The notes below the pieces were generated by a model. It had not been told where the DNA came from, did not search any database, and saw only the letters and a list, made by a program, of their open reading frames with translations. Below are positions 1-64,000 of a stretch of DNA of 64,000 nt, piece by piece; within the stretch, counting starts at the first letter, position 1, and each line of letters begins with the position of its first letter. This DNA comes from Qipengyuania xiamenensis (GTDB taxonomy: Bacteria; Pseudomonadota; Alphaproteobacteria; Sphingomonadales; Sphingomonadaceae), in assembly GCF_019711495.1 (NCBI RefSeq), contig NZ_JAIGNM010000003.1:1-64000 (forward strand), read 5' to 3'. The position numbers were made by a program, and so were the translations under genes.

Positions 1-220
1 AGCGGTCTCACCTAACAGGCAGGTAGCCCGCAGTCACCCCCGGCCCTCGGATGACCGCAATCGGGTCGTTAGCGGAAAGTCCGCATTTATTCGAGAACAC
101 GCCAAAGCGGACGGGTCAAGCTAGGTATAGGCTCGCGCGCCCGCGCGTATCGCTCCACAAACTCATTCGGCGGAAGTTTCTGCATAGATACGCGCACGCG
201 CGTGGACGCTTCAAAAAAAC

Positions 221-1003
221 TCACTTGCCGCCGATGTTTCGGCTGGTCCCGCAACGCTTGCCAATAATCGTGCCGCCGGACTTGTGCTCTCGTCCTAAAG
301 CCATTGTCACGGACGGTTCCGCTCCCTTCAGATCGTAGGAAAAGACCGTGCCGAAGTTCTCGGCATAGAAAAGCGAGCCCGGATGATCGGAGCCTTTGAC
401 CTTGCGCGTGTGGATCACATCCCGCTGGTATGGCTTTCCCGTGCACCGCCTTATCCAGCGCTGAGATAGTGCGCCGCTCATCGCCTTGCCCCTTGGAACG
501 TGTGCCAGGATGTGAACGTGCGAGCCTTTCCCCTCACCGTTTTCCCGCACCCAGATGTAGGCCGTTTCTCCTCTGAGCCATTCGCGCAGATACTTCAGGA
601 AGGCAGTTGTCGCTTTCATCGCCTCCCGGTCGCTAAGGCCAGCCGTTTCCCAGTGGATCGTAATGTGCCGATTAAGTGGACGCCCGATTTGCATTGCGCG
701 ATGGGCCGCTTTGATCAGCTTTTGACCCTTTTTAGGAGTCAAGTAATCGCTTGTGCGGCTGGCGCTGTTGCGTGCTCCACCGTGCGGGAAGATGGTCCTA
801 GAGGCGGGAGACGGCGCGCACCCTATCTGTAGAGGTAAAATTGCAAGGCCCGTGCCAGCCGGGGAGTCAGCTCCGCAATCCGCCGTTTTCTGAGGTTTCT
901 TTATGGCTTCAGGAAACTCAGCATTCTGCCAAGCATGGCCGACGCTCTCTTCCCGTAAAATACGCGTATTTGCGCGACTTGCCGCGCTTCGGGCGTCCGG
1001 CAT
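221..1003 (-). CDS. HUH-type replication initiator of an integrative element
   Basis: Predicted replication or relaxase-like protein of 260 residues. The supporting motif is His-Val-His in SHVHILAHVP, preceded by a beta-strand-like stretch HITIHW, which is the pattern of HUH endonucleases that nick single-stranded DNA. A conserved-looking segment from SRTIFPHGG onward suggests the true protein begins near residue 65, but no good start codon lies there, so the only upstream in-frame ATG is used. The catalytic tyrosine cannot be placed with certainty. It is the last gene of a minus-strand run (integrase, regulator, three small proteins) and would provide replication for the excised element. The family assignment is an inference from motif and context. 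Confidence 0.6.
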   Translation of the reverse strand: MPDARSAASRANTRILREESVGHAWQNAEFPEAIKKPQKTADCGADSPAGTGLAILPLQIGCAPSPASRTIFPHGGARNSASRTSDYLTPKKGQKLIKAAHRAMQIGRPLNRHITIHWETAGLSDREAMKATTAFLKYLREWLRGETAYIWVRENGEGKGSHVHILAHVPRGKAMSGALSQRWIRRCTGKPYQRDVIHTRKVKGSDHPGSLFYAENFGTVFSYDLKGAEPSVTMALGREHKSGGTIIGKRCGTSRNIGGK

Positions 1004-1098
1004 GGCTAAAGGCCTGTCTTGTTTTTCAAGTGAACCGTGGCGGAATGGTTGGCGAGGGCGTCTGTTGCACCGCCCCCGCCTGTTTCCTGCCTGTTAAA

Positions 1099-1320
1099 TC
1101 AGGCTTGATCGCTTTCGATGGATTGCAGAGAGGCAATCAGTTCCGGAAGCCGTGCGAGCGGCACCGCGAACCCGCCGCCAAAGCGCTGGGCATTGGGATG
1201 CAATTCGCCGGTTTCCTTGTTTCGATACCACGGCCAGAATTGCAGGCGCGGCTGGCCATTCCATTCCGTCGCTTCGATCTTCCAGACGTGCCGCCCGTGC
1301 TCTTGCTCAAAGACAATCAT
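1099..1320 (-). CDS. PC4-like small single-stranded DNA binding protein
   Basis: Small protein of 73 residues. The segment TGELHPNAQRFGGGFAVPL matches the PC4/YdbC pattern (GE-x-KPG-x-KGISL) followed by a short helix, a fold that binds single-stranded DNA. The start is set at 1320 because the ATG overlaps the stop of the upstream gene as ATGA; an ATG nine bases earlier is possible. A single-stranded DNA binder next to an HUH Rep fits a rolling-circle-type element. The PC4 assignment rests on motif reading only. Confidence 0.55.
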   Translation of the reverse strand: MIVFEQEHGRHVWKIEATEWNGQPRLQFWPWYRNKETGELHPNAQRFGGGFAVPLARLPELIASLQSIESDQA

Positions 1321-1694
1321 CGCGCGCACCCTCCTGGGACGGGAGCAGGGTCGCCTATGCGCACCAAGGCACTTGGCGGCCCCATTGACCCGCTCTGGTG
1401 GGGTTTCGCCTCACATGACAGCCTCTCGGTGTCACGTGAGCTGCCAGAAGCAGCGCTACGAAGTTCCGCCAGAGCGTTTTCAATCGGGAGACTGCACCAG
1501 CCGTTCGGCAAGGTGTCCCCATCGCGGCTGGCCAACCACTCCGGAACTGAACGGGACATGGGCCGCACCGTCCACAAAGAGCAATTCACGGCTGGACAGC
1601 ACGAAACATGTTCTCGCCAGTTAGCTCCGGCATCACATGCGCCGCAATCGCGGCAGTGGGCGTCGATCGCCGCACGCAAGGAACGCCCGCTCAT
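1317..1694 (-). CDS. small Cys-rich, probably zinc-binding protein of the element
   Basis: Protein of 125 residues whose N-terminal 45 residues carry CxxC, a CC pair and a final Cys-Ser-Leu-Trp (CRDCGAC, SCCPAVNCSLW). This resembles short zinc-binding domains found in phages and integrative elements, ending in a C-x-LW-x-x-R signature. The rest is low in motifs and may be disordered. The start at 1694 is fixed by an ATGA overlap with the preceding 65-residue gene, and its own stop overlaps the PC4-like start the same way. Function unknown. Confidence 0.55.
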   Translation of the reverse strand: MSGRSLRAAIDAHCRDCGACDAGANWREHVSCCPAVNCSLWTVRPMSRSVPEWLASRDGDTLPNGWCSLPIENALAELRSAASGSSRDTERLSCEAKPHQSGSMGPPSALVRIGDPAPVPGGCAR

Positions 1695-1888
1695 GCGGCA
1701 CCTCCCTTCCACGATATGCCAGACGTGTTGAGGGTGGCGGCAGGAATCGTTTGCCCTGCTTCGGCGGTATCGGTAGGAAGGATCGTCAGCTGAGGAGCTT
1801 TGACAATCCCGGCCCTGTTCTCGACTGCAATCGAGGCAGGGCCATTTTCGTGCGAGGCCTTAGGCCCATAGGTCGAACCCGCAGTCAT
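1691..1888 (-). CDS. hypothetical protein of the integrative element
   Basis: Open frame of 65 residues with no recognised domain. It is kept as a gene because both ends are stitched into the operon by four-base ATGA overlaps: its start overlaps the stop of the AlpA-like regulator and its stop overlaps the start of the Cys-rich protein. That arrangement implies translational coupling. Nothing in the sequence indicates a function. Confidence 0.45.
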   Translation of the reverse strand: MTAGSTYGPKASHENGPASIAVENRAGIVKAPQLTILPTDTAEAGQTIPAATLNTSGISWKGGAA

Positions 1889-2076
1889 GCTGCTGCACCA
1901 ATGTTGAACGCTTCAACCAGCTTGTGAATGCTTGCGACTTTGACCAGCCGCCGGGTGCCGATTGAAACGGTCTCAAGCGAGCCGTCCGAGATAAGCTGAT
2001 AAGTTTTGGTCTTTCCGATGCCCAAGCTATGCGCCGCATCAGTGACGCTACAAAGCAATTTTGGTGTTGTAACCAT
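1885..2076 (-). CDS. AlpA/excisionase-family helix-turn-helix protein
   Basis: DNA-binding protein of 63 residues. The pattern SVTDAAHSLGIGKTKTYQLI followed by a basic turn and a short wing is the MerR/AlpA-type fold of excisionases and satellite-phage activators. The start at 2076 is preferred over an ATG at 2178 because GGAAAGG lies at proper spacing upstream and the HTH then begins near residue 8, as usual. It sits directly downstream of the integrase, the normal place for a directionality factor. Whether it controls excision or only transcription cannot be told. Confidence 0.75.
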   Translation of the reverse strand: MVTTPKLLCSVTDAAHSLGIGKTKTYQLISDGSLETVSIGTRRLVKVASIHKLVEAFNIGAAA

Positions 2077-2324
2077 GTTATGGCCCTTTCCTTGCGCTAC
2101 CCCTCCAGGGGCACCCATCGCTGGGTCTCGCTCGTGACCACACGAGCGTTCTTGAGCGCTTGGAACAAATAGGGCCACCTATGCGCACGCGACAAGCGAA
2201 CGGGGGTGCCGAATTGCTTCAGCTGCATGTGGATAACGGTCAGAACAAGTTAAACCACTGGGCGAGGCCTCGCTTCGATGACGGCTTTATCGCTTATTCA
2301 ATCAAAGGCCTGCATTCGGCGGGT

Positions 2325-3650
2325 TTAAGCGCGAATGGGAGTAACATTGTCCTCAATCTCGCCTGCCGCGCCTTTCCCCGCACAATACTCGGCCCATGCC
2401 TCCATCAGCTTCCGTCGCTTTGGCATTAGCGCACCTCGGCGATACGCGGCTTCCGCCTTGTTTCCGATCGTGTGAGCCAAGGCCATCTCGCAAACCTCGT
2501 GGGTGAAGCCTGTGCATTCCGCTGCCCAATCTCGGAAGCTGGAACGGAAGCCATGGACCGTAAAGCCCTCAACCATTCGCCGAAGCTGCATAAGCATCGC
2601 CATGTTCGAAAGGCCCCCGCCATGAGACGAAGGGAACAAGGGACGATCAGCTATGTCCCCTTTCGCGACTGCTAGCGGCTGCACCTGGCGTAGCAATTCG
2701 AGTGCACGTGAGGAGAGCGGGACTGTGTGTTCGGCCTCTGCTTTCATGCGGCTGGCAGGGATTGTCCAAACTGCTCCCTCCAGATCTATCTCACGCCACG
2801 TTGCTCCGATGGTTTCACCCGTCCGAGCAGCGGTCAGAATGGTGAACTCAAGCGCCAAAGCCGCGATGCTTTCACGCTCTGCCAGCGAAGCCATAAATTC
2901 TGGCACGGCAGCATAGGGCATCGCAGCATGATGGCCGGTTCGACCTAATTGCTCATTGCGCCGCCTCTTAGCTTTAGTCGGCTTCGGAAGCACATTATCC
3001 AAATGCCCGCGCCAACGGGCCGGATTCTCTCCTTCTCGCAATCCTTCGACTTTTGCCGCGTCCAGAATGCGTTCAATGCGACCGCGAACCCGATTGGCGG
3101 TTTCAGGCTTCTCGTTCCAGATCGGCTTGAGCGCCGCCATCACGTGCTCGGTAGCAACCTCGCCAACGGGCAAGTCTCCGAAATGCGGGAAGGCATAGGT
3201 CTCCAAGGTGGAGCGCCATTGCTTGCGATGCTTATCGTTCTTCCACCCGCTCTCGTTCATTGAGAGGTACGATTCTGCAGAATCCCGAAAGGTGGTGTTC
3301 GAGATGCGGGAGCTCTGCTCCGCAACCTTCGCTTCGCGCTTCTGCTTACGCCGATCCGAAACGGGCACAATCCCAGCGGCTACCTCTTTCGCCTTTTCTC
3401 TTGCGGCTTCGCGGGCGTCAGCCAGGGAGACTGCATTGGGGCCAGCCGCGCTACCCAAACCGATATACCGAACCTTGCCAGCCGCCGTGGCTCGAAATGT
3501 CCAACTACGAGCGCCGCTTGGCTTGACCAAGAGGTAGAGGCCTCCCCCGTCCGCGTGCCGTAGAGCGTATGGCTTACCCTCTGCATTGATCCCGCACTTG
3601 GCATTCCTGACTGAGACCGGGGTAAGCTTGTTGTGAACCTTGCGCGGCAT
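2325..3650 (-). CDS. int: P4-type tyrosine recombinase (integrase)
   Basis: Site-specific recombinase of 441 residues, full length. Residues 1-100 form the DUF4102 arm-binding domain (HADGGGLYLLVKPSGARSW). The C-terminal catalytic domain shows the tyrosine-recombinase set: Arg in AARTGET, Lys in SRMKAE, His-x-x-Arg in HGFRSSF, His in LAHTIGN and the nucleophile Tyr in EAAYRRG. The start has CGGAGCC seven bases upstream. The gene lies about 170 bases from a sequence matching a tRNA-Ser 3' end, as expected for a P4-type integrase beside its attachment site. All catalytic residues are present, so it looks functional. Confidence 0.93.
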   Translation of the reverse strand: MPRKVHNKLTPVSVRNAKCGINAEGKPYALRHADGGGLYLLVKPSGARSWTFRATAAGKVRYIGLGSAAGPNAVSLADAREAAREKAKEVAAGIVPVSDRRKQKREAKVAEQSSRISNTTFRDSAESYLSMNESGWKNDKHRKQWRSTLETYAFPHFGDLPVGEVATEHVMAALKPIWNEKPETANRVRGRIERILDAAKVEGLREGENPARWRGHLDNVLPKPTKAKRRRNEQLGRTGHHAAMPYAAVPEFMASLAERESIAALALEFTILTAARTGETIGATWREIDLEGAVWTIPASRMKAEAEHTVPLSSRALELLRQVQPLAVAKGDIADRPLFPSSHGGGLSNMAMLMQLRRMVEGFTVHGFRSSFRDWAAECTGFTHEVCEMALAHTIGNKAEAAYRRGALMPKRRKLMEAWAEYCAGKGAAGEIEDNVTPIRA

Positions 3651-3662
3651 TCGATTGGCTCC

Positions 3663-3707
3663 GTTGCCCCAAAAGATGCACTAAAACTATCGCGGTTTTG
3701 GGGCAAC
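3663..3707. promoter_or_regulatory. 12-bp perfect inverted repeat upstream of integrase
   Basis: gttgccccaaaa (3663-3674) is repeated inverted as ttttggggcaac (3696-3707) with a 21-base spacer, starting 13 bases upstream of the integrase ATG. It could be an operator or recombinase arm site controlling int, or a transcript hairpin. No U-tract follows in either direction, which argues against a terminator. Confidence 0.45.
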
Positions 3708-3819
3708 CGCAATGACCACGAGCGGACTCCTACGGAAGGGTAGCCGGCGAATATCCGTATATACCTCTATTCTAATTGAACTATTACGCCATTCAGCGGT
3801 CTGCAACGGAAGAATGTTA

Positions 3820-3839
3820 GGCGGACTCCCTCTCCGCCA
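3820..3839. other. putative attachment site, 3' end of tRNA-Ser
   Basis: The sequence ggcggactccctctccgcca ends with 14 bases (ctccctctccgcca) identical to the T-stem, acceptor and CCA end of common bacterial serine tRNAs. The rest of a tRNA is not present, so this would be the duplicated tail left when an element inserts into a tRNA gene lying left of the window. The first 16 bases recur at 17833. The tRNA comparison is from general knowledge of tRNA-Ser sequences. Confidence 0.5.
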
Positions 3840-4019
3840 GTCAGCCCGGCACTTCTCACTGAATACAGGGCATTTGCCGCGCGGCTTTGCGCACGCAATC
3901 AACGGCTGGCGACATCGTTTCTTGCGCATTTTCGCCGGTGTCTTTTTCCGAGCTCTGCCCGCCCGGCAGTCTCGGCCAGAACATGCGCCGCGCCAATCTC
4001 GCGTCGGATGCTGCCCGGC

Positions 4020-6029
4020 CTAGACTGGCACCGTTATGTGTTTGCCGCTGAAAACGGCCTGCCAGTTTTCGATTTCGGACACGACGACGTCATCTGCGGC
4101 ATGGACGAGCTCGGTTACACGGCCATAGTCCAGCTCACGGTCCTCGGCGCTCGACAAGAGCTCTATGCGGGCGGCGATGGCAGCGAGGCGCTGGCTGGTA
4201 ACCTCGGAGATCGCTGCGAAGCGTTCGAAGTCGCCGAAGAAACGGATGCCCGCGATCGCCGCACCGAAGGTCGGGAAGGCGACGCCGAGGACCGTGAAGG
4301 TTTTCGACGTTTTCGCGACGAAAGCAGGATCGACGAAGTCGAAAGCTGTACCGACCTTGAGCAGCAGATAGGCCGCGACCGAGAGGATGGCGAGCTTGAA
4401 GAGGAATTCGGACACCTTATCCAGATTGTGATGGACGGTCCGCAGTCGTTCGGCCTTGCCCGCATGATAGTCGCGCTGCGGTTTGACGTGCTCTGAAAGA
4501 AGCAGGTTCAGATAGCCGCGCAAATAGGCGGATGTGATCGTGATCGGCGGCAGTCCGATTTGCCTGAGGCTGTGGCGCGCCACCCACTCCGGCCAGCTCG
4601 TATCGGTGCCGGTCGGCCAGCGCCCGGACGGGCGCGCCACACCCAGCAGCAGCAGGAAGGGGCTATGGCGGAAATATTCCGCCACGCGGCGGGTCTCGAA
4701 CCAGCGACCGTGCCAGCGATAGGTAATTCCCCGCCATGTCAGCACGACAATGGCGAGAAGTACGCAGAACTCGAAGAGGGCAAAGCCCCATTTCTGTTCC
4801 GGATCGACGAGCGGCAGGTACAGGACGCCGCCGACGATCGCGATGGCAGACAGGAGGAAGTTCACGGTCATCCCGCCGCGATAATGATCCGAAAGTCGAG
4901 CCGATATCCCGTCGGCCCATGCGAATTTGCGTAGGGCCACACGCTCCAGTTTGTCGACATAGCGATCATCGGCACCAGGCAATTTCCTGGCCGAACCCAG
5001 GACACCCTTCGCGCTTCCCTCGCCAATTTCATCCGGCCTTTCGTAAACCTGCACGATCGAACGGAACGGGTTGCCCGTGCCGCCGAACATCGTTTCCACA
5101 CGCCTGTATGCATGCGCCAACCGCCAGCTTTTCGCTTCCCACTCGGCCCCGACTAGAGCCGCCAACCCTTCTTTCGCCGGGCCCTCATGATCGATCGCTG
5201 CATCGGGTACGAGCGCGCCGCGCACCAGCTCGTCCAGTGCGACCTCCCGATCCGGTCCGGATGGCGCCCGATCGAGTATCGCGAGCGATTCCGGGCTATG
5301 GAGGAAGCGCCAGTCTTCGGGGCTCGCAGGATCTATCCAGATGACTGTGCAGCCAAGTTCGAGCGCTTGGGCAATCGTGTGGCCGGTCCCTCCCGCGCTG
5401 GCAGTCGATACGCCATCCCATACGCCGATGATCAGGTCCGACTGTTCGGCAATGATGCGGCCGGCCAGCGCGGCACGAAGCGAACTCTCGGCCACGAAGC
5501 GATCGCTCTTCCCGGCATCGCCCGGCGCGTCGAGCATCGCAAGATAAAGCTCGGTCAGACGTTCGTCCTGATCGGCCAGCGCGAAAATTTGCGACTTGCC
5601 GTTGAATTCGTTGATCCGGTCGGCGCGAATTTTCGTTTCCGCATCGGCAGGTGGCGTGCCTGCGAGCAATGCCCGCGCGTCGGCGGCATTCTGCGGCAAT
5701 GCATTGATGGCGAGATTGAGTTTCTCGCCGAAAGGCAGTGGGCAGACGAGCTGCCAGTTCCTGTCGAGCGCAAGCTGGGCCGCCAACTGGTCGGCGCCGT
5801 CCACCATGAGGGTGTTGAGGCGCGTAGTGGCTTGATCCAGGCCGTCCAATTGCTGTGCAATGTCGGTCAGCGACCGCGTCACCTGCGTGAATATCGTATC
5901 GATTACCGATCGAATACGCTGCTCGTTCCGGACGTATTGCGCATGCGTGAGACGATGGCCGGTCACGCCAATACTGAACCCGATTGCAGGCAGTTGTGGC
6001 GGGAGAACCACGGGATCGGATTTGGTCAT
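4020..6029 (-). CDS. SLOG-domain protein with C-terminal SLATT-like membrane module
   Basis: Protein of 669 residues. The N-terminal half is a SLOG-type Rossmann domain: GVTGHR near residue 20 and a second site SDLIIGVWDG followed by GGTGHTIAQAL. This superfamily is predicted to bind or make nucleotide-derived signals. The C-terminal part (about 360-669) has two pairs of transmembrane helices (about 385-435 and 543-597) with the WFETRRVAEYFR region typical of SLATT membrane effectors. Start at 6029 chosen for GGGAG six bases upstream; the frame is open further but lacks a good site. Divergent from the DyP operon. By analogy with SLOG/SLATT proteins it may be a ligand-gated membrane effector; that role is inferred. 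Confidence 0.72.
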   Translation of the reverse strand: MTKSDPVVLPPQLPAIGFSIGVTGHRLTHAQYVRNEQRIRSVIDTIFTQVTRSLTDIAQQLDGLDQATTRLNTLMVDGADQLAAQLALDRNWQLVCPLPFGEKLNLAINALPQNAADARALLAGTPPADAETKIRADRINEFNGKSQIFALADQDERLTELYLAMLDAPGDAGKSDRFVAESSLRAALAGRIIAEQSDLIIGVWDGVSTASAGGTGHTIAQALELGCTVIWIDPASPEDWRFLHSPESLAILDRAPSGPDREVALDELVRGALVPDAAIDHEGPAKEGLAALVGAEWEAKSWRLAHAYRRVETMFGGTGNPFRSIVQVYERPDEIGEGSAKGVLGSARKLPGADDRYVDKLERVALRKFAWADGISARLSDHYRGGMTVNFLLSAIAIVGGVLYLPLVDPEQKWGFALFEFCVLLAIVVLTWRGITYRWHGRWFETRRVAEYFRHSPFLLLLGVARPSGRWPTGTDTSWPEWVARHSLRQIGLPPITITSAYLRGYLNLLLSEHVKPQRDYHAGKAERLRTVHHNLDKVSEFLFKLAILSVAAYLLLKVGTAFDFVDPAFVAKTSKTFTVLGVAFPTFGAAIAGIRFFGDFERFAAISEVTSQRLAAIAARIELLSSAEDRELDYGRVTELVHAADDVVVSEIENWQAVFSGKHITVPV

Positions 6030-6136
6030 CGAGGCTCCCGGCAGAGATTGCGGAAAATCTTCGACAGGACCTGTGGCACATTCGGTTACGAGATTGAACC
6101 TCTGGCTTGCTTTTCCGCGAAGCGCCGGATCGCGAT

Positions 6137-6177
6137 TGTGAACGTTATTTGACTCGCGCCCTGCTCGATCATACTCC
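6137..6177 (+). promoter_or_regulatory. candidate promoter and operator of the DyP operon
   Basis: ttgact at 6149-6154 with tactcc at 6172-6177 (17-base spacing) could be a sigma-70-type promoter for the plus-strand operon. The overlapping tgtgaacgttat at 6137-6148 resembles one side of a LacI-family operator. Both are weak matches and could be chance. Confidence 0.3.
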
Positions 6178-6201
6178 TTCCCATGGAGAGGGAGTGCGCG
6201 A

Positions 6202-7809
6202 ATGCCACTGTTGGGGACCTCATCGGTATCGCTTGAAGTCGAGCCGCACAAAGCGGAACGGCTCGCCGAGCTCATGCATGCGGTCCGGCTGGCCGCGCAG
6301 GCCGAGCCTGAGGGATACACAGCCTTCATGCGTGATGCGCCCTCGGTCCACTACATGTCCTTATCGATCACGCATTCCCACCTGCTCGATCCCATGTTCG
6401 TGATAGAGGTCAATTACGACTTGCCCGAAGGCCGCTTCTGGCTTGAGCTGGATGCCGCTCTCGGGCCCCAGATCCGGGACATGCTGCGTTGCTGCAAGCG
6501 GCCTCGGGGCAGCGATGCGGCGTTATACGATGCAACAGTGGAGGAAGGCACGCGCCTGTCTGTCGCCCCCTATCTGGAGCGACGCGCGGCAGTGCCCAGC
6601 GTTTACCACCACGGCAACAGGGGTCTGGTTCGCGCGCGCATCGTGGCCGAGCGCGAACTGTTCGATGCCACCCGAAAGACCATCGCGCAAAACGAGGCGG
6701 AGTGGCGAAAGCTGTCACCCAGCGATCTGCACAGGGAACTCAGATCCGCGCTGATGCCGGACTTCCCCTGGTTGGCGAAGCCGGCCGCACCGCGGTTCAC
6801 TCGCGGCGAGCGCCTGGGCGATTACCTGCGCTTCGGCGTCGCCATTGTCGCCGCGCTGCTGATCCTCGCCCTGCCCGGCTTCGTCGCAGCGCAATTGATG
6901 ACCCTCGAATGGTTCCTGATCCTGACCGTGCTGGCCGCAGGGCTGATCTGGCTCGGCCTCTATCGCCTGCGCGGTCCTGTAGAGGGCACGGGGACCGGAG
7001 ACGGGGCAGGCCTGATCCGTTCGTTGCTCGGCAGTTGGAAACTGCTGGTCACGGGCGTCGCGATCTACCTCGTGACCGTGGCTGTGACGGGCACCTTGTC
7101 GCTCGCCGTGTTTTCCGAAATGCCGCTCGCACAAGCATGGCACGCCGCAATCAGGCCATTGCTGCAATCCCTGTTGTTCTCGCTTACCGTCGTGATCCCC
7201 GGCCTGGTCCTGTGGTTGCGCAGGCTGGAGCTTGACGATTCAACACAAAACCGGCCGAACGTCGATCCCACGATGCTGGCCGAGATGGCCCGGCGTGAAG
7301 ATTGGCTCAATCAGAACCACATGATCTCCATCGTTCCGCTGAAGCCGGGCGCGCTGCGCAGCTGGGCGGTTCGCGCAGGCCATTTCCTCCTCAAGCTTTA
7401 CCTCAGGATGAAGATTGTCGACGGATATCTGGGCGGGATGCGGACTATTCATTTCGCTCACTGGGCCTTCGTCGACAATGGCGCGCGGCTCATGTTTCAC
7501 AGCAATTACGATCTGAGCTGGGAGGCCTATCTCGACGATTTCATCGAGAAGGCGCACGAGGGGCTGACCCTGGCCTGGAGCAATGGACTGGGCTTTCCGC
7601 CCACGCGCATGCTGCTGGGTGACGGCGCTTCCCACGGTCGCCTGTTCAAGGCCTGGGCACGTCAGTCGATGGGCTACACCAGCTTCTGGTATTGCGCCTA
7701 TCCCGAACTCACAGTCGACCAGATCGAGCGGAACTGGCGTATCGCCTCGGGGCTGCACAAGCCGCAACTCAGGAATGCGGAGGCAGCAACGTGGCTGAAC
7801 GATCTGTAA
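6202..7809 (+). CDS. membrane protein with DyP-associated C-terminal domain
   Basis: Protein of 535 residues, family not named here. Residues 1-200 are soluble. About 205-345 hold hydrophobic segments consistent with three or four membrane helices (ALLILALPGF, VTGVAIYLVTVAVTG, SLLFSLTVVIPGLVLW). The C-terminal domain (about 375-535) has the pattern TIHFAHWAFVD, MFHSNYDLSWEAYLDDF and GLGFPPTRMLL. I associate this pattern with uncharacterised proteins next to DyP peroxidases, possibly a ferredoxin-like fold. GGAGAGGGAG precedes the ATG. The end overlaps the DyP gene by 19 bases, so the two are probably co-translated. It may tether or regulate the peroxidase at the membrane. Confidence 0.55.
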   Translation: MPLLGTSSVSLEVEPHKAERLAELMHAVRLAAQAEPEGYTAFMRDAPSVHYMSLSITHSHLLDPMFVIEVNYDLPEGRFWLELDAALGPQIRDMLRCCKRPRGSDAALYDATVEEGTRLSVAPYLERRAAVPSVYHHGNRGLVRARIVAERELFDATRKTIAQNEAEWRKLSPSDLHRELRSALMPDFPWLAKPAAPRFTRGERLGDYLRFGVAIVAALLILALPGFVAAQLMTLEWFLILTVLAAGLIWLGLYRLRGPVEGTGTGDGAGLIRSLLGSWKLLVTGVAIYLVTVAVTGTLSLAVFSEMPLAQAWHAAIRPLLQSLLFSLTVVIPGLVLWLRRLELDDSTQNRPNVDPTMLAEMARREDWLNQNHMISIVPLKPGALRSWAVRAGHFLLKLYLRMKIVDGYLGGMRTIHFAHWAFVDNGARLMFHSNYDLSWEAYLDDFIEKAHEGLTLAWSNGLGFPPTRMLLGDGASHGRLFKAWARQSMGYTSFWYCAYPELTVDQIERNWRIASGLHKPQLRNAEAATWLNDL

Positions 7810-9239
7810 ACTGGCGGCTGTCGCCCGAACATGCGGCGCAGACCCAGGGTCTCGTGGTGTCCGGCTTCGGTCACCTTCCCTATGGGCGGGCCTTGCTGCT
7901 GCATCACGAAGGGGAAGGAAACGGCTGGGTTCGCAAGATTGCGGAGATCGCTCCGCCTACGCCCGCCGATGGCAAGCGGCTGAAGCGCGGCAGCGCTATC
8001 GCGTTCACCCATTCGGGCCTCCAGGCGATGGGCATTACCGCCGCCGGTCCGCCCGCCGCACCCGATCCCTTCGTCGAAGGCATGTTCGAGACCAATCGCT
8101 CCAGAAGGCTGAACGATCGCCGCGATGGCGAATGGAACGGGGCCGTGGTGCCAGAAGGGCCGCACTGGAGCGGCAATCCCGGAGGTGCGGAACAGACCCC
8201 GCATACCGTGCATGCCCTGCTGGTGCTTTATGCCGAAACGGAACCGGACGCCGATGCCTGGACCGGCGAAGTCGAGGCTGCGCTGGCCCCTTGCGGGGTC
8301 AGCATCGTCAAGACGTTGCCGATGGAACTGCGGCCTGACGAGAAAGGCATCTTCCGCGAACATTTCGGATTTGCCGACGGCATTTCCCAGCCGATCCCCT
8401 ACGATGCGACCCCGGACCGCACCTCCTCGACCGTTATCGGCGACGATGGTGAGGCCTTCCCCGAAGACCCGGCACATGGCGTTCCCCTGGGCGAAATCCT
8501 CTTCGGACACTGGAACGGCCACCACGAATATGCGCCCGGCCCCGCCCTGAATGGGGACACCTCGCTGGCGCTCAACGGGACCTATATGGCCGTGCGCGAA
8601 TACAAGCAGGACGTCGCCGCGTTCTGGAAATCTATGGAAGCAGGTGCCGCCGGAATTCTTGCCGCAGATCCGGACGCCGATGCGACGGCCGAAAACCTGG
8701 CGGAACGCGTGATCGGACGCACGGTCGACGGAGCGATGCTCGGCCCCGATGGACCGCTCGGTCAGGACGATAACGATTTCATGTATTTCGACCGCGATCC
8801 TAACGGCATCGGTTGCCCCTTGGGGAGCCATGTCCGCCGTGGCAATCCGCGCGATGGGCTGGCGACCAAGCCCGAACAGAAGAAAACCTTGCTCGAAGCT
8901 GCGAACCGCCACCGCATATTGCGGCGCGCCCGCAAGTTCGGACGCGGCTTGCCGCGGGGAGCCCCCGACGATGGTGAGGATCGCGGCCTGTTCTTCATGG
9001 CGCTCAACACCGATATCCAGCGCCAGTTCGAATTCGTCATCCAGACATGGATCATGAATCCCGACTTTTCGACGCTGTATGACGAGGTCGATCCGCTCCT
9101 TGGTCCCGGAGGACCGATGTCGATGCGCGACCGGCCGCTGCGCCGTATCGTCGACGTCCACACCTACGTCCGGCTCGTGGGCGGCGAATATTTCTTCGTG
9201 CCAAGCCTGCCGGCGTTCGAGTGGATCGCAAAGCAATGA
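7791..9239 (+). CDS. DyP-type heme peroxidase
   Basis: Dye-decolourising peroxidase of 482 residues that would oxidise substrates with hydrogen peroxide. It shows the family signature in FGFADGISQP (GxxDG, distal Asp), the proximal-heme His region GSHVRRGNPR and an Arg-rich RILRRARKFG. The long form and absence of a Tat or Sec signal suggest a cytoplasmic, class C/D-like enzyme. The GTG start at 7791 is chosen because GGAGG lies seven bases upstream; the frame upstream lies inside the preceding gene. The stop overlaps the P450 start as ATGA. The substrate is unknown; neighbours point to lipid or membrane oxidation. Confidence 0.88.
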   Translation: MAERSVNWRLSPEHAAQTQGLVVSGFGHLPYGRALLLHHEGEGNGWVRKIAEIAPPTPADGKRLKRGSAIAFTHSGLQAMGITAAGPPAAPDPFVEGMFETNRSRRLNDRRDGEWNGAVVPEGPHWSGNPGGAEQTPHTVHALLVLYAETEPDADAWTGEVEAALAPCGVSIVKTLPMELRPDEKGIFREHFGFADGISQPIPYDATPDRTSSTVIGDDGEAFPEDPAHGVPLGEILFGHWNGHHEYAPGPALNGDTSLALNGTYMAVREYKQDVAAFWKSMEAGAAGILAADPDADATAENLAERVIGRTVDGAMLGPDGPLGQDDNDFMYFDRDPNGIGCPLGSHVRRGNPRDGLATKPEQKKTLLEAANRHRILRRARKFGRGLPRGAPDDGEDRGLFFMALNTDIQRQFEFVIQTWIMNPDFSTLYDEVDPLLGPGGPMSMRDRPLRRIVDVHTYVRLVGGEYFFVPSLPAFEWIAKQ

Positions 9240-10450
9240 GCGAGACCTTCCCACCCGCTCCGTCGATGCGTCCGCGCCAGAAGGGGTTCAAGGGCTGGAT
9301 TGCCGCGCGCAAGTTCAAGATACTCACCGCGATCCTCAAGCGCCTGCTAAAATCATGGCCTGTCGTGAAGCTCGGCAAGACGGTCTTCGTCACGCGGTAT
9401 GACGACGTTCGAGCGGTGCTCGGGGACGATGTGCGCTTCAATGTCCGCTACGCCGACCAGCTGAAGATCGCGACCGGCGAGCCGCTCTTCCTCCTGGGCG
9501 AGAATGATCCAGATCGACTGGCAGGCGATATCGAGGCCCTGCGCAGCGTGATGCGCCCCGAAGACGTCCCCGGTCTTGGTGCCGACGCAGCGGGGCGCGG
9601 TGCGGCCCTCCTCGAAAAGGCCGGCGGCAGGATCGAGCTCGTCGATGCCTATTTCAGGGAAGCAACCTTCGGACTGTTCGAAGACTATCTGGGAATTGCC
9701 GGCAATGCGGAACTACGCAGGGCAGCGACGCGCATGTTCGAGTTCGTCTTCTACGACGCCGATGAACAGCTCAAGGCTGCGGCTCCGGACTTTGCAAAGC
9801 AGATCGGGACGGCGACCGAGGCGGCCATGGCAGCCCCTCCCGAAGGGAGCGTCCTGGCACGCTGCCGGGCGGCGCAGCAGGATGGCGACAAGCGCTTCAC
9901 CGACGATTTCATCCGCTCGATGATTGGGGGAATGTACATTGGCGGGCCTCCGCAACCTGTGATCGTCCTGGCGCAGGCGATGGATGTCCTTCTCTCCCGC
10001 CCGCAAGCGCTGGAAGGCGCGCAGGCCGCTGCGAGACAGGGCACAACCGAAGAGCTTTACGGCTACATGCTGGAAGCGATGCGGTTCCAGCCGCTCGCAC
10101 CGGCACTATTGCGGGTGGCTGCACGCGGAGCCGTCGTTGCGAGGGGTACCTGGCACGAGCATGCGGTTGCCGAAGGCAGCACCGTCATAGCAGGCGTTGC
10201 CGCCGCCATGTTCGATCCGCGCCGCGTTGCCGAGCCCGATCGGTTCGATCCCAAGCGGCCTTACAATACCTATCTGCATTACGGCTTCGGTGCCCACGAA
10301 TGCTTTGCCCGTCATCTCAACGCGCAATTGCTGCCCGGACTGCTCCGCCCCCTGCTATCGCAGCCGAACCTGCGACGTGCACCGCGCAAGGCGGGCAAGA
10401 TGCAGGTCAACGGGCCGTTCCCCGAAACCTTCTGGGTGCAATTCGACTAG
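9236..10450 (+). CDS. short cytochrome P450
   Basis: Cytochrome P450 of 404 residues. The heme-binding loop reads YGFGAHECFARHLN with the Cys thiolate ligand, and the ExxR motif is EAMR. In the expected I-helix the usual acid-Thr pair is replaced by a Gly/Pro-rich stretch (MIGGMYIGGPPQPV), so normal oxygen activation is doubtful. A peroxygenase mode using hydrogen peroxide is possible and would fit the adjacent peroxidase. The start is fixed by an ATGA overlap with the DyP gene. No redox partner gene is nearby. The stop overlaps that of the converging minus-strand gene. Confidence 0.85.
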   Translation: MSETFPPAPSMRPRQKGFKGWIAARKFKILTAILKRLLKSWPVVKLGKTVFVTRYDDVRAVLGDDVRFNVRYADQLKIATGEPLFLLGENDPDRLAGDIEALRSVMRPEDVPGLGADAAGRGAALLEKAGGRIELVDAYFREATFGLFEDYLGIAGNAELRRAATRMFEFVFYDADEQLKAAAPDFAKQIGTATEAAMAAPPEGSVLARCRAAQQDGDKRFTDDFIRSMIGGMYIGGPPQPVIVLAQAMDVLLSRPQALEGAQAAARQGTTEELYGYMLEAMRFQPLAPALLRVAARGAVVARGTWHEHAVAEGSTVIAGVAAAMFDPRRVAEPDRFDPKRPYNTYLHYGFGAHECFARHLNAQLLPGLLRPLLSQPNLRRAPRKAGKMQVNGPFPETFWVQFD

Positions 10451-12222
10451 GCTGAAGGCTTGGGCTCCATTTCCGCGTAGTGCATGGCCGTGCCGACCGT
10501 GGTGAAAGTCACGAACGGATTGCTTTCATACATGCCCGTGGTGACCATGTGGCCTACAGAGGGCGGCGCATTGTACTGGATGCCCAGCGGGTTGGTCACG
10601 ACCGCATCGCGGTCTGCATCGAAGAGCGGGGTGATCGCGGCGATGAAGTCGTCATAGGCCTTGGCCACCGGAACAGCGCCGCCAGCGACGATTTCCTCCC
10701 ATGCCAGACGAACTCCGGCGAGCGATGTCCAAGTCAGGAGTTCCGGCAATAGCTTGTCGCCCACCAGACCCATCAATCCGTTCTGCGCGAGGGTCTGCTG
10801 CGCCGCGTCTGCTGCGGCCATGGGATCCGAGGCAGTTCCGCCCAGAGCACGGTACAAGGCAGCGAAGGTTTCCTTGTAATAGGGGCTGTCGGCCCATTTG
10901 GGTGCCGTGCCCATTCCGGCCGCTTTCATCTGCGCGTCGGCCACGAAGGCAGCTTCGACCACGGGTATGACGGACGCCATGTATTCGATCTTGCTCGACC
11001 GCATCCGTTCCGTGACCGCATCTGCAAAGCCGTAGGCGGCCTGCGTAAACCCTATGGCTCCGGCATCCAGCAGGTCGCAATACATCTGGATAAAGAACTC
11101 GACGAGATCCGCCGTGCTGGGTGCCGCCCAGACGGTACCCTTGTCGAGCGGCAGAGGGCTGAAACCGTCAAAGCCTGCCAGCTTGCCGTTCATCCGCGCC
11201 GTGTTCCACAAGTCGAATTCGTATTTCTTGATAGCGCGCGCATCTTTCGGCGCGATGCCCTGCTTTTGGTAAAGCGGTTCGAATTCCGTTTGGAGCGCTT
11301 CGGTAAACTCGGTGCCGAAAACGTCGAAATGAAATTCGCTGAAGCGCTTGAAGAACTCGGCGCCCTCGGTTGCGCCATACACTTCCTTGAACCTGTCGAC
11401 ATTGTGCGGAAGGTTCAGCCCGACATTGAGGACCAGGGTCTTGTGCGCAGCGCAATATGTGAACCAGTCGCTGTCCGTCCGCAGGTATTGTGCCTCCAGG
11501 ACCCAGTCCTTGTAGAACATGAAGGCCGTGTTGAGAGCCGCGGCACGGAAATGCGAGTTCTTGTAGTCGGTCGGGAAGCGAACCCCGTTGTTCAAGATGG
11601 CATCGACGAGATAGAGATTCTTGTTGAGCGTCGGCTGGTCGGTGTCCTGCATGCGCACGACTGCGATATTGGCAGGATAGCCGAACGGGCTACCCGGTTC
11701 GCCGATAACGTCCCACATGCGGTTGTGGTAAAGCGGCGGGGAATTCGTCGTCCGTCCAGCCCCGACATAAGCGCCCATGTGTGTGATGCCGAGCTCCACC
11801 TTGTCATCGCGCGAGAACTGGAGAAGGTCGCCCTTGTTCAGCTCTGGGTGGATGAAATAGATGATGGCGTAAATCTGGTCGCCGGCGGCAAGACCCATTT
11901 CCTTCGTCAGCATCTCGTCGACCAGTTGCGAGCCATATAGCTCCTTGCCGTCGAGACCCGGGAACGGCCCCCAGTCGTTGACCGGTATCAGCCGCATGCC
12001 GACCGATCCGTCCGCAAGCCGGTATTGATAATCCTTCACACGAAACGTGCTACCGTCGTAATTGACGACCTCGGTCGTGCCGAACAGCTCGCGCGAGATT
12101 TTGTAGGCCGCCAGGGCCTTGTCGGTCACCTGCCAGTCACCGGGATAGGAAGACGGCCCGGTGTCATGGATGATGGGGTTGCGGTTCTGAGGAGGGATCG
12201 GCTGGGTGTTGGAATCTGTCAT
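10447..12222 (-). CDS. predicted permuted papain-fold (LRAT/YiiX-like) protein
   Basis: Protein of 591 residues, not confidently assigned to a family. One region resembles circularly permuted NlpC/P60 or LRAT-like enzymes: KGDLLQFSRDD, then ITHMGAYVGAGRT (His-x-Gly-x-Tyr-x-Gly), then about 120 residues later DWFTYCAAHKT, which could carry the nucleophilic Cys. Those folds act as lipid acyltransferases, hydrolases or thiol peptidases. The C-terminal 250 residues are alpha-helical with no known motif. No signal peptide. ATG preceded by AAAGGAACGAG. It follows the PSD-like gene by 26 bases and would be in its operon. The fold call is inference. Confidence 0.45.
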   Translation of the reverse strand: MTDSNTQPIPPQNRNPIIHDTGPSSYPGDWQVTDKALAAYKISRELFGTTEVVNYDGSTFRVKDYQYRLADGSVGMRLIPVNDWGPFPGLDGKELYGSQLVDEMLTKEMGLAAGDQIYAIIYFIHPELNKGDLLQFSRDDKVELGITHMGAYVGAGRTTNSPPLYHNRMWDVIGEPGSPFGYPANIAVVRMQDTDQPTLNKNLYLVDAILNNGVRFPTDYKNSHFRAAALNTAFMFYKDWVLEAQYLRTDSDWFTYCAAHKTLVLNVGLNLPHNVDRFKEVYGATEGAEFFKRFSEFHFDVFGTEFTEALQTEFEPLYQKQGIAPKDARAIKKYEFDLWNTARMNGKLAGFDGFSPLPLDKGTVWAAPSTADLVEFFIQMYCDLLDAGAIGFTQAAYGFADAVTERMRSSKIEYMASVIPVVEAAFVADAQMKAAGMGTAPKWADSPYYKETFAALYRALGGTASDPMAAADAAQQTLAQNGLMGLVGDKLLPELLTWTSLAGVRLAWEEIVAGGAVPVAKAYDDFIAAITPLFDADRDAVVTNPLGIQYNAPPSVGHMVTTGMYESNPFVTFTTVGTAMHYAEMEPKPSA

Positions 12223-12248
12223 CTCGTTCCTTTCGCTTAGCTACCCTG

Positions 12249-13742
12249 TCAGCGGTTGATGTTCGCGAAGGCCATCTGGCTTCGCACCGGGTAGTGCACC
12301 CCGACCTGCGCGGTGACGTTCACATTGGCTTTGCGTTCGAAGACCGTGACGATGTCCGAGCCACCGAACTGGAACAGGGAAAGCATGTCCCCTTTCGCAA
12401 TCTCCTTGCCGACCAGTTCCTTTTCCAGCTTGCGATTGATCGCCTCGACCTGCTCGGCGTAACTCAGATCGCGCTTCTCTTCCGGAGACAGAACGATGGG
12501 CGCGCTGCCTTCGGATTGCGGCTTGCAGAATACCACCGATGAGACGTGAGCCATGCCCATCGGCAGGACCGCGACCTTGCCGATCGGGCTTTCGATCACG
12601 AACAACCCGCGACACTGGACGAACTGGTATCCGGTTTCGTCTGCCGCATCGAGATAGCGATGCGGGAACACGGCCCGGGCGATCGACGGGTCCATCGCTT
12701 CTCGTTCAGCCGGATCGAGCTCGTCCAGCGTGACCTTGAGATAGACCTGCGCGGCAATGAAGCGCGCCTCGATGATCTTGCCACCGACGGGCGCGTGCTG
12801 GCGGTGGTAATCGAAGGTGTTGAGGAAGCTGTGACAGAAGACTCCGCCCGCGAAGTCCGAGGCATGCGTGGAATCCTGCAGCAACTCGTCGATCGGCCAT
12901 TCGATGTGCTTCACCACGATCGAAGGCGGTGCCGGAAGAGGGGGGCCGGCCTCGGTGCTGATGGCCCATTGCCCGACGAAGGTGGATTCTGCCGGGAAGA
13001 CAACTACCCTGTCGTCATCGCGCGAGGCGACGGGGCGCAAATCGTCGATATCGGCAAAGGTCCGGCCGAAGAACTCGTTGAAGGTGGTATAGTCTTCCGG
13101 AGCTTTCTCATAATCCTGCCACCCGTATTCCGGCGCCCATTTGAAGCTTGCCAGGAACTCTGCAGAGGCAGGCGTGTCGAGAAACGCGCCCCAGGCCACA
13201 GCGAATTCGCGAAGCCAGAGCGAGAGCGGGGTCAGGTCCCGGTCGGCACCCGGTGCAATCGGACTTTGCAGTGGCAGCAGCGAAGGCTGGTTGAAGAAGT
13301 AATAGAACTGGGTGATGCGCAAATAGGGTGTGCGTTCATGCAGCTTCAGCCCGTCCTGTTCCCATACGCGGATTTCGGGAATCCACCGCACGAGCGCGTC
13401 GACATAGAAATAGAACTGGTCGAGGGTTTCGATCCGGTCGAGTTCCGGGACCTCTTCCTTGCAGATCTTTGCAAAGGCATCTTCGAATGCCTGGCCCATG
13501 TTGTGCAGGTCGATGAGGGCGGCGAGTTCGACAGTGACCGCTTCCTGCGGGGCATAGGGTTCGCCTTTCGGCGGTAGCCCTCGGAGAAATGGCGGTGCCT
13601 GCGGCGGATTGGGAGTGCCATCGCTGAAAGGAGCCTGCGTGGAAGCGTTGGTGCCGACTTCCTTGAGATGTTCTGCAAGGTCTGCGGGAGCCGCAACGCG
13701 GCTGGTGGCCATGCGTTGGGCGATAGGGGTCGGCTGTGGCAT
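12249..13742 (-). CDS. phosphatidylserine decarboxylase-family protein with long N-terminus
   Basis: Protein of 497 residues whose C-terminal 300 match the phosphatidylserine decarboxylase fold: FDYHRQHAPVGGKI supplies the conserved His, MGMAHVSSVVF the core strand, and FQFGGSDIVTVFE near residue 462 the self-cleavage Gly-Gly-Ser. Cleavage at the Ser would generate the pyruvoyl cofactor. Residues 1-200 form an additional domain absent from housekeeping Psd. Start at 13742 has GGAGG upstream and follows the TIR gene by 40 bases. No TM helix is evident, so the substrate may be a soluble amino acid derivative or a lipid head group. Confidence 0.72.
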   Translation of the reverse strand: MPQPTPIAQRMATSRVAAPADLAEHLKEVGTNASTQAPFSDGTPNPPQAPPFLRGLPPKGEPYAPQEAVTVELAALIDLHNMGQAFEDAFAKICKEEVPELDRIETLDQFYFYVDALVRWIPEIRVWEQDGLKLHERTPYLRITQFYYFFNQPSLLPLQSPIAPGADRDLTPLSLWLREFAVAWGAFLDTPASAEFLASFKWAPEYGWQDYEKAPEDYTTFNEFFGRTFADIDDLRPVASRDDDRVVVFPAESTFVGQWAISTEAGPPLPAPPSIVVKHIEWPIDELLQDSTHASDFAGGVFCHSFLNTFDYHRQHAPVGGKIIEARFIAAQVYLKVTLDELDPAEREAMDPSIARAVFPHRYLDAADETGYQFVQCRGLFVIESPIGKVAVLPMGMAHVSSVVFCKPQSEGSAPIVLSPEEKRDLSYAEQVEAINRKLEKELVGKEIAKGDMLSLFQFGGSDIVTVFERKANVNVTAQVGVHYPVRSQMAFANINR

Positions 13743-13782
13743 CGCTTCGTAATCCTCCAATTGTGATACGTAGCGACCCGCA

Positions 13783-15744
13783 TCAATTCTGGTTGAGCAG
13801 TTCTCCCGAAACTCCAAGAGTGGCGTCGGCCTTGTTTGCAGCAGCGGCGCAGGCTGCCTTGAGGTCATAGACTGCCGCGACTTCTTCGACGCAGTCAGGC
13901 CATTTCCCAGTCTTTTTCCAACACTCGTAAACGCCCAGCCGCACGCAAATCTCTGCAAAGCGGGGGTCCATGCGGATGGGCTTGAATGCGGGCATGAACA
14001 GGCCGAACGTCACGCTCGCGCCGATGGGATCACGGCCGTCATTATCGCCCGTAAAGAGAATGGGATTCCCGGCATCCAGCGCCCCGAGAAGGTGAGTGAT
14101 CGCGGCTTCGGTTTCGCCCACTATCGATGCCAGGCCGACGTCGAGCAGATAGGTGGTCGGTGCGTTCCGCAGGAGGAACTGCTGTACGGCAGTGGCGCGC
14201 GCATCGGCATCGAGCGCCATCATCATGCGCATGAATTGCACCGGGGGGCGCAGCGACATGATCTTGTTCTTGGAGGACATCGTATCGGCGATACGATCCG
14301 CACCGTCGAGATCCCCGGTGTAGATCGACACGGCCCCGCGGATCCACTTGGGATAGTCCGAATGCGGGATCTTCGCGACCAGTTCATCGGCAAGCGCGAT
14401 GGCTTCCTCGTAATGTTCGAGGTAGCAATGCAACAGTGCGTGGAAGCCGCCGATGATCGGGCTCAAAGGGTCGCGATCCCGCGCATCCTCCATGACCTCA
14501 AGCGCCTCGCTGATAAGGCCCAGCGAGCACAGGGTCGAGCCATGGGACATGGCAATGAACTTGCTCTGCGGTTCGATCTCGTACGAGCGGGCGGAAAGCT
14601 CGAGGCGTTCGCAATGCTCCTTGAACGATCTGTGCTGCAGCGACATGGCCGCGTAGGAATGGGCACATTCGGGATTGAGCGCGATGGCGCGGTCGGCTGC
14701 ATCCTTGGCCCCCTTGTCCATGCGAAAGGCGGCCAGGAGGCCCCATGCCTGCGCAAAATCGGGATCGAGGGCGACGGCGGATTCCAGCAAGGTGATAATC
14801 CGTTCGCGGTCTTCCCAGGACATGTCTCCGGTGTAGATCGCCCTGGCCTGCAGGTAGAGGTCGTAGGCTGCCGGATTGACCGGCGCCGACGTCACAGCCG
14901 GTGCGAAGTGCCGTTCGAGCGTCTCGGCAATGGCCCCGGCAATCTCGTCCTGCAGCGCAAAGATGTCGGTCAGCGAGCGATCGTACCGTTCGATCCACAG
15001 GCTCTCGAGTGACTTCGTGTCGACCAGTTCGACCGATATGCGGATATTGTCTCCGCTACGGCGCACAGAACCGTCCAGCAGGTGGGTTGCGCCGAGTATA
15101 GACGAGATCTTGTGCGCCGACTTCTCGGCCCCGCGAAACTGGAAGCTGGACGCTTTGCCCAGGACCTTGAGGTCCTTGGTGCGCGCAACGGTGTACAGGA
15201 TTTCCTCGCTGACCCCGTCCGAGAAATAGGTCAACTCCGGATCGTTCGACAGGTTATCGAATGCAAGGACCGCAAGCACGGGTTCGGCAGGCTCCGCCGC
15301 GGGGGCGGGTTTCGCAGGTTCGGCAGCCCGCGGCGGGGGGACCTCGCCTTTGCGATGGGCGATGAACCGGCGGACCTCTTCGACAAATGCCTGCCAGTCG
15401 GGATCGGAAGGATCGCCTTTCCAGTGCGTGAGATCGGCCGTTTGCGTCAATTCGAACATGATCGGCCGCTCGCACGGCTCGATCGTGACGGGCAAAAATG
15501 TCTTTGCGCGTTCGGCCAGGGTCGCTTCCGCGCGAACCCAGCGCGATACTACCGAGCGGGGCGACCATAATACGACCACGGCCTTTGCACCGCGCAAGGC
15601 CGCTTCGGTTACCTCGTCATATGCCTCGCCAGTACGCAGGGTGGTATCCCACCAGACTTTCAGTCCGGCGTTTTCGAAACCATCGGCGAAATGCCGGGCA
15701 ATCGCTTGATCCTCACGATTGTACGAGAGGAAGATATCGGACAA
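13783..15744 (-). CDS. TIR domain protein with TolB-like and TPR domains
   Basis: Protein of 653 residues. Residues 1-130 form a TIR domain (IFLSYNRED, VWWDTTLRTGE, VVVLWSPRSVVSRWVRAEA), with a Glu in the position often used for NAD hydrolysis. A Pro/Ala linker follows, then a TolB N-terminal-like domain seen in CadC and adenylate-cyclase-type proteins (LAVLAFDNLSNDPEL, FSDGVSEEIL, LDGSVRRSGDNIRIS) and helical TPR-like repeats to the end. The start is TTG, just after a GGGGGGAG stretch at tight spacing; no upstream in-frame alternative fits. First gene of the TIR, PSD-like, LRAT-like operon. TIR proteins of this shape may signal, degrade NAD or scaffold; which one applies is unknown. Confidence 0.8.
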   Translation of the reverse strand: MSDIFLSYNREDQAIARHFADGFENAGLKVWWDTTLRTGEAYDEVTEAALRGAKAVVVLWSPRSVVSRWVRAEATLAERAKTFLPVTIEPCERPIMFELTQTADLTHWKGDPSDPDWQAFVEEVRRFIAHRKGEVPPPRAAEPAKPAPAAEPAEPVLAVLAFDNLSNDPELTYFSDGVSEEILYTVARTKDLKVLGKASSFQFRGAEKSAHKISSILGATHLLDGSVRRSGDNIRISVELVDTKSLESLWIERYDRSLTDIFALQDEIAGAIAETLERHFAPAVTSAPVNPAAYDLYLQARAIYTGDMSWEDRERIITLLESAVALDPDFAQAWGLLAAFRMDKGAKDAADRAIALNPECAHSYAAMSLQHRSFKEHCERLELSARSYEIEPQSKFIAMSHGSTLCSLGLISEALEVMEDARDRDPLSPIIGGFHALLHCYLEHYEEAIALADELVAKIPHSDYPKWIRGAVSIYTGDLDGADRIADTMSSKNKIMSLRPPVQFMRMMMALDADARATAVQQFLLRNAPTTYLLDVGLASIVGETEAAITHLLGALDAGNPILFTGDNDGRDPIGASVTFGLFMPAFKPIRMDPRFAEICVRLGVYECWKKTGKWPDCVEEVAAVYDLKAACAAAANKADATLGVSGELLNQN

Positions 15745-16072
15745 GGCTCCCCCCTTATCGCAATAGACAATTAACCACGTCTACGCCGCAGTGGCTGCAG
15801 AGTCCACAAGACAAGAAAACCGCGCGCTTTCAAGCGGGTCTCGTCGGTGCGAACGGACCTGCCGGCCTTCAGCTGGACACTGCCGTTTTCCGGGGTCGCC
15901 ACTTATCGGTACCGAGCGTAAATTCGAGAAACCGGAACGAGGCCCTGCAACGGCATCGGCCACGCGGCCAATCCAGATCAATCCGGCCAGAGCGCGAAAT
16001 TGCGAGGAATTGCGACGAGCCGTTGGAACCCGTTCCCAGTTTCCGGCGTATCTGTGCTACACCCCCCAAGTT

Positions 16073-16107
16073 GCGGTGCTGCGCGGAATGGCATTCCCTG
16101 CGAACAC
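16073..16107 (+). repeat. conserved 35-base leader element, copy 1
   Basis: These 35 bases recur exactly at 32142-32176 upstream of the second cyclophilin copy. They contain the near-palindrome ggaatggcattcc. They lie upstream of the coding region in both places, so they may belong to a structured 5' leader or small RNA rather than protein. Confidence 0.55.
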
Positions 16108-16115
16108 TGCATCAG

Positions 16116-16161
16116 AGCCCCTTCCCGCCCATCAAAACGCGCGTGAAGGGGCTTTTCTTTT
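16116..16161 (+). terminator. terminator-like hairpin in the cyclophilin leader
   Basis: agccccttc (16116-16124) pairs perfectly with gaaggggct (16145-16153), followed by tttctttt. It reads in the plus direction, while the nearest upstream gene runs the other way. It would therefore end a short leader or small RNA started near 16050, or act as an attenuator for the cyclophilin gene 27 bases downstream. Confidence 0.55.
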
Positions 16162-16188
16162 GCGTGGGCGGTGGCAAGTTGCGCCCCC

Positions 16189-17226
16189 ATGACCAAGCAC
16201 CTGATTTCGCTCGCCGCAGCGCTCGCGCTCGCCACTCCCTCCATTGCGCAGGGGGATACCGAGACCCCGCCCAGCCCGAACGAAATCGTCGCCCAAGCGC
16301 AGGCAGACGAATGGGTGGCAATCGCGCCGGAAGACCTGCTGGTGATGACGCTGGCACCCGATGCCGAGGGCAACGAGCGCAAGGTCGTGATCCAGCTGAT
16401 GCCCGCGCCCTTCAGCGAGGCCTGGACCGCCAACATCCGCACCTTTGCGCGCAGCGGCTGGTATGACGACATCACCGTCAACCGCGTGCAGGACAATTAC
16501 GTCGTCCAGTGGGGCGATGCGAATTACGACAATCCGGAAGCCGAAGGGGAACCGAAGGGGTTACCGACGGGCCTTCTTCAAACGAGCGAGGATCAGTACA
16601 CGATCGGCTTCAAGACCCTCGATGCATTGGAAGATAATAGTCCGGGGCAAGATGGGTCTAGTCAGACCAAAACCGGACTGGGAGCACCCGCTGGTTCGGA
16701 TTTCAATGAGGATCCAGGAATACACGAAAAGGACCCTTACGCACCTTGGGTCCAGTTTTGGGATGGCTGGCCTATAGGTGCCGAGTTTGAAGGGGAGAAT
16801 CCGCCGTTCTGGCCAGTCCACTGCTACGGAATGGTCGGCGTCGGCCGGAACTATTCTCCCGACGCTGGCACCGGAGCCGAACTCTATACGGTGATCGGCC
16901 ATGCACCGCGCCACCTCGACCGCAATATCGCACTGGTGGGACGGATCGTCGAAGGCATCGAGCACCTTTCCAGCCTTCCGCGCGGCAAGGGTGTGCTTGG
17001 TTTTTACGAGGATGAGAGCCGTCGCCCCCCGATCCTGACGGTTCGTGTGGCAAGCGACCTGGCGGACGCTCAGAAGCCCCGCTTCGAATACCTGTCCACC
17101 GAAACCGAATCTTTCGCTCGCTATGCCAACGCCCGTGCGAACCGTAGCGATCCTTTTTTCATCTATCCGACTGGCGGCGCGGACATCTGTAACATCCCAG
17201 TGCCCATCCGCCGCGTGGCGGAGTGA
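16189..17226 (+). CDS. exported cyclophilin-type peptidylprolyl isomerase
   Basis: Protein of 345 residues with a signal peptide (HLISLAAALALATPSIAQ) and a cyclophilin fold: WYDDITVNRVQDNYVVQWGDAN keeps the catalytic Arg and a Gln-x-Gly-Asp, and CYGMVGVGRNYSPDAGTG, then [20 protein letters not shown] form the second half. A long insertion (about residues 125-200) with AT-richer, unusual codon use separates them. It would assist folding in the periplasm. The ATG at 16189 is preferred over GTG at 16171 because the signal peptide then starts normally. Its stop overlaps the DUF1905 gene as GTGA. A dead paralogue lies at 32254. Confidence 0.85.
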   Translation: MTKHLISLAAALALATPSIAQGDTETPPSPNEIVAQAQADEWVAIAPEDLLVMTLAPDAEGNERKVVIQLMPAPFSEAWTANIRTFARSGWYDDITVNRVQDNYVVQWGDANYDNPEAEGEPKGLPTGLLQTSEDQYTIGFKTLDALEDNSPGQDGSSQTKTGLGAPAGSDFNEDPGIHEKDPYAPWVQFWDGWPIGAEFEGENPPFWPVHCYGMVGVGRNYSPDAGTGAELYTVIGHAPRHLDRNIALVGRIVEGIEHLSSLPRGKGVLGFYEDESRRPPILTVRVASDLADAQKPRFEYLSTETESFARYANARANRSDPFFIYPTGGADICNIPVPIRRVAE

Positions 17227-17540
17227 GCGAGAGCCTTGCCTGCACCCTTCCCTTGACGCGCTGGCAGGGGGATCGCGGGACCTATCACCTCGTCACGATT
17301 AGCGTTGAAATCGCCGAGGCCATTGCGGCACACGCACTGATGCACAGGCTCGAATTCGGCACGCAGCGTGGCTTCGGTTCGGTCAAGGTCATGGCCGAGA
17401 TAGGCACCTCGCGTTGGAAGACCTCGGTCTTCCCGCAGAACGGCAAGACCGAATGGGTCTTATTGATATCGAAGAAGGTGATGTCCGCCGAAGGCCTTGC
17501 CGAAGGTGACAGCGTCCCGCTCGAGCTCGATTTGCTCTAG
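17223..17540 (+). CDS. DUF1905 domain protein, copy 1
   Basis: Protein of 105 residues. The pattern GTYHLVTISVE, GFGSVKVMAEIG, TSVFPQNGKTEWVLLISKKV matches the DUF1905 beta-barrel, often found in proteins related to YdeI; function is not known. GTG start overlapping the cyclophilin stop (GTGA), so translation is probably coupled. It differs from the copy at 33288 by only a few bases, giving Ser/Pro and Asp/Glu changes. It converges with an integrase/VOC remnant. Confidence 0.8.
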   Translation: MSESLACTLPLTRWQGDRGTYHLVTISVEIAEAIAAHALMHRLEFGTQRGFGSVKVMAEIGTSRWKTSVFPQNGKTEWVLLISKKVMSAEGLAEGDSVPLELDLL

Positions 17541-17707
17541 AGCTTTTCCATCAGCTCGATGCGGTTGCCGAAGGGATCTGTTATCCTAGCAAGCCAAGAC
17601 CTCGCGCCTTTCCCGCTGATCTGGAGCAAGAGGTTGCCGCCAAGTGTATGACGGCCCTCGTGTTTGAGCCTGCTGACTTCACTTTCGGTAAGATTGCGTC
17701 GGGCCAT
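17537..17707 (-). pseudogene. integrase N-terminus fused to the tail of a VOC gene
   Basis: Open frame of 56 codons. The first 42 (MARRNLTESEVSRL, then LGGNLLLQISGKGARSWLAR) are the start of a DUF4102 arm-binding domain of a P4-type integrase. The last 13, DPFGNRIELMEKL, are identical to the C-terminus of the intact VOC protein at 33602. The frame is continuous across the join, but neither protein is complete, so this is a recombination scar, not a functional gene. Confidence 0.8.
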
Positions 17708-17731
17708 CTTCTCCCACACCTTTCCCCACAA

Positions 17732-18048
17732 TGGGCACTGGAAGCTGCTGGACCATATTGGAGTACGCAGCAGTTTTGCTTATAAATTAGAGGGTTAGCT
17801 ATTGGCAGGTTATCCGTACTGGACTAGCGGAAGGCGGACTCCCTCTCCCTCACGGATGCACTCGCTTCACCGATTTTAGAAGCACTTTTGCTTTCGGGCT
17901 CAATGTCGTGGTGCAGATCACCCTTTTGCCCGTTGACACTGACCGAGACAGTGCCAAGCCTTTCGTCTGGAAATAGGGGCTGCGAATTCTTGGTCTTGCT
18001 GACATTTCAGGCCTCAATGCACTGAGGCGGCTGCAGAGACACCTGGGG
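17732..18048. other. AT-richer intergenic region upstream of the CHASE2 gene
   Basis: About 317 bases, lower in GC than the surroundings (for example ttgcttataaattagagggt). It contains the relic attachment sequence at 17833-17848. No open frame or RNA gene was recognised. It must hold the promoter of the CHASE2-CapBC operon, but no convincing -35/-10 pair stands out. Confidence 0.45.
17833..17848. other. second att-like 16-mer beside the integrase remnant
   Basis: ggcggactccctctcc is identical to 3820-3835 and lies about 126 bases upstream of the truncated integrase, a placement like that at the intact integrase. The following bases are ctca rather than gcca, so the tRNA-like end is incomplete. 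Probably a decayed attachment site in the same orientation. Confidence 0.45.
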
Positions 18049-20571
18049 TTGGACCGGTTCTACCTCATGCCCGGCATGCTGGCTGCGCTGGCAGCTGCAA
18101 TCCTACATCTCTCGGGCCTCTTCCAATCGACCGATGGCGGCGTCTTCGACAGACTATCAGTCCGCGGCACGGCCGAGGAGCCTGCAGTCACGCTGATCAG
18201 GCTCAACGATGAAGTGAGCGCAAACGCACTGGTGCGGGCAAGTCTCGCGCTCGGCGCCGAGCGTGTCGTTTTCCTGTCCGATCCCGGCTCCGACCTCGAC
18301 CGCCTCGCTCCTGGCGAACGCGAGCGCACGGTGATCGGCTTTCCGGCACCGCGCCTGTCCGGCCGCCTGCCATCCGAACTGCTTGCAGCGGCACGGCGCC
18401 AAAAAGGCGAACTCGTACGCACACCCATCGCCCGCCCGGTCGCCGAATACGGTATCCACCGCTCGCAAAATGCCTGGATCGAAAGCGAGGAGGGCGAGGT
18501 CGCACTGCTCGAGCCGGTGGCCGCAGGCCGTGAGCCGAGCAGGCGCACATACTACATCCCCATGCCGCGCTCGCTCTCCTTCGCTCAGCTTTCGTCCGAC
18601 CAGCTGGTCAGCGCCGATTTCGTTGAAGGCGATCTTGAAGGCATGACTGTCATTGTCGCGCGTCCGGAAGAACTCTCCGGCAACCTGCTGACGACCCCCA
18701 TCAGCCCCAACCTTGCAGCAGTATCTCGGGCACAGTTTGCCGCCTACGCCGTCCAGGCACTGGCGGCAGGCCGCGAGGCGACCAAACCCGGCAATCTTGC
18801 CGCAGTCCTGCTTATCCTGTTTGCCGCGATGCTGAGCGCACTTGCCGCGATTCTGCTGAGGAAACGGCATATCTCGGCCGCAATTGCGCTCTCGCTTTGT
18901 GTTTTCGCAGGTATTGCAGGCTGGATCATGCTCGAGGCGGCGGGTGTCATCCTGCCCTTCGGCGCAATCTGGACTGCTGTGGCGCTGGCATGGCTCGGGA
19001 CGATCATGTTCCTAGAGCGTCGCAAGGACAGCAAGCTGGAAAGCTCCGTGGTAGGCGCGATCGAGCAGACCATCTCACACACGGCCTTTTCGAACCGGGA
19101 CAACCTTCCCGCGCTTCTCGTCGCAACGGCGGAGATGGTGGGCATCGAGCGCATGCTGCTGGTGCGCACTGCCGATCCCCTCTCGCCTAATCCGCCGGCC
19201 ACCTTCAACGCCGAAATCTCCGACTTCGCTGGCGACGTTCAGGGCGAGCTCGCAAGGCTGGCCTCGCGCCTGGCTGAAGGAAGGTCGCTACCGGTGCGTG
19301 GCCTGCTCTCCGACTGGCCCGGGCAAGTCCGTCTGCGTGCGATCGGATACGAGGACAAGCCGCTCTATTGGCTCTACACTTTCGGTGACAGTCCCGATGC
19401 CGAACTTGGCGAATACATCGCCGCAAATCTCGCCCAAAGCTTTGTGACGATGCAGAAGTTGCACGCGAGCCTGTCCGCCCAGCAACGCGGCCGCCGTGCG
19501 GTGGACCCGGTCGATTTCCGCGTCGTCAGCGCGATTGGGCTGATCTCGCGCAACAGCCGCCAGCTGCGCAAGGCGATCGACCAGCTCAATTCCTCGGTCA
19601 TGGCATTCGATGTGGTCGGCTTCCCTCTGCATGCGAGCCCGCAGATGGTCGATTTGCTGGAAGCTTCGGGCATGAACCCGCACACCGCGCTGCTTTCCGA
19701 AATCATCGAGAACCTCACCGAATTGACCAAGGGACAAGTCGAGGCGCTGCTGCGCGATATTCTGCGCGAAGGCGGCGAGGCTTCGGCCCCGATGCGGCAG
19801 ATCGCAGGCGTCAGCGCCACGCTGAGAGTATCGTGTCCCGACCCGGCGCGGGCGTCACACGAAAGCATCGTCGTGCTCGAAGCCTTCGACACCTCTGACC
19901 TCGCACGGCTTTACGACCTGCGCGGTGCGATCACGGATTTCATCGACGTCCAGATGCGCAACGATCTCGAGACGATCGCGCTTGCCGCTGCGCTGGCCAA
20001 GAAAGCCGTCGGCGACAAGAAGCGCGGCAAACGCATGATCGAGCGGATCGTGGCGGCATCGCAGGCCGCGACCGACCGGCTCAACGCGATGAACGACCTT
20101 GCGCGCAACCAGCCGGTCTCACGCGATGACATGCCCCACCCCATCCAGTTGAGGTCGATTGCCGAAAACGTCGGAGAAAGGCTCGCCGATTTCGCGGGTC
20201 GCTACGATGTGCAACTGGATTTCGAACTGCCGGCAGTCTCCGGCTATTCGGTCGGCGACCCGTTGATCCTGGCGCGCATGTTCGAGGCGCTGCTGAGGCT
20301 CGTCATTACCGACAGCCCGCAACACAGCGCGGTGACTTTCTCGCTGGCCGAAGACGAGTTACGCTCGGCTATCGAGATCAGCGGCGGCTTCGGCATGGAC
20401 CGCGCGCGGCTCCGCCAAGCGATCGCGAACCCGCCGCGCCACGACATTCCCGAGTTCCTGATCGTGAGCGAAAGCGCGCGCACCCTGTCCAGCTGGGGCG
20501 GCGAATTCGCTTACGATAGTGAAACCGGCAAGGGGTATACCTTCCAGCTTAGCTTGAGGCGGATTGCATGA
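18049..20571 (+). CDS. CHASE2 sensor protein with degenerate kinase-like module
   Basis: Membrane sensor of 840 residues from a TTG start; ATG 18067 is the alternative. A short N-terminal hydrophobic segment (residues 7-22) is followed by an extracytoplasmic CHASE2-like domain (VTLIRLNDEV, LALGAERVVFLSDPG), then three hydrophobic segments (about 240-325). The cytoplasmic half has a GAF-like part and a C-terminal two-helix plus ATPase-like module, but no phosphoacceptor His motif or clear N and G boxes, so kinase activity is doubtful. Stop overlaps the receiver gene (ATGA). It heads the CapC/CapB-like operon and probably senses an envelope cue to control it. Confidence 0.65.
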   Translation: MDRFYLMPGMLAALAAAILHLSGLFQSTDGGVFDRLSVRGTAEEPAVTLIRLNDEVSANALVRASLALGAERVVFLSDPGSDLDRLAPGERERTVIGFPAPRLSGRLPSELLAAARRQKGELVRTPIARPVAEYGIHRSQNAWIESEEGEVALLEPVAAGREPSRRTYYIPMPRSLSFAQLSSDQLVSADFVEGDLEGMTVIVARPEELSGNLLTTPISPNLAAVSRAQFAAYAVQALAAGREATKPGNLAAVLLILFAAMLSALAAILLRKRHISAAIALSLCVFAGIAGWIMLEAAGVILPFGAIWTAVALAWLGTIMFLERRKDSKLESSVVGAIEQTISHTAFSNRDNLPALLVATAEMVGIERMLLVRTADPLSPNPPATFNAEISDFAGDVQGELARLASRLAEGRSLPVRGLLSDWPGQVRLRAIGYEDKPLYWLYTFGDSPDAELGEYIAANLAQSFVTMQKLHASLSAQQRGRRAVDPVDFRVVSAIGLISRNSRQLRKAIDQLNSSVMAFDVVGFPLHASPQMVDLLEASGMNPHTALLSEIIENLTELTKGQVEALLRDILREGGEASAPMRQIAGVSATLRVSCPDPARASHESIVVLEAFDTSDLARLYDLRGAITDFIDVQMRNDLETIALAAALAKKAVGDKKRGKRMIERIVAASQAATDRLNAMNDLARNQPVSRDDMPHPIQLRSIAENVGERLADFAGRYDVQLDFELPAVSGYSVGDPLILARMFEALLRLVITDSPQHSAVTFSLAEDELRSAIEISGGFGMDRARLRQAIANPPRHDIPEFLIVSESARTLSSWGGEFAYDSETGKGYTFQLSLRRIA

Positions 20572-20954
20572 CGACCAAGGCCATCCTGATAGTCGACGAC
20601 GATGAACTGCGCTGCGAACTGCTGGCGGAACTGCTGCGGGACGAAGGCTACGCCGTGCGGATCGCAAATGACGGTGTCGACGGGCTCGACGAGCTGGAGC
20701 GCGAGGCAACCGATATCGTTCTGCTCGACATCATCATGCCGCGCATGGACGGTATCCGCTTCTTGCAGGTCCTACCGCAGCGGATCGAGAACCCGCCTCC
20801 CGTGCTCGTGATTTCCGGATCGATGGATTCGGTGGGCGGCAAGACGCTGGAGGAAATGAACGTCGCCGGGACTGTCCGCAAACCGGTCGACCCGGCAACC
20901 TTGATCGAAACCATCGAGACGGCGCTTTCGCAAGGCGCAGTTTCGAGCGACTGA
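20568..20954 (+). CDS. single-domain response regulator receiver
   Basis: CheY-like receiver of 128 residues with no output domain. Acidic cluster IVDDDE near residue 10, phospho-acceptor Asp in VLLDIIMP near residue 53, Ser in LVISGSMD and the conserved Lys in TVRKPVD are all present, so it should be phosphorylated. Coupled by ATGA to the CHASE2 gene and followed after 19 bases by the CapC-like gene. With no output domain it would act by protein contact, either on the CHASE2 protein, the polymer genes or as a relay for the hybrid kinase at 30291. Confidence 0.88.
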   Translation: MTTKAILIVDDDELRCELLAELLRDEGYAVRIANDGVDGLDELEREATDIVLLDIIMPRMDGIRFLQVLPQRIENPPPVLVISGSMDSVGGKTLEEMNVAGTVRKPVDPATLIETIETALSQGAVSSD

Positions 20955-20973
20955 CCGGACAGGCGCACGAACG

Positions 20974-23514
20974 ATGACGATCCCCATATTCCCCGAAGGT
21001 GGGCTTGCCAGCTCGGTGATCACCACCGTCTGGGTGGGCGTGTTCGTCGTCTGCTTCTTCAACCTTCGCTTCGGCTGGGTCCTCTCCGGCCTCGTCGTGC
21101 CCGGCTACCTCGTGCCGCTCGTGATCCTTAAGCCGCTCGCAGCGGGCGTTATCATTCTCGAGGCCGTGATCACCTATCTGATCGTCTACGCCTTCTCGGA
21201 AAAGCTGGGCCGGGGGCGATGGCACAGCGTCTTCGGGCGCGACCGCTTCGTTGCGCTGGTCATCGCTAGTATCGCGGTGCGCCTCACGATGGACGGATGG
21301 CTGCTGCCGCTCTTTGCAGATTGGCTCGGCGACCGCGTCGGGCAATTTGACTGGCGCAATAACCTGCAGAGCCTGGGCCTCGTGATCGTCTCACTGCTGG
21401 CGAACCAGTTCTGGAAGCCTGGCCTAATGCGCGGGCTTTTTGCGGCGCTGGTGACCACCGGGATAACCTATATTATCGTACGCTTCGGCCTGATGGAATT
21501 CACGAACTTCCGGATCAGCGGGATTTCCTACCTCTACGAAGGGCTCGCCAGCTCGATCCTCGCCAGCCCCAAGGCCTATATTATCCTGACCATTACCGCG
21601 ATGCTCGCGAGCCGGATGAACCTCAGGTACGGGTGGGATTTCTCGGGCGTGCTCATCCCTGCCCTGATCGCCCTCCAGTGGTACCAGCCGAGCAAGATCC
21701 TCACCTCGTTCATCGAGGCGGGCGTGATCTATTCGATAGCCAGCCTGGTGCTGCGCACGCCGATCTTCGCCAACACGACGATCGAGGGCGCGCGCAAGAT
21801 CCTGCTCTTCTTCAACATTGCCTTCATCTACAAGCTGCTGCTGGGCTATGCGGTCGTGGCCTTCTCGATCGACATCAAGATGACCGACCTGTTCGGTTTC
21901 GGCTACCTTCTGTCCACGCTCATCGCGATCAAGGCGCACGACAAGAATATCTTCCCGCGCCTCCTGCGTTCGACCTTGCAGGTCTCTCTGGTTGGCGCGG
22001 CGCTGGGCAATATCGCGGGTTTCGTGCTTTCGGCTGCCGTGCCCGGCGCGGCACGCGGCTTCAGCGAGCTGACGAGCCCCACGGCAGAAAAGCGCGGCCG
22101 CTACGCTGCCCTCGCGCTGGCCGCGGCGACAGGCGATGCGCATTTGCGCGATATCCGCGGAACCGGCGCGGAGCTTGCCGCCGGCGATGCTGGCGAACTC
22201 GGCCGGCTGATCGCGCTGGCAGAGGCCAATGCTGGATCCTCGTTCCTGCGCGAAACATACGACGCAGCGGGCTGGACCATGCGTGCGCTGAGCGATGACC
22301 GCCTTCTGATCCAGCGAGCAGACGGTTTCGGGCGCGATTCTCTAGTTTTCTACAGCATGGCCGAGAACGACATTTCCGTGATCGTGCCCGATCCGGCCGC
22401 CGCGCCGGGCCTAGCCATGACAGCGCTCGCACTGCGCGAGCAGCAGGATGCGCGCTGGGTCGTTATCGGATCGCCGCTCGGTCCGACCGGTCGCGCCGAA
22501 CGCAGCCTCGTGTCGGCTTTCGCCAATGCCAGCTCGACGAGGCCGGTGGTGCTGATCGCGGGCGAGAATGACGAGGGCCCGGGACAGCTGACCCTCGCCG
22601 GTCGGGCCGCCGCCGCGCTCGACCTGATAGCCCTCCGCATGGCCCTGCCCGGCATCGATGTGGATTTCGGTGCGCCGCCAGCGAGCTATGCGGAGCTTGT
22701 CGCGAGCGACGCGGTCACACTGGCCCTGCGCCCGGCGGGCGTGAATGCCCTGCTCGCCTCCGACCAGCCGCAGATCGGCGCGCCGGAAGCATGTATTGTC
22801 GAACCTGTTACGACTGAAGAGGACATCCTCCTCGTCGAGCTCGCCTATTTGCGTTTCGAGGTTTTCGAGCCGCTGCTCGCCGCGCTCGACCGGGGGGAGC
22901 GCCCCGACCTCGCAATCGCCAATGCCGACCTGCTCGATTTCAAGCTCGAACGCTGCGCGATGGACGACACGCCCGTATGGAAGCTCGCCGCCGCCGACGG
23001 GAGCAGCGGGACCTTCTTCATCGCGGAGGATGCGGGTAACGATTTCGTCCTTCAGGCCAATGCAGGCCAGTCGACGACAGTCGCGATCGGCAGGTCGCTG
23101 CTGGCAAGGTCCGGCGCTGCAGCACTTCTCGTTGCGCCCGGTGTCGGCAGCACGTCGGACAGCCAGCGCAGCAGCTTCGGAGTCGCTACCGAGGTGCTGC
23201 TGCGCGCTTCTGATAGCGAAACCGGAGCCAGGCTGGCCCAATTGCGCGAAGCACGTGGCAAGGATGCCATGATGCCGGACGGCGCGTCGATTGTGATCGC
23301 GCCGGATGTTTTCTCCGGCGATGGCTCGTCGGCCGAACCCTTCGTAGCCCTTGCCCGTGCTGCCGGCCTTACGCCTGCCGTTTCGGACCGCTCGCGCCGC
23401 CTGTCCGCCTTCGAGGCCGGGCGCAATCGCAGCCTTCGCGCGCTCGACCTCGTCGAAGGCGGTCGATACGCCATCTTCTGGACACCGGACCCGTCAAAGG
23501 AGGCGTTACGGTGA
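20974..23514 (+). CDS. CapC/PgsC-like membrane protein, duplicated and fused
   Basis: Protein of 846 residues. The first 360 form a polytopic membrane region with two similar units: NLRFGWVLSGLVVPGYLVPL near residue 30 and NLRYGWDFSGVLIPALIAL near residue 220, each followed by helices. This resembles CapC/PgsC, the membrane partner of poly-gamma-glutamate synthase, normally a single unit of about 150 residues. Residues 370-846 are a soluble alpha/beta region with no recognised motif. The ATG has only a weak ribosome site. The stop overlaps the next gene by GTGA. It probably forms the export and assembly channel for the ligase product. Confidence 0.65.
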   Translation: MTIPIFPEGGLASSVITTVWVGVFVVCFFNLRFGWVLSGLVVPGYLVPLVILKPLAAGVIILEAVITYLIVYAFSEKLGRGRWHSVFGRDRFVALVIASIAVRLTMDGWLLPLFADWLGDRVGQFDWRNNLQSLGLVIVSLLANQFWKPGLMRGLFAALVTTGITYIIVRFGLMEFTNFRISGISYLYEGLASSILASPKAYIILTITAMLASRMNLRYGWDFSGVLIPALIALQWYQPSKILTSFIEAGVIYSIASLVLRTPIFANTTIEGARKILLFFNIAFIYKLLLGYAVVAFSIDIKMTDLFGFGYLLSTLIAIKAHDKNIFPRLLRSTLQVSLVGAALGNIAGFVLSAAVPGAARGFSELTSPTAEKRGRYAALALAAATGDAHLRDIRGTGAELAAGDAGELGRLIALAEANAGSSFLRETYDAAGWTMRALSDDRLLIQRADGFGRDSLVFYSMAENDISVIVPDPAAAPGLAMTALALREQQDARWVVIGSPLGPTGRAERSLVSAFANASSTRPVVLIAGENDEGPGQLTLAGRAAAALDLIALRMALPGIDVDFGAPPASYAELVASDAVTLALRPAGVNALLASDQPQIGAPEACIVEPVTTEEDILLVELAYLRFEVFEPLLAALDRGERPDLAIANADLLDFKLERCAMDDTPVWKLAAADGSSGTFFIAEDAGNDFVLQANAGQSTTVAIGRSLLARSGAAALLVAPGVGSTSDSQRSSFGVATEVLLRASDSETGARLAQLREARGKDAMMPDGASIVIAPDVFSGDGSSAEPFVALARAAGLTPAVSDRSRRLSAFEAGRNRSLRALDLVEGGRYAIFWTPDPSKEALR

Positions 23515-24311
23515 CGCTCAGCCTCACCCAGATTGGACGGATCGTTATCGCCATCCTGCTGCTTCCTGCAGCGGGCCTCTTCGTTGCGTCGAACGACCGG
23601 CTGAGCGCAGGCGCGGCGAGCCTACTTGGCGTCGTCGGGGTCAACCGTGTCGACGATGCGCGCCGCACGATGGTCTACCGGCTCGATCCCGAACGCGGAA
23701 CCGTCTTCACCTTCAGCGGAGAACGCCAGCAGATCAGGCTCCTCTCCTCGGTCGGGATCGCGGCGGATGCGCCCACCGATACCCAAGGATGGATCTACGG
23801 CTTCCGCATCTCCTTCCTCTCCGGCACCGGAAACATTCTCGGCGAATACGACATCTATTCACAGGCGATGCTCCCCGAGATGATGGAGGAAGATAGCCCA
23901 TTGCGGTTCCTGCGCACCTCGGACGAGAGGATCAGCACCCTTGACGAAACCTTCGTCGAGGCTCCAGCAGGAACGGCGCGAGTATCGATCGTGGCGCTCG
24001 ATGCGGATGAAGGTGTGACTGGCATCGACATCCGTGTCTACGAACGCCAGCCGCTCACCGATGCGGGCGCGATGGTCGCCTTCCTGCGGCGCAGTCCCGG
24101 AGAGCAGCGACAGCTTGTGAGCGGATCAGCTTTTCCACCCGACACGCTCAACGAAAACGAAACGCGGACAATTGCCCGCAAGAGCTGGCGCCCGATCGGT
24201 CCGGGCGGCATTGCCGGAGAAGCCTACGATCTCGTGGTGGTCTACGAGGTCGACCCCGAATATGACGAGCCACAGGAAGAAGTCGAAGCGGAGGCGCCGG
24301 TCACGCCATGA
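23511..24311 (+). CDS. membrane-anchored exported protein of the CapBC locus
   Basis: Protein of 266 residues, family not recognised. One N-terminal hydrophobic segment (IVIAILLLPAAGLFVAS) should anchor or export it; the rest reads as beta-rich (TVFTFSGERQQIRLLSS, WIYGFRISFLSGTGNILGEYDIY). The C-terminus is acidic (EEVEAEAP). GTG start with GGAGG seven bases upstream, overlapping the CapC-like stop; its own stop overlaps the next ATG. It fits the position of a periplasmic accessory factor, comparable to the small CapA/CapE-type partners, but no homology to those is visible. Confidence 0.6.
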   Translation: MTLSLTQIGRIVIAILLLPAAGLFVASNDRLSAGAASLLGVVGVNRVDDARRTMVYRLDPERGTVFTFSGERQQIRLLSSVGIAADAPTDTQGWIYGFRISFLSGTGNILGEYDIYSQAMLPEMMEEDSPLRFLRTSDERISTLDETFVEAPAGTARVSIVALDADEGVTGIDIRVYERQPLTDAGAMVAFLRRSPGEQRQLVSGSAFPPDTLNENETRTIARKSWRPIGPGGIAGEAYDLVVVYEVDPEYDEPQEEVEAEAPVTP

Positions 24312-25189
24312 CGGTGATATCGCGCCCTCGTGCCGTGCTCGCAAGCATCATGATCATTTCCGCAGCCCTTGCCGCCCTCTATTTCGAGCCGCTCTCGCGG
24401 GCGATCGCCATCGCCAATCCCGATGCCGATGCCACGCACGAGGCGCGCATCGAGTTCGCCCGCGCCATCGAGGCACCACGCTCGGAAGACTGGCACGAAG
24501 CGGTGCGCAAACAGGGCCTTGAGCCATCGATTATCGACGACCCGATCCCCGCCACCCGCATCGAGGAAATCGACGATGATTGCGTGGGGCGCGGGTCCTA
24601 CCTGCTCTCGCATGACGAAGGCGTGCGCCCGCTCCTGATCTCCGCCCCACATCGCGGCTTTGACCGGCACACAGGCACGCTCGCGCTGCAGCTCGTCGGC
24701 GAAGGGGGGCTCGCCGCAGGGGCTTGGAATTCAGCGCCGCGAAAGGCACGCGAGGATTGCCGAAATGCAGCAGATCTTGCGCGAAGCCCGCTCAACCATT
24801 TCACTGCTTTCTCGCTCGCCTTTTCGGACAGCTATCCTGCCGGTCGCATCGTTCAGCTTCACGGGTTCGACCGAAGCGTGCGCCAGTCGCAGGCAGGCGC
24901 CGAGGCCGACGTAATCCTGAGCAACGGCACGGAAAATGCTAGCGAGATCCTGCTCGACATTGCCGATTGCATGAGCGCAACCTTCGCCCGCCGCAACGTG
25001 CTCGTCTATCCCAACGACGTCCGCGAGCTGGGCGCCCTAACCAACGCACAAGGACAGGCACTGCGCGAAGACGGTTTCGGCAGTTTCGTGCACGTCGAAC
25101 TCTCGCTCTCCCTGCGGCGCGAACTCGTCGGTGATCCCGAAACGCGGCGAGCGTTTCTCGGGTGCCTATCGATCGGTATCATCGGGTGA
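24308..25189 (+). CDS. exported gamma-glutamyl hydrolase-like metalloprotein
   Basis: Protein of 293 residues with an N-terminal signal or anchor (VLASIMIISAALAALYF). The pattern LLISAPHRGFDRHTGTLALQL, later GRIVQLHGFD and then GSFVHVELSLSLRREL places His, Asp/Glu, His and a late Glu as in zinc-dependent N-formylglutamate amidohydrolases and phage PghP-type poly-gamma-glutamate hydrolases. It may trim or release the polymer made by the neighbouring ligase. Start by ATGA overlap; the end overlaps the CapB-like start. The activity is inferred from motif order and context; no close family could be named. Confidence 0.5.
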   Translation: MTVISRPRAVLASIMIISAALAALYFEPLSRAIAIANPDADATHEARIEFARAIEAPRSEDWHEAVRKQGLEPSIIDDPIPATRIEEIDDDCVGRGSYLLSHDEGVRPLLISAPHRGFDRHTGTLALQLVGEGGLAAGAWNSAPRKAREDCRNAADLARSPLNHFTAFSLAFSDSYPAGRIVQLHGFDRSVRQSQAGAEADVILSNGTENASEILLDIADCMSATFARRNVLVYPNDVRELGALTNAQGQALREDGFGSFVHVELSLSLRRELVGDPETRRAFLGCLSIGIIG

Positions 25190-28100
25190 GAGAGATCGAG
25201 CGCCTCTACCGGCAGGGACTCGTTGCGAGCACCAACCCCATGCGCGCCCGCCTTGATGCGGACCTAATGGAGGCGCTGGAGGCGTACGGAAACCGCCACG
25301 GATCGGAAGCCGAGAGCCCGGGTGAGCTCATCGCGATCCCGGCTGGCTTTGCCTCCGAACAGCTCGACCGTCTCGCGCAATTGCAGCAGGCGCGGCAGGC
25401 CTTTGCCGTGCGCTACGACAAGGCGCTCGACGATCGCGAAAGAAACGCTGCGATATTGCAGTTCGCCGAAGTGATGGGGGCCACCGGGTCGCAGGCCCGC
25501 TCCGATGCGCGCTTTGTCGGCGAGCCCTTCGATATCGACGCAGTTCTCGAGCGTTTCCGCAGGCGGCGCGGCCAGTGTGAGCGAGCGCTCAGTTTCGCCG
25601 CTGAACGGCTGGCGGCGATGGCCACCAGCGTTCAGTCGCATATGGAGATGGCCGACTGGCACCTAGCCCTCTCCACCCATGCCGCGCCTGCACTCGAGCG
25701 GTTGCGTGCCTATGACGGCGATCCGCGCGTACGCGCTGCGGCCTATCGCTGCCTTGCTCGCCTCGGTCAGGCGGCCGAGCATGCACGCGATAATTTCTGG
25801 ATCGACGCCTCGCTCCGCGATGTTCGGCGTGCCTCGCTGGACAATACCGAAGATTGCTGGGTCCAGTGCGAAGCGCTAGAGGCGCTCTTCAGGCTCGACC
25901 CCAAATCGGTCGACGGGATCCTCGAGCGCCGTCTAGCGGCCCCGAGTACTAACGGCACCACGTTGGTCGACAACAACCGCATATTCGTCCGCCGCAGGAT
26001 CGCCTTCCTGCTGGCGACCCACCTTGCCGAAAACCGACAGCTGGAAGCGCATCACGCCCGAATCTCGGGGGACGAGGATGGCGCTGTCAGGCAGGCCGTA
26101 GCCGAGAGCCTTCCGCTAATGCCGCGCGAGATTGCACGCAGCAGCGCAAGCCTGCTGGTCAAGGACCTCGACGCGCAGGTCAGGGCAACCTTGTTGGCGC
26201 GCGTCGGGCTGCTTGCCCCCACGCTCGGCGGACAGGAAACGCTCGATCTCATCCTCGAGCTGCTCGACGATGATGACGACGAATTCGTCACCCGCTGCGC
26301 AATCGCGGCGAGCGGCGAGTTCATCGACTGGGCCATTGCCGGCGGCGAGCCCGAGACGCGCGACTGGGCGAAGTCGCTTCGACGTCAGCTCGGAAATATC
26401 CGCCAGTCCGAGGCCAAGCCGCGTGTACGCCGCTGGGCGGGCGAGGCTAGCGAGAGGATTTGGCTCGCCTGCAGCGAGGAAAGCCGCGAAGTCGCCACCA
26501 TCCTGCTCGACGCGGCGCACCGGACAAGCGAGGGCAAGTCAACCCGCCTTCCCGAGATCGCGACATTCCTCAGCGAGAACGAAGCGCTGGTCGGGCGCGT
26601 CATGGCAGTGCTCGCGCAGCAAGATTTCGGCCTTTCGCTGAGCAACGGAAAGGTCCCGCGCCTGACCCGCGGGGAAGTATTCGAGCGGCGTGTCTGGCGC
26701 ACCCTTTACGAGCTGAAACAGGGTGCGACCGACAAGCGGCAGGCGTTCTACCACACCATCGGACGCGTCTTCCGGGGCACGGTCATCGCTCCGTCCGCGC
26801 TTCTTGCCGAACTCGCGCCGACCGCCGTTCCGGGCGAACCGCTGCACATCGCGTCGGACGGTGGTTGGCGCAATTACATCCCCCTGCCCGACCTTACTCT
26901 TTCGGTCGTCGACCAGGGCGAAGGGGCACGCATTTACACCAGCGAGGGCATCACCACGCTGTCCCCGCCCAAGGCGTTGAAAGAGCGCTTCAAGATCTGG
27001 TGGCAGATCACGCGCAATTTCGCCGAGCTGGCGGAACTCAGGAACACCGACCCGCGTGCATATGTCGAACGGCTGACCAAGCTTGGCCTCGCCATCGAGC
27101 ACCAGCCTTACCCCGAAAAGAAGGGCGATAGGGTCGGACCGGCGCAGGACCCGGGCGTCACTCGGCTGTTCGATGTCGCAGGCGTGATCATGGTCATCCC
27201 GCTCCTGTGGGACGAGGTCGCTACGTATGTCGCGACTGTCTACGAGAACTCGCTTGTCGAGCTCGCAATTTTCCTGCTGATCCTCGCGCTCTATTTCTTC
27301 GGGCGGCACGTTTGGAAGGCCTACCGCGTCCGGCAGTACCGGCGCAGCATTGCACTCTCGCTCGGTGGCTGGGGCACTCGCGGCAAATCCGGCACCGAAC
27401 GATTGAAAGCGGCGCTTATGAACTCGCTCGGCGCACCGCTAGTCTCCAAGACAACCGGCTGCGAGGCGATGTTCCTGCTGGGCGAGCCCTATGGCGATCT
27501 CACCGAGCTGTTCCTGTTCCGCCCCTATGACAAGGCGACCATCTGGGAGCAGGCCGACCTGCTTGCGATCGCCGAGGGCGTGGGTGCGCGGACCTTCCTG
27601 TGGGAATGCATGGCGCTCAATCCCAGCTTCGTGAAAATCCTCCAGCGCGACTGGATGAAGGACGATATCGCCACCATCACCAATACATTCCCCGATCACG
27701 AGGACGTACAGGGTCCGGCGGGCCGCAACGTGGCCGAGGTCATATGCGAGTTCGTGCCGGAAGATTCGATCATCGTGACCTCCGAGGAAGAGATGCTTCC
27801 ACTGCTGGAGGCGCGCGCGCAGAGCTTCGGCACGCTGGTCAGAATCGTGGGCTGGCGCGATGCGGGCCTGCTGCACAAGCGCCTGCTCGATCGCTTCCCC
27901 TATTCCGAACATCCCAACAACATCGCGCTGGTCAATTCCATGGGCCGCGAGCTCGGCCTCGACCGGGATTACTGCATTAAGGAAATGGCCGACCGCGTGG
28001 TGGCTGACCTCGGCGTTCTCAAGGTCTATCCGAAGGCCGAAGTCGACGGCGCGACGCTCGAATTCGTAATGGGCATGTCTGCGAACGAGCGCTTCGGCGC

Positions 28101-29352
28101 GATGGGCAATTGGACGCGGATGGGCTTTGCCGACCACGATCTCTCGAGCGATCCGGGCGTGTTCGTGACCACGGTTGTCAACAACCGCGCCGACCGCGTG
28201 CCGCGTTCACGCGTATTCGCGAGCATGATTGTCAACGACATTAGCGCCGACCGGCATTTCCTCATCGGATCGAACATCGAAGGCCTGCTCGATTTCATCC
28301 ACCAAGAATGGGACGACTACGCCGCCTCGATCGACCTCGCCGCTGCCGAGGGTGGAACAGAAGAGGCATTCGATGCGCTAATGAAGCGGCATCGCATCCC
28401 GCGTTCGCGCAAGGAAATCGAGTGGCTCCTCACCGCCATGCTCATCGAGCAGGGCGAACACTACACCGCAGCCTATATCGCAGCATGGCGGAAGGGCGAA
28501 CTGGACACTGCGCTCACAGAAAACCTCGCGCCCGACATCGCTGCGCGGATGTCCGCGCATATCGCTTTGCTCGACCAGCGGCTCGAGACCTGCCTTGCGC
28601 TCCGCGGCATGCTCGACGGGGACCTCGATGTGCTGCACGCGAGGCTTGGCGAGGTACTGCGTGAACGTTTCCTCACCAGCCTGGTGCCGGTGCGCGACTA
28701 TTACACCAAAGGCGATACGCTCGTGCGCCAGATCGCGCGCGAGACGCCGCCGGGGCTCCACAATCGGATCATGGGCCTGCAGAACATCAAGGGCACCGGG
28801 CTTGACTTCGTCTACACATGGCAGGCCTGGGACGCGGTCCATGCAGCCTGCGAGGCTCTGGTGGGAGACGACCCGGGAGCCGTCGAGGCAGGTCTCCAGA
28901 CGCTTTCCGGCTTCCATGAATTCAATGCGCTTGCCGAAGCGAAAGTCCGCGCGACCGTCGCCGAGGTCGAGACACGCGGGACCATAACCGATGCGAGCGC
29001 CGCGCGCTCGCTTGCCGCGATTGTCGAGCGGATGGACGAGCAGCTCAGCCGCCGGAAGGCCGATTTCGAAAACCGCCCCGACCAAGAGGAGACCAAGAAG
29101 GCTCGCTCGATCGCTTCGTGGCTCACCGATTTCAGCGAGGGCTTCCTCGATGCGAGCGACGCCATCCGCAGGCGCAAGGCGGCTGAGCGAGTATATCGCG
29201 CGGTCATGGCCGAGCAGATCAGCAGTGCGCGCGCCGCGCTCGAGCTCAAGCGCCTGACGATAAGACAGAAAGGTGGCTGGCTGAGCGGTTGGCTGACCGA
29301 AACGAGCAATCGCCTGCGCGACCTGCCGGCACGATTTACCCGCAAGGGCTAG
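25186..29352 (+). CDS. giant CapB/PgsB-like amide ligase with HEAT-type N-terminus
   Basis: Protein of 1388 residues, about three times the length of PgsB. Residues 150-480 are helical HEAT-like repeats (RAAAYRCLARLG, AVRQAVAESLPLM, QVRATLLARVGLL). About 660-710 contain two membrane segments. The Mur-ligase-type domain begins near residue 725 with the P-loop GGWGTRGKSGTERLK, as in PgsB, followed by TTGCEAMF, TNTFPDHEDV and NNRADRVPRS. The last 350 residues are helical. Start at GTG 25186 (GTGA overlap with the upstream stop); GTG 25162 is possible. It should activate a carboxylate with ATP and form amide bonds, perhaps gamma-glutamyl, at the inner membrane. Confidence 0.7.
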   Translation: MREIERLYRQGLVASTNPMRARLDADLMEALEAYGNRHGSEAESPGELIAIPAGFASEQLDRLAQLQQARQAFAVRYDKALDDRERNAAILQFAEVMGATGSQARSDARFVGEPFDIDAVLERFRRRRGQCERALSFAAERLAAMATSVQSHMEMADWHLALSTHAAPALERLRAYDGDPRVRAAAYRCLARLGQAAEHARDNFWIDASLRDVRRASLDNTEDCWVQCEALEALFRLDPKSVDGILERRLAAPSTNGTTLVDNNRIFVRRRIAFLLATHLAENRQLEAHHARISGDEDGAVRQAVAESLPLMPREIARSSASLLVKDLDAQVRATLLARVGLLAPTLGGQETLDLILELLDDDDDEFVTRCAIAASGEFIDWAIAGGEPETRDWAKSLRRQLGNIRQSEAKPRVRRWAGEASERIWLACSEESREVATILLDAAHRTSEGKSTRLPEIATFLSENEALVGRVMAVLAQQDFGLSLSNGKVPRLTRGEVFERRVWRTLYELKQGATDKRQAFYHTIGRVFRGTVIAPSALLAELAPTAVPGEPLHIASDGGWRNYIPLPDLTLSVVDQGEGARIYTSEGITTLSPPKALKERFKIWWQITRNFAELAELRNTDPRAYVERLTKLGLAIEHQPYPEKKGDRVGPAQDPGVTRLFDVAGVIMVIPLLWDEVATYVATVYENSLVELAIFLLILALYFFGRHVWKAYRVRQYRRSIALSLGGWGTRGKSGTERLKAALMNSLGAPLVSKTTGCEAMFLLGEPYGDLTELFLFRPYDKATIWEQADLLAIAEGVGARTFLWECMALNPSFVKILQRDWMKDDIATITNTFPDHEDVQGPAGRNVAEVICEFVPEDSIIVTSEEEMLPLLEARAQSFGTLVRIVGWRDAGLLHKRLLDRFPYSEHPNNIALVNSMGRELGLDRDYCIKEMADRVVADLGVLKVYPKAEVDGATLEFVMGMSANERFGAMGNWTRMGFADHDLSSDPGVFVTTVVNNRADRVPRSRVFASMIVNDISADRHFLIGSNIEGLLDFIHQEWDDYAASIDLAAAEGGTEEAFDALMKRHRIPRSRKEIEWLLTAMLIEQGEHYTAAYIAAWRKGELDTALTENLAPDIAARMSAHIALLDQRLETCLALRGMLDGDLDVLHARLGEVLRERFLTSLVPVRDYYTKGDTLVRQIARETPPGLHNRIMGLQNIKGTGLDFVYTWQAWDAVHAACEALVGDDPGAVEAGLQTLSGFHEFNALAEAKVRATVAEVETRGTITDASAARSLAAIVERMDEQLSRRKADFENRPDQEETKKARSIASWLTDFSEGFLDASDAIRRRKAAERVYRAVMAEQISSARAALELKRLTIRQKGGWLSGWLTETSNRLRDLPARFTRKG

Positions 29353-29361
29353 GTCCCGGCC

Positions 29362-30255
29362 CTAGAAGCGGTAGCCGACCTCGAGCGAGAGGCGCGGCGT
29401 ACTGCCATCGAAGCGCTCGTCGTTGCTCGTGCGCATTTCGTATCCCGCACGAGCGCGCCCGAAGATCCCGGTCGCACGCCCGTAATCGACGCCGATTTGC
29501 GGCGTGATCGCATTGTCCTGCCGCGTCGCACCCGTGGCGTCGCCGCGAGCGATACGGCCGGGGAACTTCCATGTACGAATGTCGACGCTGGCGCGGCCGC
29601 GGAACATGCGGCTGACGGGGCGGCTGTATTCGATCGAACCCGAGATGCGGTTGTAGTCGCGCTCATCGTCGGTGCTGTCGATCTTGTCGGCAAAGCCACC
29701 TACGCGCAACCAGTGGTAGGAGCCGAGACGGCGATTGTAATGCCCCCCGAAGCGCGTGCCCGTCCCATCGGTCGGGACAAGCTGATCGTATTGCCGCTTG
29801 CGATATTCGCCATAGGCTAGGAAGCGGTTGTCGTCGGCTTCCCATTTCACCTGCGCTCGGGCGCGCTGTTGGTCGGCAGACAGGGCTTCGACGAAGACGA
29901 GATTCTGCGAATAGACACCGCGCAGCGAGATCTCGAAAAACTCGCCGAAATCGCGCGCGATGCCCATCTCGCCCTGCAGAACTTGGCGGTTTTCGCGCTC
30001 CTCGTCCAGATACTGGAAGACGCCCGCCGAACCCTTGACCCAGAACCGCAGGATGCTGAAATCCTTTTCGCCGCGCAGCGACACATCCGCCCCGAAACCT
30101 GAGCTGTCGAACTCGTCATTCTGCAGGATGTCGCGCTTGGCGGCCACGCCGCGCGTCGAGACCGACCCTGTGAATTCGCTGTCGGCAATTGCTGGCTCGC
30201 TGGCGAGCAGATTCGCTGCGATGACCGGAAGGACTATGATGCGGGCGGCGTTCAA
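29362..30255 (-). CDS. outer-membrane beta-barrel protein
   Basis: Protein of 297 residues with a signal peptide (IIVLPVIAANLLASEPAIA) and alternating amphipathic strands rich in aromatic and charged residues, ending in the outer-membrane signature GYRF with terminal Phe. Family unknown. It converges on the CapB-like gene with nine bases between and lies 35 bases downstream of the hybrid kinase, so it may be co-transcribed with that kinase. A surface barrel would be a plausible exit route or anchor for a polymer, but this is inference from position. Confidence 0.72.
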   Translation of the reverse strand: MNAARIIVLPVIAANLLASEPAIADSEFTGSVSTRGVAAKRDILQNDEFDSSGFGADVSLRGEKDFSILRFWVKGSAGVFQYLDEERENRQVLQGEMGIARDFGEFFEISLRGVYSQNLVFVEALSADQQRARAQVKWEADDNRFLAYGEYRKRQYDQLVPTDGTGTRFGGHYNRRLGSYHWLRVGGFADKIDSTDDERDYNRISGSIEYSRPVSRMFRGRASVDIRTWKFPGRIARGDATGATRQDNAITPQIGVDYGRATGIFGRARAGYEMRTSNDERFDGSTPRLSLEVGYRF

Positions 30256-30290
30256 GGTGGGATACTCCGGAAGGTTTGGCGCGGCGCGCT

Positions 30291-31985
30291 TCAGGCGCTC
30301 AGCAACACGCGCAGATTGTCCAATTGATCGACATCCACGCTCTCGGGCGATGTCCTCAAGTGGTCGTCCAGCTCGCTACAGCGCGTCCCGAGATCGGCCT
30401 CACCAAATAAGGAGGCGACACCGGCAATCTGGTGCAGCTGGCGGATCAGGTCTTCGAGCGAACAGCCGTCGAACTCTCCGGACGCCACGGCCTTGTCGAT
30501 GGCTATCAGCGCAAGCGCCTTCCGCTCGGCAAAACGGCGCGAAAGGCCGGCGCTCGGCTGCGCGGCCGGATTAGCGGTCGCCGCTGCTGGCGAGGCCTTA
30601 AGCCATGTGTCAAGAGCGGCGGCCAGTGTCTGGAGCTCGAGCGGTTTGGCAAGCGAGGCCTGCATTCCGGCATCACGGCTCTCCCCTGCGTATTCTGTAC
30701 CGACATCTGCGGAAAGCGCTAGGATCGGCAGCTTCTCGGCCCCGATCCCTGCCTCGCGAATGGCTTTTGCGGCCGTCAAGCCATCGATCATAGGAAGCCG
30801 GCGGTCCATCAATACGAGATCGAATGGCTCGCCTGCCTTCTCGGCGTGACGGACCTGCTCGATTGCCTGCTGGCCGTCTGCGACGATCTCGGCCTGATGA
30901 CCCATGTGGTGGAGCAGGCCGCGCGTGACCTGCTGGCTAACCGGATCGTCCTCGGCGACGAGAATGCGTGCGGCTTGCATCCTCGCGGGGGCGAAATCGA
31001 CCTGTGCGGCTTCGTGGTCCTCGCTTTCGGGCGCATCGGAAGCTGTCAGAGGTAGCGTGATGGTGAAGGTCGAGCCGACGCCCGGCTCGCTCTCAACCGA
31101 AATGGCCCCTCCGAGCAATTCGGCAAGCTGGGCGCTGATGGTCAGACCGAGACCGCTGCCACCGTAGTGGCGATCGGTGTCGTTCTCTGCCTGCGTGAAT
31201 TTCTCGAAAATCCGGTCGAGCTTGTCGGCGGCGATCCCGATGCCGGTATCAGTTACCGCAATGCAGACGGCCCTGCCCCCGTCCGCCACACGTGCGGTGA
31301 CGTCGATCCTGCCGCTATGCGTGAACTTCACGGCATTGCCGACGAGGTTTAGCATGATCTGACGCAGGCGCGTGGGGTCGCTTTCGATCCTCTTTGGTAC
31401 CCTGTCGTCGACTGCCAGTTCGAGGGTCAGCCCCTTGCGCGCCGCGACCGGCATCATCATCGTGAGTGCAGCGCCGAGCTTTTGGCGCAGGTCGAAGCTT
31501 TCGGACACTACGTGGATTTGCCCCGCCTCGATCCGCGCAAAGTCGATCAGCTCGTTCAGCAGCGCGAGCATGGCGCGACCGGAATCGGCCAGCATTTCCA
31601 GACTGCCGCGTTCCTGCCCGTCGAGATTGCCTGCAAGCAGCACCTCGGTAAAGCCGATCACCCCGTTCATCAGTGTGCGGATTTCGTGGCTCATGTCGGC
31701 GAGGAACGATGCATTCGTCTCGACTGCGGCATCGGCGTGCGCACGTTCCGCAGCAATCTCCAGCGCCGCACGGCGTGTTTGCTCGGACAGCCAGAAGATC
31801 AGTGAGCCGACGACTACGGCCTGCGCGATCCAGAACGCCGTCATCCATTCGCTGCCCTGCAGGAAATGGGATAGGGCGAAGGCCGAGAGCCCATAGATCG
31901 CACCCGTAAAAACGGCAGCAGCAACGCTTCGGGAAACGGCATAGCCGCCCGGGAAAAGTCGCTGAATAAGTGCACCCGTCTTCAT
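30291..31985 (-). CDS. hybrid histidine kinase with receiver and Hpt-like tail
   Basis: Membrane histidine kinase of 564 residues. Two hydrophobic segments (about 18-35 and 50-70) with almost no periplasmic loop, then HisKA with MSHEIRTLMNGVIGF, HATPase with NLVGNAVKFT, DTGIGI and GGSGLGLTI, a receiver with phospho-Asp in LMDRRLP and Lys in SLAKPLE, and a C-terminal Hpt-like helix with RQLHQIAGVASLFG. All relay residues are present. ATG at 31985 has GAGG upstream. Lying next to the CapBC locus, it could phosphorylate the lone receiver at 20568. Its upstream region abuts the second cyclophilin repeat. Confidence 0.9.
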   Translation of the reverse strand: MKTGALIQRLFPGGYAVSRSVAAAVFTGAIYGLSAFALSHFLQGSEWMTAFWIAQAVVVGSLIFWLSEQTRRAALEIAAERAHADAAVETNASFLADMSHEIRTLMNGVIGFTEVLLAGNLDGQERGSLEMLADSGRAMLALLNELIDFARIEAGQIHVVSESFDLRQKLGAALTMMMPVAARKGLTLELAVDDRVPKRIESDPTRLRQIMLNLVGNAVKFTHSGRIDVTARVADGGRAVCIAVTDTGIGIAADKLDRIFEKFTQAENDTDRHYGGSGLGLTISAQLAELLGGAISVESEPGVGSTFTITLPLTASDAPESEDHEAAQVDFAPARMQAARILVAEDDPVSQQVTRGLLHHMGHQAEIVADGQQAIEQVRHAEKAGEPFDLVLMDRRLPMIDGLTAAKAIREAGIGAEKLPILALSADVGTEYAGESRDAGMQASLAKPLELQTLAAALDTWLKASPAAATANPAAQPSAGLSRRFAERKALALIAIDKAVASGEFDGCSLEDLIRQLHQIAGVASLFGEADLGTRCSELDDHLRTSPESVDVDQLDNLRVLLSA

Positions 31986-32253
31986 ATCCTCACTCACATG
32001 GCAGGATATGGTTAACAATCTGATAGTGGCCGTTACGCCCGGAGAGCGCGCCGCCATCGGTGATCCCCAAAGGGCGTTTGCGACGAACCGAGGGAACCGG
32101 CTACGCAAGGTCGGCGTAACTATGTTAAGCCTGCAGAAGTCGCGGTGCTGCGCGGAATGGCATTCCCTGCGAACACAGCTACAGAGCCCCTTCCCGCCCT
32201 TCAAAACGCGCGGGAGGGGGGCTTCGGGTAAAGCGCTGGCAGTGTCTCCGCCC

Positions 32254-33291
32254 ATAACCAAAAATCTACATCCGCTAGCCACTGTGATGGCTCTTGCCGC
32301 CCCTCTCGCCGCCCAGAATGAAGGCGAAGTTGCGGCCGGCCCAAACCAGATCGTCGAGCAGGCCGATGATGTTGAATGGATACCGATAGTGCCGGAGCAC
32401 CTGCTCGTCATGAAGCTCACGCCAGACGCCGAGGGCAACGAGCGCGAGTTCGTGATCCAGCTGCTGCCCGCGCCCTTTAGCGAGGTATGGACCGAAAACT
32501 TACGGATCTCCGCACGCACAGGATGGTACGATGACATCACCGTCAACCGCGTACAGGACAGTTACGTAGTACAGTGGGGCGATGCTAACTACGAAAATCC
32601 GGAAGCCGAAGGGGAACCGAAGAAACTTCCAGCCGGTCTCGGAAAGACGGACGATAACAACTACGCGGTATCTTTCGAGGACGCGGATCAGCAACTCGTC
32701 GATAGGCGCCAATTCCGTATCTTCTGGGAAAATTTTCGTGAGGCGAACGGGCTTTCGATCAATGACGTCCATCGTTCGTCACATGACGACCGGCCAAAGT
32801 TCAGCGACGTTGCCTATGCGCGCGCCTGAGCCTTCCATGAAGGCAGGCCCTACGCGACCGACCTCAAGGAGGCCTGGCCGATCCATTGCTACGGCATGGT
32901 AGGCATGGGGCGTAACTATTCCCCCAATGCGGGAACCGGATCGGAACTTTACACAGTCATCGGCCATGCGCCGCGCCACCTCGACCGCAATATCGCGCTG
33001 GTGGGACGGATCGTCGAAGGCATCGAGCACCTTTCCAGCCTTCCGCGCGGCAAGGGTGTGCTTGGTTTTTACGAGGATGAGAGCCGTCGCACCCCGATCC
33101 TGACGGTTCGTGTGGCAAGCGACCTGCCCGCGGCCGAACAGCCGCTATTCGAGTATCTCGACAGCGGGAGCAAGACTTTCGCTCGGTATGCAGAAGCGCG
33201 CGCCAACCGCCGTGATCCGTTCTTCAACGTGCCTGCTGGCGCAGCCGATGTCTGCAGCGTGACCGTGCCCATCCGCCGCGTGGCGGAGTGA
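32254..33291 (+). pseudogene. cyclophilin pseudogene, paralogue of the gene at 16189
   Basis: Same length in bases (1038) as the intact copy, but the position of the start codon reads ATA and an in-frame TGA occurs at 32827-32829, codon 192. Before the stop it keeps GWYDDITVNRVQDSYVVQWG; after it, CYGMVGMGRNYSPNAGTG and the C-terminal half continue in the same frame. A GTG at 32242 could still start translation but would give a protein lacking the second half of the fold. The 3' tracts are almost identical to copy 1. The terminator-like leader hairpin is also lost. Confidence 0.82.
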
Positions 33292-33605
33292 GCGAGAGCC
33301 TTGCCTGCACCCTTCCCTTGACGCGCTGGCAGGGGGATCGCGGGACCTATCACCTCGTCACGATTAGCGTTGAAATCGCCGAGGCCATTGCGGCACACGC
33401 ACTGATGCACAGGCTCGAATTCGGCACGCAGCGTGGCTTCGGTTCGGTCAAGGTCATGGCCGAGATAGGCACCTCGCGTTGGAAGACCTCGGTGTTCCCG
33501 CAGAACGGCAAGACCGAATGGGTCTTATTGATATCGAAGAAGGTGATGCCCGCCGAAGGCCTTGCCGAAGGTGACAGCGTCCCGCTCGAGCTCGAATTGC
33601 TCTAA
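33288..33605 (+). CDS. DUF1905 domain protein, copy 2
   Basis: Protein of 105 residues, nearly identical to the product of 17223-17540 (Pro for Ser in KKVMPAE and Glu for Asp near the end). Same GTG start overlapping the cyclophilin pseudogene stop. Because translation was probably coupled to the upstream gene, expression here may be reduced. Its stop overlaps that of the converging VOC gene. Function of DUF1905 proteins is unknown. Confidence 0.75.
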   Translation: MSESLACTLPLTRWQGDRGTYHLVTISVEIAEAIAAHALMHRLEFGTQRGFGSVKVMAEIGTSRWKTSVFPQNGKTEWVLLISKKVMPAEGLAEGDSVPLELELL

Positions 33606-33967
33606 AGCTTTTCCATCAGCTCGATGCGGTTGCCGAAGGGGTCCTTGATGTCCCCGCGGCGATAGCCTTCCAGTTTCTTGCCCGGCTTGAAATCGACGCC
33701 GGATGCTTCGAGCTTCGCCACCAGCGCGCCGAGGTTTTCGACCAGCAGGGCCGGATGTGCGCGGCGCGCGGGCAGGAACCCGTCCTCTACACCGCAATGG
33801 ATCGAGATGCCTTCGCCCTCGAACCAGCAGCCACCGTTGAGCGCGAGGTGCGCGGGCTTGGCGACTTCTTCCAGCCCCATGACGCCGGTCCAGAATTCGC
33901 GCGCATGCGGTTCGCCGCCGTGGGGCATGGCGAGTTGCACGTGGTCGATGCCGGTAATCAGGCTCAT
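33602..33967 (-). CDS. VOC superfamily (glyoxalase-like) protein
   Basis: Protein of 121 residues with the glyoxalase/bleomycin-resistance fold: GIDHVQLAMP at the start with the first metal-ligand His, FWTGVMGL, a middle strand HPALLVENL and the ending DPFGNRIELMEKL. It is a single-module metalloenzyme; substrate unknown. The start overlaps the rel stop as ATGA, so it is co-expressed as the second gene of that operon. Its final 13 codons are duplicated at 17537 as a scar. Confidence 0.85.
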   Translation of the reverse strand: MSLITGIDHVQLAMPHGGEPHAREFWTGVMGLEEVAKPAHLALNGGCWFEGEGISIHCGVEDGFLPARRAHPALLVENLGALVAKLEASGVDFKPGKKLEGYRRGDIKDPFGNRIELMEKL

Positions 33968-36057
33968 GCGCGCTCCGCCTGTGCAACGGCATCGCTGGCG
34001 CGCAGGGCGCTGAGGATGCGCGTAAGGTGCGCGAGGTCGGCGACTTCGAGATCGACCTCGTAGGTTGTGAAGGGATGGTCGAGCTGCGTCTGCTCGAGGC
34101 TTTTCACATTGACCGCGTTTTGCGCGAATATGCCCGCCATCTCGGCCAGCGTGCCGGGGCGGTCGTAAAGCGTCACACGCAACCGGCCGACGGCACCGCG
34201 CGAACGGCGACCCCATGAAAGGTCGAGCCAGTCGTTGTCGATGCCCGTTGCAAGCTCGTGGCAATCGATGGCGTGAACCTCGACCGCCTTGTCCTGCTGG
34301 CGTAGGCCGACGATGCGGTCGCCGGGGACGGGGTGGCAGCATTCGGCAAGATTGTATCCCACACCCGGGGTGAGACCACGGATCGAGAGCGACTTGCCAC
34401 TGCGCAGCCATTCGTCATCCTCGTCGGCCATGCCTTCTGTGCAGCCCGGAACCAGCGCCTCCATAACGGCACGGTCGGTGATCTTGGCCGCGCCGATCGC
34501 GTAGAACAGGTCTTCCGGCTCTTCCATGTCGAGGCGCTTCAGTGCCTCGCGCAACGCCTTCTTGCCGATCTTGGCAGGCACGCGGGTGACGATCTCGTCA
34601 TAGAGTTTCTGGCCGAGGTCGGCGATCTCGCCGCGTTCCTTCAGGCGTACTGCGCGGCGGATCGCGGCGCGCGCCTTGCCCGTGACGACGAAGCCCAGCC
34701 AGCTCATCTGTGGCTCGGCATTCTTGCCCTTGATGATCTCCACCACGTCGCCGTTGTTGAGCTGAGTACGCAGCGGCATGTGGCGCCCGTTGATCTTCGC
34801 CCCGACCGTCTGCGCGCCGAGATCGGTGTGGACGGCAAAGGCGAAGTCGACCGCGGTCGAACCCTTGGGCAGCTGGTGCAGCGCGCCCTTGGGGGTGAAG
34901 GCAAAGATACGATCCTGGTAAATCGCCATACGCGTATGCTCGAGCAGTTCCTCGGCATCGTGGCTCGCATCGACGATCTCGATCAGGTCGCGCAGCCAGC
35001 CGACCTGTCCGTCAGGCCGTTCCGCCTGCTTGTAGGCCCAGTGGGCAGCGAGGCCGAACTCGTTCGTACGGTGCATGTCGCGCGTGCGGATCTGCACTTC
35101 GACACGCATCGATTTGCCATAGATCAGCGAGGTGTGGAGACTGCGATACCCGTTGGTCTTGGGCGTCGAGATGTAGTCCTTGAACTTGCCCGGGAGGAAC
35201 TGCCACGTCGTGTGGAGCACGCCCATCGCGCGGTAGCAATCGGCCACATCGTCGCAGATGACGCGGAAGGCCATGATGTCGGTGACCTGCTCGAAGGACA
35301 CGTGGCGCTCGGCCATCTTGCGCCAGATCGAATAGGGATGCTTCTCGCGGCCCGAGACTTCGACGTGCAGGCCTGTTTCGGCAAGCGCATGCTTCATGTC
35401 GAGCGCGATAGCATCGACCTGCCCGCCGTCCTGTTCGCGGATTTGCTGCAGCCGCTTGGTGATCGTAGCGTAGGCTTCGGGCTCGAGCTGCTCGAAAGCG
35501 AGCAGCTGCATTTCGCGCATGTATTCATACATGCCCACACGCTCTGCCAGCGGGGCGTAGATATCCATCGTCTCGCGCGCGATGCGCTGGCGCTTCTCCG
35601 GCTTCTTGATGAAGTGGAGCGTGCGCATGTTGTGCAGCCGGTCGCCCAGCTTCACCAACAGCACGCGGATATCCTCGCTCATGGCGAGCAGGAACTTGCG
35701 CAGGTTTTCGGCCGCACGCTCGTTCTCGGGCATCTGCTCGATCTTGGAGAGCTTGGTCACCCCGTCGACCAGCCGCGCGACATCCTTGCCGAAATTCGCC
35801 TCGATATCGTCGATCGTGGCGAGCGTATCCTCGACCGTGTCGTGGAGCAGCGCGGTGGCGATGGTCTCCTGGTCGAGCTTGAGGTCGGTCATCAGGCCGG
35901 CGACTTCGACCGGGTGGCTGAAATAGGGATCGCCCGATGCGCGCGTCTGCGTGCCGTGCTTCTGCACCGTATAGACATAGGCGCGGTTCAGCATCGCCTC
36001 GTCGGCGTCGGGGTCATATTCGAGGACCCGCTCTACGAGTTCGTACTGGCGCAGCAT
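33964..36057 (-). CDS. rel: bifunctional (p)ppGpp synthetase/hydrolase
   Basis: Stringent-response enzyme of 697 residues that makes and degrades (p)ppGpp. Domains in order: HD hydrolase (YFSHPVEVAG, LLHDTVEDT, LVKLGDRLHNMRTL), RelA/SpoT synthetase (DIMAFRVICDD, PKTNGYRSLHTSL), TGS (FAFTPKGALHQLPKGSTAVDFAF), a Cys-containing helical/zinc-finger region (GYNLAECCHPVPGDRIVG) and a C-terminal ACT domain. Both active sites look intact, as in the single Rel of alphaproteobacteria. The start at 36057 gives the usual MLRQYELVERV N-terminus; the frame is open further upstream but without homology. Confidence 0.95.
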   Translation of the reverse strand: MLRQYELVERVLEYDPDADEAMLNRAYVYTVQKHGTQTRASGDPYFSHPVEVAGLMTDLKLDQETIATALLHDTVEDTLATIDDIEANFGKDVARLVDGVTKLSKIEQMPENERAAENLRKFLLAMSEDIRVLLVKLGDRLHNMRTLHFIKKPEKRQRIARETMDIYAPLAERVGMYEYMREMQLLAFEQLEPEAYATITKRLQQIREQDGGQVDAIALDMKHALAETGLHVEVSGREKHPYSIWRKMAERHVSFEQVTDIMAFRVICDDVADCYRAMGVLHTTWQFLPGKFKDYISTPKTNGYRSLHTSLIYGKSMRVEVQIRTRDMHRTNEFGLAAHWAYKQAERPDGQVGWLRDLIEIVDASHDAEELLEHTRMAIYQDRIFAFTPKGALHQLPKGSTAVDFAFAVHTDLGAQTVGAKINGRHMPLRTQLNNGDVVEIIKGKNAEPQMSWLGFVVTGKARAAIRRAVRLKERGEIADLGQKLYDEIVTRVPAKIGKKALREALKRLDMEEPEDLFYAIGAAKITDRAVMEALVPGCTEGMADEDDEWLRSGKSLSIRGLTPGVGYNLAECCHPVPGDRIVGLRQQDKAVEVHAIDCHELATGIDNDWLDLSWGRRSRGAVGRLRVTLYDRPGTLAEMAGIFAQNAVNVKSLEQTQLDHPFTTYEVDLEVADLAHLTRILSALRASDAVAQAERA

Positions 36058-36106
36058 GGTCCGGCCACGATGTGAGCAAACCTTGCTGCATTGCAACGGG
36101 AAAATC

Positions 36107-37090
36107 TCAGATTCTGTGTTCGAGTGCCTCGAAAAACGGCGCTGGCTGGTCGAGACGGAATGCGACACGCCGGATCAGGCGCTTCCGGGCGAGAAAACCG
36201 GCGTGTTCGAGCGGGCGGGAAAGCGTCAGGACAATGTTCGGATGCGACAGGATCGCAGCGTTCAAAACGTCGCCACGTTTCGTCTCCGCATCACTGATGG
36301 CGCCTCCGATCCCCTCGATCGCATCGAAGGGGACATGGAAATCGACGATTGTGCCGGACCGCACCCTTACACCGGACTGATCGATCAGGATGGGCTTCAG
36401 GCGGAAAGCCTTCATCAGCGCGATGAGGAACAGCGCACCCCAGATACCAAGCGCAAGCAGGACCAGCGCAGCACGTTCGCTCCAGTGGCTGACGAGCAGG
36501 TCGACCACGAGGATCTCGCTGACCTGCAGCACGAGGAAAGCCGCGATCATCGGATTGACGACGCGGTGATATTCGAAGGCTTTCGCACCGTGCGGCACAT
36601 CGGGCGCCGCGCCCCAGCTGAACAGCGCCAGCCGCAGCATCGCGCTTTCATGGGCGGCGAAGGTGACGAGGCGTGCAGGCAGGATTTCGCCGAGCGCCTT
36701 CTCCACCGAACGCGTGGCGCGCCAGCGGCGTAGCGCGAGCAGCAGGCTCCACCCGAGATAGGCGGCAAGCGTCAGCACCATCGCCGCGACAACCGCATTC
36801 ATGCCGAGAAGGGCCTCGCGTACCGGCGTCGCCGCGGCGAGCGTGGCGACGATGCACCCGGCCGCAATCGCCCCCAGCAATGCGCGCATGCCCGGCCTGT
36901 TCGCCGGAGCCTTGGCGATCAGGGCCAGCGCCAGCGCATCGGCGCACAGCCACAGGAAAAGCAGCGCTGCGGTTCGCGGATTGCCTGCCGCCAGCTCGCT
37001 ATGGGTCGCGAAACGTCCCGCCGTTATGGCGAGCAGCGGAGCGAGCAAGAGAAGGACCGGACCGGCAAGCGAGACTACGCGAAGCTGCAT
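36107..37090 (-). CDS. hypothetical polytopic membrane protein
   Basis: Protein of 327 residues with about six hydrophobic segments in the first 230 (for example PVLLLLAPLLAITAG, TAALLFLWLCADALALALIA, AALVLLALGIWGALFLIALM), then a soluble C-terminal domain of about 95 residues (GVRVRSGTIVDFHVPFDAIE) that reads like a PH-type beta domain. GGGAGATG lies upstream of the ATG. It is 49 bases upstream of rel on the same strand. Family and function not recognised. Confidence 0.65.
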   Translation of the reverse strand: MQLRVVSLAGPVLLLLAPLLAITAGRFATHSELAAGNPRTAALLFLWLCADALALALIAKAPANRPGMRALLGAIAAGCIVATLAAATPVREALLGMNAVVAAMVLTLAAYLGWSLLLALRRWRATRSVEKALGEILPARLVTFAAHESAMLRLALFSWGAAPDVPHGAKAFEYHRVVNPMIAAFLVLQVSEILVVDLLVSHWSERAALVLLALGIWGALFLIALMKAFRLKPILIDQSGVRVRSGTIVDFHVPFDAIEGIGGAISDAETKRGDVLNAAILSHPNIVLTLSRPLEHAGFLARKRLIRRVAFRLDQPAPFFEALEHRI

Positions 37091-37179
37091 TCGACATCTC
37101 CCTGTCTTCAGGGAGAGCTATCGCGCCTTCCTTTCCCGATCAATCTCAAGGCCTGCACCGGCAAGTGCAGGCCGCGCAA

Positions 37180-39105
37180 TCAATCTTCCGCCATCACCCG
37201 GTCGACACCGGCGCGGGTGACCGCATGGTAGCTCTCGCGGGTCTTGGCATAGATGCGCGTTGCGATCGGCCTGCCCCATTCGCCTTCATTCCAGAGTACG
37301 GCGAAGAGCGGTCGGACGAACTTGGCGCGGCCGACTTCGGAAAGGAACGCCTCGACCTTCGCGACCGCAGGCTCGTAGCGGTTTTCCAGCGCCATCTCGA
37401 GCCACAGGAACAGGATCTCGTTATTGCCTGTCGCCGAAAGGCCGAGTGCTGTGTCGAGCGCAGCCAGCTGGCCGTGCGAGAGATCTGCCGGAAGGTTGTC
37501 GAGGAAACGCATCTGTTCAGCAGCGGTCCAGCCCGCATAGGCGGCGGGGATGGTGCCGTTGGCGGCGTATGCCGAAACGGCACCGTCCACCTCGGCGAAG
37601 GCGGCCGGATCGGGCTTGGCCACATTGGACGGCAGGCCCGGCTCGAAAATCCACGACCGCAGCATGAGCGCTTCTTCCTCGGCCACACCGCTCACGAGGT
37701 TTTCCATCATATCCTCGTAGAACATTTCGCTGGTCGCGGGCTGGAAGGCGTGACTGTCGAACCACTGGCGTAGCCAAGCATCGAAGCGCTCGCGGCCGAC
37801 CGTGCGTTCGACCGTGCGCAGGAAGAACGCGCCCTTGTCATAGGCGATCGCACTTCCAAGCTGGTAACCGCCATCGGTGCTCAGCGCGGTGCCGGGAGCA
37901 TCCTCTCCCACCTCGGCCAAGGTTTCGAGGATATTGGCGTACATGAGCGCCGCTTCCTGTTCGGCGCGCTGCTTGCCGTAGACTTCCTCGACGATGCGGT
38001 TCTCGAAATAGGTCGTGACACCTTCGTTGAGCCAGCTATCGCCCCAGACCGCATTGGTGACGAGGTTGCCCGACCAGCTGTGTGCCAGCTCGTGCGCGAC
38101 GAGGCCGTTGTTCGAACGGTTGCCCGCGATGAAGGTCGGCGTCAGGAAAGTCATCACCGGGTTTTCCATCCCGCCATAGGGGAAGGCCGGCGGCAGGATG
38201 ATCATGTCGTAGCGGCCCCAGCGATATTCGCCGTAGAGGCCCTCTGCCGCGACGACCATTTCCTCGGTGTCGGCGACTTCCCGATGTGCCCGGTCGAGGA
38301 CGGAGGGCTCTGCCCAGACGCCGGTGCGCGGGCCGATTGCCTTGAAGTCGATATCGCCCGCAGCGAGCGCGATCAGGTACGGCGGCACCGGCTTGTCCAT
38401 CACGAAGGTGAAGGCGCGGCGACCGTCGCCGAGGTCTTCCGGTTCACTCTGCACGACACCGCTCATGACGACGTCGAGCGGCTTGGGTGCGGTAATGCGC
38501 GCTACCCATGTCTGGCGGATGCCCGGGCTGTCCTGCGTCGGGATCCACGTCCGGTTGAGGATCGCCTGCCCCTGGCTGAAGAGGAAGGGATGCTCGCCGC
38601 CCGCGGTCTGCTCGGGCGTGAGCCACTGGAGCGCAGCCGCTTCGGGTGCGGCTTCATAGGTCAGCGTGATCCGGCGCGGGTTTCCGGCCTCTTCGCCGAT
38701 CGCGATCGATACGGGCAGACCCTTGCCGTCTTCACCGGTGCCGTCGCCGGTGTGGAAGTAAAGCGGCTGTCCGTCGGCATCGGTTACCGAGGTGATCTGC
38801 AAGCCGTTGCTGTCGAGGACGAGTTCGTCCGCACCTTCGCGGGCAGCAATGTCGAGCGTGGCCGTGCCGTTGACGCGCTTGGCATCGAAATCGAGATCGA
38901 GATCGAGCGCGACATGCGTCACCCGCGCGACCTGCGGCTGCGCATAGGTGAGGGTGTCGAGTGCCTCGGGGCCGGTCAGGATCGGCGAGACCATCGGCTC
39001 CGGCATTGCGGTCGACAGTTCGGGCTGGACCGCCGAGCCGGTGCAGGCGGCTGTGGCGATGACGATGGCAAGGCTCGAGGCAAGGTTGAACGCGGTGCGA
39101 CGCAT
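37180..39105 (-). CDS. M1 family metallopeptidase, lipoprotein
   Basis: Zinc aminopeptidase of 641 residues. The lipobox ATAACTG near residue 20 predicts a periplasmic or outer-membrane lipoprotein. The catalytic domain has the exopeptidase motif YGGMENP, the zinc motif HELAHSWSGN and the downstream Glu in NEGVTTYFE. An ordered N-terminal beta domain and C-terminal helical domain complete a leukotriene-A4-hydrolase-like layout. The start at 39105 has GGAGAG upstream. It would trim N-terminal residues from peptides in the envelope. Confidence 0.92.
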   Translation of the reverse strand: MRRTAFNLASSLAIVIATAACTGSAVQPELSTAMPEPMVSPILTGPEALDTLTYAQPQVARVTHVALDLDLDFDAKRVNGTATLDIAAREGADELVLDSNGLQITSVTDADGQPLYFHTGDGTGEDGKGLPVSIAIGEEAGNPRRITLTYEAAPEAAALQWLTPEQTAGGEHPFLFSQGQAILNRTWIPTQDSPGIRQTWVARITAPKPLDVVMSGVVQSEPEDLGDGRRAFTFVMDKPVPPYLIALAAGDIDFKAIGPRTGVWAEPSVLDRAHREVADTEEMVVAAEGLYGEYRWGRYDMIILPPAFPYGGMENPVMTFLTPTFIAGNRSNNGLVAHELAHSWSGNLVTNAVWGDSWLNEGVTTYFENRIVEEVYGKQRAEQEAALMYANILETLAEVGEDAPGTALSTDGGYQLGSAIAYDKGAFFLRTVERTVGRERFDAWLRQWFDSHAFQPATSEMFYEDMMENLVSGVAEEEALMLRSWIFEPGLPSNVAKPDPAAFAEVDGAVSAYAANGTIPAAYAGWTAAEQMRFLDNLPADLSHGQLAALDTALGLSATGNNEILFLWLEMALENRYEPAVAKVEAFLSEVGRAKFVRPLFAVLWNEGEWGRPIATRIYAKTRESYHAVTRAGVDRVMAED

Positions 39106-39248
39106 GTTTTTCTCTCCGGGTAGGTCATCGCCGGCACAAGGGCGGCATGAGCAAGTGTGCCGCGTCCTATCGACGATCTCGCCGCGCCTTTCCACCCCGC
39201 GCACTGAAAACGTACCCACGGACTCGCCAAACGCGCTAGAATGCGTAT

Positions 39249-39262
39249 TGATAACGTTCACA
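39249..39262. promoter_or_regulatory. candidate LacI-family operator upstream of GH16 gene
   Basis: tgataacgttcaca is an imperfect palindrome of the form TG-nn-AACGTT-nn-CA, with the central CG typical of LacI-family sites. It sits 20 bases before the start codon of a secreted glucanase, where a bound repressor could block expression until sugar is present. No regulator gene is adjacent. Confidence 0.4.
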
Positions 39263-39281
39263 AGATTATTGGGAGGCCCTG

Positions 39282-40178
39282 ATGAACCGCTTTTCGACTT
39301 TCGCACTGACCTGCGCGCTGGGCGCCACAGCGATGACTGCAGGCTGCACGGCGGGTGCCGATACAGACGCGGGCGAGGCTGGCGATACCGCGACCGAGCG
39401 TGAGCTCCTTTTCGCAGACGAGTTCGATGCCGACACGCTCGACCGCGACAAGTGGATCGTCATCGGCACCGATTTCTGGGTCAATAACGAACAGCAGGCC
39501 TATATCGATGACCCTGCCGTCATCGCCTTCACCGACGAAGCCGAGGGCGCGGACGGCGGGGCGCTGATTCTGCGCCCCGTGTTCAAGCCGGGCGAAGACC
39601 CCAAGGCAGAGCGCAATGCCCCCTTCGTGTCGGGCCGCATCGAGAGCCAGGGCAAGTTCGACTTCACCCACGGCCGCGCCGAAGCGCGTATCAAGCTACC
39701 CGACAATGTCGGCGTCTGGCCTGCCTTCTGGCTGCTCGGCAACGACCAGTGGCCGGGCACGGGCGAAATCGACATCATGGAATATGTCGGCGAGAAGGAC
39801 TGGATCGGCGTCGCACTCCACGGTCCGGGCTATTCGGGCGAGACCCCGCTCGTGAACAAGTACTTCTTCCCCGAAGGCGAGGACGTGACCGACTGGCACG
39901 TCTATGCCGTGGAATGGACCGACCAGCAGATCGACTTCATGGTCGACGACCACGTGCTTTACCGCGTGACCAAGCCGATGGTCGAAAACTACGGCGAATG
40001 GCGCTTCGACAACGACAAGTACCTGATCCTCAACTTCGCCATGGGCGGTGCCTATCCGTTCAAGACGAACGGTATCGAGGAGCCCTATAACGGCATCTCG
40101 CAGGCAACGGTCGATGCGGTCAAGGCAGGCGAAGTCGAGATGCTAGTCGACTGGGTTCGGGTCTACGCGCCGAAGTAA
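39282..40178 (+). CDS. GH16 family endo-beta-glucanase, lipoprotein
   Basis: Glycoside hydrolase of 298 residues. A lipobox (MTAGC) near residue 25 is followed by a linker rich in Asp and Ala and then a GH16 jelly-roll: ELLFADEFDAD, GRAEARIKLP, WPAFWLL, the catalytic GEIDIMEYVG with nucleophile and acid/base Glu, and WHVYAVEW. This subgroup usually cleaves beta-1,3 or mixed beta-1,3/1,4-glucans such as laminarin, fitting a marine or algal-associated life. GGGAGG precedes the ATG. Confidence 0.92.
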   Translation: MNRFSTFALTCALGATAMTAGCTAGADTDAGEAGDTATERELLFADEFDADTLDRDKWIVIGTDFWVNNEQQAYIDDPAVIAFTDEAEGADGGALILRPVFKPGEDPKAERNAPFVSGRIESQGKFDFTHGRAEARIKLPDNVGVWPAFWLLGNDQWPGTGEIDIMEYVGEKDWIGVALHGPGYSGETPLVNKYFFPEGEDVTDWHVYAVEWTDQQIDFMVDDHVLYRVTKPMVENYGEWRFDNDKYLILNFAMGGAYPFKTNGIEEPYNGISQATVDAVKAGEVEMLVDWVRVYAPK

Positions 40179-40251
40179 ACTTGCACCGCGCGCAACACTT
40201 GGTGCGCGCTGTCGATTGGCACAGCCGGCATTCTTAGATTAGGAAGTCCTC

Positions 40252-41694
40252 ATGTTCGAGGCTTTCGACGCACTGACGCTCGCTCGCATCCAGTTCGCCT
40301 TCACGGTGAGCTTCCACTTCTTTTTCCCGGCCTTTTCGATCGGGCTCGCGAGTTACCTGATGGTGCTCGAGGGGCTGTGGCTGAAGACCGGGAAACAGCT
40401 CTATCTCGACCTGTTCAAATACTGGCTCAAGATCTTCGCGATCGCCTTTGCCATGGGCGTCGTCTCGGGGATCGTGATGAGCTACCAGTTCGGCACCAAC
40501 TGGTCGGTTTTCTCCGATGTGGCGGGGCCGGTGATCGGGCCGCTGATGGCTTACGAAGTGCTGACCGCCTTCTTCCTCGAAGCCGGTTTCCTCGGCGTGA
40601 TGCTGTTCGGCATGAACCGCGTAGGCAAGAAGCTGCACTTCACCGCAACCTGCATGGTCGCGCTGGGCACTTTCGTATCGGCCTTCTGGATCCTGTCGGT
40701 GAACAGCTGGATGCAGACGCCGACCGGCTTCGAGATGGGCGCGAACGGCCAGTACCTGCCCGGTGAAAGCTGGTGGGACATCGTCTTCAATCCGAGCTTC
40801 CCCTACCGCCTCGTCCACACGGTGATGGCGGCATACCTGACCACCGCCTTCGTGGTCGGCGGAGTGGGTGCATGGCATTTGCTCAAGGACCGCGCGAACC
40901 TGCATGCGCGCAAGATGTTCTCGATGGCGATGTGGATGGCCGCGATCGTCACACCGCTGCAGATTTTCGCAGGCGACCTGCATGGCCTCAACACGCTCGA
41001 GCACCAGCCGCAGAAGGTCATGGCGATGGAGGGCCATTTCCAGAGCCATCCGGACGGCGCGCCGCTGATCCTGTTCGGTATTCCCGACAGCGAGGCCAAG
41101 ACGGTGCGCTATGCGATCGAGATCCCCAAGGCCTCCTCGCTCATCCTCAAGCATGACCCCGACGCGCCTCTCGCGGGTCTCGACACCATTCCCGATGACG
41201 AGGAACCGCCCGTCGGCATCGTCTTCTGGTCCTTCCGCATCATGGTCGGCATCGGTTTCGCCATGCTGGGCGTGGGCCTGTGGAGCCTGTTCGCACGCTG
41301 GCGGGGCAAGCTCTACGAATGGAACTGGCTGCATCGCGCGGCGCTGGTCATGGCGCCTTCGGGCTTCATCGCGGTACTGGCCGGATGGATCACGACCGAG
41401 GTCGGCCGCCAGCCCTACGTGATCTACGGCCTGTTGCGCACTGCAGATGCCGCCAGCCCGCTCGACGCGCCGGCTGTCGCCGCTTCGCTACTCGCCTTCA
41501 TCGTGGTCTATTTCACCGTATTCGGGATCGGCGTCTGGTACATCCTGCGCCTGATGAGCCACACGCCGCATGTCGGCGAGCTGGGCGTGAAGCGCGGCGA
41601 TACCGGACCGATCCGTACCGCCGGCATCACTCCGGGCCCGACCCAGAATCCGGGTCACGAAGGGACCCTGCCCGATAGCGAGGAGGACGTGTGA
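40252..41694 (+). CDS. cydA: cytochrome bd-type ubiquinol oxidase subunit I
   Basis: Quinol oxidase subunit of 480 residues with nine or so membrane helices. Heme ligands fit the family: His in FTVSFHFFFPAF for b595, His in PYRLVHTVMAAY and a later Met for b558, and the GRQPYVIYGLLRT signature near the C-terminus. The Q-loop is short, as in cyanide-insensitive (CIO) enzymes. First of three overlapping genes (cydA, cydB, DUF2474). It reduces oxygen with high affinity at the inner membrane. Confidence 0.95.
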   Translation: MFEAFDALTLARIQFAFTVSFHFFFPAFSIGLASYLMVLEGLWLKTGKQLYLDLFKYWLKIFAIAFAMGVVSGIVMSYQFGTNWSVFSDVAGPVIGPLMAYEVLTAFFLEAGFLGVMLFGMNRVGKKLHFTATCMVALGTFVSAFWILSVNSWMQTPTGFEMGANGQYLPGESWWDIVFNPSFPYRLVHTVMAAYLTTAFVVGGVGAWHLLKDRANLHARKMFSMAMWMAAIVTPLQIFAGDLHGLNTLEHQPQKVMAMEGHFQSHPDGAPLILFGIPDSEAKTVRYAIEIPKASSLILKHDPDAPLAGLDTIPDDEEPPVGIVFWSFRIMVGIGFAMLGVGLWSLFARWRGKLYEWNWLHRAALVMAPSGFIAVLAGWITTEVGRQPYVIYGLLRTADAASPLDAPAVAASLLAFIVVYFTVFGIGVWYILRLMSHTPHVGELGVKRGDTGPIRTAGITPGPTQNPGHEGTLPDSEEDV

Positions 41695-42689
41695 TGGACC
41701 TCACCACCATCTGGGCCTTCATCATCGCCTTTGCCGTCTTTGCCTATGTGGTGATGGACGGTTTCGACCTCGGCATCGGCATTCTCTTCCCGACCTTCGA
41801 CCCCGGGCGCGAGCGCGACCGGGCGATGAACTCGATCGCACCGGTCTGGGACGGCAACGAGACCTGGCTGGTGCTGGGCGGAGGCGGATTGTTTGCGGCC
41901 TTCCCGCTCGCCTATGCGGTCGTGCTGCCCGCGACCTATCCGCTCGTCATCGCCATGCTGCTCGGCCTCGTCTTCCGCGGGGTCGCCTTCGAATACCGCT
42001 GGCGCGATCCGAACCATCGCCGCTTCTGGGACTTCGCTTTCACGGGCGGCTCGCTGGTCGCGGCAATGGCGCAGGGCATGACGCTGGGCGCATTGCTGCA
42101 GGGCGTCGAAGTGGTCGACCGCGCCTACGCAGGTAGCTGGTTCGACTGGCTGACGCCCTACACGCTGCTCTGCGGTTTCGGCGTGGTCGCCGGATACGCG
42201 CTGCTCGGCAGCACGTGGCTCATCTGGAAGCTCGACGGAGAAGGTCAGGCGCATGCGCGCAAGCTGGCGCTTCGCTCGGCGCTCGCAACCGTCGTACTGA
42301 TGGGCGCGGTGAGCCTCTACAATGTCTTCCTCAACGCCGAATATGCCGAACGCTGGCTGACGTCGCCGGAAATCTACTTCGCCGCGCCGGTCCCGATCCT
42401 GACCGCGCTGATCGCCGTCTCGCTGGTGCGCGCCATAACGCGCGATCGCAATTCCAAGCCTTTCTGGCTGTCGATCGCGCTGTTTTTCTTCGGAATGGCG
42501 GGCCTCGGCGTGACGATGTGGCCCTATGTCGTCCCGCCCGATATGACGATCTGGGACGCCGCCGCGCCCGAGCGCAGCCAGGTCTTCATGCTCATCGGGG
42601 TCGCGATCACCATGCCGCTGATCCTCGCCTACACTGCGTGGGCATACTGGGTGTTCCGCGGCAAGGTCGGCGACGAGGGCTATCACTGA
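41694..42689 (+). CDS. cydB: cytochrome bd-type ubiquinol oxidase subunit II
   Basis: Partner membrane subunit of 331 residues with about eight helices. The N-terminus ([20 protein letters not shown], then [17 protein letters not shown]) is the CydB signature. ATG at 41694 overlaps the cydA stop; a GTG three bases earlier is possible. GAGGAGG lies just upstream. Its stop overlaps the start of the 38-residue third subunit as TGATG. Confidence 0.95.
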
Positions 42690-42805
42690 TGGAAGAGCCC
42701 ACCGCCCCGCTCTGGAAACGGTTGGCGTGGATGGCCGGAATCTGGGCTGCCAGCGTTGCCGTGCTGGGGGTGGTCGCGTGGCTACTCAGGCTCTGGATCG
42801 CCTGA
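42689..42805 (+). CDS. DUF2474 small subunit of cytochrome bd
   Basis: Protein of 38 residues with one transmembrane helix ([18 protein letters not shown]) after a short charged N-terminus ([13 protein letters not shown]). Size, single helix and place directly after cydB match the DUF2474/CydX-type mini-subunits that stabilise the oxidase. Start codon overlaps the cydB stop. Easily missed because of its length. Confidence 0.8.
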
Positions 42806-42844
42806 GAGGACCGGATCGGGGCTGAAGAATCTAGCTCCCGTTAT

Positions 42845-43702
42845 TCAGGCCGCCACCACCAGCCGTCCGTCTTGCTCTTCGAGCCTGACAAGCACAGGCA
42901 ACCTGCCACAGCGCCGTCGCTCCTCCTCACCGTCGAGCAGCGCGAAGCGGTATCCGTGCCAGGGGCAGAGCACCGCGCCGTTTTCGACAGGTGCACTGTC
43001 CAGCGGACCGAGCATATGCGGGCAGAGCGCGGAATGGGCGACCCACTCGCCTTCGTGCATGCGGACCACGAGGGGCGTTCCCTCATAGTCGACGGTATTC
43101 GGCTGCTCGCGATCCAGATCGGCGATCTCGGCAAGACCGGTGCCTGCCGACAAGTCGGAGGGAGCGCGACTGCGGAAAGAGTCGAGCGCCTCCTGCCTCC
43201 CGGTCATCAGCGCCTCGTCCTCGTCATAGAGCGTCGCATACTGGTGGGTCAGCGCTGCTAGAAGCATCTGCCCCTGCGCTTCGCTTTCAGGGGGCTGCGG
43301 CAGGTAGAAATTGACCGAGACAACGATACCCTCATCGCCATTCTCGCTCGCCTGCGTGTGGATTTCGACGCCCTGCCCGAACCCTTCGACCACCGTGGTC
43401 GCCCAATAGTGGCGCGGCTTGTCCACGAGAAGTTCGACCGCTTGCGTCCCGGCATTGTTCGGCAGCGCGGCCTTGCAGCGCCAGCCCCAGCTGCCCTGCT
43501 CGACCAACTCGATATCCGCGAAGCTCGTGGGATGCACGAAGGGGAGATGCTCCCAATCGTAGGCATTCTCCATCATGCGGGTGAGACTGTTGGGCAGTTT
43601 GCGGCGATACTCGCCGAGGTAGTGGAGCTTCTCGCGCCGATCGTAATCGATCTCGCGCGGGCGGCCATCGAAGGCCGCGCGGTCTGCTGCGCTCAGCTCC
43701 AC
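42845..43702 (-). CDS. Rieske [2Fe-2S] protein with oxygenase-like N-terminal domain
   Basis: Protein of 285 residues. A C-terminal Rieske domain shows the Cys-Pro-His and Cys-Pro-Trp-His pairs (CPHMLGPLD, VLCPWHGYRF). The N-terminal part has ENAYDWEHLPFVHPTSF, like the EN-D-x-x-H-x-x-x-x-H metal site of ring-hydroxylating oxygenases. The order is reversed relative to those enzymes, where Rieske comes first. GTG start with GAGGCGAC upstream overlaps the end of hemF by ten bases, so the two are co-transcribed. Substrate unknown; a link to tetrapyrrole metabolism is only suggested by position. Confidence 0.75.
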   Translation of the reverse strand: MELSAADRAAFDGRPREIDYDRREKLHYLGEYRRKLPNSLTRMMENAYDWEHLPFVHPTSFADIELVEQGSWGWRCKAALPNNAGTQAVELLVDKPRHYWATTVVEGFGQGVEIHTQASENGDEGIVVSVNFYLPQPPESEAQGQMLLAALTHQYATLYDEDEALMTGRQEALDSFRSRAPSDLSAGTGLAEIADLDREQPNTVDYEGTPLVVRMHEGEWVAHSALCPHMLGPLDSAPVENGAVLCPWHGYRFALLDGEEERRRCGRLPVLVRLEEQDGRLVVAA

Positions 43703-44550
43703 GTCGCCTCGGGCGGCAGGCTCATCAGGATCGCATCGATATTCCCGCCGGTCTTGAGGCCGAACAGCGTGCCGCGATCGTAGACGAGGTTGAATTCGGC
43801 ATAGCGGCCGCGCCATTCGAGCTGCTGCGCCTTGTCTTCGGGCGTGAACTCGCTTTCCATCCGGCGGCGGACCAGCTTGGGGAAGATGTCGAGAAAGGCC
43901 TCGCCCACGTCCTTGGTGAAGGCGAGATTACGCTCGAAACCGGCTTCGTCTTCACACTCCAAATGGTCGTAGAAGATGCCGCCCACCCCGCGATGCACGC
44001 CGCGGTGGGGAATGTAGAAATAATCGTCCGCCCACTTCTTGAAGCGTTCGTAATAGGTCGGGTTGTGCGCGGCGCAGGCGGCGCGGAAGCGAGCGTGGAA
44101 GTCCTCGGTGTCTTCCTCGTAGGGAAGCGGAGGGTTCAGGTCCGCCCCGCCCCCGAACCACGCGGCCTGCGTGGTGAGGAAGCGCGTGTTCATGTGAACC
44201 GCGGGCACATGCGGGTTCGCCATATGCGCGACGAGGCTGATGCCGGTCGCGGTGAAACCGGGGTTTTCCGGAGAAGCGCCGTTGATCGAGGCCGCAAACT
44301 CGGGCGCGAAATTGCCGCGCACGGTCGAGACGTTCACGCCGACCTTCTCGAACACCTTGCCCTTCATCAATCCGCGCGTGCCGCCGCCAGGGTCGTGGTT
44401 GCCTTCTTCCTCGCGCTGCCAGCTGTCGTACTGGAACGCGGCGTCGCTGCCCGCCTCGCGCTCGATGCTCTCGAACTCCGCGCAGATACGGTCGCGCAGC
44501 GTTTCGAACCAGGTACGGGCAGTGTCGGTTTGGCTAGTCCAGTCGGTCAT
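43693..44550 (-). CDS. hemF: oxygen-dependent coproporphyrinogen III oxidase
   Basis: Heme biosynthesis enzyme of 285 residues converting coproporphyrinogen III to protoporphyrinogen IX with oxygen. Signature blocks include GGGTRGLMKGKVFEKVGVN, VHMNTRFL, WFGGGADLNP, YFYIPHRGVHRGVGGIF and EFNLVYDRGTLFGL. Length is normal and no signal is present. First gene of a hemF-Rieske pair; divergent from pdeM with about 45 bases between the starts. Confidence 0.95.
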   Translation of the reverse strand: MTDWTSQTDTARTWFETLRDRICAEFESIEREAGSDAAFQYDSWQREEEGNHDPGGGTRGLMKGKVFEKVGVNVSTVRGNFAPEFAASINGASPENPGFTATGISLVAHMANPHVPAVHMNTRFLTTQAAWFGGGADLNPPLPYEEDTEDFHARFRAACAAHNPTYYERFKKWADDYFYIPHRGVHRGVGGIFYDHLECEDEAGFERNLAFTKDVGEAFLDIFPKLVRRRMESEFTPEDKAQQLEWRGRYAEFNLVYDRGTLFGLKTGGNIDAILMSLPPEATWS

Positions 44551-44595
44551 GCATAGGCCCTTGCCATTGCTGCGCGCAGGCGGCAATAGCGAGCC

Positions 44596-45297
44596 ATGGT
44601 TCCCCTTTCGTTCGCTGGCGAGGAATGGCTCCTCACAGAAGGCCGTGCGCTTTACTGGCCCCGCGAGCGCGCGCTGCTGGTTGCCGACCTGCATCTTGAA
44701 AAGGGTAGCTTTTTCGCCGGCCACGGACAGATGATCCCGCCCTATGACAGCCGAGAGACGCTCGAACGTGTGGCGCTGGCCATCCGCGAGACGGGCGCGC
44801 GGCGCGTGATCACGCTGGGCGACAACTTCCACGATTCGGAAGGGTCCGCGCGGCTCGAACCGCACGCATGCGGCATGCTTGAGGCGCTGACCAAGGCGGT
44901 CGACTGGGTCTGGATAACCGGCAACCACGATCCCGACATGGAAGCGCGCTGCGGCGGCACGCTCGCCGAAGAGCTCGAGATCGGCGGCACGATCCTGCGC
45001 CACCGCGCGAAGAAGGGCGAGACACGTCCGGAACTCTCGGGCCACTACCACCCGCGCCTGCAGGTAAAGGTCCGCCAGCGCATGATCCGCCGGCCCTGCG
45101 CCGTTGTGAGCGCGAACGAGTGGGCCGATGGCAAGCCTTCGGGCCGGATGATCCTGCCCGCTTTTGGAGCCTATACCGGCGGGATGAACGCGGCAGACCC
45201 GGCGATCCTCAAGGCGTTGCAGCCTGCCGACCGCATCGATGCGGTGGTTCCGGCAAAGGGCAAACTCGCCCGCTTTCCCCTCTGGAAGGCCGCCTAG
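44596..45297 (+). CDS. pdeM: PdeM-type metallophosphoesterase
   Basis: Calcineurin-like phosphoesterase of 233 residues. Metal motifs in order: DLHLEKGS, GDNFHD, GNHD and GHYHP. The family is the ligase-associated DNA-damage-response endonuclease PdeM, often found with a DNA ligase and helicase, but those partners are not adjacent here. It begins MVPLSFAGEEW without a strong ribosome site. Confidence 0.85.
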   Translation: MVPLSFAGEEWLLTEGRALYWPRERALLVADLHLEKGSFFAGHGQMIPPYDSRETLERVALAIRETGARRVITLGDNFHDSEGSARLEPHACGMLEALTKAVDWVWITGNHDPDMEARCGGTLAEELEIGGTILRHRAKKGETRPELSGHYHPRLQVKVRQRMIRRPCAVVSANEWADGKPSGRMILPAFGAYTGGMNAADPAILKALQPADRIDAVVPAKGKLARFPLWKAA

Positions 45298-45373
45298 TTA
45301 TAGCCACTAGCGGTTTGCGGTGTTTCACCCTACATAGCCACCACACAAAACGGCAGAATCAGGAGATTGCCCC

Positions 45374-45916
45374 ATAGCCCGTCCACCCCGGCGCAGCATG
45401 CAAATGCCCGTGAAAAGCGGCCCGCGCTACGATAACATGATCAATGTCCCCAAGGTCCGCGTGATCGATCACGAAGGTGAGAACCTGGGGGTGATGTACA
45501 CCCGCGAAGCGACCGAGCAGGCCAATGAACTGGGCCTCAACCTCGTCGAAGTGAGCCCCAATGCGGACCCGCCGGTGTGCAAGTTCCTCGATGTGGGCAA
45601 ATATCGCTACGAGGCGCAGAAGAAGGCGAACCTCGCACGAAAGACGCAGAAGACCCAGGACATCAAAGAGGTCAAGATGCGCCCGAACATCGACACGCAC
45701 GACTATGAAGTGAAGATGCGCAATGTCGTGAAGTTCATCGAAAACGGCGACAAGGTGAAGTGCACGCTGCGCTTCCGCGGCCGCGAAATGGCGCACCAGC
45801 AGCTGGGTATGGACCTGCTCAACCGCGTGCGCGACGACGTGGAAGAGATCGCCAAGGTGGAAAGCTTCCCGCGCCTCGAAGGGCGCCAGATGCTGATGGT
45901 GCTGGCACCGAAGTAA
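45374..45916 (+). CDS. infC: translation initiation factor IF-3 with AUA start
   Basis: IF-3 of 180 residues: N-domain [20 protein letters not shown], helix linker rich in Lys ([15 protein letters not shown]) and C-domain [18 protein letters not shown]. The start is placed at ATA 45374 because AGGAG sits eight bases upstream and the reading ([15 protein letters not shown]) gives the usual length; ATG 45398 lacks a ribosome site. IF-3 discriminates against such codons, so a rare start gives feedback control, as known for AUU in E. coli. The usual rpmI-rplT partners do not follow. Confidence 0.9.
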
Positions 45917-45941
45917 GATACTGCCGCACAAGGCATTTTGG

Positions 45942-45974
45942 ACGGGGGCCGCTTCACATGTGCGCCCCCGTTTC
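45942..45974 (+). terminator. terminator after infC
   Basis: acgggggc (45942-45949) pairs with gcccccgt (45964-45971), followed by ttct. Stem of eight GC-rich pairs, loop of 14, located 25 bases after the infC stop. Confidence 0.7.
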
Positions 45975-46149
45975 TCGTTGATTGACGTATTTGCTCGACG
46001 AACGACGTGAGTTCGTCCGGCACTTCGACGAATTACAGGCGTTAATCGGCAGGCCACATTGGCGGGGTAATAGACCCGTAGTATAAGCTGCACATATTCT
46101 TCGACTATTTGCGACGCCCGAAGGCTTCGCTTCTACCAAGGGCTGACCA

Positions 46150-47304
46150 ATGAAACTTCGACCGTCTGCAATGACCGCCATGGCCGTCTTGATGGCCACC
46201 GCAGCACCAGCGATCGCACAGGTCGAACAAGCCTCCATTGCAGCGGGCATCGCAGCCGATGCCGATTTCGAGCGCTTCACCCCACGCCCGTCGGGTGCCT
46301 CCACCCAGCTCGACTACTCCTTCTATGACGAAGCGCTCGAATTCATGGTCCTGCGCATGGGCCAGTCGACGCGCGACGGCATGGGCCGTCCCGACCCGAA
46401 CCTCGGCACCCGCCGCGTGTTCGGCCACGACAGCCGCTACCGCCTCGAAGGCAACCGCGTGGTCTTTTCCTTCCTCGAAGACGAAGCCCTCGCCCCGCTG
46501 TTCGAATACCGCCAGGATCTCGAGCGGATCGCAGCCGAAATCGATATCGCCACCCTGCCGCGCAACGAGCAGCTTGCGTTCTGGATGAACCTGCACAACG
46601 TGGCCGTGATCGAGCAGATCGGCCGTAACTATCCCTCGGCTTCTCCCTCGCGCATGAAGCTTGGCCCTGACAAGACCTCGCTCGACACCACGCGTTTCAT
46701 CAACGTGGGCGGCGTCGCGATGAGCCCGCGCGATATCCGCACGCGGATCGTCTTCCCGAACTGGAACGATCCGGACGTGATCTACGGTTTCTTCCGCGGC
46801 GAAATCGGCGGCCCGTCGATCCAGCGTCGCGCCTTCACCGGCACGAATGTCGACGAACTGCTCGACGTGTCCGCGCGTGAATTCGTCAATTCGCTGCGCG
46901 GCGTCGAAGGCTATGGCAAGAACCTGCTCGTGTCCGCCATCTACGAAGAAGCTGCACCCTTCTACTTCCCGCAGATGGGCGCCGATCTCAAGGCACACCT
47001 GTCGACCCATGCGGAAGATGTCGTGAGCGGCCTCATCGCCGAAAAGCCCGAAGTGAAGGTCAACCAGTACATCGACACCGTGGCCGACCTTGCCGGGGGC
47101 GAGCGCGAGATGAACTTCTTCAACGTCGAAAGCGACGGCATGATGCAGTCGGCGCGGATTACCCCGTCGATCGCCCGCATGCTGCGCGAGCGTGCCGACA
47201 AGATGGAGAAGCTGCGTAAGGAAGGCCTGCTCCAGGGCCGCGTTATCATACTTCCGCCGGGCAGCGTTCCCGAAACGCCTCCCCCCGCCCCCGAGGTCGA
47301 ATAA
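46150..47304 (+). CDS. DUF547 family exported protein, first of a pair
   Basis: Protein of 384 residues with a signal peptide (AMTAMAVLMATAAPAIAQ). The core LPRNEQLAFWMNLHNVAVIEQ is the DUF547 signature, and YGFFRGEIGGPSIQRRAF is the second conserved block. DUF547 proteins have a papain-like relation in some analyses, but their activity is not established. The C-terminus is Pro-rich. Its paralogue follows 77 bases downstream with the same domain layout. Confidence 0.82.
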   Translation: MKLRPSAMTAMAVLMATAAPAIAQVEQASIAAGIAADADFERFTPRPSGASTQLDYSFYDEALEFMVLRMGQSTRDGMGRPDPNLGTRRVFGHDSRYRLEGNRVVFSFLEDEALAPLFEYRQDLERIAAEIDIATLPRNEQLAFWMNLHNVAVIEQIGRNYPSASPSRMKLGPDKTSLDTTRFINVGGVAMSPRDIRTRIVFPNWNDPDVIYGFFRGEIGGPSIQRRAFTGTNVDELLDVSAREFVNSLRGVEGYGKNLLVSAIYEEAAPFYFPQMGADLKAHLSTHAEDVVSGLIAEKPEVKVNQYIDTVADLAGGEREMNFFNVESDGMMQSARITPSIARMLRERADKMEKLRKEGLLQGRVIILPPGSVPETPPPAPEVE

Positions 47305-47381
47305 GCGCGAAAAAGCGCCTGAGCTTTGAGGCTTAGTCGAACGGTGATAATGTCTCCTCGTCAATAGCGAGGAGAGAGACC

Positions 47382-48575
47382 ATGCGTATCGGACTGGTTG
47401 CGGTGTTGCTTGCCGGTGTATCCATCCCGGCGGCAGCGGAGACTTCCATGGCGGTACCGGTCGGAGACCCCGTTCCGGCAGCTTCATCGAAAAGCGAGGG
47501 CGCCATATCCTCCCGCTTCGCGCCGCGCGGCGATACGTTGCAGACCCGGATCGACTACAAGGCCTGGGACGAGGCGCTCGCCTATTTCGTGTTTTACATG
47601 GGCCCGTCCGAACGCCGGATCATGCCCAAGGTCGCGCCGGAAACGGGGACCCGCATGGTCTTCGGCCACGATTCCGGTCTCCGTCTCGAAGGCAACAGGG
47701 TAGGCTTCTCATTTCTCGAAGATGCGCAGCGCGAGGCTCTGACCGCCTATCGCGAAGAGCTGGAGGCACTCGGCAGCCAGCTCGACATCGCCAGCCTGCC
47801 GCGCAACGAACAGCTCGCTTACTGGCTCAACCTCCACAATGTCGCGGTGATCGAACAGATTGCACTCGCCTATCCGGTGAGCCGGCCGTCCGAGCTACGC
47901 ATTGGAGCGGATCAGCTTCCGCTCGACGAGGCCAAGTTCCTCAATGTCGACGGTGTGGCGCTGAGCCTGAAGGATATCAGGACGCAGATCGTCTATCCCA
48001 ATTGGCGCGATCCGCGCGTCATCTACGGTTTCTTCCGCGGCGAGATCGGCGGCCCGACCATCCAGCGCAACGCCTTCAACGCCGAGAATGTGAACCTGCT
48101 GCTGCAAAGCTCGGCGACGGATTTCGTCAATTCCATGCGCGGCGTGGAGAAGCGGGGCAACACGCTCCATATCTCGCGCCTCTACGAGGAAGCGATGCCG
48201 TTCTTCTTCGGCGAAGAGGAAGCATTGCGCGCGCATCTGAAGAAGTTCGCTCGCGACGACCTGCGTGAGGACATCGCGAGGACGCAGCGTATCCGCACGT
48301 CGCTCTACGAATATGACGTTTCCGACCTCGCCCGCGGTGAACGCTCGCCCGAATACCACCCGAGGGGCCTGATTCTCGACCCGTACAATTACGGCACCGA
48401 CACGATGGATGCGCCGCTGAAGCCGATTGGCGTCGCTTCGCACATCGCGCGCGTGGTCGAGGAGAAGATCGAGAAGATGGAGCGCATGCGCCAGAACGGC
48501 GAATTGCGCGGCAGGGTCATCGTTATCGATCCGAGCAATCCCGAAGCGACCGAACTGGGCCGCGAGGTCGACTGA
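47382..48575 (+). CDS. DUF547 family exported protein, second of a pair
   Basis: Protein of 397 residues, paralogue of the preceding gene across its whole length (LPRNEQLAYWLNLHNVAVIEQ; YGFFRGEIGGPTIQRNAF). Signal peptide LVAVLLAGVSIPAAAE. GAGGAGAGAG precedes the ATG. The two copies have diverged clearly at the termini, so the duplication is old. Function unknown. Confidence 0.82.
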   Translation: MRIGLVAVLLAGVSIPAAAETSMAVPVGDPVPAASSKSEGAISSRFAPRGDTLQTRIDYKAWDEALAYFVFYMGPSERRIMPKVAPETGTRMVFGHDSGLRLEGNRVGFSFLEDAQREALTAYREELEALGSQLDIASLPRNEQLAYWLNLHNVAVIEQIALAYPVSRPSELRIGADQLPLDEAKFLNVDGVALSLKDIRTQIVYPNWRDPRVIYGFFRGEIGGPTIQRNAFNAENVNLLLQSSATDFVNSMRGVEKRGNTLHISRLYEEAMPFFFGEEEALRAHLKKFARDDLREDIARTQRIRTSLYEYDVSDLARGERSPEYHPRGLILDPYNYGTDTMDAPLKPIGVASHIARVVEEKIEKMERMRQNGELRGRVIVIDPSNPEATELGREVD

Positions 48576-48661
48576 CGCTTCCCCGATTAGTGCTGCCGGC
48601 ACGATTGGCCTGAGGCCCGCGACTTGCTAGCGCTTGGCGGCGAGAGCGGGAGGGGTTTTCG

Positions 48662-50071
48662 GTGACAGCAAAACGTATCGGGTTTCTGGCAGGCGTCGTC
48701 GCGCTGGCCCTCGCCATCTTCGCGCCGCTTCCCGCCGGGATGAGCCGCGAGGCGCTGATCGTTGCGGGTCTGGTCGTCTTGATGGCGGCCTGGTGGATGA
48801 CCGAAGCGCTGCCGCTTACTGCCACCGCGCTGATGCCGTTCCTCGTGCTGCCCTTTGCCGGCGTGATGAATGCGCGCGACACGGCAGCAGCCTATTATTC
48901 GCCGATCCTTTTCCTGCTGCTGGGGGGCGCCTTCATTGCGCTCGCCATCGAGCGCACGGGGCTTCACAAGCGGCTCGCGCTGGCGATCCTCAATGCCCTG
49001 CACGGACGCGGCGGGCAGACCGGATTGCTGCTTGCCTTCATGATCGCCGCCGCGATCCTCTCGATGCTGATTTCGAACACTTCGACTGCGCTGATCATGA
49101 TGCCGATGGCCATGGCCGTGCTGGCAGGTGCAGGCCTTGCCGCCGAGGAGCGCGAGGGCCTAGCGGGCGCTCTGCCGATGGGCATCGCCTTTGCCGCCAG
49201 TATCGGCGGCCTCGGGACGTTGGTGGGATCGCCGACCAATGCCATCGCGGTCGGCCTGCTCGACACAATGATCGGCGCGCAGATCAGCTTTGCTCAGTGG
49301 ACGCTATACGGCCTGCCCATCGTCTTCCTCGGCGTGCCGCTCGCCGCCTTCCTCATTTCGAAGGTCCAGCATGTTTCCGCCCATCCCTTCGATGTCGAGG
49401 CCGCGCGCGAGGCGATCGTCGACGACACGCCGATGGGTGCGCCTGAACGCCGGTTGATGGTGGTCGTGGCGATCACCTTCCTTGCATGGATGACGCGCCT
49501 GCTGGTCGCACCCTATCTTCCCGAAGGCTCGTGGACCGACGGGACCATCGCGATCATCGCCAGCCTCGCGCTGTTCCTGATCCCCGACGGGACGGGCCGC
49601 TCGCTGCTGGTCTGGAAAGAGGCCGACCGCGCTCCGTGGGGCGTCATCATGATGTTCGGCGGCGGCCTTGCGCTGGCTGCCGGAATGGGCGCGAGCGGGC
49701 TTGCCGAATGGCTCGGCAATGCACTTTTGCCGCTGGAGGCATGGCCGCTCTTCTTCGTGGCGATCGCGGTGGTAGCGATGGTGGTGCTCATCACCGAATT
49801 CGCCAGCAACGTCGCCACTGCCAGCGCGATCATCCCGGTGGTTGCTGCACTGGTGGTCGCCTTGGGCGTCGATCCGGTGTTGCTCGCCATGCCGGCCGCG
49901 CTCGCCGCGAGCTGGGGCTTCATGCTGCCTGCAGGCACCGGTCCCAACGCCATTGCGTGGTCGACCGGCCGCATCCGGATCGAGCGCATGGTGAAGGCCG
50001 GCATCCTGCTCGACCTCGTCGGTATTTTCATGATCGTCGCAGTCGTGTGGGGAATGGCGGCGCTGGTCTGA
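48662..50071 (+). CDS. DASS/SLC13 family transporter
   Basis: Inner-membrane carrier of 469 residues with about 11 helices. The two repeats each carry the family substrate motif: SNTSTALIMMP and, near the C-terminus, GTGPNAIAWSTG. These sodium-coupled carriers move dicarboxylates, citrate, sulfate or similar anions; the substrate cannot be read from the sequence. GTG start with GGGAGG eight bases upstream. Confidence 0.88.
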   Translation: MTAKRIGFLAGVVALALAIFAPLPAGMSREALIVAGLVVLMAAWWMTEALPLTATALMPFLVLPFAGVMNARDTAAAYYSPILFLLLGGAFIALAIERTGLHKRLALAILNALHGRGGQTGLLLAFMIAAAILSMLISNTSTALIMMPMAMAVLAGAGLAAEEREGLAGALPMGIAFAASIGGLGTLVGSPTNAIAVGLLDTMIGAQISFAQWTLYGLPIVFLGVPLAAFLISKVQHVSAHPFDVEAAREAIVDDTPMGAPERRLMVVVAITFLAWMTRLLVAPYLPEGSWTDGTIAIIASLALFLIPDGTGRSLLVWKEADRAPWGVIMMFGGGLALAAGMGASGLAEWLGNALLPLEAWPLFFVAIAVVAMVVLITEFASNVATASAIIPVVAALVVALGVDPVLLAMPAALAASWGFMLPAGTGPNAIAWSTGRIRIERMVKAGILLDLVGIFMIVAVVWGMAALV

Positions 50072-50104
50072 ACGCGCGGTTGAATCCAACTCGCTTCCAA
50101 CATA

Positions 50105-50216
50105 ACAGACGTGCCACATCCAGCCGGTGGAGAGGCGTTCCTGCGGAGGTTAGGAACGGGTGCCAGCGGACAGGCAACAACGGCCCCGGCCTTCCTCGGG
50201 GCGATAAGCAGGAAGG
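50105..50216 (+). promoter_or_regulatory. structured leader upstream of a Cys/Met-metabolism PLP enzyme
   Basis: The 5' region folds into consecutive hairpins: ccac/gtgg near 50115-50132, cgttcct/aggaacg (50138-50160, seven pairs) and gccccg/cggggc (50183-50202) just before the ribosome site. The stretch gggtgccagcggacaggcaac has some likeness to SAM-IV-type aptamers. A metabolite-sensing RNA for methionine or SAM would suit the gene, but no riboswitch class is matched with certainty. Confidence 0.4.
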
Positions 50217-50228
50217 ATGCTCTTCACG

Positions 50229-51542
50229 ATGAGCGACAAGGAAATCGACCCCACCAGCCCCCGCATGGCTCCCAAGCGCGAGATCCCGAAGATCAAGGGA
50301 CGCGAACTCAAGCCCAGCACGCTGATGATGGGTCACGGCTTCGATCCCGTGCTTTCGGAAGGCAGCCTGAAGGCTCCGATCTTCCTCACCTCCACCTTCG
50401 CCTTCCCCAGCGCCGCCGACGGCAAGCGCCACTTCGAAGGCATCACCGGCAAGCGTCCGGGCGGTGCGGACGGCCTCGTCTATTCGCGCTTCAATGCGCC
50501 GAACCAGGAGATCCTCGAAGATCGCCTTGCCGTGTGGGACGGCGCGGAAGAGGCGCTCTCCTTCTCCAGCGGCATGACCGCGATTGCCGTGCTGCTGCTG
50601 GCGGCCTGCAAGGCGGGCGACGTCATCGTCCACTCGGGCCCGCTCTATGCGGCTTCCGAAGGCTTCATCGCCAAGACCATGGCGAAATACGGCGTCAGCT
50701 TCATCGACTTCCCCGCCGGCGCCACGCGCGAACAGCTCGACGAAGTGATGGTGAAGGCCAAGGCGCTGGCCGAGGAAAAGGGCGGCGAAGTGCCGATGAT
50801 CTACCTCGAAAGCCCGGGCAACCCGACCAATGCGCTGGTCGATATCGAGGCGGTCAAGGCGGCCCGCGACGCGCATTTCGACCCCGACAAGTGCTCGATC
50901 GCGATCGACAATACCTTCCTCGGCCCCCTCTGGCAGCGCCCGCTCGACCATGGCGCGGACCTCGTCGTCTACTCGCTGACCAAATATGTCGGCGGCCACT
51001 CCGACCTCGTGGCGGGCAGCGTCTCCGGCAAGAAGCGCTTCATCGACGCCATCCGCATGCTGCGCAACACCATGGGCGGCATCTGCGATCCGAACACCGC
51101 ATGGATGCTCTGCCGCAGCCTCGAAACCGTCGAACTGCGCATGCAGCGCGCGGGCGAGAACGCGGAGAAGGTCTGCGAATACCTCGCCCAGCATCCCAAG
51201 GTCGAAGGCCTCGGCTATCTCGGCATGATCAAGGACGCGCGCCAGCAGGACATCTATGACCGTCACTGCAAGGGTGCAGGCAGCACCTTCTCGCTGCTGC
51301 TCAAGGGAGGCGAGGCCGAATGCTTCCGCTTCCTCGACGCGCTCAAGATCGCCAAACTTGCCGTCAGCCTCGGCGGAACCGAAACGCTGGCGAGCCACCC
51401 GGCATCGATGACCCACCTTTCGGTCGCCGAAGGCCGCCGCGCGGAACTGGGCATTTCGGACAACCTCGTGCGCATCTCGATCGGCATCGAGGACCCGGAC
51501 GACCTCATCGCCGACTTCGAACAGGCGCTGGAGGCAGTCTGA
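50229..51542 (+). CDS. Cys/Met metabolism PLP-dependent enzyme
   Basis: Fold-type I PLP enzyme of 437 residues of the cystathionine gamma-synthase/methionine gamma-lyase family. Conserved points: substrate-loop YSRFNAPNQEILE, cofactor stacking region SFSSGMTAI, IYLESPGNPTN, AIDNTF and the Schiff-base Lys in YSLTKYVGGHSDLVAG near residue 253, with SLGGTETLASHPASMTH near the end. Exact reaction (lyase or synthase) is not decided. Start at ATG 50229 with GGAAGG upstream; ATG 50217 is possible. A structured leader precedes it. Confidence 0.9.
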   Translation: MSDKEIDPTSPRMAPKREIPKIKGRELKPSTLMMGHGFDPVLSEGSLKAPIFLTSTFAFPSAADGKRHFEGITGKRPGGADGLVYSRFNAPNQEILEDRLAVWDGAEEALSFSSGMTAIAVLLLAACKAGDVIVHSGPLYAASEGFIAKTMAKYGVSFIDFPAGATREQLDEVMVKAKALAEEKGGEVPMIYLESPGNPTNALVDIEAVKAARDAHFDPDKCSIAIDNTFLGPLWQRPLDHGADLVVYSLTKYVGGHSDLVAGSVSGKKRFIDAIRMLRNTMGGICDPNTAWMLCRSLETVELRMQRAGENAEKVCEYLAQHPKVEGLGYLGMIKDARQQDIYDRHCKGAGSTFSLLLKGGEAECFRFLDALKIAKLAVSLGGTETLASHPASMTHLSVAEGRRAELGISDNLVRISIGIEDPDDLIADFEQALEAV

Positions 51543-52423
51543 GCAAGATAGGCTTCCTTGCCTGCGCAGACACCCTGCCGGGGGACGGTCCCCGGCGGGG
51601 CGATGCGTTCGAGCATGATATCGAGGTTGGCGCGCTGCGTCCGGCCTTCGAAGAGGCCGGTCTCGAGCTGGTCGAGATCGACTGGCGCGCGCCGATCGAA
51701 GACTTCGAGGGGCTGTCGCTGGTTCTGCTCGGCACCGCTTGGGATTACCAAGACCATCCGCGCGAGTTCGTGAGCAAGCTCGAGGCGCTGGAGGAGCGCG
51801 GAATCTTGGCCTGCAACCCGCCGACGGTCGTGCGGTGGAATGCAGAAAAGCGATACCTGCGCGAGCTGGAACGGCGCGGCGCCGCCATCGTGCCGACGCT
51901 TTGGCTCGACGATGCCGGCCATGGTGACGTGGCGGCGGCCATGGAGCAATTCGGTACCGACAGGGTGGTGGTGAAGCGTCAGGTCGGCGCAGGCGGCCTC
52001 GGACAGCACAGCTTCTCACGAGACGATATGCCTGCGCAGGACTGGCGCATGGGCCGCCCCTGCATGGTGCAGCCCTTCCTCCCCAGCGTGGTCGAGGAAG
52101 GCGAATACACCTTCCTCTTCATCGACGGGGAATTCAGCCACGGCGTCCTCAAACGCGCCGCGCAAGGCGAGTACCGCATCCAGTCGCTCTACGGCGGATA
52201 CGAAACCGATTTCACGCCCTCGCAAGCGGACCTTGCCGGTGCAGAGGCAATCGTGGCTGCCCTGCCCTTCGACGATCTGCTCTACTGCCGCATCGACATG
52301 GCGCGGCTGCCTTCGGGCAAACTCGCCGTAATGGAAGCAGAGGCGATCGAGCCCTATCTCTATCCGGAACAGGGCCCCGGCCTGGGTGCACGGCTGGCAA
52401 AGGCTATCCTCGCCCGACTGTGA
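51539..52423 (+). CDS. ATP-grasp family ligase with CTG start
   Basis: Protein of 294 residues with the ATP-grasp layout of RimK/glutathione-synthase-like ligases: IGFLACADTLPG at the start, VVVKRQVGAGG as the nucleotide-binding loop, a central MVQPFLP strand and LYCRIDMARL...VMEAEAIEP with the metal-binding Glu. Amine and acid substrates are unknown. No ATG, GTG or TTG fits before the conserved region; CTG at 51539 overlaps the previous stop as CTGA, with GGAGG four bases upstream, so this rare start is proposed. Confidence 0.75.
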   Translation: MSKIGFLACADTLPGDGPRRGDAFEHDIEVGALRPAFEEAGLELVEIDWRAPIEDFEGLSLVLLGTAWDYQDHPREFVSKLEALEERGILACNPPTVVRWNAEKRYLRELERRGAAIVPTLWLDDAGHGDVAAAMEQFGTDRVVVKRQVGAGGLGQHSFSRDDMPAQDWRMGRPCMVQPFLPSVVEEGEYTFLFIDGEFSHGVLKRAAQGEYRIQSLYGGYETDFTPSQADLAGAEAIVAALPFDDLLYCRIDMARLPSGKLAVMEAEAIEPYLYPEQGPGLGARLAKAILARL

Positions 52424-52433
52424 GGAGACGGAA

Positions 52434-53216
52434 ATGGCGGAGAAGGTATTCCTGGTGATCGGCGCGGGCGCAGGGATCGGCGGTCATGCCGCGGCCCGCT
52501 TTGCGCAAGGTGGCTATCATGCGGTCCTTGCCCGGCGCTCCGACGAAGAGGGGCTGGCGAGGCTGGTCGCCCAGATCGAGGATGCGGGCGGCAAGGCTTC
52601 GGGGACGTTGCTCGATGCAGCAGCAGACGGCACGATCGAGGAATTGGTCGAGCGGACCGAAAGCGACATCGGGCCAATCGATACGGTGCTTTACAACCTT
52701 GGCGCGCAGATCGGGAACCGCGACTTGGCCAACACGCCGCATCGCACCTTCGAACTGGGCTGGAGGCTCGGGTGCTACGGCCTCTTCCGTCTGGCCCATA
52801 CGGTCACTCCGCGGATGGTCGAGCGCGGGAGCGGGACGATCCTCGTCACATCGGCCACTGCTGCGGTCAGGGGCAATGCGGGGCAGCACAGCCATGCAGC
52901 CGCCATGGGCGGGCGGCGAATGCTATGCCAGACATTGAACGCCGAATTCGGACCGCAGGGCGTGCATGTCGCGCATGTGGTGGTCGACGGGTCTGTCGAT
53001 GCGCCCGATACGCTGGGCAAGCTCCTCGGCGACAGGTTCGAGGCCTACAAGGCATCGAAGGGCGAGGACGGGGTGATCGACCCCGCCGCGCTGGCAGAGA
53101 CCTATTGGCACCTCGCGCACCAGCCGAAGAACTGCTGGACGCACGAACTCGACGTCAGGCCGTTCAGCGATGTGGCGTGGTGGAACGACAATCCCGATCC
53201 GAAGATCGGGATCTGA
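52434..53216 (+). CDS. atypical SDR-family protein lacking Tyr and Lys
   Basis: Rossmann protein of 260 residues. The cofactor site VIGAGAGIGGHAAARFA and the NLGAQ and LVTSATAAVRGN strands are classic short-chain dehydrogenase features. The catalytic Y-x-x-x-K is replaced: the aligned region reads SHAAAMGGRRM, with His for Tyr and Met for Lys. Dehydrogenase activity is therefore doubtful; it may bind NADP as a sensor or do other chemistry. GAGGAG precedes the ATG. It converges on the PilZ gene. Confidence 0.82.
   Translation: MAEKVFLVIGAGAGIGGHAAARFAQGGYHAVLARRSDEEGLARLVAQIEDAGGKASGTLLDAAADGTIEELVERTESDIGPIDTVLYNLGAQIGNRDLANTPHRTFELGWRLGCYGLFRLAHTVTPRMVERGSGTILVTSATAAVRGNAGQHSHAAAMGGRRMLCQTLNAEFGPQGVHVAHVVVDGSVDAPDTLGKLLGDRFEAYKASKGEDGVIDPAALAETYWHLAHQPKNCWTHELDVRPFSDVAWWNDNPDPKIGI
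53191..53212. terminator. hairpin between converging SDR and PilZ genes
   Basis: atcccgatc (53191-53199) and gatcgggat (53204-53212) form a perfect nine-pair stem with a CGAA loop, inside the last codons of the SDR gene. It could end transcription for both genes, but no clear T-run follows. Confidence 0.4.
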
Positions 53217-53219
53217 TCG

Positions 53220-53498
53220 TCAGGCGAGTTCGAGCACCTGCATTGCCGCCGGGCTGAGGCGGTGCATGAAGCGCACGCCCGCCTCGTTGCCGCGGACCCA
53301 GACGATCTGGCCGGCAAACTCGTTCTTCTCGTCGATTTCGAAGAATACGGTCGAGCCCTTGTTGACGTAGGAATCGAACAGTTCGATCCGGCAACCTGTC
53401 AGCGAAATATCGCACAACAGGGCTTGCGCGCGCTGCACCGGCACACGGCAATTCAGGACGATATTCGTCCCCTGTCGATTGGTCGTACGTGTCTGCAT
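53220..53498 (-). CDS. PilZ domain protein
   Basis: Protein of 92 residues consisting of one PilZ domain. The c-di-GMP-binding signatures are present: RTTNR near residue 4 (RxxxR) and CDISLTGCRI (D-x-S-x-x-G). Start at ATG 53498 with GGAG six bases upstream; an upstream ATG at 53576 lacks one. It probably responds to cyclic di-GMP by contacting another protein. Confidence 0.8.
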   Translation of the reverse strand: MQTRTTNRQGTNIVLNCRVPVQRAQALLCDISLTGCRIELFDSYVNKGSTVFFEIDEKNEFAGQIVWVRGNEAGVRFMHRLSPAAMQVLELA

Positions 53499-53596
53499 GA
53501 AAACTCCAAGTCGCCTGGGAACGTTACCCGGAAATCGGCAAGAAGTGGTTAACGCGGCGTTGTCGCTTCCATACAAGCGGCGCTAGTCCGGGGCCC

Positions 53597-54130
53597 TCAG
53601 CCCTTCCATTCGCGGCGCTCTTCCGCCGCCTTGAGAACTTCGTAGGCGAGCTGGTACTTCTGGAAGGCGTCGGCAGCTTCCTTGTCGCCCGGCTTCACAT
53701 CGGGATGGACCGCCTTGGCCTTTACCCGCCAGGCTTTCTTGACTGCGGCAAAGTCGGCATCGGCCTCGAGCTCGAGCACCTCGAGTGCACGCATTTCGTC
53801 GGCGCTGCGCGAACCGTCACCAGAACCGCTCCAGCCATAGTGCTGCGCCTCTGCATAGCCGGCATTCTCGGCCCTCTCGGACTTGGCCCTTGCCTCTTTC
53901 TCCGCCTTGTCGAGACCTTCGAAATAGTCCCAGCCAGAATTGTATTCGGCCGCATGCTTCTGGCAGAAGTACCAGCGATCGGGGCTGTTGGGCGCCTTGG
54001 GAGCCGGGCAATCGCCCTTTTCCTCGCAGCCATGGCGATCGCACAGGCGCACGGTCGCCGCCTCGCGGCTTTCGTCATAGCCACGCCAGCGGGGAAAGCC
54101 CCAGTCGTTGGACCGGCGCGCCTTAGGCAT
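53597..54130 (-). CDS. J-domain protein with N-terminal Cys cluster
   Basis: Protein of 177 residues. The C-terminal 60 form a J-domain with helix II/III and the HPD motif in VHPDVKPGD, so it should stimulate a DnaK-type chaperone. The N-terminal part has CDRHGCEEKGDC and FCQKH, a likely zinc site. A Tyr/Trp-containing linker separates them. ATG 54130 or GTG 54133 could start it; no clear ribosome site. Client unknown. Confidence 0.8.
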   Translation of the reverse strand: MPKARRSNDWGFPRWRGYDESREAATVRLCDRHGCEEKGDCPAPKAPNSPDRWYFCQKHAAEYNSGWDYFEGLDKAEKEARAKSERAENAGYAEAQHYGWSGSGDGSRSADEMRALEVLELEADADFAAVKKAWRVKAKAVHPDVKPGDKEAADAFQKYQLAYEVLKAAEERREWKG

Positions 54131-54267
54131 CACAAGTTGTTGGTCGAGCTGGCATGGCGGTCAATCTAGGGACGCTGGCGGTTTGCGCAAGGATGGTGGA
54201 ACCAGTTTCAATTCGAAATGTTGCATTGCGAACATTGTTTAACGAATTTTGATCTACAGGCCACGAC

Positions 54268-54417
54268 ATGAGCAAGCAGCTTACCCTTTCCGCCACCGTC
54301 GCCGTGCTGAGCATGGCAGCTTTCGCGCTTTCGACCAGCATCGGTGGCAATGAAAAGGCCGAGCACGGCGTGCACGCCGCCTCGGCCCCTCAGGTCGTAG
54401 AAAACGCCGCCGGCTAA
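54268..54417 (+). CDS. small exported protein of unknown function
   Basis: Open frame of 49 residues with a good signal-like N-terminus (TLSATVAVLSMAAFALSTS) and a short His/Ala-rich tail. An upstream A/T-rich region of about 90 bases could hold its promoter. It ends inside a hairpin and converges on pal. Coding status rests on the signal-peptide pattern and placement only. Confidence 0.45.
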   Translation: MSKQLTLSATVAVLSMAAFALSTSIGGNEKAEHGVHAASAPQVVENAAG

Positions 54418-54425
54418 GCGGCGTT
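54403..54425 (+). terminator. hairpin at the end of the small exported gene
   Basis: aacgccgc (54403-54410) pairs with gcggcgtt (54418-54425), eight pairs around the TAA stop. It may cooperate with the next hairpin. Confidence 0.5.
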
Positions 54426-54427
54426 CA

Positions 54428-54459
54428 GGGCAGGCGCGCCGGAGCGCCCCTGCCCGTTT
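54428..54459. terminator. probable terminator between pal and the small gene
   Basis: gggcagg (54428-54434) pairs with cctgccc (54449-54455), extended by cgc/gcg inside, followed by gtttc. Lies seven bases past the pal stop in the minus direction and could serve both converging genes. Confidence 0.6.
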
Positions 54460-54465
54460 CGAAAA

Positions 54466-54978
54466 TCAGTTGATCGTGACCGTCGCTGCGCGGCGGTTCT
54501 GTGCCCATGCAGCCTCGTTCGAGCCGAGCGCCACGGGGCGTTCCTTGCCGTAGCTGACAGTGCGGATCCGGCTCGCCGGGATACCGAGCGAGACGAGGTA
54601 GTTCTTCGCCGCGTTCGCACGACGCTCGCCCAGGGCGAGGTTGTATTCACGCGTGCCACGCTCGTCGGTGTGGCCTTCGATGGTGAAGGTGACGTTCGAG
54701 TACTGGCTGAAGTACTGCGCCTGCGTCTGCAGCTTGGCGCTGTCTTCGGCATCGATATTGTAACGGTCGGTGTCGAAGTAGACGACCGTGTTGGCGCGGC
54801 CGACGGCCTCGATGAAATGCTCCATGCTGCCGACGGCGGGGCCGGTAGGCGTGGGCGTGGGCGCCGGAGCCGCAGTGGCTTCGGGCGCGGGCGGAAGCTC
54901 TTCGGGTGCCTTCTTCTGGCAGGCTGCCAGTGCGAGGGCCGAGGTGAGCATTACAGCAGTTGCAATACGGGTATTCAT
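54466..54978 (-). CDS. pal: peptidoglycan-associated lipoprotein Pal
   Basis: Outer-membrane lipoprotein of 170 residues. Lipobox ALAAC at residue 20, then a Pro/Ala linker and an OmpA-type peptidoglycan-binding domain (VYFDTDRYNID, TIEGHTDERGTREYN, GERRANAAKNYL). It anchors the outer membrane to the wall and receives TolB. Last gene of the tol cluster, 115 bases after tolB. Confidence 0.95.
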   Translation of the reverse strand: MNTRIATAVMLTSALALAACQKKAPEELPPAPEATAAPAPTPTPTGPAVGSMEHFIEAVGRANTVVYFDTDRYNIDAEDSAKLQTQAQYFSQYSNVTFTIEGHTDERGTREYNLALGERRANAAKNYLVSLGIPASRIRTVSYGKERPVALGSNEAAWAQNRRAATVTIN

Positions 54979-55093
54979 TTTGCTGTCCCCTTTTAAACAG
55001 CGGTGAAAATCGGTTTGCCCCCGATTTCTGGCCCCGCCCCCATCCGGTATGCGGGCGGCACCAAACTTCGTCCCCACGAATTCTTCAATGATC

Positions 55094-56500
55094 TTAGGGC
55101 AGGATCGGTCCCCAGGCCGGGTCCGATGCATCGACCGGCGTAGGCAGTCGGCGCTCGTTCTCGCCCGTCAGGTCGACCTGCCACAGCGAGGTCGCGCCGG
55201 TGTTGCGTGCCGTGCGGAAGAACTGGATGATCCGGCCGTTGGGCGCCCACGTGGGTGCCTCGTCCTGCCAGCCATTCGTCAGCTTGCGCAATCCGCGCCC
55301 GTTCGGGTTCATGACGGCGATGTTGAAGTCGCCGGCGATGTGCGTGAAGGCGATCTGGTCGCCGCGCGGGCTCCACTCGGGCGTTGCCGAACGCCCGCCG
55401 AAGAAGGTCAGGCGGCGCTGGTTCGAACCGTCGGCATCCATGATGTAGATCTGCTGGCTGCCCGAACGGTCGCTCTCGAACACGATCCGGCTGCCGTCGG
55501 GCGAATAGGACCCACCGATGTCGATGCCCGGTGTGTCGGTGAGTCGCTCGCTGCGGCCACCCTGAGCCGAGACGCGGTAGATATCGGTATTGCCGCCGAC
55601 TGCCATCGAATAGAGGATCCAGCGACCATCCGGGCTCCAGCGCGGGGCGAAGGTCGGGTTGTCGCTCTGCGTGACCAGCGTCTGGCGACCGGTACCGATG
55701 TCATAAACATAGATACGCGGATTGCCGTCGACATAGCTCAGGTAGACGAGCTGCTTGTAGTCGGGCGAGTAGCGCGGCGTAAGCGCGGTCGAACGGCCCG
55801 TGGTGATGAAGCGGTGGTTCGCCCCGTCGCTATCCATGATCGCAAGGCGCTTGGTGCGTTTATCCTTCGGGCCGGTTTCGGCGATATAGGCGATGCGGCT
55901 GTCGAAGAACGGGCTTTCGCCGGTCAGGCGCGCATAGATGAGGTCCGAACACTTGTGCGCCGCACGGCGCCAGTCGGCGGGCGAGACCACCCAGCCCTCG
56001 GCCACGAGGCGCTGCTGGAGCGCCATGTCGTAGAGATAACAGCCGACGGTCAGACGGTCGTCGCTGCGCGCACGGACATAGCCGTGCACCAGCATTTCCG
56101 CGCCGCGCACACCCCAGGTCGACCATACGGGCGAGGTAATGTTGGCGAATTCCGGCTTGGGCAGTGAATCCGGACCGGTCGGCTTGAACAGGCCGTTGTT
56201 GCGAAGGTTTGCGGTGATGACGCGGGCAAGCTCCTCGCCCAGCGCGGCAGTGCCGTTGGCGTTGGCGGGCGTCGAGACATTGCGGTCGGTCGCGAAGGCG
56301 GGGATTGCGATGCCGAGGTCATCGAGCGAGCTGTCATCCGACACCGTGCCGCGCAGCGGCCCGTCGCCGTCATCGCCCTCGACAGCTACCGCTTCGACTT
56401 CCTGGCCCTCGCCCATCGGTTCGCCGAGATCCTGGTTCTGGGCGGCCACCGGCGCAGCGACGAGCGCGATCAACGGGGTCAGGGCTATAAGAAATTTCAT
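55094..56500 (-). CDS. tolB: Tol-Pal system protein TolB
   Basis: Periplasmic protein of 468 residues. A signal peptide (FLIALTPLIALVAAPVAAQ) and an acidic linker (EGDDGDG) are followed by the N-terminal TolB domain and a six-bladed propeller with WSPDG and SPDGSRI repeats (RIVFESDRSGSQQIYIMDAD). The acidic N-terminal insert is longer than in E. coli. It links Pal to TolA during constriction. Starts three bases after tolA ends. Confidence 0.95.
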   Translation of the reverse strand: MKFLIALTPLIALVAAPVAAQNQDLGEPMGEGQEVEAVAVEGDDGDGPLRGTVSDDSSLDDLGIAIPAFATDRNVSTPANANGTAALGEELARVITANLRNNGLFKPTGPDSLPKPEFANITSPVWSTWGVRGAEMLVHGYVRARSDDRLTVGCYLYDMALQQRLVAEGWVVSPADWRRAAHKCSDLIYARLTGESPFFDSRIAYIAETGPKDKRTKRLAIMDSDGANHRFITTGRSTALTPRYSPDYKQLVYLSYVDGNPRIYVYDIGTGRQTLVTQSDNPTFAPRWSPDGRWILYSMAVGGNTDIYRVSAQGGRSERLTDTPGIDIGGSYSPDGSRIVFESDRSGSQQIYIMDADGSNQRRLTFFGGRSATPEWSPRGDQIAFTHIAGDFNIAVMNPNGRGLRKLTNGWQDEAPTWAPNGRIIQFFRTARNTGATSLWQVDLTGENERRLPTPVDASDPAWGPILP

Positions 56501-56503
56501 CGT

Positions 56504-57262
56504 TCAGAGCCTTCTGTCGAATTGCCATTCGAGTTCGTCCCACTGATCGTAGAACCTCTCGTCAAGCTTGAAAGGTTGGGCGAGCTGGATCGCCCGGATT
56601 GCGCGTTCGGCGTGTAGGGCAGCCTGCGCACGGTTGGAATCATTGATGCCGCTCTGGCTGACCAGCCGCGGACGGCCATTGAGCGTCCCGTCGGGATTGA
56701 GGCGCCATGCGACAACGCTCACCAGCAGTTCGCTATCGACGCCGGAAGGCACGCTCCAGTGCGGGCGCAGCGCGCGGGTAATCGCCGAAGACAAGGCCGC
56801 CCGCTCCGAGCGACCGAACGTAGCAGCCGGAGCGCGGGTCTCGTTGGTATTCGCGCTCGAACCGCGTCCCTCGAGGAAGTTGTCACCGATACGCGAACCG
56901 CCGGCCTTCTCGGTCGGACGCGGCTGCGGTTGCTGGCGCGGTTGTTCGGGTCGCGGACGCGGCGTGCTGTCTCGCACCGCTGCGCGGTTCTCGGTCGGCT
57001 GCGGCGGCGCATCGGCGACCGGCGTTCTCGGGGTATCGGAAAGCTCCGAAGCGATCGCGGCGCGGCTTTCCGGAACCGGATCGGGCGCGGTGGCCTCGAG
57101 GCCGATTTCATCGACGAGGCTGACCGTCATGCGCTCGGTCCGGTCGACCTGCGGAGCCGGGAAGAAGCCCTGGATTACTATCGCGGCGAGCAGCAACAGG
57201 TGCAGGGTCACCGCGACGATAAGTCCGGTGCGCTCCTCTGTCCTGATGCCTGTCCTCTCCAT
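56504..57262 (-). CDS. tolA: TolA/TonB-type energy transducer of the Tol system
   Basis: Protein of 252 residues: one N-terminal membrane helix (GLIVAVTLHLLLLAAIVIQGF), a Pro/Gln/Arg-rich spacer (PRPRPEQPRQQPQPRP) and a C-terminal globular domain with RALRPHWSVP and LNPDGTLNGRP. Shorter and more Pro-rich than the helical E. coli TolA, which is common in alphaproteobacteria. It transmits proton-motive force from TolQR to TolB and Pal. Confidence 0.88.
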   Translation of the reverse strand: MERTGIRTEERTGLIVAVTLHLLLLAAIVIQGFFPAPQVDRTERMTVSLVDEIGLEATAPDPVPESRAAIASELSDTPRTPVADAPPQPTENRAAVRDSTPRPRPEQPRQQPQPRPTEKAGGSRIGDNFLEGRGSSANTNETRAPAATFGRSERAALSSAITRALRPHWSVPSGVDSELLVSVVAWRLNPDGTLNGRPRLVSQSGINDSNRAQAALHAERAIRAIQLAQPFKLDERFYDQWDELEWQFDRRL

Positions 57263-57271
57263 GACGTCTGG

Positions 57272-57751
<480 letters not shown>

Positions 57752-57752
57752 C

Positions 57753-58451
57753 TTAGCGCTGCTCCAGCTGGCGGCTGAAGCTCGCGTTGAGCTTGTCGGA
57801 GAAGCGGTGCAGGCGGCTCTCGAAACGTTCGACGGAATGGCTGAAGCGGTTGTAGGCGATAACTGCCGGGATAGCCGCAAACAGGCCGATGGCGGTTGCG
57901 AACAGCGCCTCGGAAATGCCCGGCGCAACGACGGCGAGCGAGGAGCTTTCCTGCGCGCCGATCTGGAAGAAGCTGTTCATGATCCCCCAGACCGTGCCGA
58001 ACAGGCCGACGAAGGGGGCTACCGCGCCGACGGTGGCGAGGAAGTTCAGGCGCACCGCAATGTCGTCCGCTTCCTGCGCGACCTGGCTTTCCATCGCCGT
58101 CGTAATCCGCTCGCGAACGGCTTCGCGGTCGCGGATCTCGCCGCGCGAGGAACGCCGCCACTCGGCCACACCCGCCTGCGCAACGCGGGCAGAGGGAATG
58201 TCGCGATTGCCGCGCTCGGACATGAAGCGGTCGAAGCTTTCGGCCTGCCAGAACTCGCTTTCGTAATCGCGCGTCGCCCCGTTGAGCTTGCGCATGCGCA
58301 GGCTGAAGGAAACAATGATCGTCCAGACCCAGATGCTGGCGAGGATCAGGCCGAACATGACGGCCTGGACCACGATATCGGCATCGAGGAACAGCTGGAT
58401 CGGATCGAGCCTAGTGGGCGCACCGACGGAAAGCAGGGGGAGGTTGGTCAT
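57753..58451 (-). CDS. tolQ: TolQ, ExbB-family motor subunit
   Basis: Inner-membrane protein of 232 residues with three helices (QAVMFGLILASIWVWTIIVSF; LATVGAVAPFVGLFGTVWGI; ISEALFATAIGLFAAIPAVIAY) and the MotA/ExbB Thr/Gly signatures. ATG at 58451 overlaps the ybgC stop as ATGA. Confidence 0.95.
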   Translation of the reverse strand: MTNLPLLSVGAPTRLDPIQLFLDADIVVQAVMFGLILASIWVWTIIVSFSLRMRKLNGATRDYESEFWQAESFDRFMSERGNRDIPSARVAQAGVAEWRRSSRGEIRDREAVRERITTAMESQVAQEADDIAVRLNFLATVGAVAPFVGLFGTVWGIMNSFFQIGAQESSSLAVVAPGISEALFATAIGLFAAIPAVIAYNRFSHSVERFESRLHRFSDKLNASFSRQLEQR

Positions 58452-58903
58452 TGATCTCCGCTCGAATTGACGAAGCGCGCGAATGCCTCGCGCCATTCTT
58501 CGGGCTGGCGAATGGGCCTGCCGCTTGGTGAAACGAAACCGACGCGCAAGTGTGCCTCGGCAAGCAATTCATCTCCGCGCATCGCGCGCTGGTGCATCCG
58601 GCAGGATGCGGCCTTGAGCTCGGTGCAACTCGTCTCGATCAGGACATCGTCGTCGAGCTTGGCCGGGCGGAGGTATTTGAGGATGATTTCGGACACGGCA
58701 TAGGCGCCCTCACCCGCCTCGATCGCGCTACGCTGGTCGATTTCCAAGCGGCGCAAGAGGTCCGAACGGGCGCGCTCGAACCAGCGCAGGTAGTTTGCGT
58801 GATAGGTGATGCCCGAAAGGTCCGTGTCCTCGTAATAGACACGCACGGCATACAGGTGCCGGTCGCCTTGGATGATACCGTCGGGAGAATTGGGCAGTGA
58901 CAT
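58448..58903 (-). CDS. ybgC: Tol-Pal-associated acyl-CoA thioesterase YbgC
   Basis: Hotdog-fold thioesterase of 151 residues. The 4HBT active-site Asp and helix lie in YYEDTDLSGITYHANYL. It is the conserved first gene of tol-pal operons and hydrolyses acyl-CoA or acyl-ACP. The start at 58903 gives the usual short N-terminus. Confidence 0.93.
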   Translation of the reverse strand: MSLPNSPDGIIQGDRHLYAVRVYYEDTDLSGITYHANYLRWFERARSDLLRRLEIDQRSAIEAGEGAYAVSEIILKYLRPAKLDDDVLIETSCTELKAASCRMHQRAMRGDELLAEAHLRVGFVSPSGRPIRQPEEWREAFARFVNSSGDQ

Positions 58904-59000
58904 TCGGCTTGGCGCTCTAGCGCAGCGAAGATTCACTGCAAAGCCGCCTTTCGGCTCCAGGACATGAACGGCGGTGAAACGAGTCCTGCGTGCGGCGAAA

Positions 59001-59378
59001 TTATCGTGCGATCATCGGCCCGAGGAACTGACCGCCGAAAATATGGACATGCAGGTGCGGCACTTCCTGCCCGCCATGTGCGCCGATATTGGCCATCATG
59101 CGATAGCCGGGTTCCACCAGCCCCTTGTCCCGCGCGACCTTGCCGACGGCGCGGATAAAGCCCGCGATCTCCTCTGCACCGGCCTTCGCGCTGAAATCGT
59201 CCCAGCTGACATAGCGGCCCTTGGGAATCACCAGCGTGTGCACTTCGGCCTGCGGATTGATGTCCTCGAAGGCAAAGGCCCACTCGTCCTCGTAGACCTT
59301 GGTCGAGGGGATCTCGCCGCGCAGGATTTTCGCGAAGATGTTGTTGTCGTCGTACGGCAGCGTCGGATCGATCGGCAT
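59001..59378 (-). CDS. HIT family nucleotide hydrolase
   Basis: Protein of 125 residues with the histidine triad HLHVHIFGG near the C-terminus and the typical N-terminal NIFAKILRGEIPSTKVYED. It hydrolyses nucleoside phosphoramidates or related mononucleotide substrates. It follows hisE by two bases and is the last gene of the his run, a common neighbour there. Confidence 0.92.
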   Translation of the reverse strand: MPIDPTLPYDDNNIFAKILRGEIPSTKVYEDEWAFAFEDINPQAEVHTLVIPKGRYVSWDDFSAKAGAEEIAGFIRAVGKVARDKGLVEPGYRMMANIGAHGGQEVPHLHVHIFGGQFLGPMIAR

Positions 59379-59380
59379 GA

Positions 59381-59695
59381 TTATTCGCCCCTGCTCGCTT
59401 TTTCTTCGAGACCCGAAGTGCCTTCGCGCCGGTCGAGTTCGGCCATGACATCGGCCAGCGGCACGTCCTTGACCTGCAGCAGGACCAGAAGGTGCATCAG
59501 CAGGTCGGCGCTCTCCGAAACCAGTTCCTCGCGCGTGCCGGACATGGCGGCGATCACCGTTTCGACTGCTTCCTCGCCAACCTTTTGCGCCATCTTGCCG
59601 AGGCCCTTCGCCTTGAGCGCGGCGACGTAGCTCTCGTCCGGCGAGGCGAACATGCGTTGGGCGATGGTGGCCTCGAGGCGGGTCAACGTATCCAT
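59381..59695 (-). CDS. hisE: phosphoribosyl-ATP pyrophosphatase
   Basis: MazG-like enzyme of 104 residues catalysing the second step of histidine synthesis. Conserved helices KMAQKVGEEAVETVIAA and ESADLLMHLLVLL carry the metal-binding acidic residues. Start at ATG 59695. It is separate from hisI here. Confidence 0.94.
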   Translation of the reverse strand: MDTLTRLEATIAQRMFASPDESYVAALKAKGLGKMAQKVGEEAVETVIAAMSGTREELVSESADLLMHLLVLLQVKDVPLADVMAELDRREGTSGLEEKASRGE

Positions 59696-59714
59696 GAAAG
59701 CGGTCCTAGGGCGA

Positions 59715-60488
59715 TCAGCCGCGCGCAGGCAAGCCTGCCGCGCGCAAGGCGCGGTGCGCTTCGCCGATGGAGTGCTGGCCGAAGTGGAAGATCGATGCGG
59801 CAAGCACGGCGCTGGCATGGCCCTGCGTCACGCCCTCGACGAGGTGTTCCAGCGTGCCGACGCCGCCGCTGGCGATCACCGGAACAGAGACGCTGTCGGC
59901 AATCGCGCGGGTGAGTTCGAGGTCGTAGCCCTGCTTCGTCCCGTCGCCGTCCATCGAGGTCACGAGCAATTCGCCCGCGCCAAGTTCGGCGAGCTTCTGC
60001 GCATGTTCGATGGCATCGATGCCGGTCGGTTTGCGTCCGCCATGGGTATAGATTTCCCAGCCGCGAAAGCCCTCGCCCTCGGTCTTGGCGCGGGCATCGA
60101 CGCTGGCGACTATGCATTGGCTGCCGAACTTGTCCGCGATCTCGCGCACCAATTCTGGCCGGGCAACTGCTGCGGAATTGACGGCCACCTTGTCGGCCCC
60201 TGCGAGTAGCAGTGCGCGTGCATCCTCGACGCTGCGGACACCTCCGCCAACTGTCAGCGGCATGAAGCAGACAGCAGCAGTACGCTGCACGATCTCGAGC
60301 AGCGTCCCGCGCCCTTCGTGGCTTGCCGAGATATCGAGGAAGCAAAGCTCGTCAGCTCCCGCGCGGTCATAGGCTTGCGCCTGCTCGACCGGATCGCCTG
60401 CATCCTTGAGATCGACGAAGTTGACACCCTTCACGACGCGCCCGTCGGCCACGTCGAGACAGGGAATGACGCGGATACGGACGGTCAT
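59715..60488 (-). CDS. hisF: imidazole glycerol phosphate synthase, cyclase subunit
   Basis: TIM-barrel enzyme of 257 residues. Catalytic Asp residues are in [16 protein letters not shown] near residue 11 and in the [10 protein letters not shown] strand. Forms a complex with HisH, which supplies ammonia. ATG overlaps the hisA stop as ATGA. Confidence 0.96.
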
Positions 60489-61213
60489 GCGCGTGCCGCC
60501 ACTGCGAGCGCGGCGGAAAGGTCCAGCCGCCCGTCATAGAGTGCGCGACCGGTAATCACGCCTTCGATGCCGTCCTTGGCATGAAGCGAGAGCACGTGGA
60601 TATCTTCGATACCCTTGACCCCGCCGCTGGCGATCACCGGAATGTCCACCTGGCGGGCGAGGTCCACCGTTGCGTCGAGGTTCACGCCCTTGAGCAACCC
60701 GTCGCGCCCAATGTCGGTGAAGAGAAGGCTGGCGACGCCCGCATCCTCGAACCGGCGGGCCAGGTCGATCACGGGCACGTCCGACACGTCGGCCCAACCC
60801 TCGGTCGCGACCATGCCATCCTTGGCATCCACCGCGACGACCACGCCGCCCTCGAAGGCGCGCGCCATGTCCTTGACGAACTCGGGGTCCTTCAACGCTG
60901 CCGAGCCCATGACCACACGAGAAACGCCTGCATCGAACCAGCCCTCGACATCTTCGCGCTTGCGGATGCCGCCGCCGAGTTGGACGTGGCCGGGAAATGT
61001 CTCGACGATCTGCTCGACTGCCTCGCGGTTCTGGGCAGAGCCGGCGAACGACCCGTCGAGATCGACCACATGCAGATGCCCCGCCCCGGCCTCGGCAAAC
61101 AGCTTGGCCTGCGCGGCAGGGTTATCGCCATAGACGGTGGCGCGGTCCATATCGCCCTCGGCGAGGCGAACCACCTGTCCTGCCTTGAGGTCGATTGCGG
61201 GGAAGACGATCAC
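60485..61213 (-). CDS. hisA: ProFAR isomerase
   Basis: TIM-barrel isomerase of 242 residues ([45 protein letters not shown]). The start is placed at GTG 61213, which overlaps the hisH stop as GTGA and gives the canonical N-terminus; GTG 61222 is an alternative. Fourth step of histidine synthesis. Confidence 0.95.
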
Positions 61214-61836
61214 GGTTTCCACTCCAGGAAGCGGGAAAGAAGGGTGAGCCCGTAGCTCTGGCTCTTTTCGGGATGGAATTGCACCCCGAGGATGTTGTCA
61301 CGACCGACGGCTGCGACAAGACCGCCGCCATGGTCGGTCATCGCCAGTACGTCCTTCCCGCTGTTGGCGTGGAAGTGATAGGAATGGAGGAAATAGGCCT
61401 CGCCCTCCTCGATCACCTCGTGGTTCTTCGCATGCGGCGTCATGGCCACGTCGTTCCAGCCCATGTGAGGGACTTTCACGCTGGTATCGGTCGGCTTGAT
61501 CAGCCGCACCTCGCCCTCGATCCAGTCGAGTCCGGGCGTTACGCCGTGCTCAAGGCCGCGCGTGGCGAGCAGCTGCATGCCGACGCATATGCCGAGAAAC
61601 GGCGCACCGCCCACGAACACCCGCTCTCGCATGGCCTCGATCACGCCCTTTTCGGCGCGGAGCCCTGCCGCGCAGGCGTTGAAGCTTCCCACCCCGGGAA
61701 GGATGATCCGGTCCGCAGCACGCAGCACGTCGGGATCGGCGGTAACCTTTACCTTGGCTCCTACCCGCTTCAGCGCGTTCTCGACCGAATGCAGATTGCC
61801 CGCGCCATAGTCGACGAGAGCGATAACCTCAGCCAC
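61210..61836 (-). CDS. hisH: imidazole glycerol phosphate synthase, glutaminase subunit
   Basis: Class-I glutamine amidotransferase of 208 residues. Triad Cys in GICVGMQLL and His/Glu in GVQFHPEKS; oxyanion-loop region LPGVGSF. GTG start overlapping the hisB end. Delivers ammonia to HisF. Confidence 0.95.
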
Positions 61837-62422
61837 CCAGCTGCCCCTTGGTGCTCGGGATTGCGCCGCCCTTGCGCGGATCGATTTCGACCGCGCTGCG
61901 CATGGCGCGCGCCAAGCCCTTGTAGATCGCTTCGCAGATGTGGTGGTTATTCGTGCCGTAGAGCAGCTCGATATGCAGCGTCAGCCCGCAGGTCTGCGCG
62001 ACCGAATGGAACCAGTGCTCGATCAGCTCGGTGTCCCATTCGCCCAGCTTTTCCTGGCTGAACCCGGCCTTCCACACGAGATAGGGACGACCCGAAATAT
62101 CGAGCGCCACCCGCGCCAGCGTCTCGTCCATCGGCGAGAAGGCGCTGCCGTAACGCGCGATGCCACCCTTGTCTCCGAGCGCGGCGGCAAGCGCCTGACC
62201 CAGTGCCAGCGCGCTGTCCTCGGTGGTGTGATGCTGGTCGACATGGAGGTCGCCATCGACCTTCATCGTCACGTCGATCAGCGAGTGCTTCGAAAACTGT
62301 TCGACCATGTGATCGAGGAAACCGATGCCGGTGGAGACATCATAGCTTCCGTTCCCGTCGAGGTTCACCTCGACAAGGATCTTGGTTTCTTCGGTGTTTC
62401 TTTCGATACGGCCTGTACGCAT
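61829..62422 (-). CDS. hisB: imidazoleglycerol-phosphate dehydratase
   Basis: Dehydratase of 197 residues with the paired metal-binding motifs [14 protein letters not shown] and [11 protein letters not shown] and the GFLDHMVEQ motif. Monofunctional (no phosphatase domain). First gene of hisBHAF-hisE; divergent from sspB. Confidence 0.96.
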
Positions 62423-62536
62423 GGCTCGGAGCCTATAGGCGGCTTACGCGCACGCGCAAGAAATTGCCGCTTCTTGCAGGGTAAAGACTGGCTTAAAGCG
62501 CTTGACCGCAGGCCCCGGCAGTTCCACTTATATTGC

Positions 62537-63037
62537 ATGAGCGAAGATACGCCTGACAGCATGATCCCATACGACACCATCGTGCAGGAGGCCCTGCGCG
62601 CAGTGGTCGGCCGGGTGCTGGGCGAAATCGAGCAGGGCGGCAGCGAGCTGCCCGGCGCGCACCATTTCTACATCACTTTCAAGACGCACGCTCCCGGCGT
62701 GTCGATCCCGGCGAGCCTGCGCGAGCGGTTCCCCGACGAGATGACGATCGTGCTGCAGAACAAGTTCTGGGACCTGAATGTGCGCGAGGACGGCTTCTCG
62801 GTCGGCCTGTCGTTCAACCAGATCCCGGCAGAGCTCGACATTCCCTATGCCGCGATCACGCAATTCGTCGATCCGGCGGTCGATTTCGGCCTGCAGTTCC
62901 AGGCAACGGTCGCCGACATGGCCCCTGCCCCCACCGACGAAGCCGGAAATGACGAGGAACAGGGCGAGCCTGCACCCGTTGAAGGTTCGGAAGACGGCTC
63001 GAACGTCGTCACGGTCGATTTCGGCCGCAAGAACTAA
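62537..63037 (+). CDS. sspB: ClpXP adaptor SspB, alpha type
   Basis: Protein of 166 residues. The substrate-binding core (AHHFYITFKTHAPGVSIP, FPDEMTIVLQNKFWDL, FSVGLSFNQIPAELDIPY) is the alphaproteobacterial SspB fold, followed by an acidic flexible linker and a conserved basic tail (NVVTVDFGRKN) for docking to ClpX. It delivers ssrA-tagged proteins for degradation. Confidence 0.93.
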   Translation: MSEDTPDSMIPYDTIVQEALRAVVGRVLGEIEQGGSELPGAHHFYITFKTHAPGVSIPASLRERFPDEMTIVLQNKFWDLNVREDGFSVGLSFNQIPAELDIPYAAITQFVDPAVDFGLQFQATVADMAPAPTDEAGNDEEQGEPAPVEGSEDGSNVVTVDFGRKN

Positions 63038-63075
63038 CCCGCGGGGCAATGCCTCGCTGACAAGCAGGGGCAAAC

Positions 63076-63513
63076 ATGGGTCTGGCCAAGGAAGAGAAAG
63101 CCAATCACGTCACCGACCGGGTGAGCGATGCGGTGGCACGCGTCGAGCGCGAGGTGTCGGGCGAAACCACCGTGCCTGGCCCAAGTCCCAACCCTGCCAC
63201 CAACCTGCTGATTCACGAGATCATATTGCGCAGCGCTGGCCGCCTGACACGTCACACGGTCGAAAAGGCGCTGCTGGGCCGCAAGTATGGTAGCCAGTTC
63301 GCCAAGGAAGCGGTCGAGAACCGCTCGATCGTGCACACGCTGGCGGCCTATGGCGTGACCAAATACGCCACCAAGTCCGTTCCGGGCGCGCTCATCGTGG
63401 GCCTCGGGCTGGTCGGCAAGACGCTGTTCGACCGCAGCCAGTCGCGGCGCAAGGCCCGCCGCAAGGGCGAGAAGACGATCCGCGGACAGGCCGACGGCGA
63501 TACGCTCGCCTGA
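63076..63513 (+). CDS. conserved hypothetical protein
   Basis: Protein of 145 residues, basic at both ends. A helical middle (HEIILRSAGRLTRHTVEKALLGRKYG) is followed by a mildly hydrophobic Gly-rich segment (VPGALIVGLGLVGKTLFDRS) that may insert in the membrane, and an Arg/Lys-rich tail. No family recognised. GCAGGGGC precedes the ATG; it lies 38 bases after sspB. Confidence 0.6.
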   Translation: MGLAKEEKANHVTDRVSDAVARVEREVSGETTVPGPSPNPATNLLIHEIILRSAGRLTRHTVEKALLGRKYGSQFAKEAVENRSIVHTLAAYGVTKYATKSVPGALIVGLGLVGKTLFDRSQSRRKARRKGEKTIRGQADGDTLA

Positions 63514-63568
63514 GCATTCCGGGAGGCTGCACCCTTGATCGCGCGCGCGCCATGCGCCAACAGCGCGC

Positions 63569-64000
63569 ATGGCCGAATCCGCACCAGACAATGACAAACT
63601 CGCCCGCCGCGGGCTGATGTTCATCCTTTCCTCGCCCAGCGGCGCAGGCAAGACGACGATCAGTCGGATGCTGCTCGGCGCCGATGACGAGATCAAGCTT
63701 TCGGTCAGCGTCACCACCCGCCCTCCGCGGCCCGGCGAGGTGGACGGTGTGCACTACTATTTCGTCGACGATGCAGAATTCGACCGCATGGTCGAGGAAG
63801 ACGATTTCTACGAATGGGCGCATGTTTTCGGGCATCGGTACGGCACGCCGAAGGGCCGTATCCGTAACGCGCTGAAGGAAGGCCAGGACTTCCTTTTCGA
63901 TATCGACTGGCAGGGCACGCAGCAGCTGTTCCAGAAGGACCAGCAGGACGTCGTCCGCGTATTCATCCTGCCGCCGAGCATCGCCGAACTAGAACGACGC
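63569..64000 (+). CDS. gmk: guanylate kinase, 5' part
   Basis: First 144 codons; the gene runs off the window. P-loop SSPSGAGKTT near residue 22, GMP-binding SVSVTTRPPRPGEVDGVHYYFV and lid-region IDWQGTQQL are all typical. It phosphorylates GMP to GDP. The start at 63569 gives a 14-residue lead before the core. Confidence 0.93.
   Translation, partial: MAESAPDNDKLARRGLMFILSSPSGAGKTTISRMLLGADDEIKLSVSVTTRPPRPGEVDGVHYYFVDDAEFDRMVEEDDFYEWAHVFGHRYGTPKGRIRNALKEGQDFLFDIDWQGTQQLFQKDQQDVVRVFILPPSIAELERR

Follow-up and report, generated by a model that had tools for sequence, protein, structure and literature searches.

The closest described systems are the PgsBCA/CapBCA synthases (TIGR04012, TIGR04011/PF14102), with which the locus described here shares a Mur-ligase-type PgsB core and its motifs and a CapC membrane partner. 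Unlike these synthases, it has a ligase with a HEAT domain, a helical insertion and a tail, its CapC is doubled and extended, and PgsA was not found; the operon also holds a sensor, usually a receiver, and a hydrolase-fold gene, together with periplasmic and outer-membrane parts. A canonical pgsBC trio from the same order, Sphingomonadales (L109, 7858-10825), shares the PgsB and CapC families, but consists of a 402-aa PgsB, a single short CapC and a 384-aa third protein, which we take to be PgsW, and neither the sensor nor the exported or giant proteins described below have a match in it. BcsC, PgaA and AlgK/AlgE belong to polysaccharide exporters that span the envelope, combining a barrel with a periplasmic repeat protein. 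The likeness to these is one of idea only, an inner-membrane synthase with a large periplasmic protein and a barrel-like end; the expected substrate here is instead a polyamide, and the giant protein has no Pfam match to such exporters. No earlier description of the gene set was found in titles and abstract starts of open-licence PMC papers (subscription papers and most preprints lie outside this set), so one may exist.

Locus layout and distribution

The window, the whole stretch of 64,000 nucleotides that was analysed, contains one operon at 18049-30255, which an ORF check resolves into sensor, receiver, doubled CapC, exported proteins 1 and 2 and a PgsB-type ligase of 1396 aa (Table 1). All seven ORFs of the sequence-only reading, six on the plus strand and the converging one on the minus strand, are in place. 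That reading joined the genes by four-base overlaps, which holds for at most four of the five junctions: sensor/receiver, CapC/exported protein 1 and exported protein 1/exported protein 2 overlap by 4 bases, but receiver and CapC are separated by a 19-base gap. The exported protein 2/ligase overlap is 4 bases if the ligase starts at GTG 25186, and 28 if it starts at GTG 25162. The ends of the barrel and ligase genes are 9 bases apart, and on the same strand as the barrel gene, 35 bases upstream of it, lies the hybrid kinase gene. A promoter scan found 0 against 2.0 in shuffles, and a terminator scan 6 against 9.7 in shuffles.

Table 1. Features of the locus, with the evidence for each
Feature	Coordinates	Strand	Evidence
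CHASE2-type membrane sensor, degenerate histidine-kinase core (pseudokinase)	18049..20571	+	CHASE2/HATPase_c in family members, lost kinase-box residues, adjoins CapC
Lone receiver, phosphoacceptor Asp54 intact	20568..20954	+	PF00072
Doubled CapC/PgsC membrane protein, long C-terminal half	20974..23514	+	PF14102, two stretches
Membrane-anchored exported protein 1	23511..24311	+	Alignment, layouts, hydrophobic stretch at the N-terminus (by eye)
Exported protein 2, predicted fold of gamma-PGA hydrolases/N-formylglutamate amidohydrolases	24308..25189	+	AF2, Foldseek, VIA
1396-aa ligase, start perhaps 25186	25162..29352	+	TIGR04012, HEAT_2, AF2, fold search, hydropathy
Putative small outer-membrane beta-barrel protein, converging	29362..30255	-	Weak PF13505, GYRF C-terminus, amphipathic-strand signal
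Hybrid histidine kinase (HisKA-HATPase-receiver-Hpt), true start probably within ORF	30291..32546	-	Pfam

All neighbourhood counts refer to the best 80 of 199 confirmed relatives. Among these, the order sensor-receiver-CapC-exported protein 1-exported protein 2-ligase is found in all 27 Sphingomonadales loci with the whole stretch, window included; two further loci of the order (L013 and L021), broken off by a contig end, stand outside the 27. In other Proteobacteria, Nitrospirae and Planctomycetes the genes stand in the same order, alongside a different outer-membrane part, and since this order is found both within Sphingomonadales and in other classes and phyla, the association of these genes is not chance. 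Sensor, CapC and exported protein 1 occur in 18/18 upstream stretches from other phyla or classes in this set, and the receiver is absent from 6 of the 18. Exported protein 2 and a giant periplasmic protein follow wherever these stretches reach them, except in L105, which has no exported protein 2, and L106, in which giant and ligase are divergent. Outside Sphingomonadales 52 loci were kept; in 11 of them the sequence starts at the ligase gene, within it or 0.6 kb ahead of it. Because most of the relatives' records are titled as metagenome-assembled genomes, some loci may reflect faulty binning. Many such loci exist, and this one is not a lone oddity.

An even sample of 398 Pseudomonadota genomes gave seven strong PgsB matches, all of the giant-ligase kind, and no genome had a ligase over the NCBI PgsB cut-off, which suggests why annotation misses such gene sets. 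CapC passed its cut-off in six of the 398, doubled in every case and always in a giant-ligase carrier; it was not detected in the seventh strong-ligase genome (G271). PgsA/CapA (PF09587) has no match in the window's own genome, and the same search was positive in 7 of 14 control genomes. In one published model (PMC5542703), CapA has just an accessory role.

Ligase, CapC and exported proteins

The ligase is a member of the PgsB/Mur-ligase family by profile match, and also by predicted fold, as the sequence-only reading held for the gene at 25186. Residues 705-1059 match PgsB TIGR04012 (E 4.4e-52, 177 bits); as the NCBI equivalog cut-off is 222.7 bits, the protein is not a PgsB 'equivalog' by the NCBI rule. 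It comprises a HEAT domain, a strongly conserved middle domain, a membrane segment at 698-716 (hydropathy), a PgsB/Mur-ligase core with a helical insertion, and a helical tail. The HEAT extension, also expected from the earlier reading, is borne out by a HEAT_2 match in Pfam (E 1e-7) and by profile comparison against alphaRep/HEAT structures. The AF2 model of residues 495-1396 has a mean pLDDT of 79, with parts of the middle domain scoring low, and its predicted Mur-ligase fold is matched to MurC by Foldseek (E 5.4e-8) and by VIA to MurE (Z up to 19.5), FPGS (about 18) and cyanophycin synthetase (17.9). The P-loop GTRGKS is invariant in 30/30 aligned ligases, and the PgsB motifs are retained in alignment with the canonical PgsB of L109. 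Identity to a canonical PgsB from another family of the same order is 31% over residues 724-1045. A tblastn search with the ligase core returned nine plasmid records at 24-29% identity, each with coverage of at most 57%, and five of the nine matches fall on genes annotated pgsB. A PDB phmmer search with a single ligase half gave no match. Alignments used subsets of 30 ligases (27 for the model), 29 of exported protein 2 (35 for the model), 24 sensors, 22 CapC, 22 of exported protein 1 and 17 giants.

The gene at 20974 belongs to the CapC family, doubled, on profile evidence, and its proposed place in the PgsC family, with a duplication, is thus confirmed: it matches PF14102 twice (E 1.5e-38; 132 bits, cut-off 27) and PgsC TIGR04011 in two stretches (E 4e-20, 72.5 bits, below the cut-off of 96.45). 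CapC is doubled in 24 of 26 named carriers. PDB phmmer with CapC gave no match. The window-type CapC has 846 aa, compared with about 1020-1095 aa for the long CapCs of other phyla. By profile alignment, the C-terminal half of the long CapCs is two decayed copies of a hydrolase-like domain, the family of exported protein 2 aligning to them in hhalign with P 1.7e-11 and 1.7e-7 (7.9e-12 and 1.4e-7 in a second run). In the short window-type CapCs the same domains align in the expected order, not significantly (P 0.034 and 0.045, hhalign), and the decayed copies are therefore claimed for the long CapCs alone.

Exported protein 1 (266 aa) has a hydrophobic N-terminal stretch by eye, and aligns with the N-terminal third of a protein of about 830 aa in other phyla.

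Exported protein 2 had been likened to gamma-glutamyl hydrolases, a likeness supported by predicted fold and not by sequence. Its AF2 model (pLDDT 91) is nearest in VIA to 2odf (Atu2144; Z 13.8, 3.3 A, 184 residues), followed by the N-formylglutamate amidohydrolase 2q7s (Z 12.7, 3.0 A, 182 residues) and the gamma-PGA hydrolases 5onj (Z 12.6, 3.5 A, 172 residues), 3a9l (Z 12.3, 3.8 A, 179 residues) and 21dc (Z 11.8, 3.8 A, 180 residues), so that gamma-PGA hydrolases are three of the five best folds; carboxypeptidases trail them, from Z 10.9 downward. In Foldseek, 2q7s and 3a9l rank below the aspartoacylase-family 2qj8, a CCP5 deglutamylase and one further metallopeptidase. As 21dc is within 1 of Csd4 (D,L-carboxypeptidase, Z 10.9), a tie, and the Foldseek order differs, the substrate is not fixed by fold alone. 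The predicted fold is shared with PghP, PghL/YndL and N-formylglutamate amidohydrolase, but there is no credible sequence-family match to these. No credible Pfam family was found in the 29 members scanned (PF05908 absent at E<=1), nor a credible sequence match in the PDB. Against five PF05908 loci hhalign gave a weak match (prob 40%, P 3e-4), and against N-formylglutamate amidohydrolase loci profile comparison gave P 0.011 over 18 columns; the latter comparison is insensitive, since PF05908 and PF05013 loci, which have the same fold, gave just P 0.031. His115, His185 and Glu264 are invariant in the family, and Asp119 is kept in at least 90%. The candidate zinc ligands would be His-Asp-His (His115, Asp119, His185) and the candidate base Glu264; the PghL counterparts (PMC6506827) are His41, Glu46, His102 and Glu165.

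Outer-membrane parts and signalling proteins

The converging ORF has an amphipathic-strand signal and ends in F in all 15 non-redundant members, the window's included (GYRF in 14/15), consistent with the outer-membrane barrel proposed earlier; its match to PF13505 is weak, E 0.0083, below cut-off. Among the best 80 of 199 relatives, 19 of the 27 Sphingomonadales loci have a barrel gene of their own, and in loci of other classes and phyla the giant periplasmic protein mostly replaces it. Profile comparison did not support the small barrel being a detached end of the giant protein, and the two are not detectably related (hhalign prob 4.7%). The giant protein was not found in the window's own genome, by a search run without a positive control. 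Its Pfam matches are weak or confined to single members (OmpA and SPOR 1/17, TPR_2 2/17), and the PDB gave no convincing match.

By alignment, the sensor is a CHASE2 pseudokinase. The window protein itself has no CHASE2 match in Pfam, and its assignment as a CHASE2 sensor is sustained by its family, in which CHASE2 is found in 10 of 24 aligned members (best E 2.9e-16) and HATPase_c in 12 of 24. Histidine kinases are recognised by a phosphoacceptor His and by ATP-binding N and G1 boxes. CHASE2 sensor histidine kinases share CHASE2, membrane helices and the HATPase_c-like end with members of this family, but the phosphoacceptor His and the N and G1 box residues are lost in all 24 aligned sensors. 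The sensor adjoins CapC in 45 of 47 CapC loci (best 80 of 199 relatives).

The adjacent lone receiver, as it had been called, matches PF00072 (E 4.2e-24). Operon receivers in the same 80 loci keep Asp54 in 38 of 39 and Lys105 in 39 of 39; L019 was scored without a receiver in the Asp54/sensor count though one is present, its CapC ORF extending upstream. The Hpt match of the hybrid kinase, 23.4 bits, is just under the cut-off of 24.6. In 16/16 loci with a converging barrel, again among these 80, the next gene on the barrel strand has a receiver-type match, and in 13 of the 16 it lies at most 60 bases from the called barrel start.

Proposed function

The locus probably encodes a Gram-negative synthase-exporter that makes a gamma-glutamyl-type polyamide, in the simplest case poly-gamma-glutamate, and carries it across the envelope, with its own hydrolase and control. 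The ligase and CapC families, the predicted fold of exported protein 2, the pseudokinase, the intact receiver and the conserved gene order are computational results, and from them we infer the polymer, the export route and the control. By PgsB/Mur-ligase chemistry, to which fold and motifs point, the ligase would use ATP to activate the chain carboxylate, to which the next amino acid would be added. The doubled CapC, by analogy with PgsC, may pass the chain across the inner membrane, its decayed hydrolase copies perhaps holding or guiding it. Exported protein 1 would be a periplasmic component, and exported protein 2, being zinc-amidohydrolase-like, may trim, release or clear the chain in the periplasm. 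Exit through the outer membrane would be via the small barrel here and the giant periplasmic protein elsewhere. Output may be set by the kinase-dead CHASE2 sensor and the intact receiver, whose probable target is the ligase's cytosolic HEAT part and which could take its phosphate from another kinase, for example the hybrid kinase beside the barrel; this link between receiver, HEAT domain and hybrid kinase is conjectural.

The sequence-only reading held that the product may be a different gamma-glutamyl polymer or some other amide polymer. A gamma-glutamyl chain is favoured because exported protein 2 has the predicted hydrolase fold, and nothing shows a difference from poly-gamma-glutamate; we know of no polymer from any carrier. 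It is rather unlikely that the product is instead some other amide polymer, or that an envelope acceptor receives a short gamma-glutamyl tag, the product in either case being processed by the hydrolase-fold protein. The distance of the ligase from canonical PgsB, its score under the PgsB cut-off in 7/7 sampled carriers, its helical insertion, tail and conserved middle domain, and fold neighbours such as cyanophycin synthetase and MurE would fit such a product, as would the equal nearness of exported protein 2 to N-formylglutamate amidohydrolase and gamma-PGA hydrolase; against it stand the retained PgsB motifs, the presence of a doubled CapC and the predominance of gamma-PGA hydrolases among the best VIA folds.

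It is very unlikely that in Qipengyuania and its family the locus has decayed or become regulatory, with polymer export lost. CapC and exported protein 1 are indeed shorter than their counterparts, and the giant protein was not detected in the genome, but the intact order in all 27 Sphingomonadales loci, the barrel genes in 19 of them and the retained ligase motifs argue against decay. A plain canonical pgsBCA capsule locus whose neighbours are unrelated can practically be dismissed: PgsB and CapC families are present, but the neighbours are conserved across phyla and the canonical L109 locus lacks the extra parts, which refutes this explanation. An extension of the synthase-exporter reading is conceivable, and we offer it tentatively. 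Such loci may represent a class of their own, trans-envelope polyamide machines that are the usual PgsB/CapC form in Pseudomonadota, in which CHASE2 pseudokinase and lone receiver gate polymerisation directly through the HEAT docking domain, CapC uses two dead hydrolase domains, beside a living one, to guide the chain, and the polymer need not be plain poly-gamma-glutamate.

The gene set provides candidate parts for each step in the transit of a gamma-glutamyl capsule polymer across two Gram-negative membranes. It also offers two testable cases: a pseudokinase paired with an intact receiver within a biosynthetic operon, and a channel protein in which dead enzyme copies have found a new use. 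By their record titles, carriers include marine, methanotrophic and symbiotic bacteria, which suggests a matrix polymer of interest for ecology and possibly for industry.

Gene set and distribution of the locus

The locus consists of a six-gene operon and a converging gene for a barrel protein, in a genome of 2.8 Mb. The gene set and layout given by the sequence-only reading stand, but its statement that all the genes are joined by four-base overlaps does not, since such an overlap is present at three junctions, and at a fourth if the ligase starts at 25186, while the receiver/CapC junction is a 19-base gap.

Genes of the locus and its flanks in the window
Gene or product	Position	Strand	Length
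TIR-domain protein with TPR repeats	13783-15744	minus	
Cyclophilin-DUF1905 pair, left-hand	16068-17540		
Sensor	first of six genes spanning 18049-29352	+	840 aa
Receiver	second of six, 18049-29352	+	128 aa
Doubled CapC	third of six, 18049-29352	+	846 aa
Exported protein 1	fourth of six, 18049-29352	+	266 aa
Exported protein 2	fifth of six, 18049-29352	+	293 aa
Ligase	last of six, operon end 29352	+	1396 aa
Barrel protein	29362-30255	converging on operon	297 aa
Cyclophilin-DUF1905 pair, right-hand	32137-33605		

The locus is not a single oddity. Scanning genome contigs of 84,980 species (one genome per species) with the C-terminal part of the ligase matched 204 stretches, 199 of them confirmed, and neighborhoods were compared for the best 80 of these 199. 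Among these, the order sensor, receiver, CapC, exported protein 1, exported protein 2, ligase is kept in all 27 Sphingomonadales loci that have the whole stretch, the window counted. The barrel gene is 3' of the ligase and converging in 16 of the 27, and ahead of the sensor in three. In six of the 27 (L028, L029, L031, L032, L033 and L036) the HEAT and PgsB portions of the ligase are separate proteins, and no barrel match was found in the fetched stretches of these six. At 94% over the ligase C-terminal part, Qipengyuania xiapuensis (Erythrobacteraceae) is the closest named relative, and the ligase is present in 9 of 37 Qipengyuania genomes, including this one.

Outside the Sphingomonadales (52 of the best 80 loci), a match to a giant periplasmic protein, which stands in place of the small barrel, lies upstream of the ligase on the same strand in 37 loci; 11 loci start at, within or 0.6 kb ahead of the ligase gene, and the match is absent in four (L050, L057, L070, L072). 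Upstream stretches were examined for 18 of these genomes, most of them metagenome-assembled, whose records name Alpha-, Beta-, Gamma- and Zetaproteobacteria, Desulfocapsa, Nitrospirae and Planctomycetes. All 18 have the sensor (in two ORFs in L094), a CapC of 1021-1095 aa and exported protein 1 (cut by the stretch end in L106), and 12 have a receiver between sensor and CapC.

Of 26 named carriers, 25 have a CapC match, and 24 have two copies. Seven of the 398 Pseudomonadota genomes in an even sample have the giant ligase, this genome being one of them. TIGR04012 matches 43 of the 398 at E 1e-3, exceeding 180 bits only in those seven (open frames of 1109-1431 aa); the remaining matches reach at most 26.3 bits, as expected of other Mur-type ligases, and none in the sample passes the NCBI cut-off. 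CapC is over its cut-off in six genomes, all among the seven, and is doubled in each. Since strong TIGR04012 matches occur only in giant ligases and CapC is doubled in 6/6, the PgsB/CapC pairs of Pseudomonadota within this sample are all of the giant-ligase kind. The canonical kind does occur in the phylum: L109 (7858-10825), in another genome of the same order, encodes a 402-aa PgsB, just one CapC and a third protein of 384 aa.

Ligase and CapC

The ligase had been read as CapB-like, and its core (residues 705-1059) indeed matches the PgsB profile at E 4.4e-52; the 177 bits lie below the NCBI PgsB cut-off of 222.7. GTRGKS is invariant across 30 aligned ligases, and the other PgsB motifs (KTTG, WECM, DHEDxQGP, EHPxNxALV, NRxDRxxRS) vary little or not at all; by eye, the same motifs are recognizable in the canonical PgsB of L109. 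In a comparison by eye with that protein, the last strand and helix of the ligase (NIKGTGLDF) lie beyond a helical insert of about 150 residues. Residues 495-1396 were modeled with AF2 at a mean pLDDT of 79, the middle domain being poor in parts. The nearest Foldseek neighbors of this model are MurC, cyanophycin synthetase and folylpolyglutamate synthase, and VIA puts it closest to MurE and relatives (Z up to 19.5). That middle domain (residues ~505-640, 26674-27081; KRQAFxHTIGRxFxG...PGEPL) is strongly conserved. The HEAT repeats are matched by Pfam, and a profile built from the 30 ligases also finds them through designed alphaRep and PP2A structures.

Family-mean hydropathy has one clear hydrophobic stretch, at 698-716 directly N-terminal of the P-loop, which in split ligases is the start of the PgsB part. 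Because there is no peak ahead of residue 674 and the HEAT proteins of split ligases have no signal peptide at the ends inspected, the HEAT part is probably cytosolic; in the fused form, a weaker stretch at ~664-690 would complete a hairpin.

The gene at 20974 encodes a doubled CapC-like protein, as had been proposed, with two stretches matching each of PF14102 and TIGR04011. The long CapCs of other phyla (~1020-1095 aa) also have two successive matches to the exported protein 2 profile, at 407-650 (P 1.7e-11) and 681-955 (P 1.7e-7), repeated with other rows at P 7.9e-12 and 1.4e-7 (controls: ligase 0.22, barrel 0.61). Among 18 long CapCs, the His115 position is His in none of the first copies and two of the second, and the His185 position in one and none. 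From these paired matches and lost histidines, long CapCs apparently contain two hydrolase domains that have lost the metal site. The profile match is not significant in the short, window-type CapCs.

A predicted hydrolase fold in exported protein 2

Exported protein 2 has no credible Pfam family in any of 29 members (E<=1), and its profile has no credible sequence match in the PDB. Its AF2 model is good (pLDDT 91). The best VIA matches are 2odf (Atu2144; Z 13.8, 3.3 Å, 184 residues), which we take to be of the N-formylglutamate amidohydrolase family, the N-formylglutamate amidohydrolase 2q7s (Z 12.7, 3.0 Å, 182 residues), and the gamma-PGA hydrolases 5onj (Z 12.6, 3.5 Å, 172 residues), 3a9l (Z 12.3, 3.8 Å, 179 residues) and 21dc (Z 11.8, 3.8 Å, 180 residues); Csd4 and carboxypeptidases follow from Z 10.9, tied with 21dc. 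Foldseek places an aspartoacylase-family protein, the CCP5 deglutamylase and a putative metallopeptidase on top (3e-5 to 7e-5); 2q7s (1.3e-4) and 3a9l (2.2e-4) come lower. As modeled, the fold is that of the zinc-amidohydrolase superfamily, nearest its glutamate-related branch, and since both rankings mix amidohydrolases, gamma-PGA hydrolases and peptidases, the fold alone does not fix the substrate. The genome also has three N-formylglutamate amidohydrolase (PF05013) matches, on its contig C1.

His115, His185 and Glu264 are invariant in the family, and Asp119 nearly so. The work on PghL/YndL, of which 5onj is the complex with gamma-PGA substrate, assigns zinc binding to His41, Glu46 and His102 and counts Glu165 among the required residues (PMC6506827), an order like that of His115, Asp119, His185 and Glu264, which we propose as a candidate metal/catalytic site. 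A 2015 survey found by sequence that PghP-like genes accompany pgsB in just 13% of the non-Bacillales cases (PMC4497714); a divergent hydrolase like exported protein 2 could slip past such a survey.

Control, export and product

By comparison with the usual kinase motifs, all 24 sensors in the alignment have a phosphoacceptor stretch (~QLRNDLEAI) without a conserved His, a lone His lying nearby in a few (e.g. L057, a non-Sphingomonadales locus). The N-box Asn is replaced by Asp in 23 and Glu in one, and the G1-box Asp by Asn in 14, the other 10 having some different residue. The receivers retain Asp54 and Ser/Thr83 (38/39 each) and Lys105 (39/39). Pairing a dead kinase with a live receiver points to a sensor that works through binding and to a phosphate source elsewhere. 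In this genome the barrel's strand encodes a hybrid kinase with a receiver and an Hpt-like end, 35 bases upstream of the barrel gene. In all 16 converging-barrel loci among the best 80 of 199, the next gene on the barrel's strand gives a receiver-type match; it lies no more than 60 bases from the called barrel start in 13 and overlaps it by four bases in three. Of four relatives scanned with Pfam, three are receiver-Hpt proteins and one is a hybrid kinase without an Hpt match. In L038 and L063 the gene directly behind the ligase encodes an ordinary hybrid kinase, one with GAF and PAS domains.

The barrel proteins end in F in all 15 non-redundant members, and their strand periodicity averages z 3.9 relative to shuffled sequences, W and Y being raised on the hydropathy scale used. 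In 18 giant proteins it is 2.3 for the last 330 residues, 1.4 for residues 100-430 and 0.15 for the middle. For the HEAT and Mur parts it is below 0. The giant's end may thus form a barrel; homology between this end and the small barrel was not found.

The product is most likely a gamma-glutamyl polyamide. The PgsB-type ligase would work at the inner face, driven by ATP, with the doubled CapC next, a periplasmic section containing the hydrolase-fold protein, and an outer-membrane exit; the sensor-receiver pair would control the whole machine. A description of this gene set was not found in searches of open-licence papers; a 2026 paper on Cloacimonadota reports a CapB-CapC-CapA operon of typical Gram-positive organization (PMC13082233).

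The cyclophilin-DUF1905 pairs flank the locus about 16065 bases apart, with 85, 80 and 92% identity over three ungapped blocks, and an internal stop interrupts the right-hand cyclophilin. In the other 21 genomes of the genus with a match there is seemingly one copy each (as two adjacent pieces in four), suggesting that the locus arrived with, or caused, the duplication. The TIR-domain gene lies about 2.3 kb ahead of the operon.
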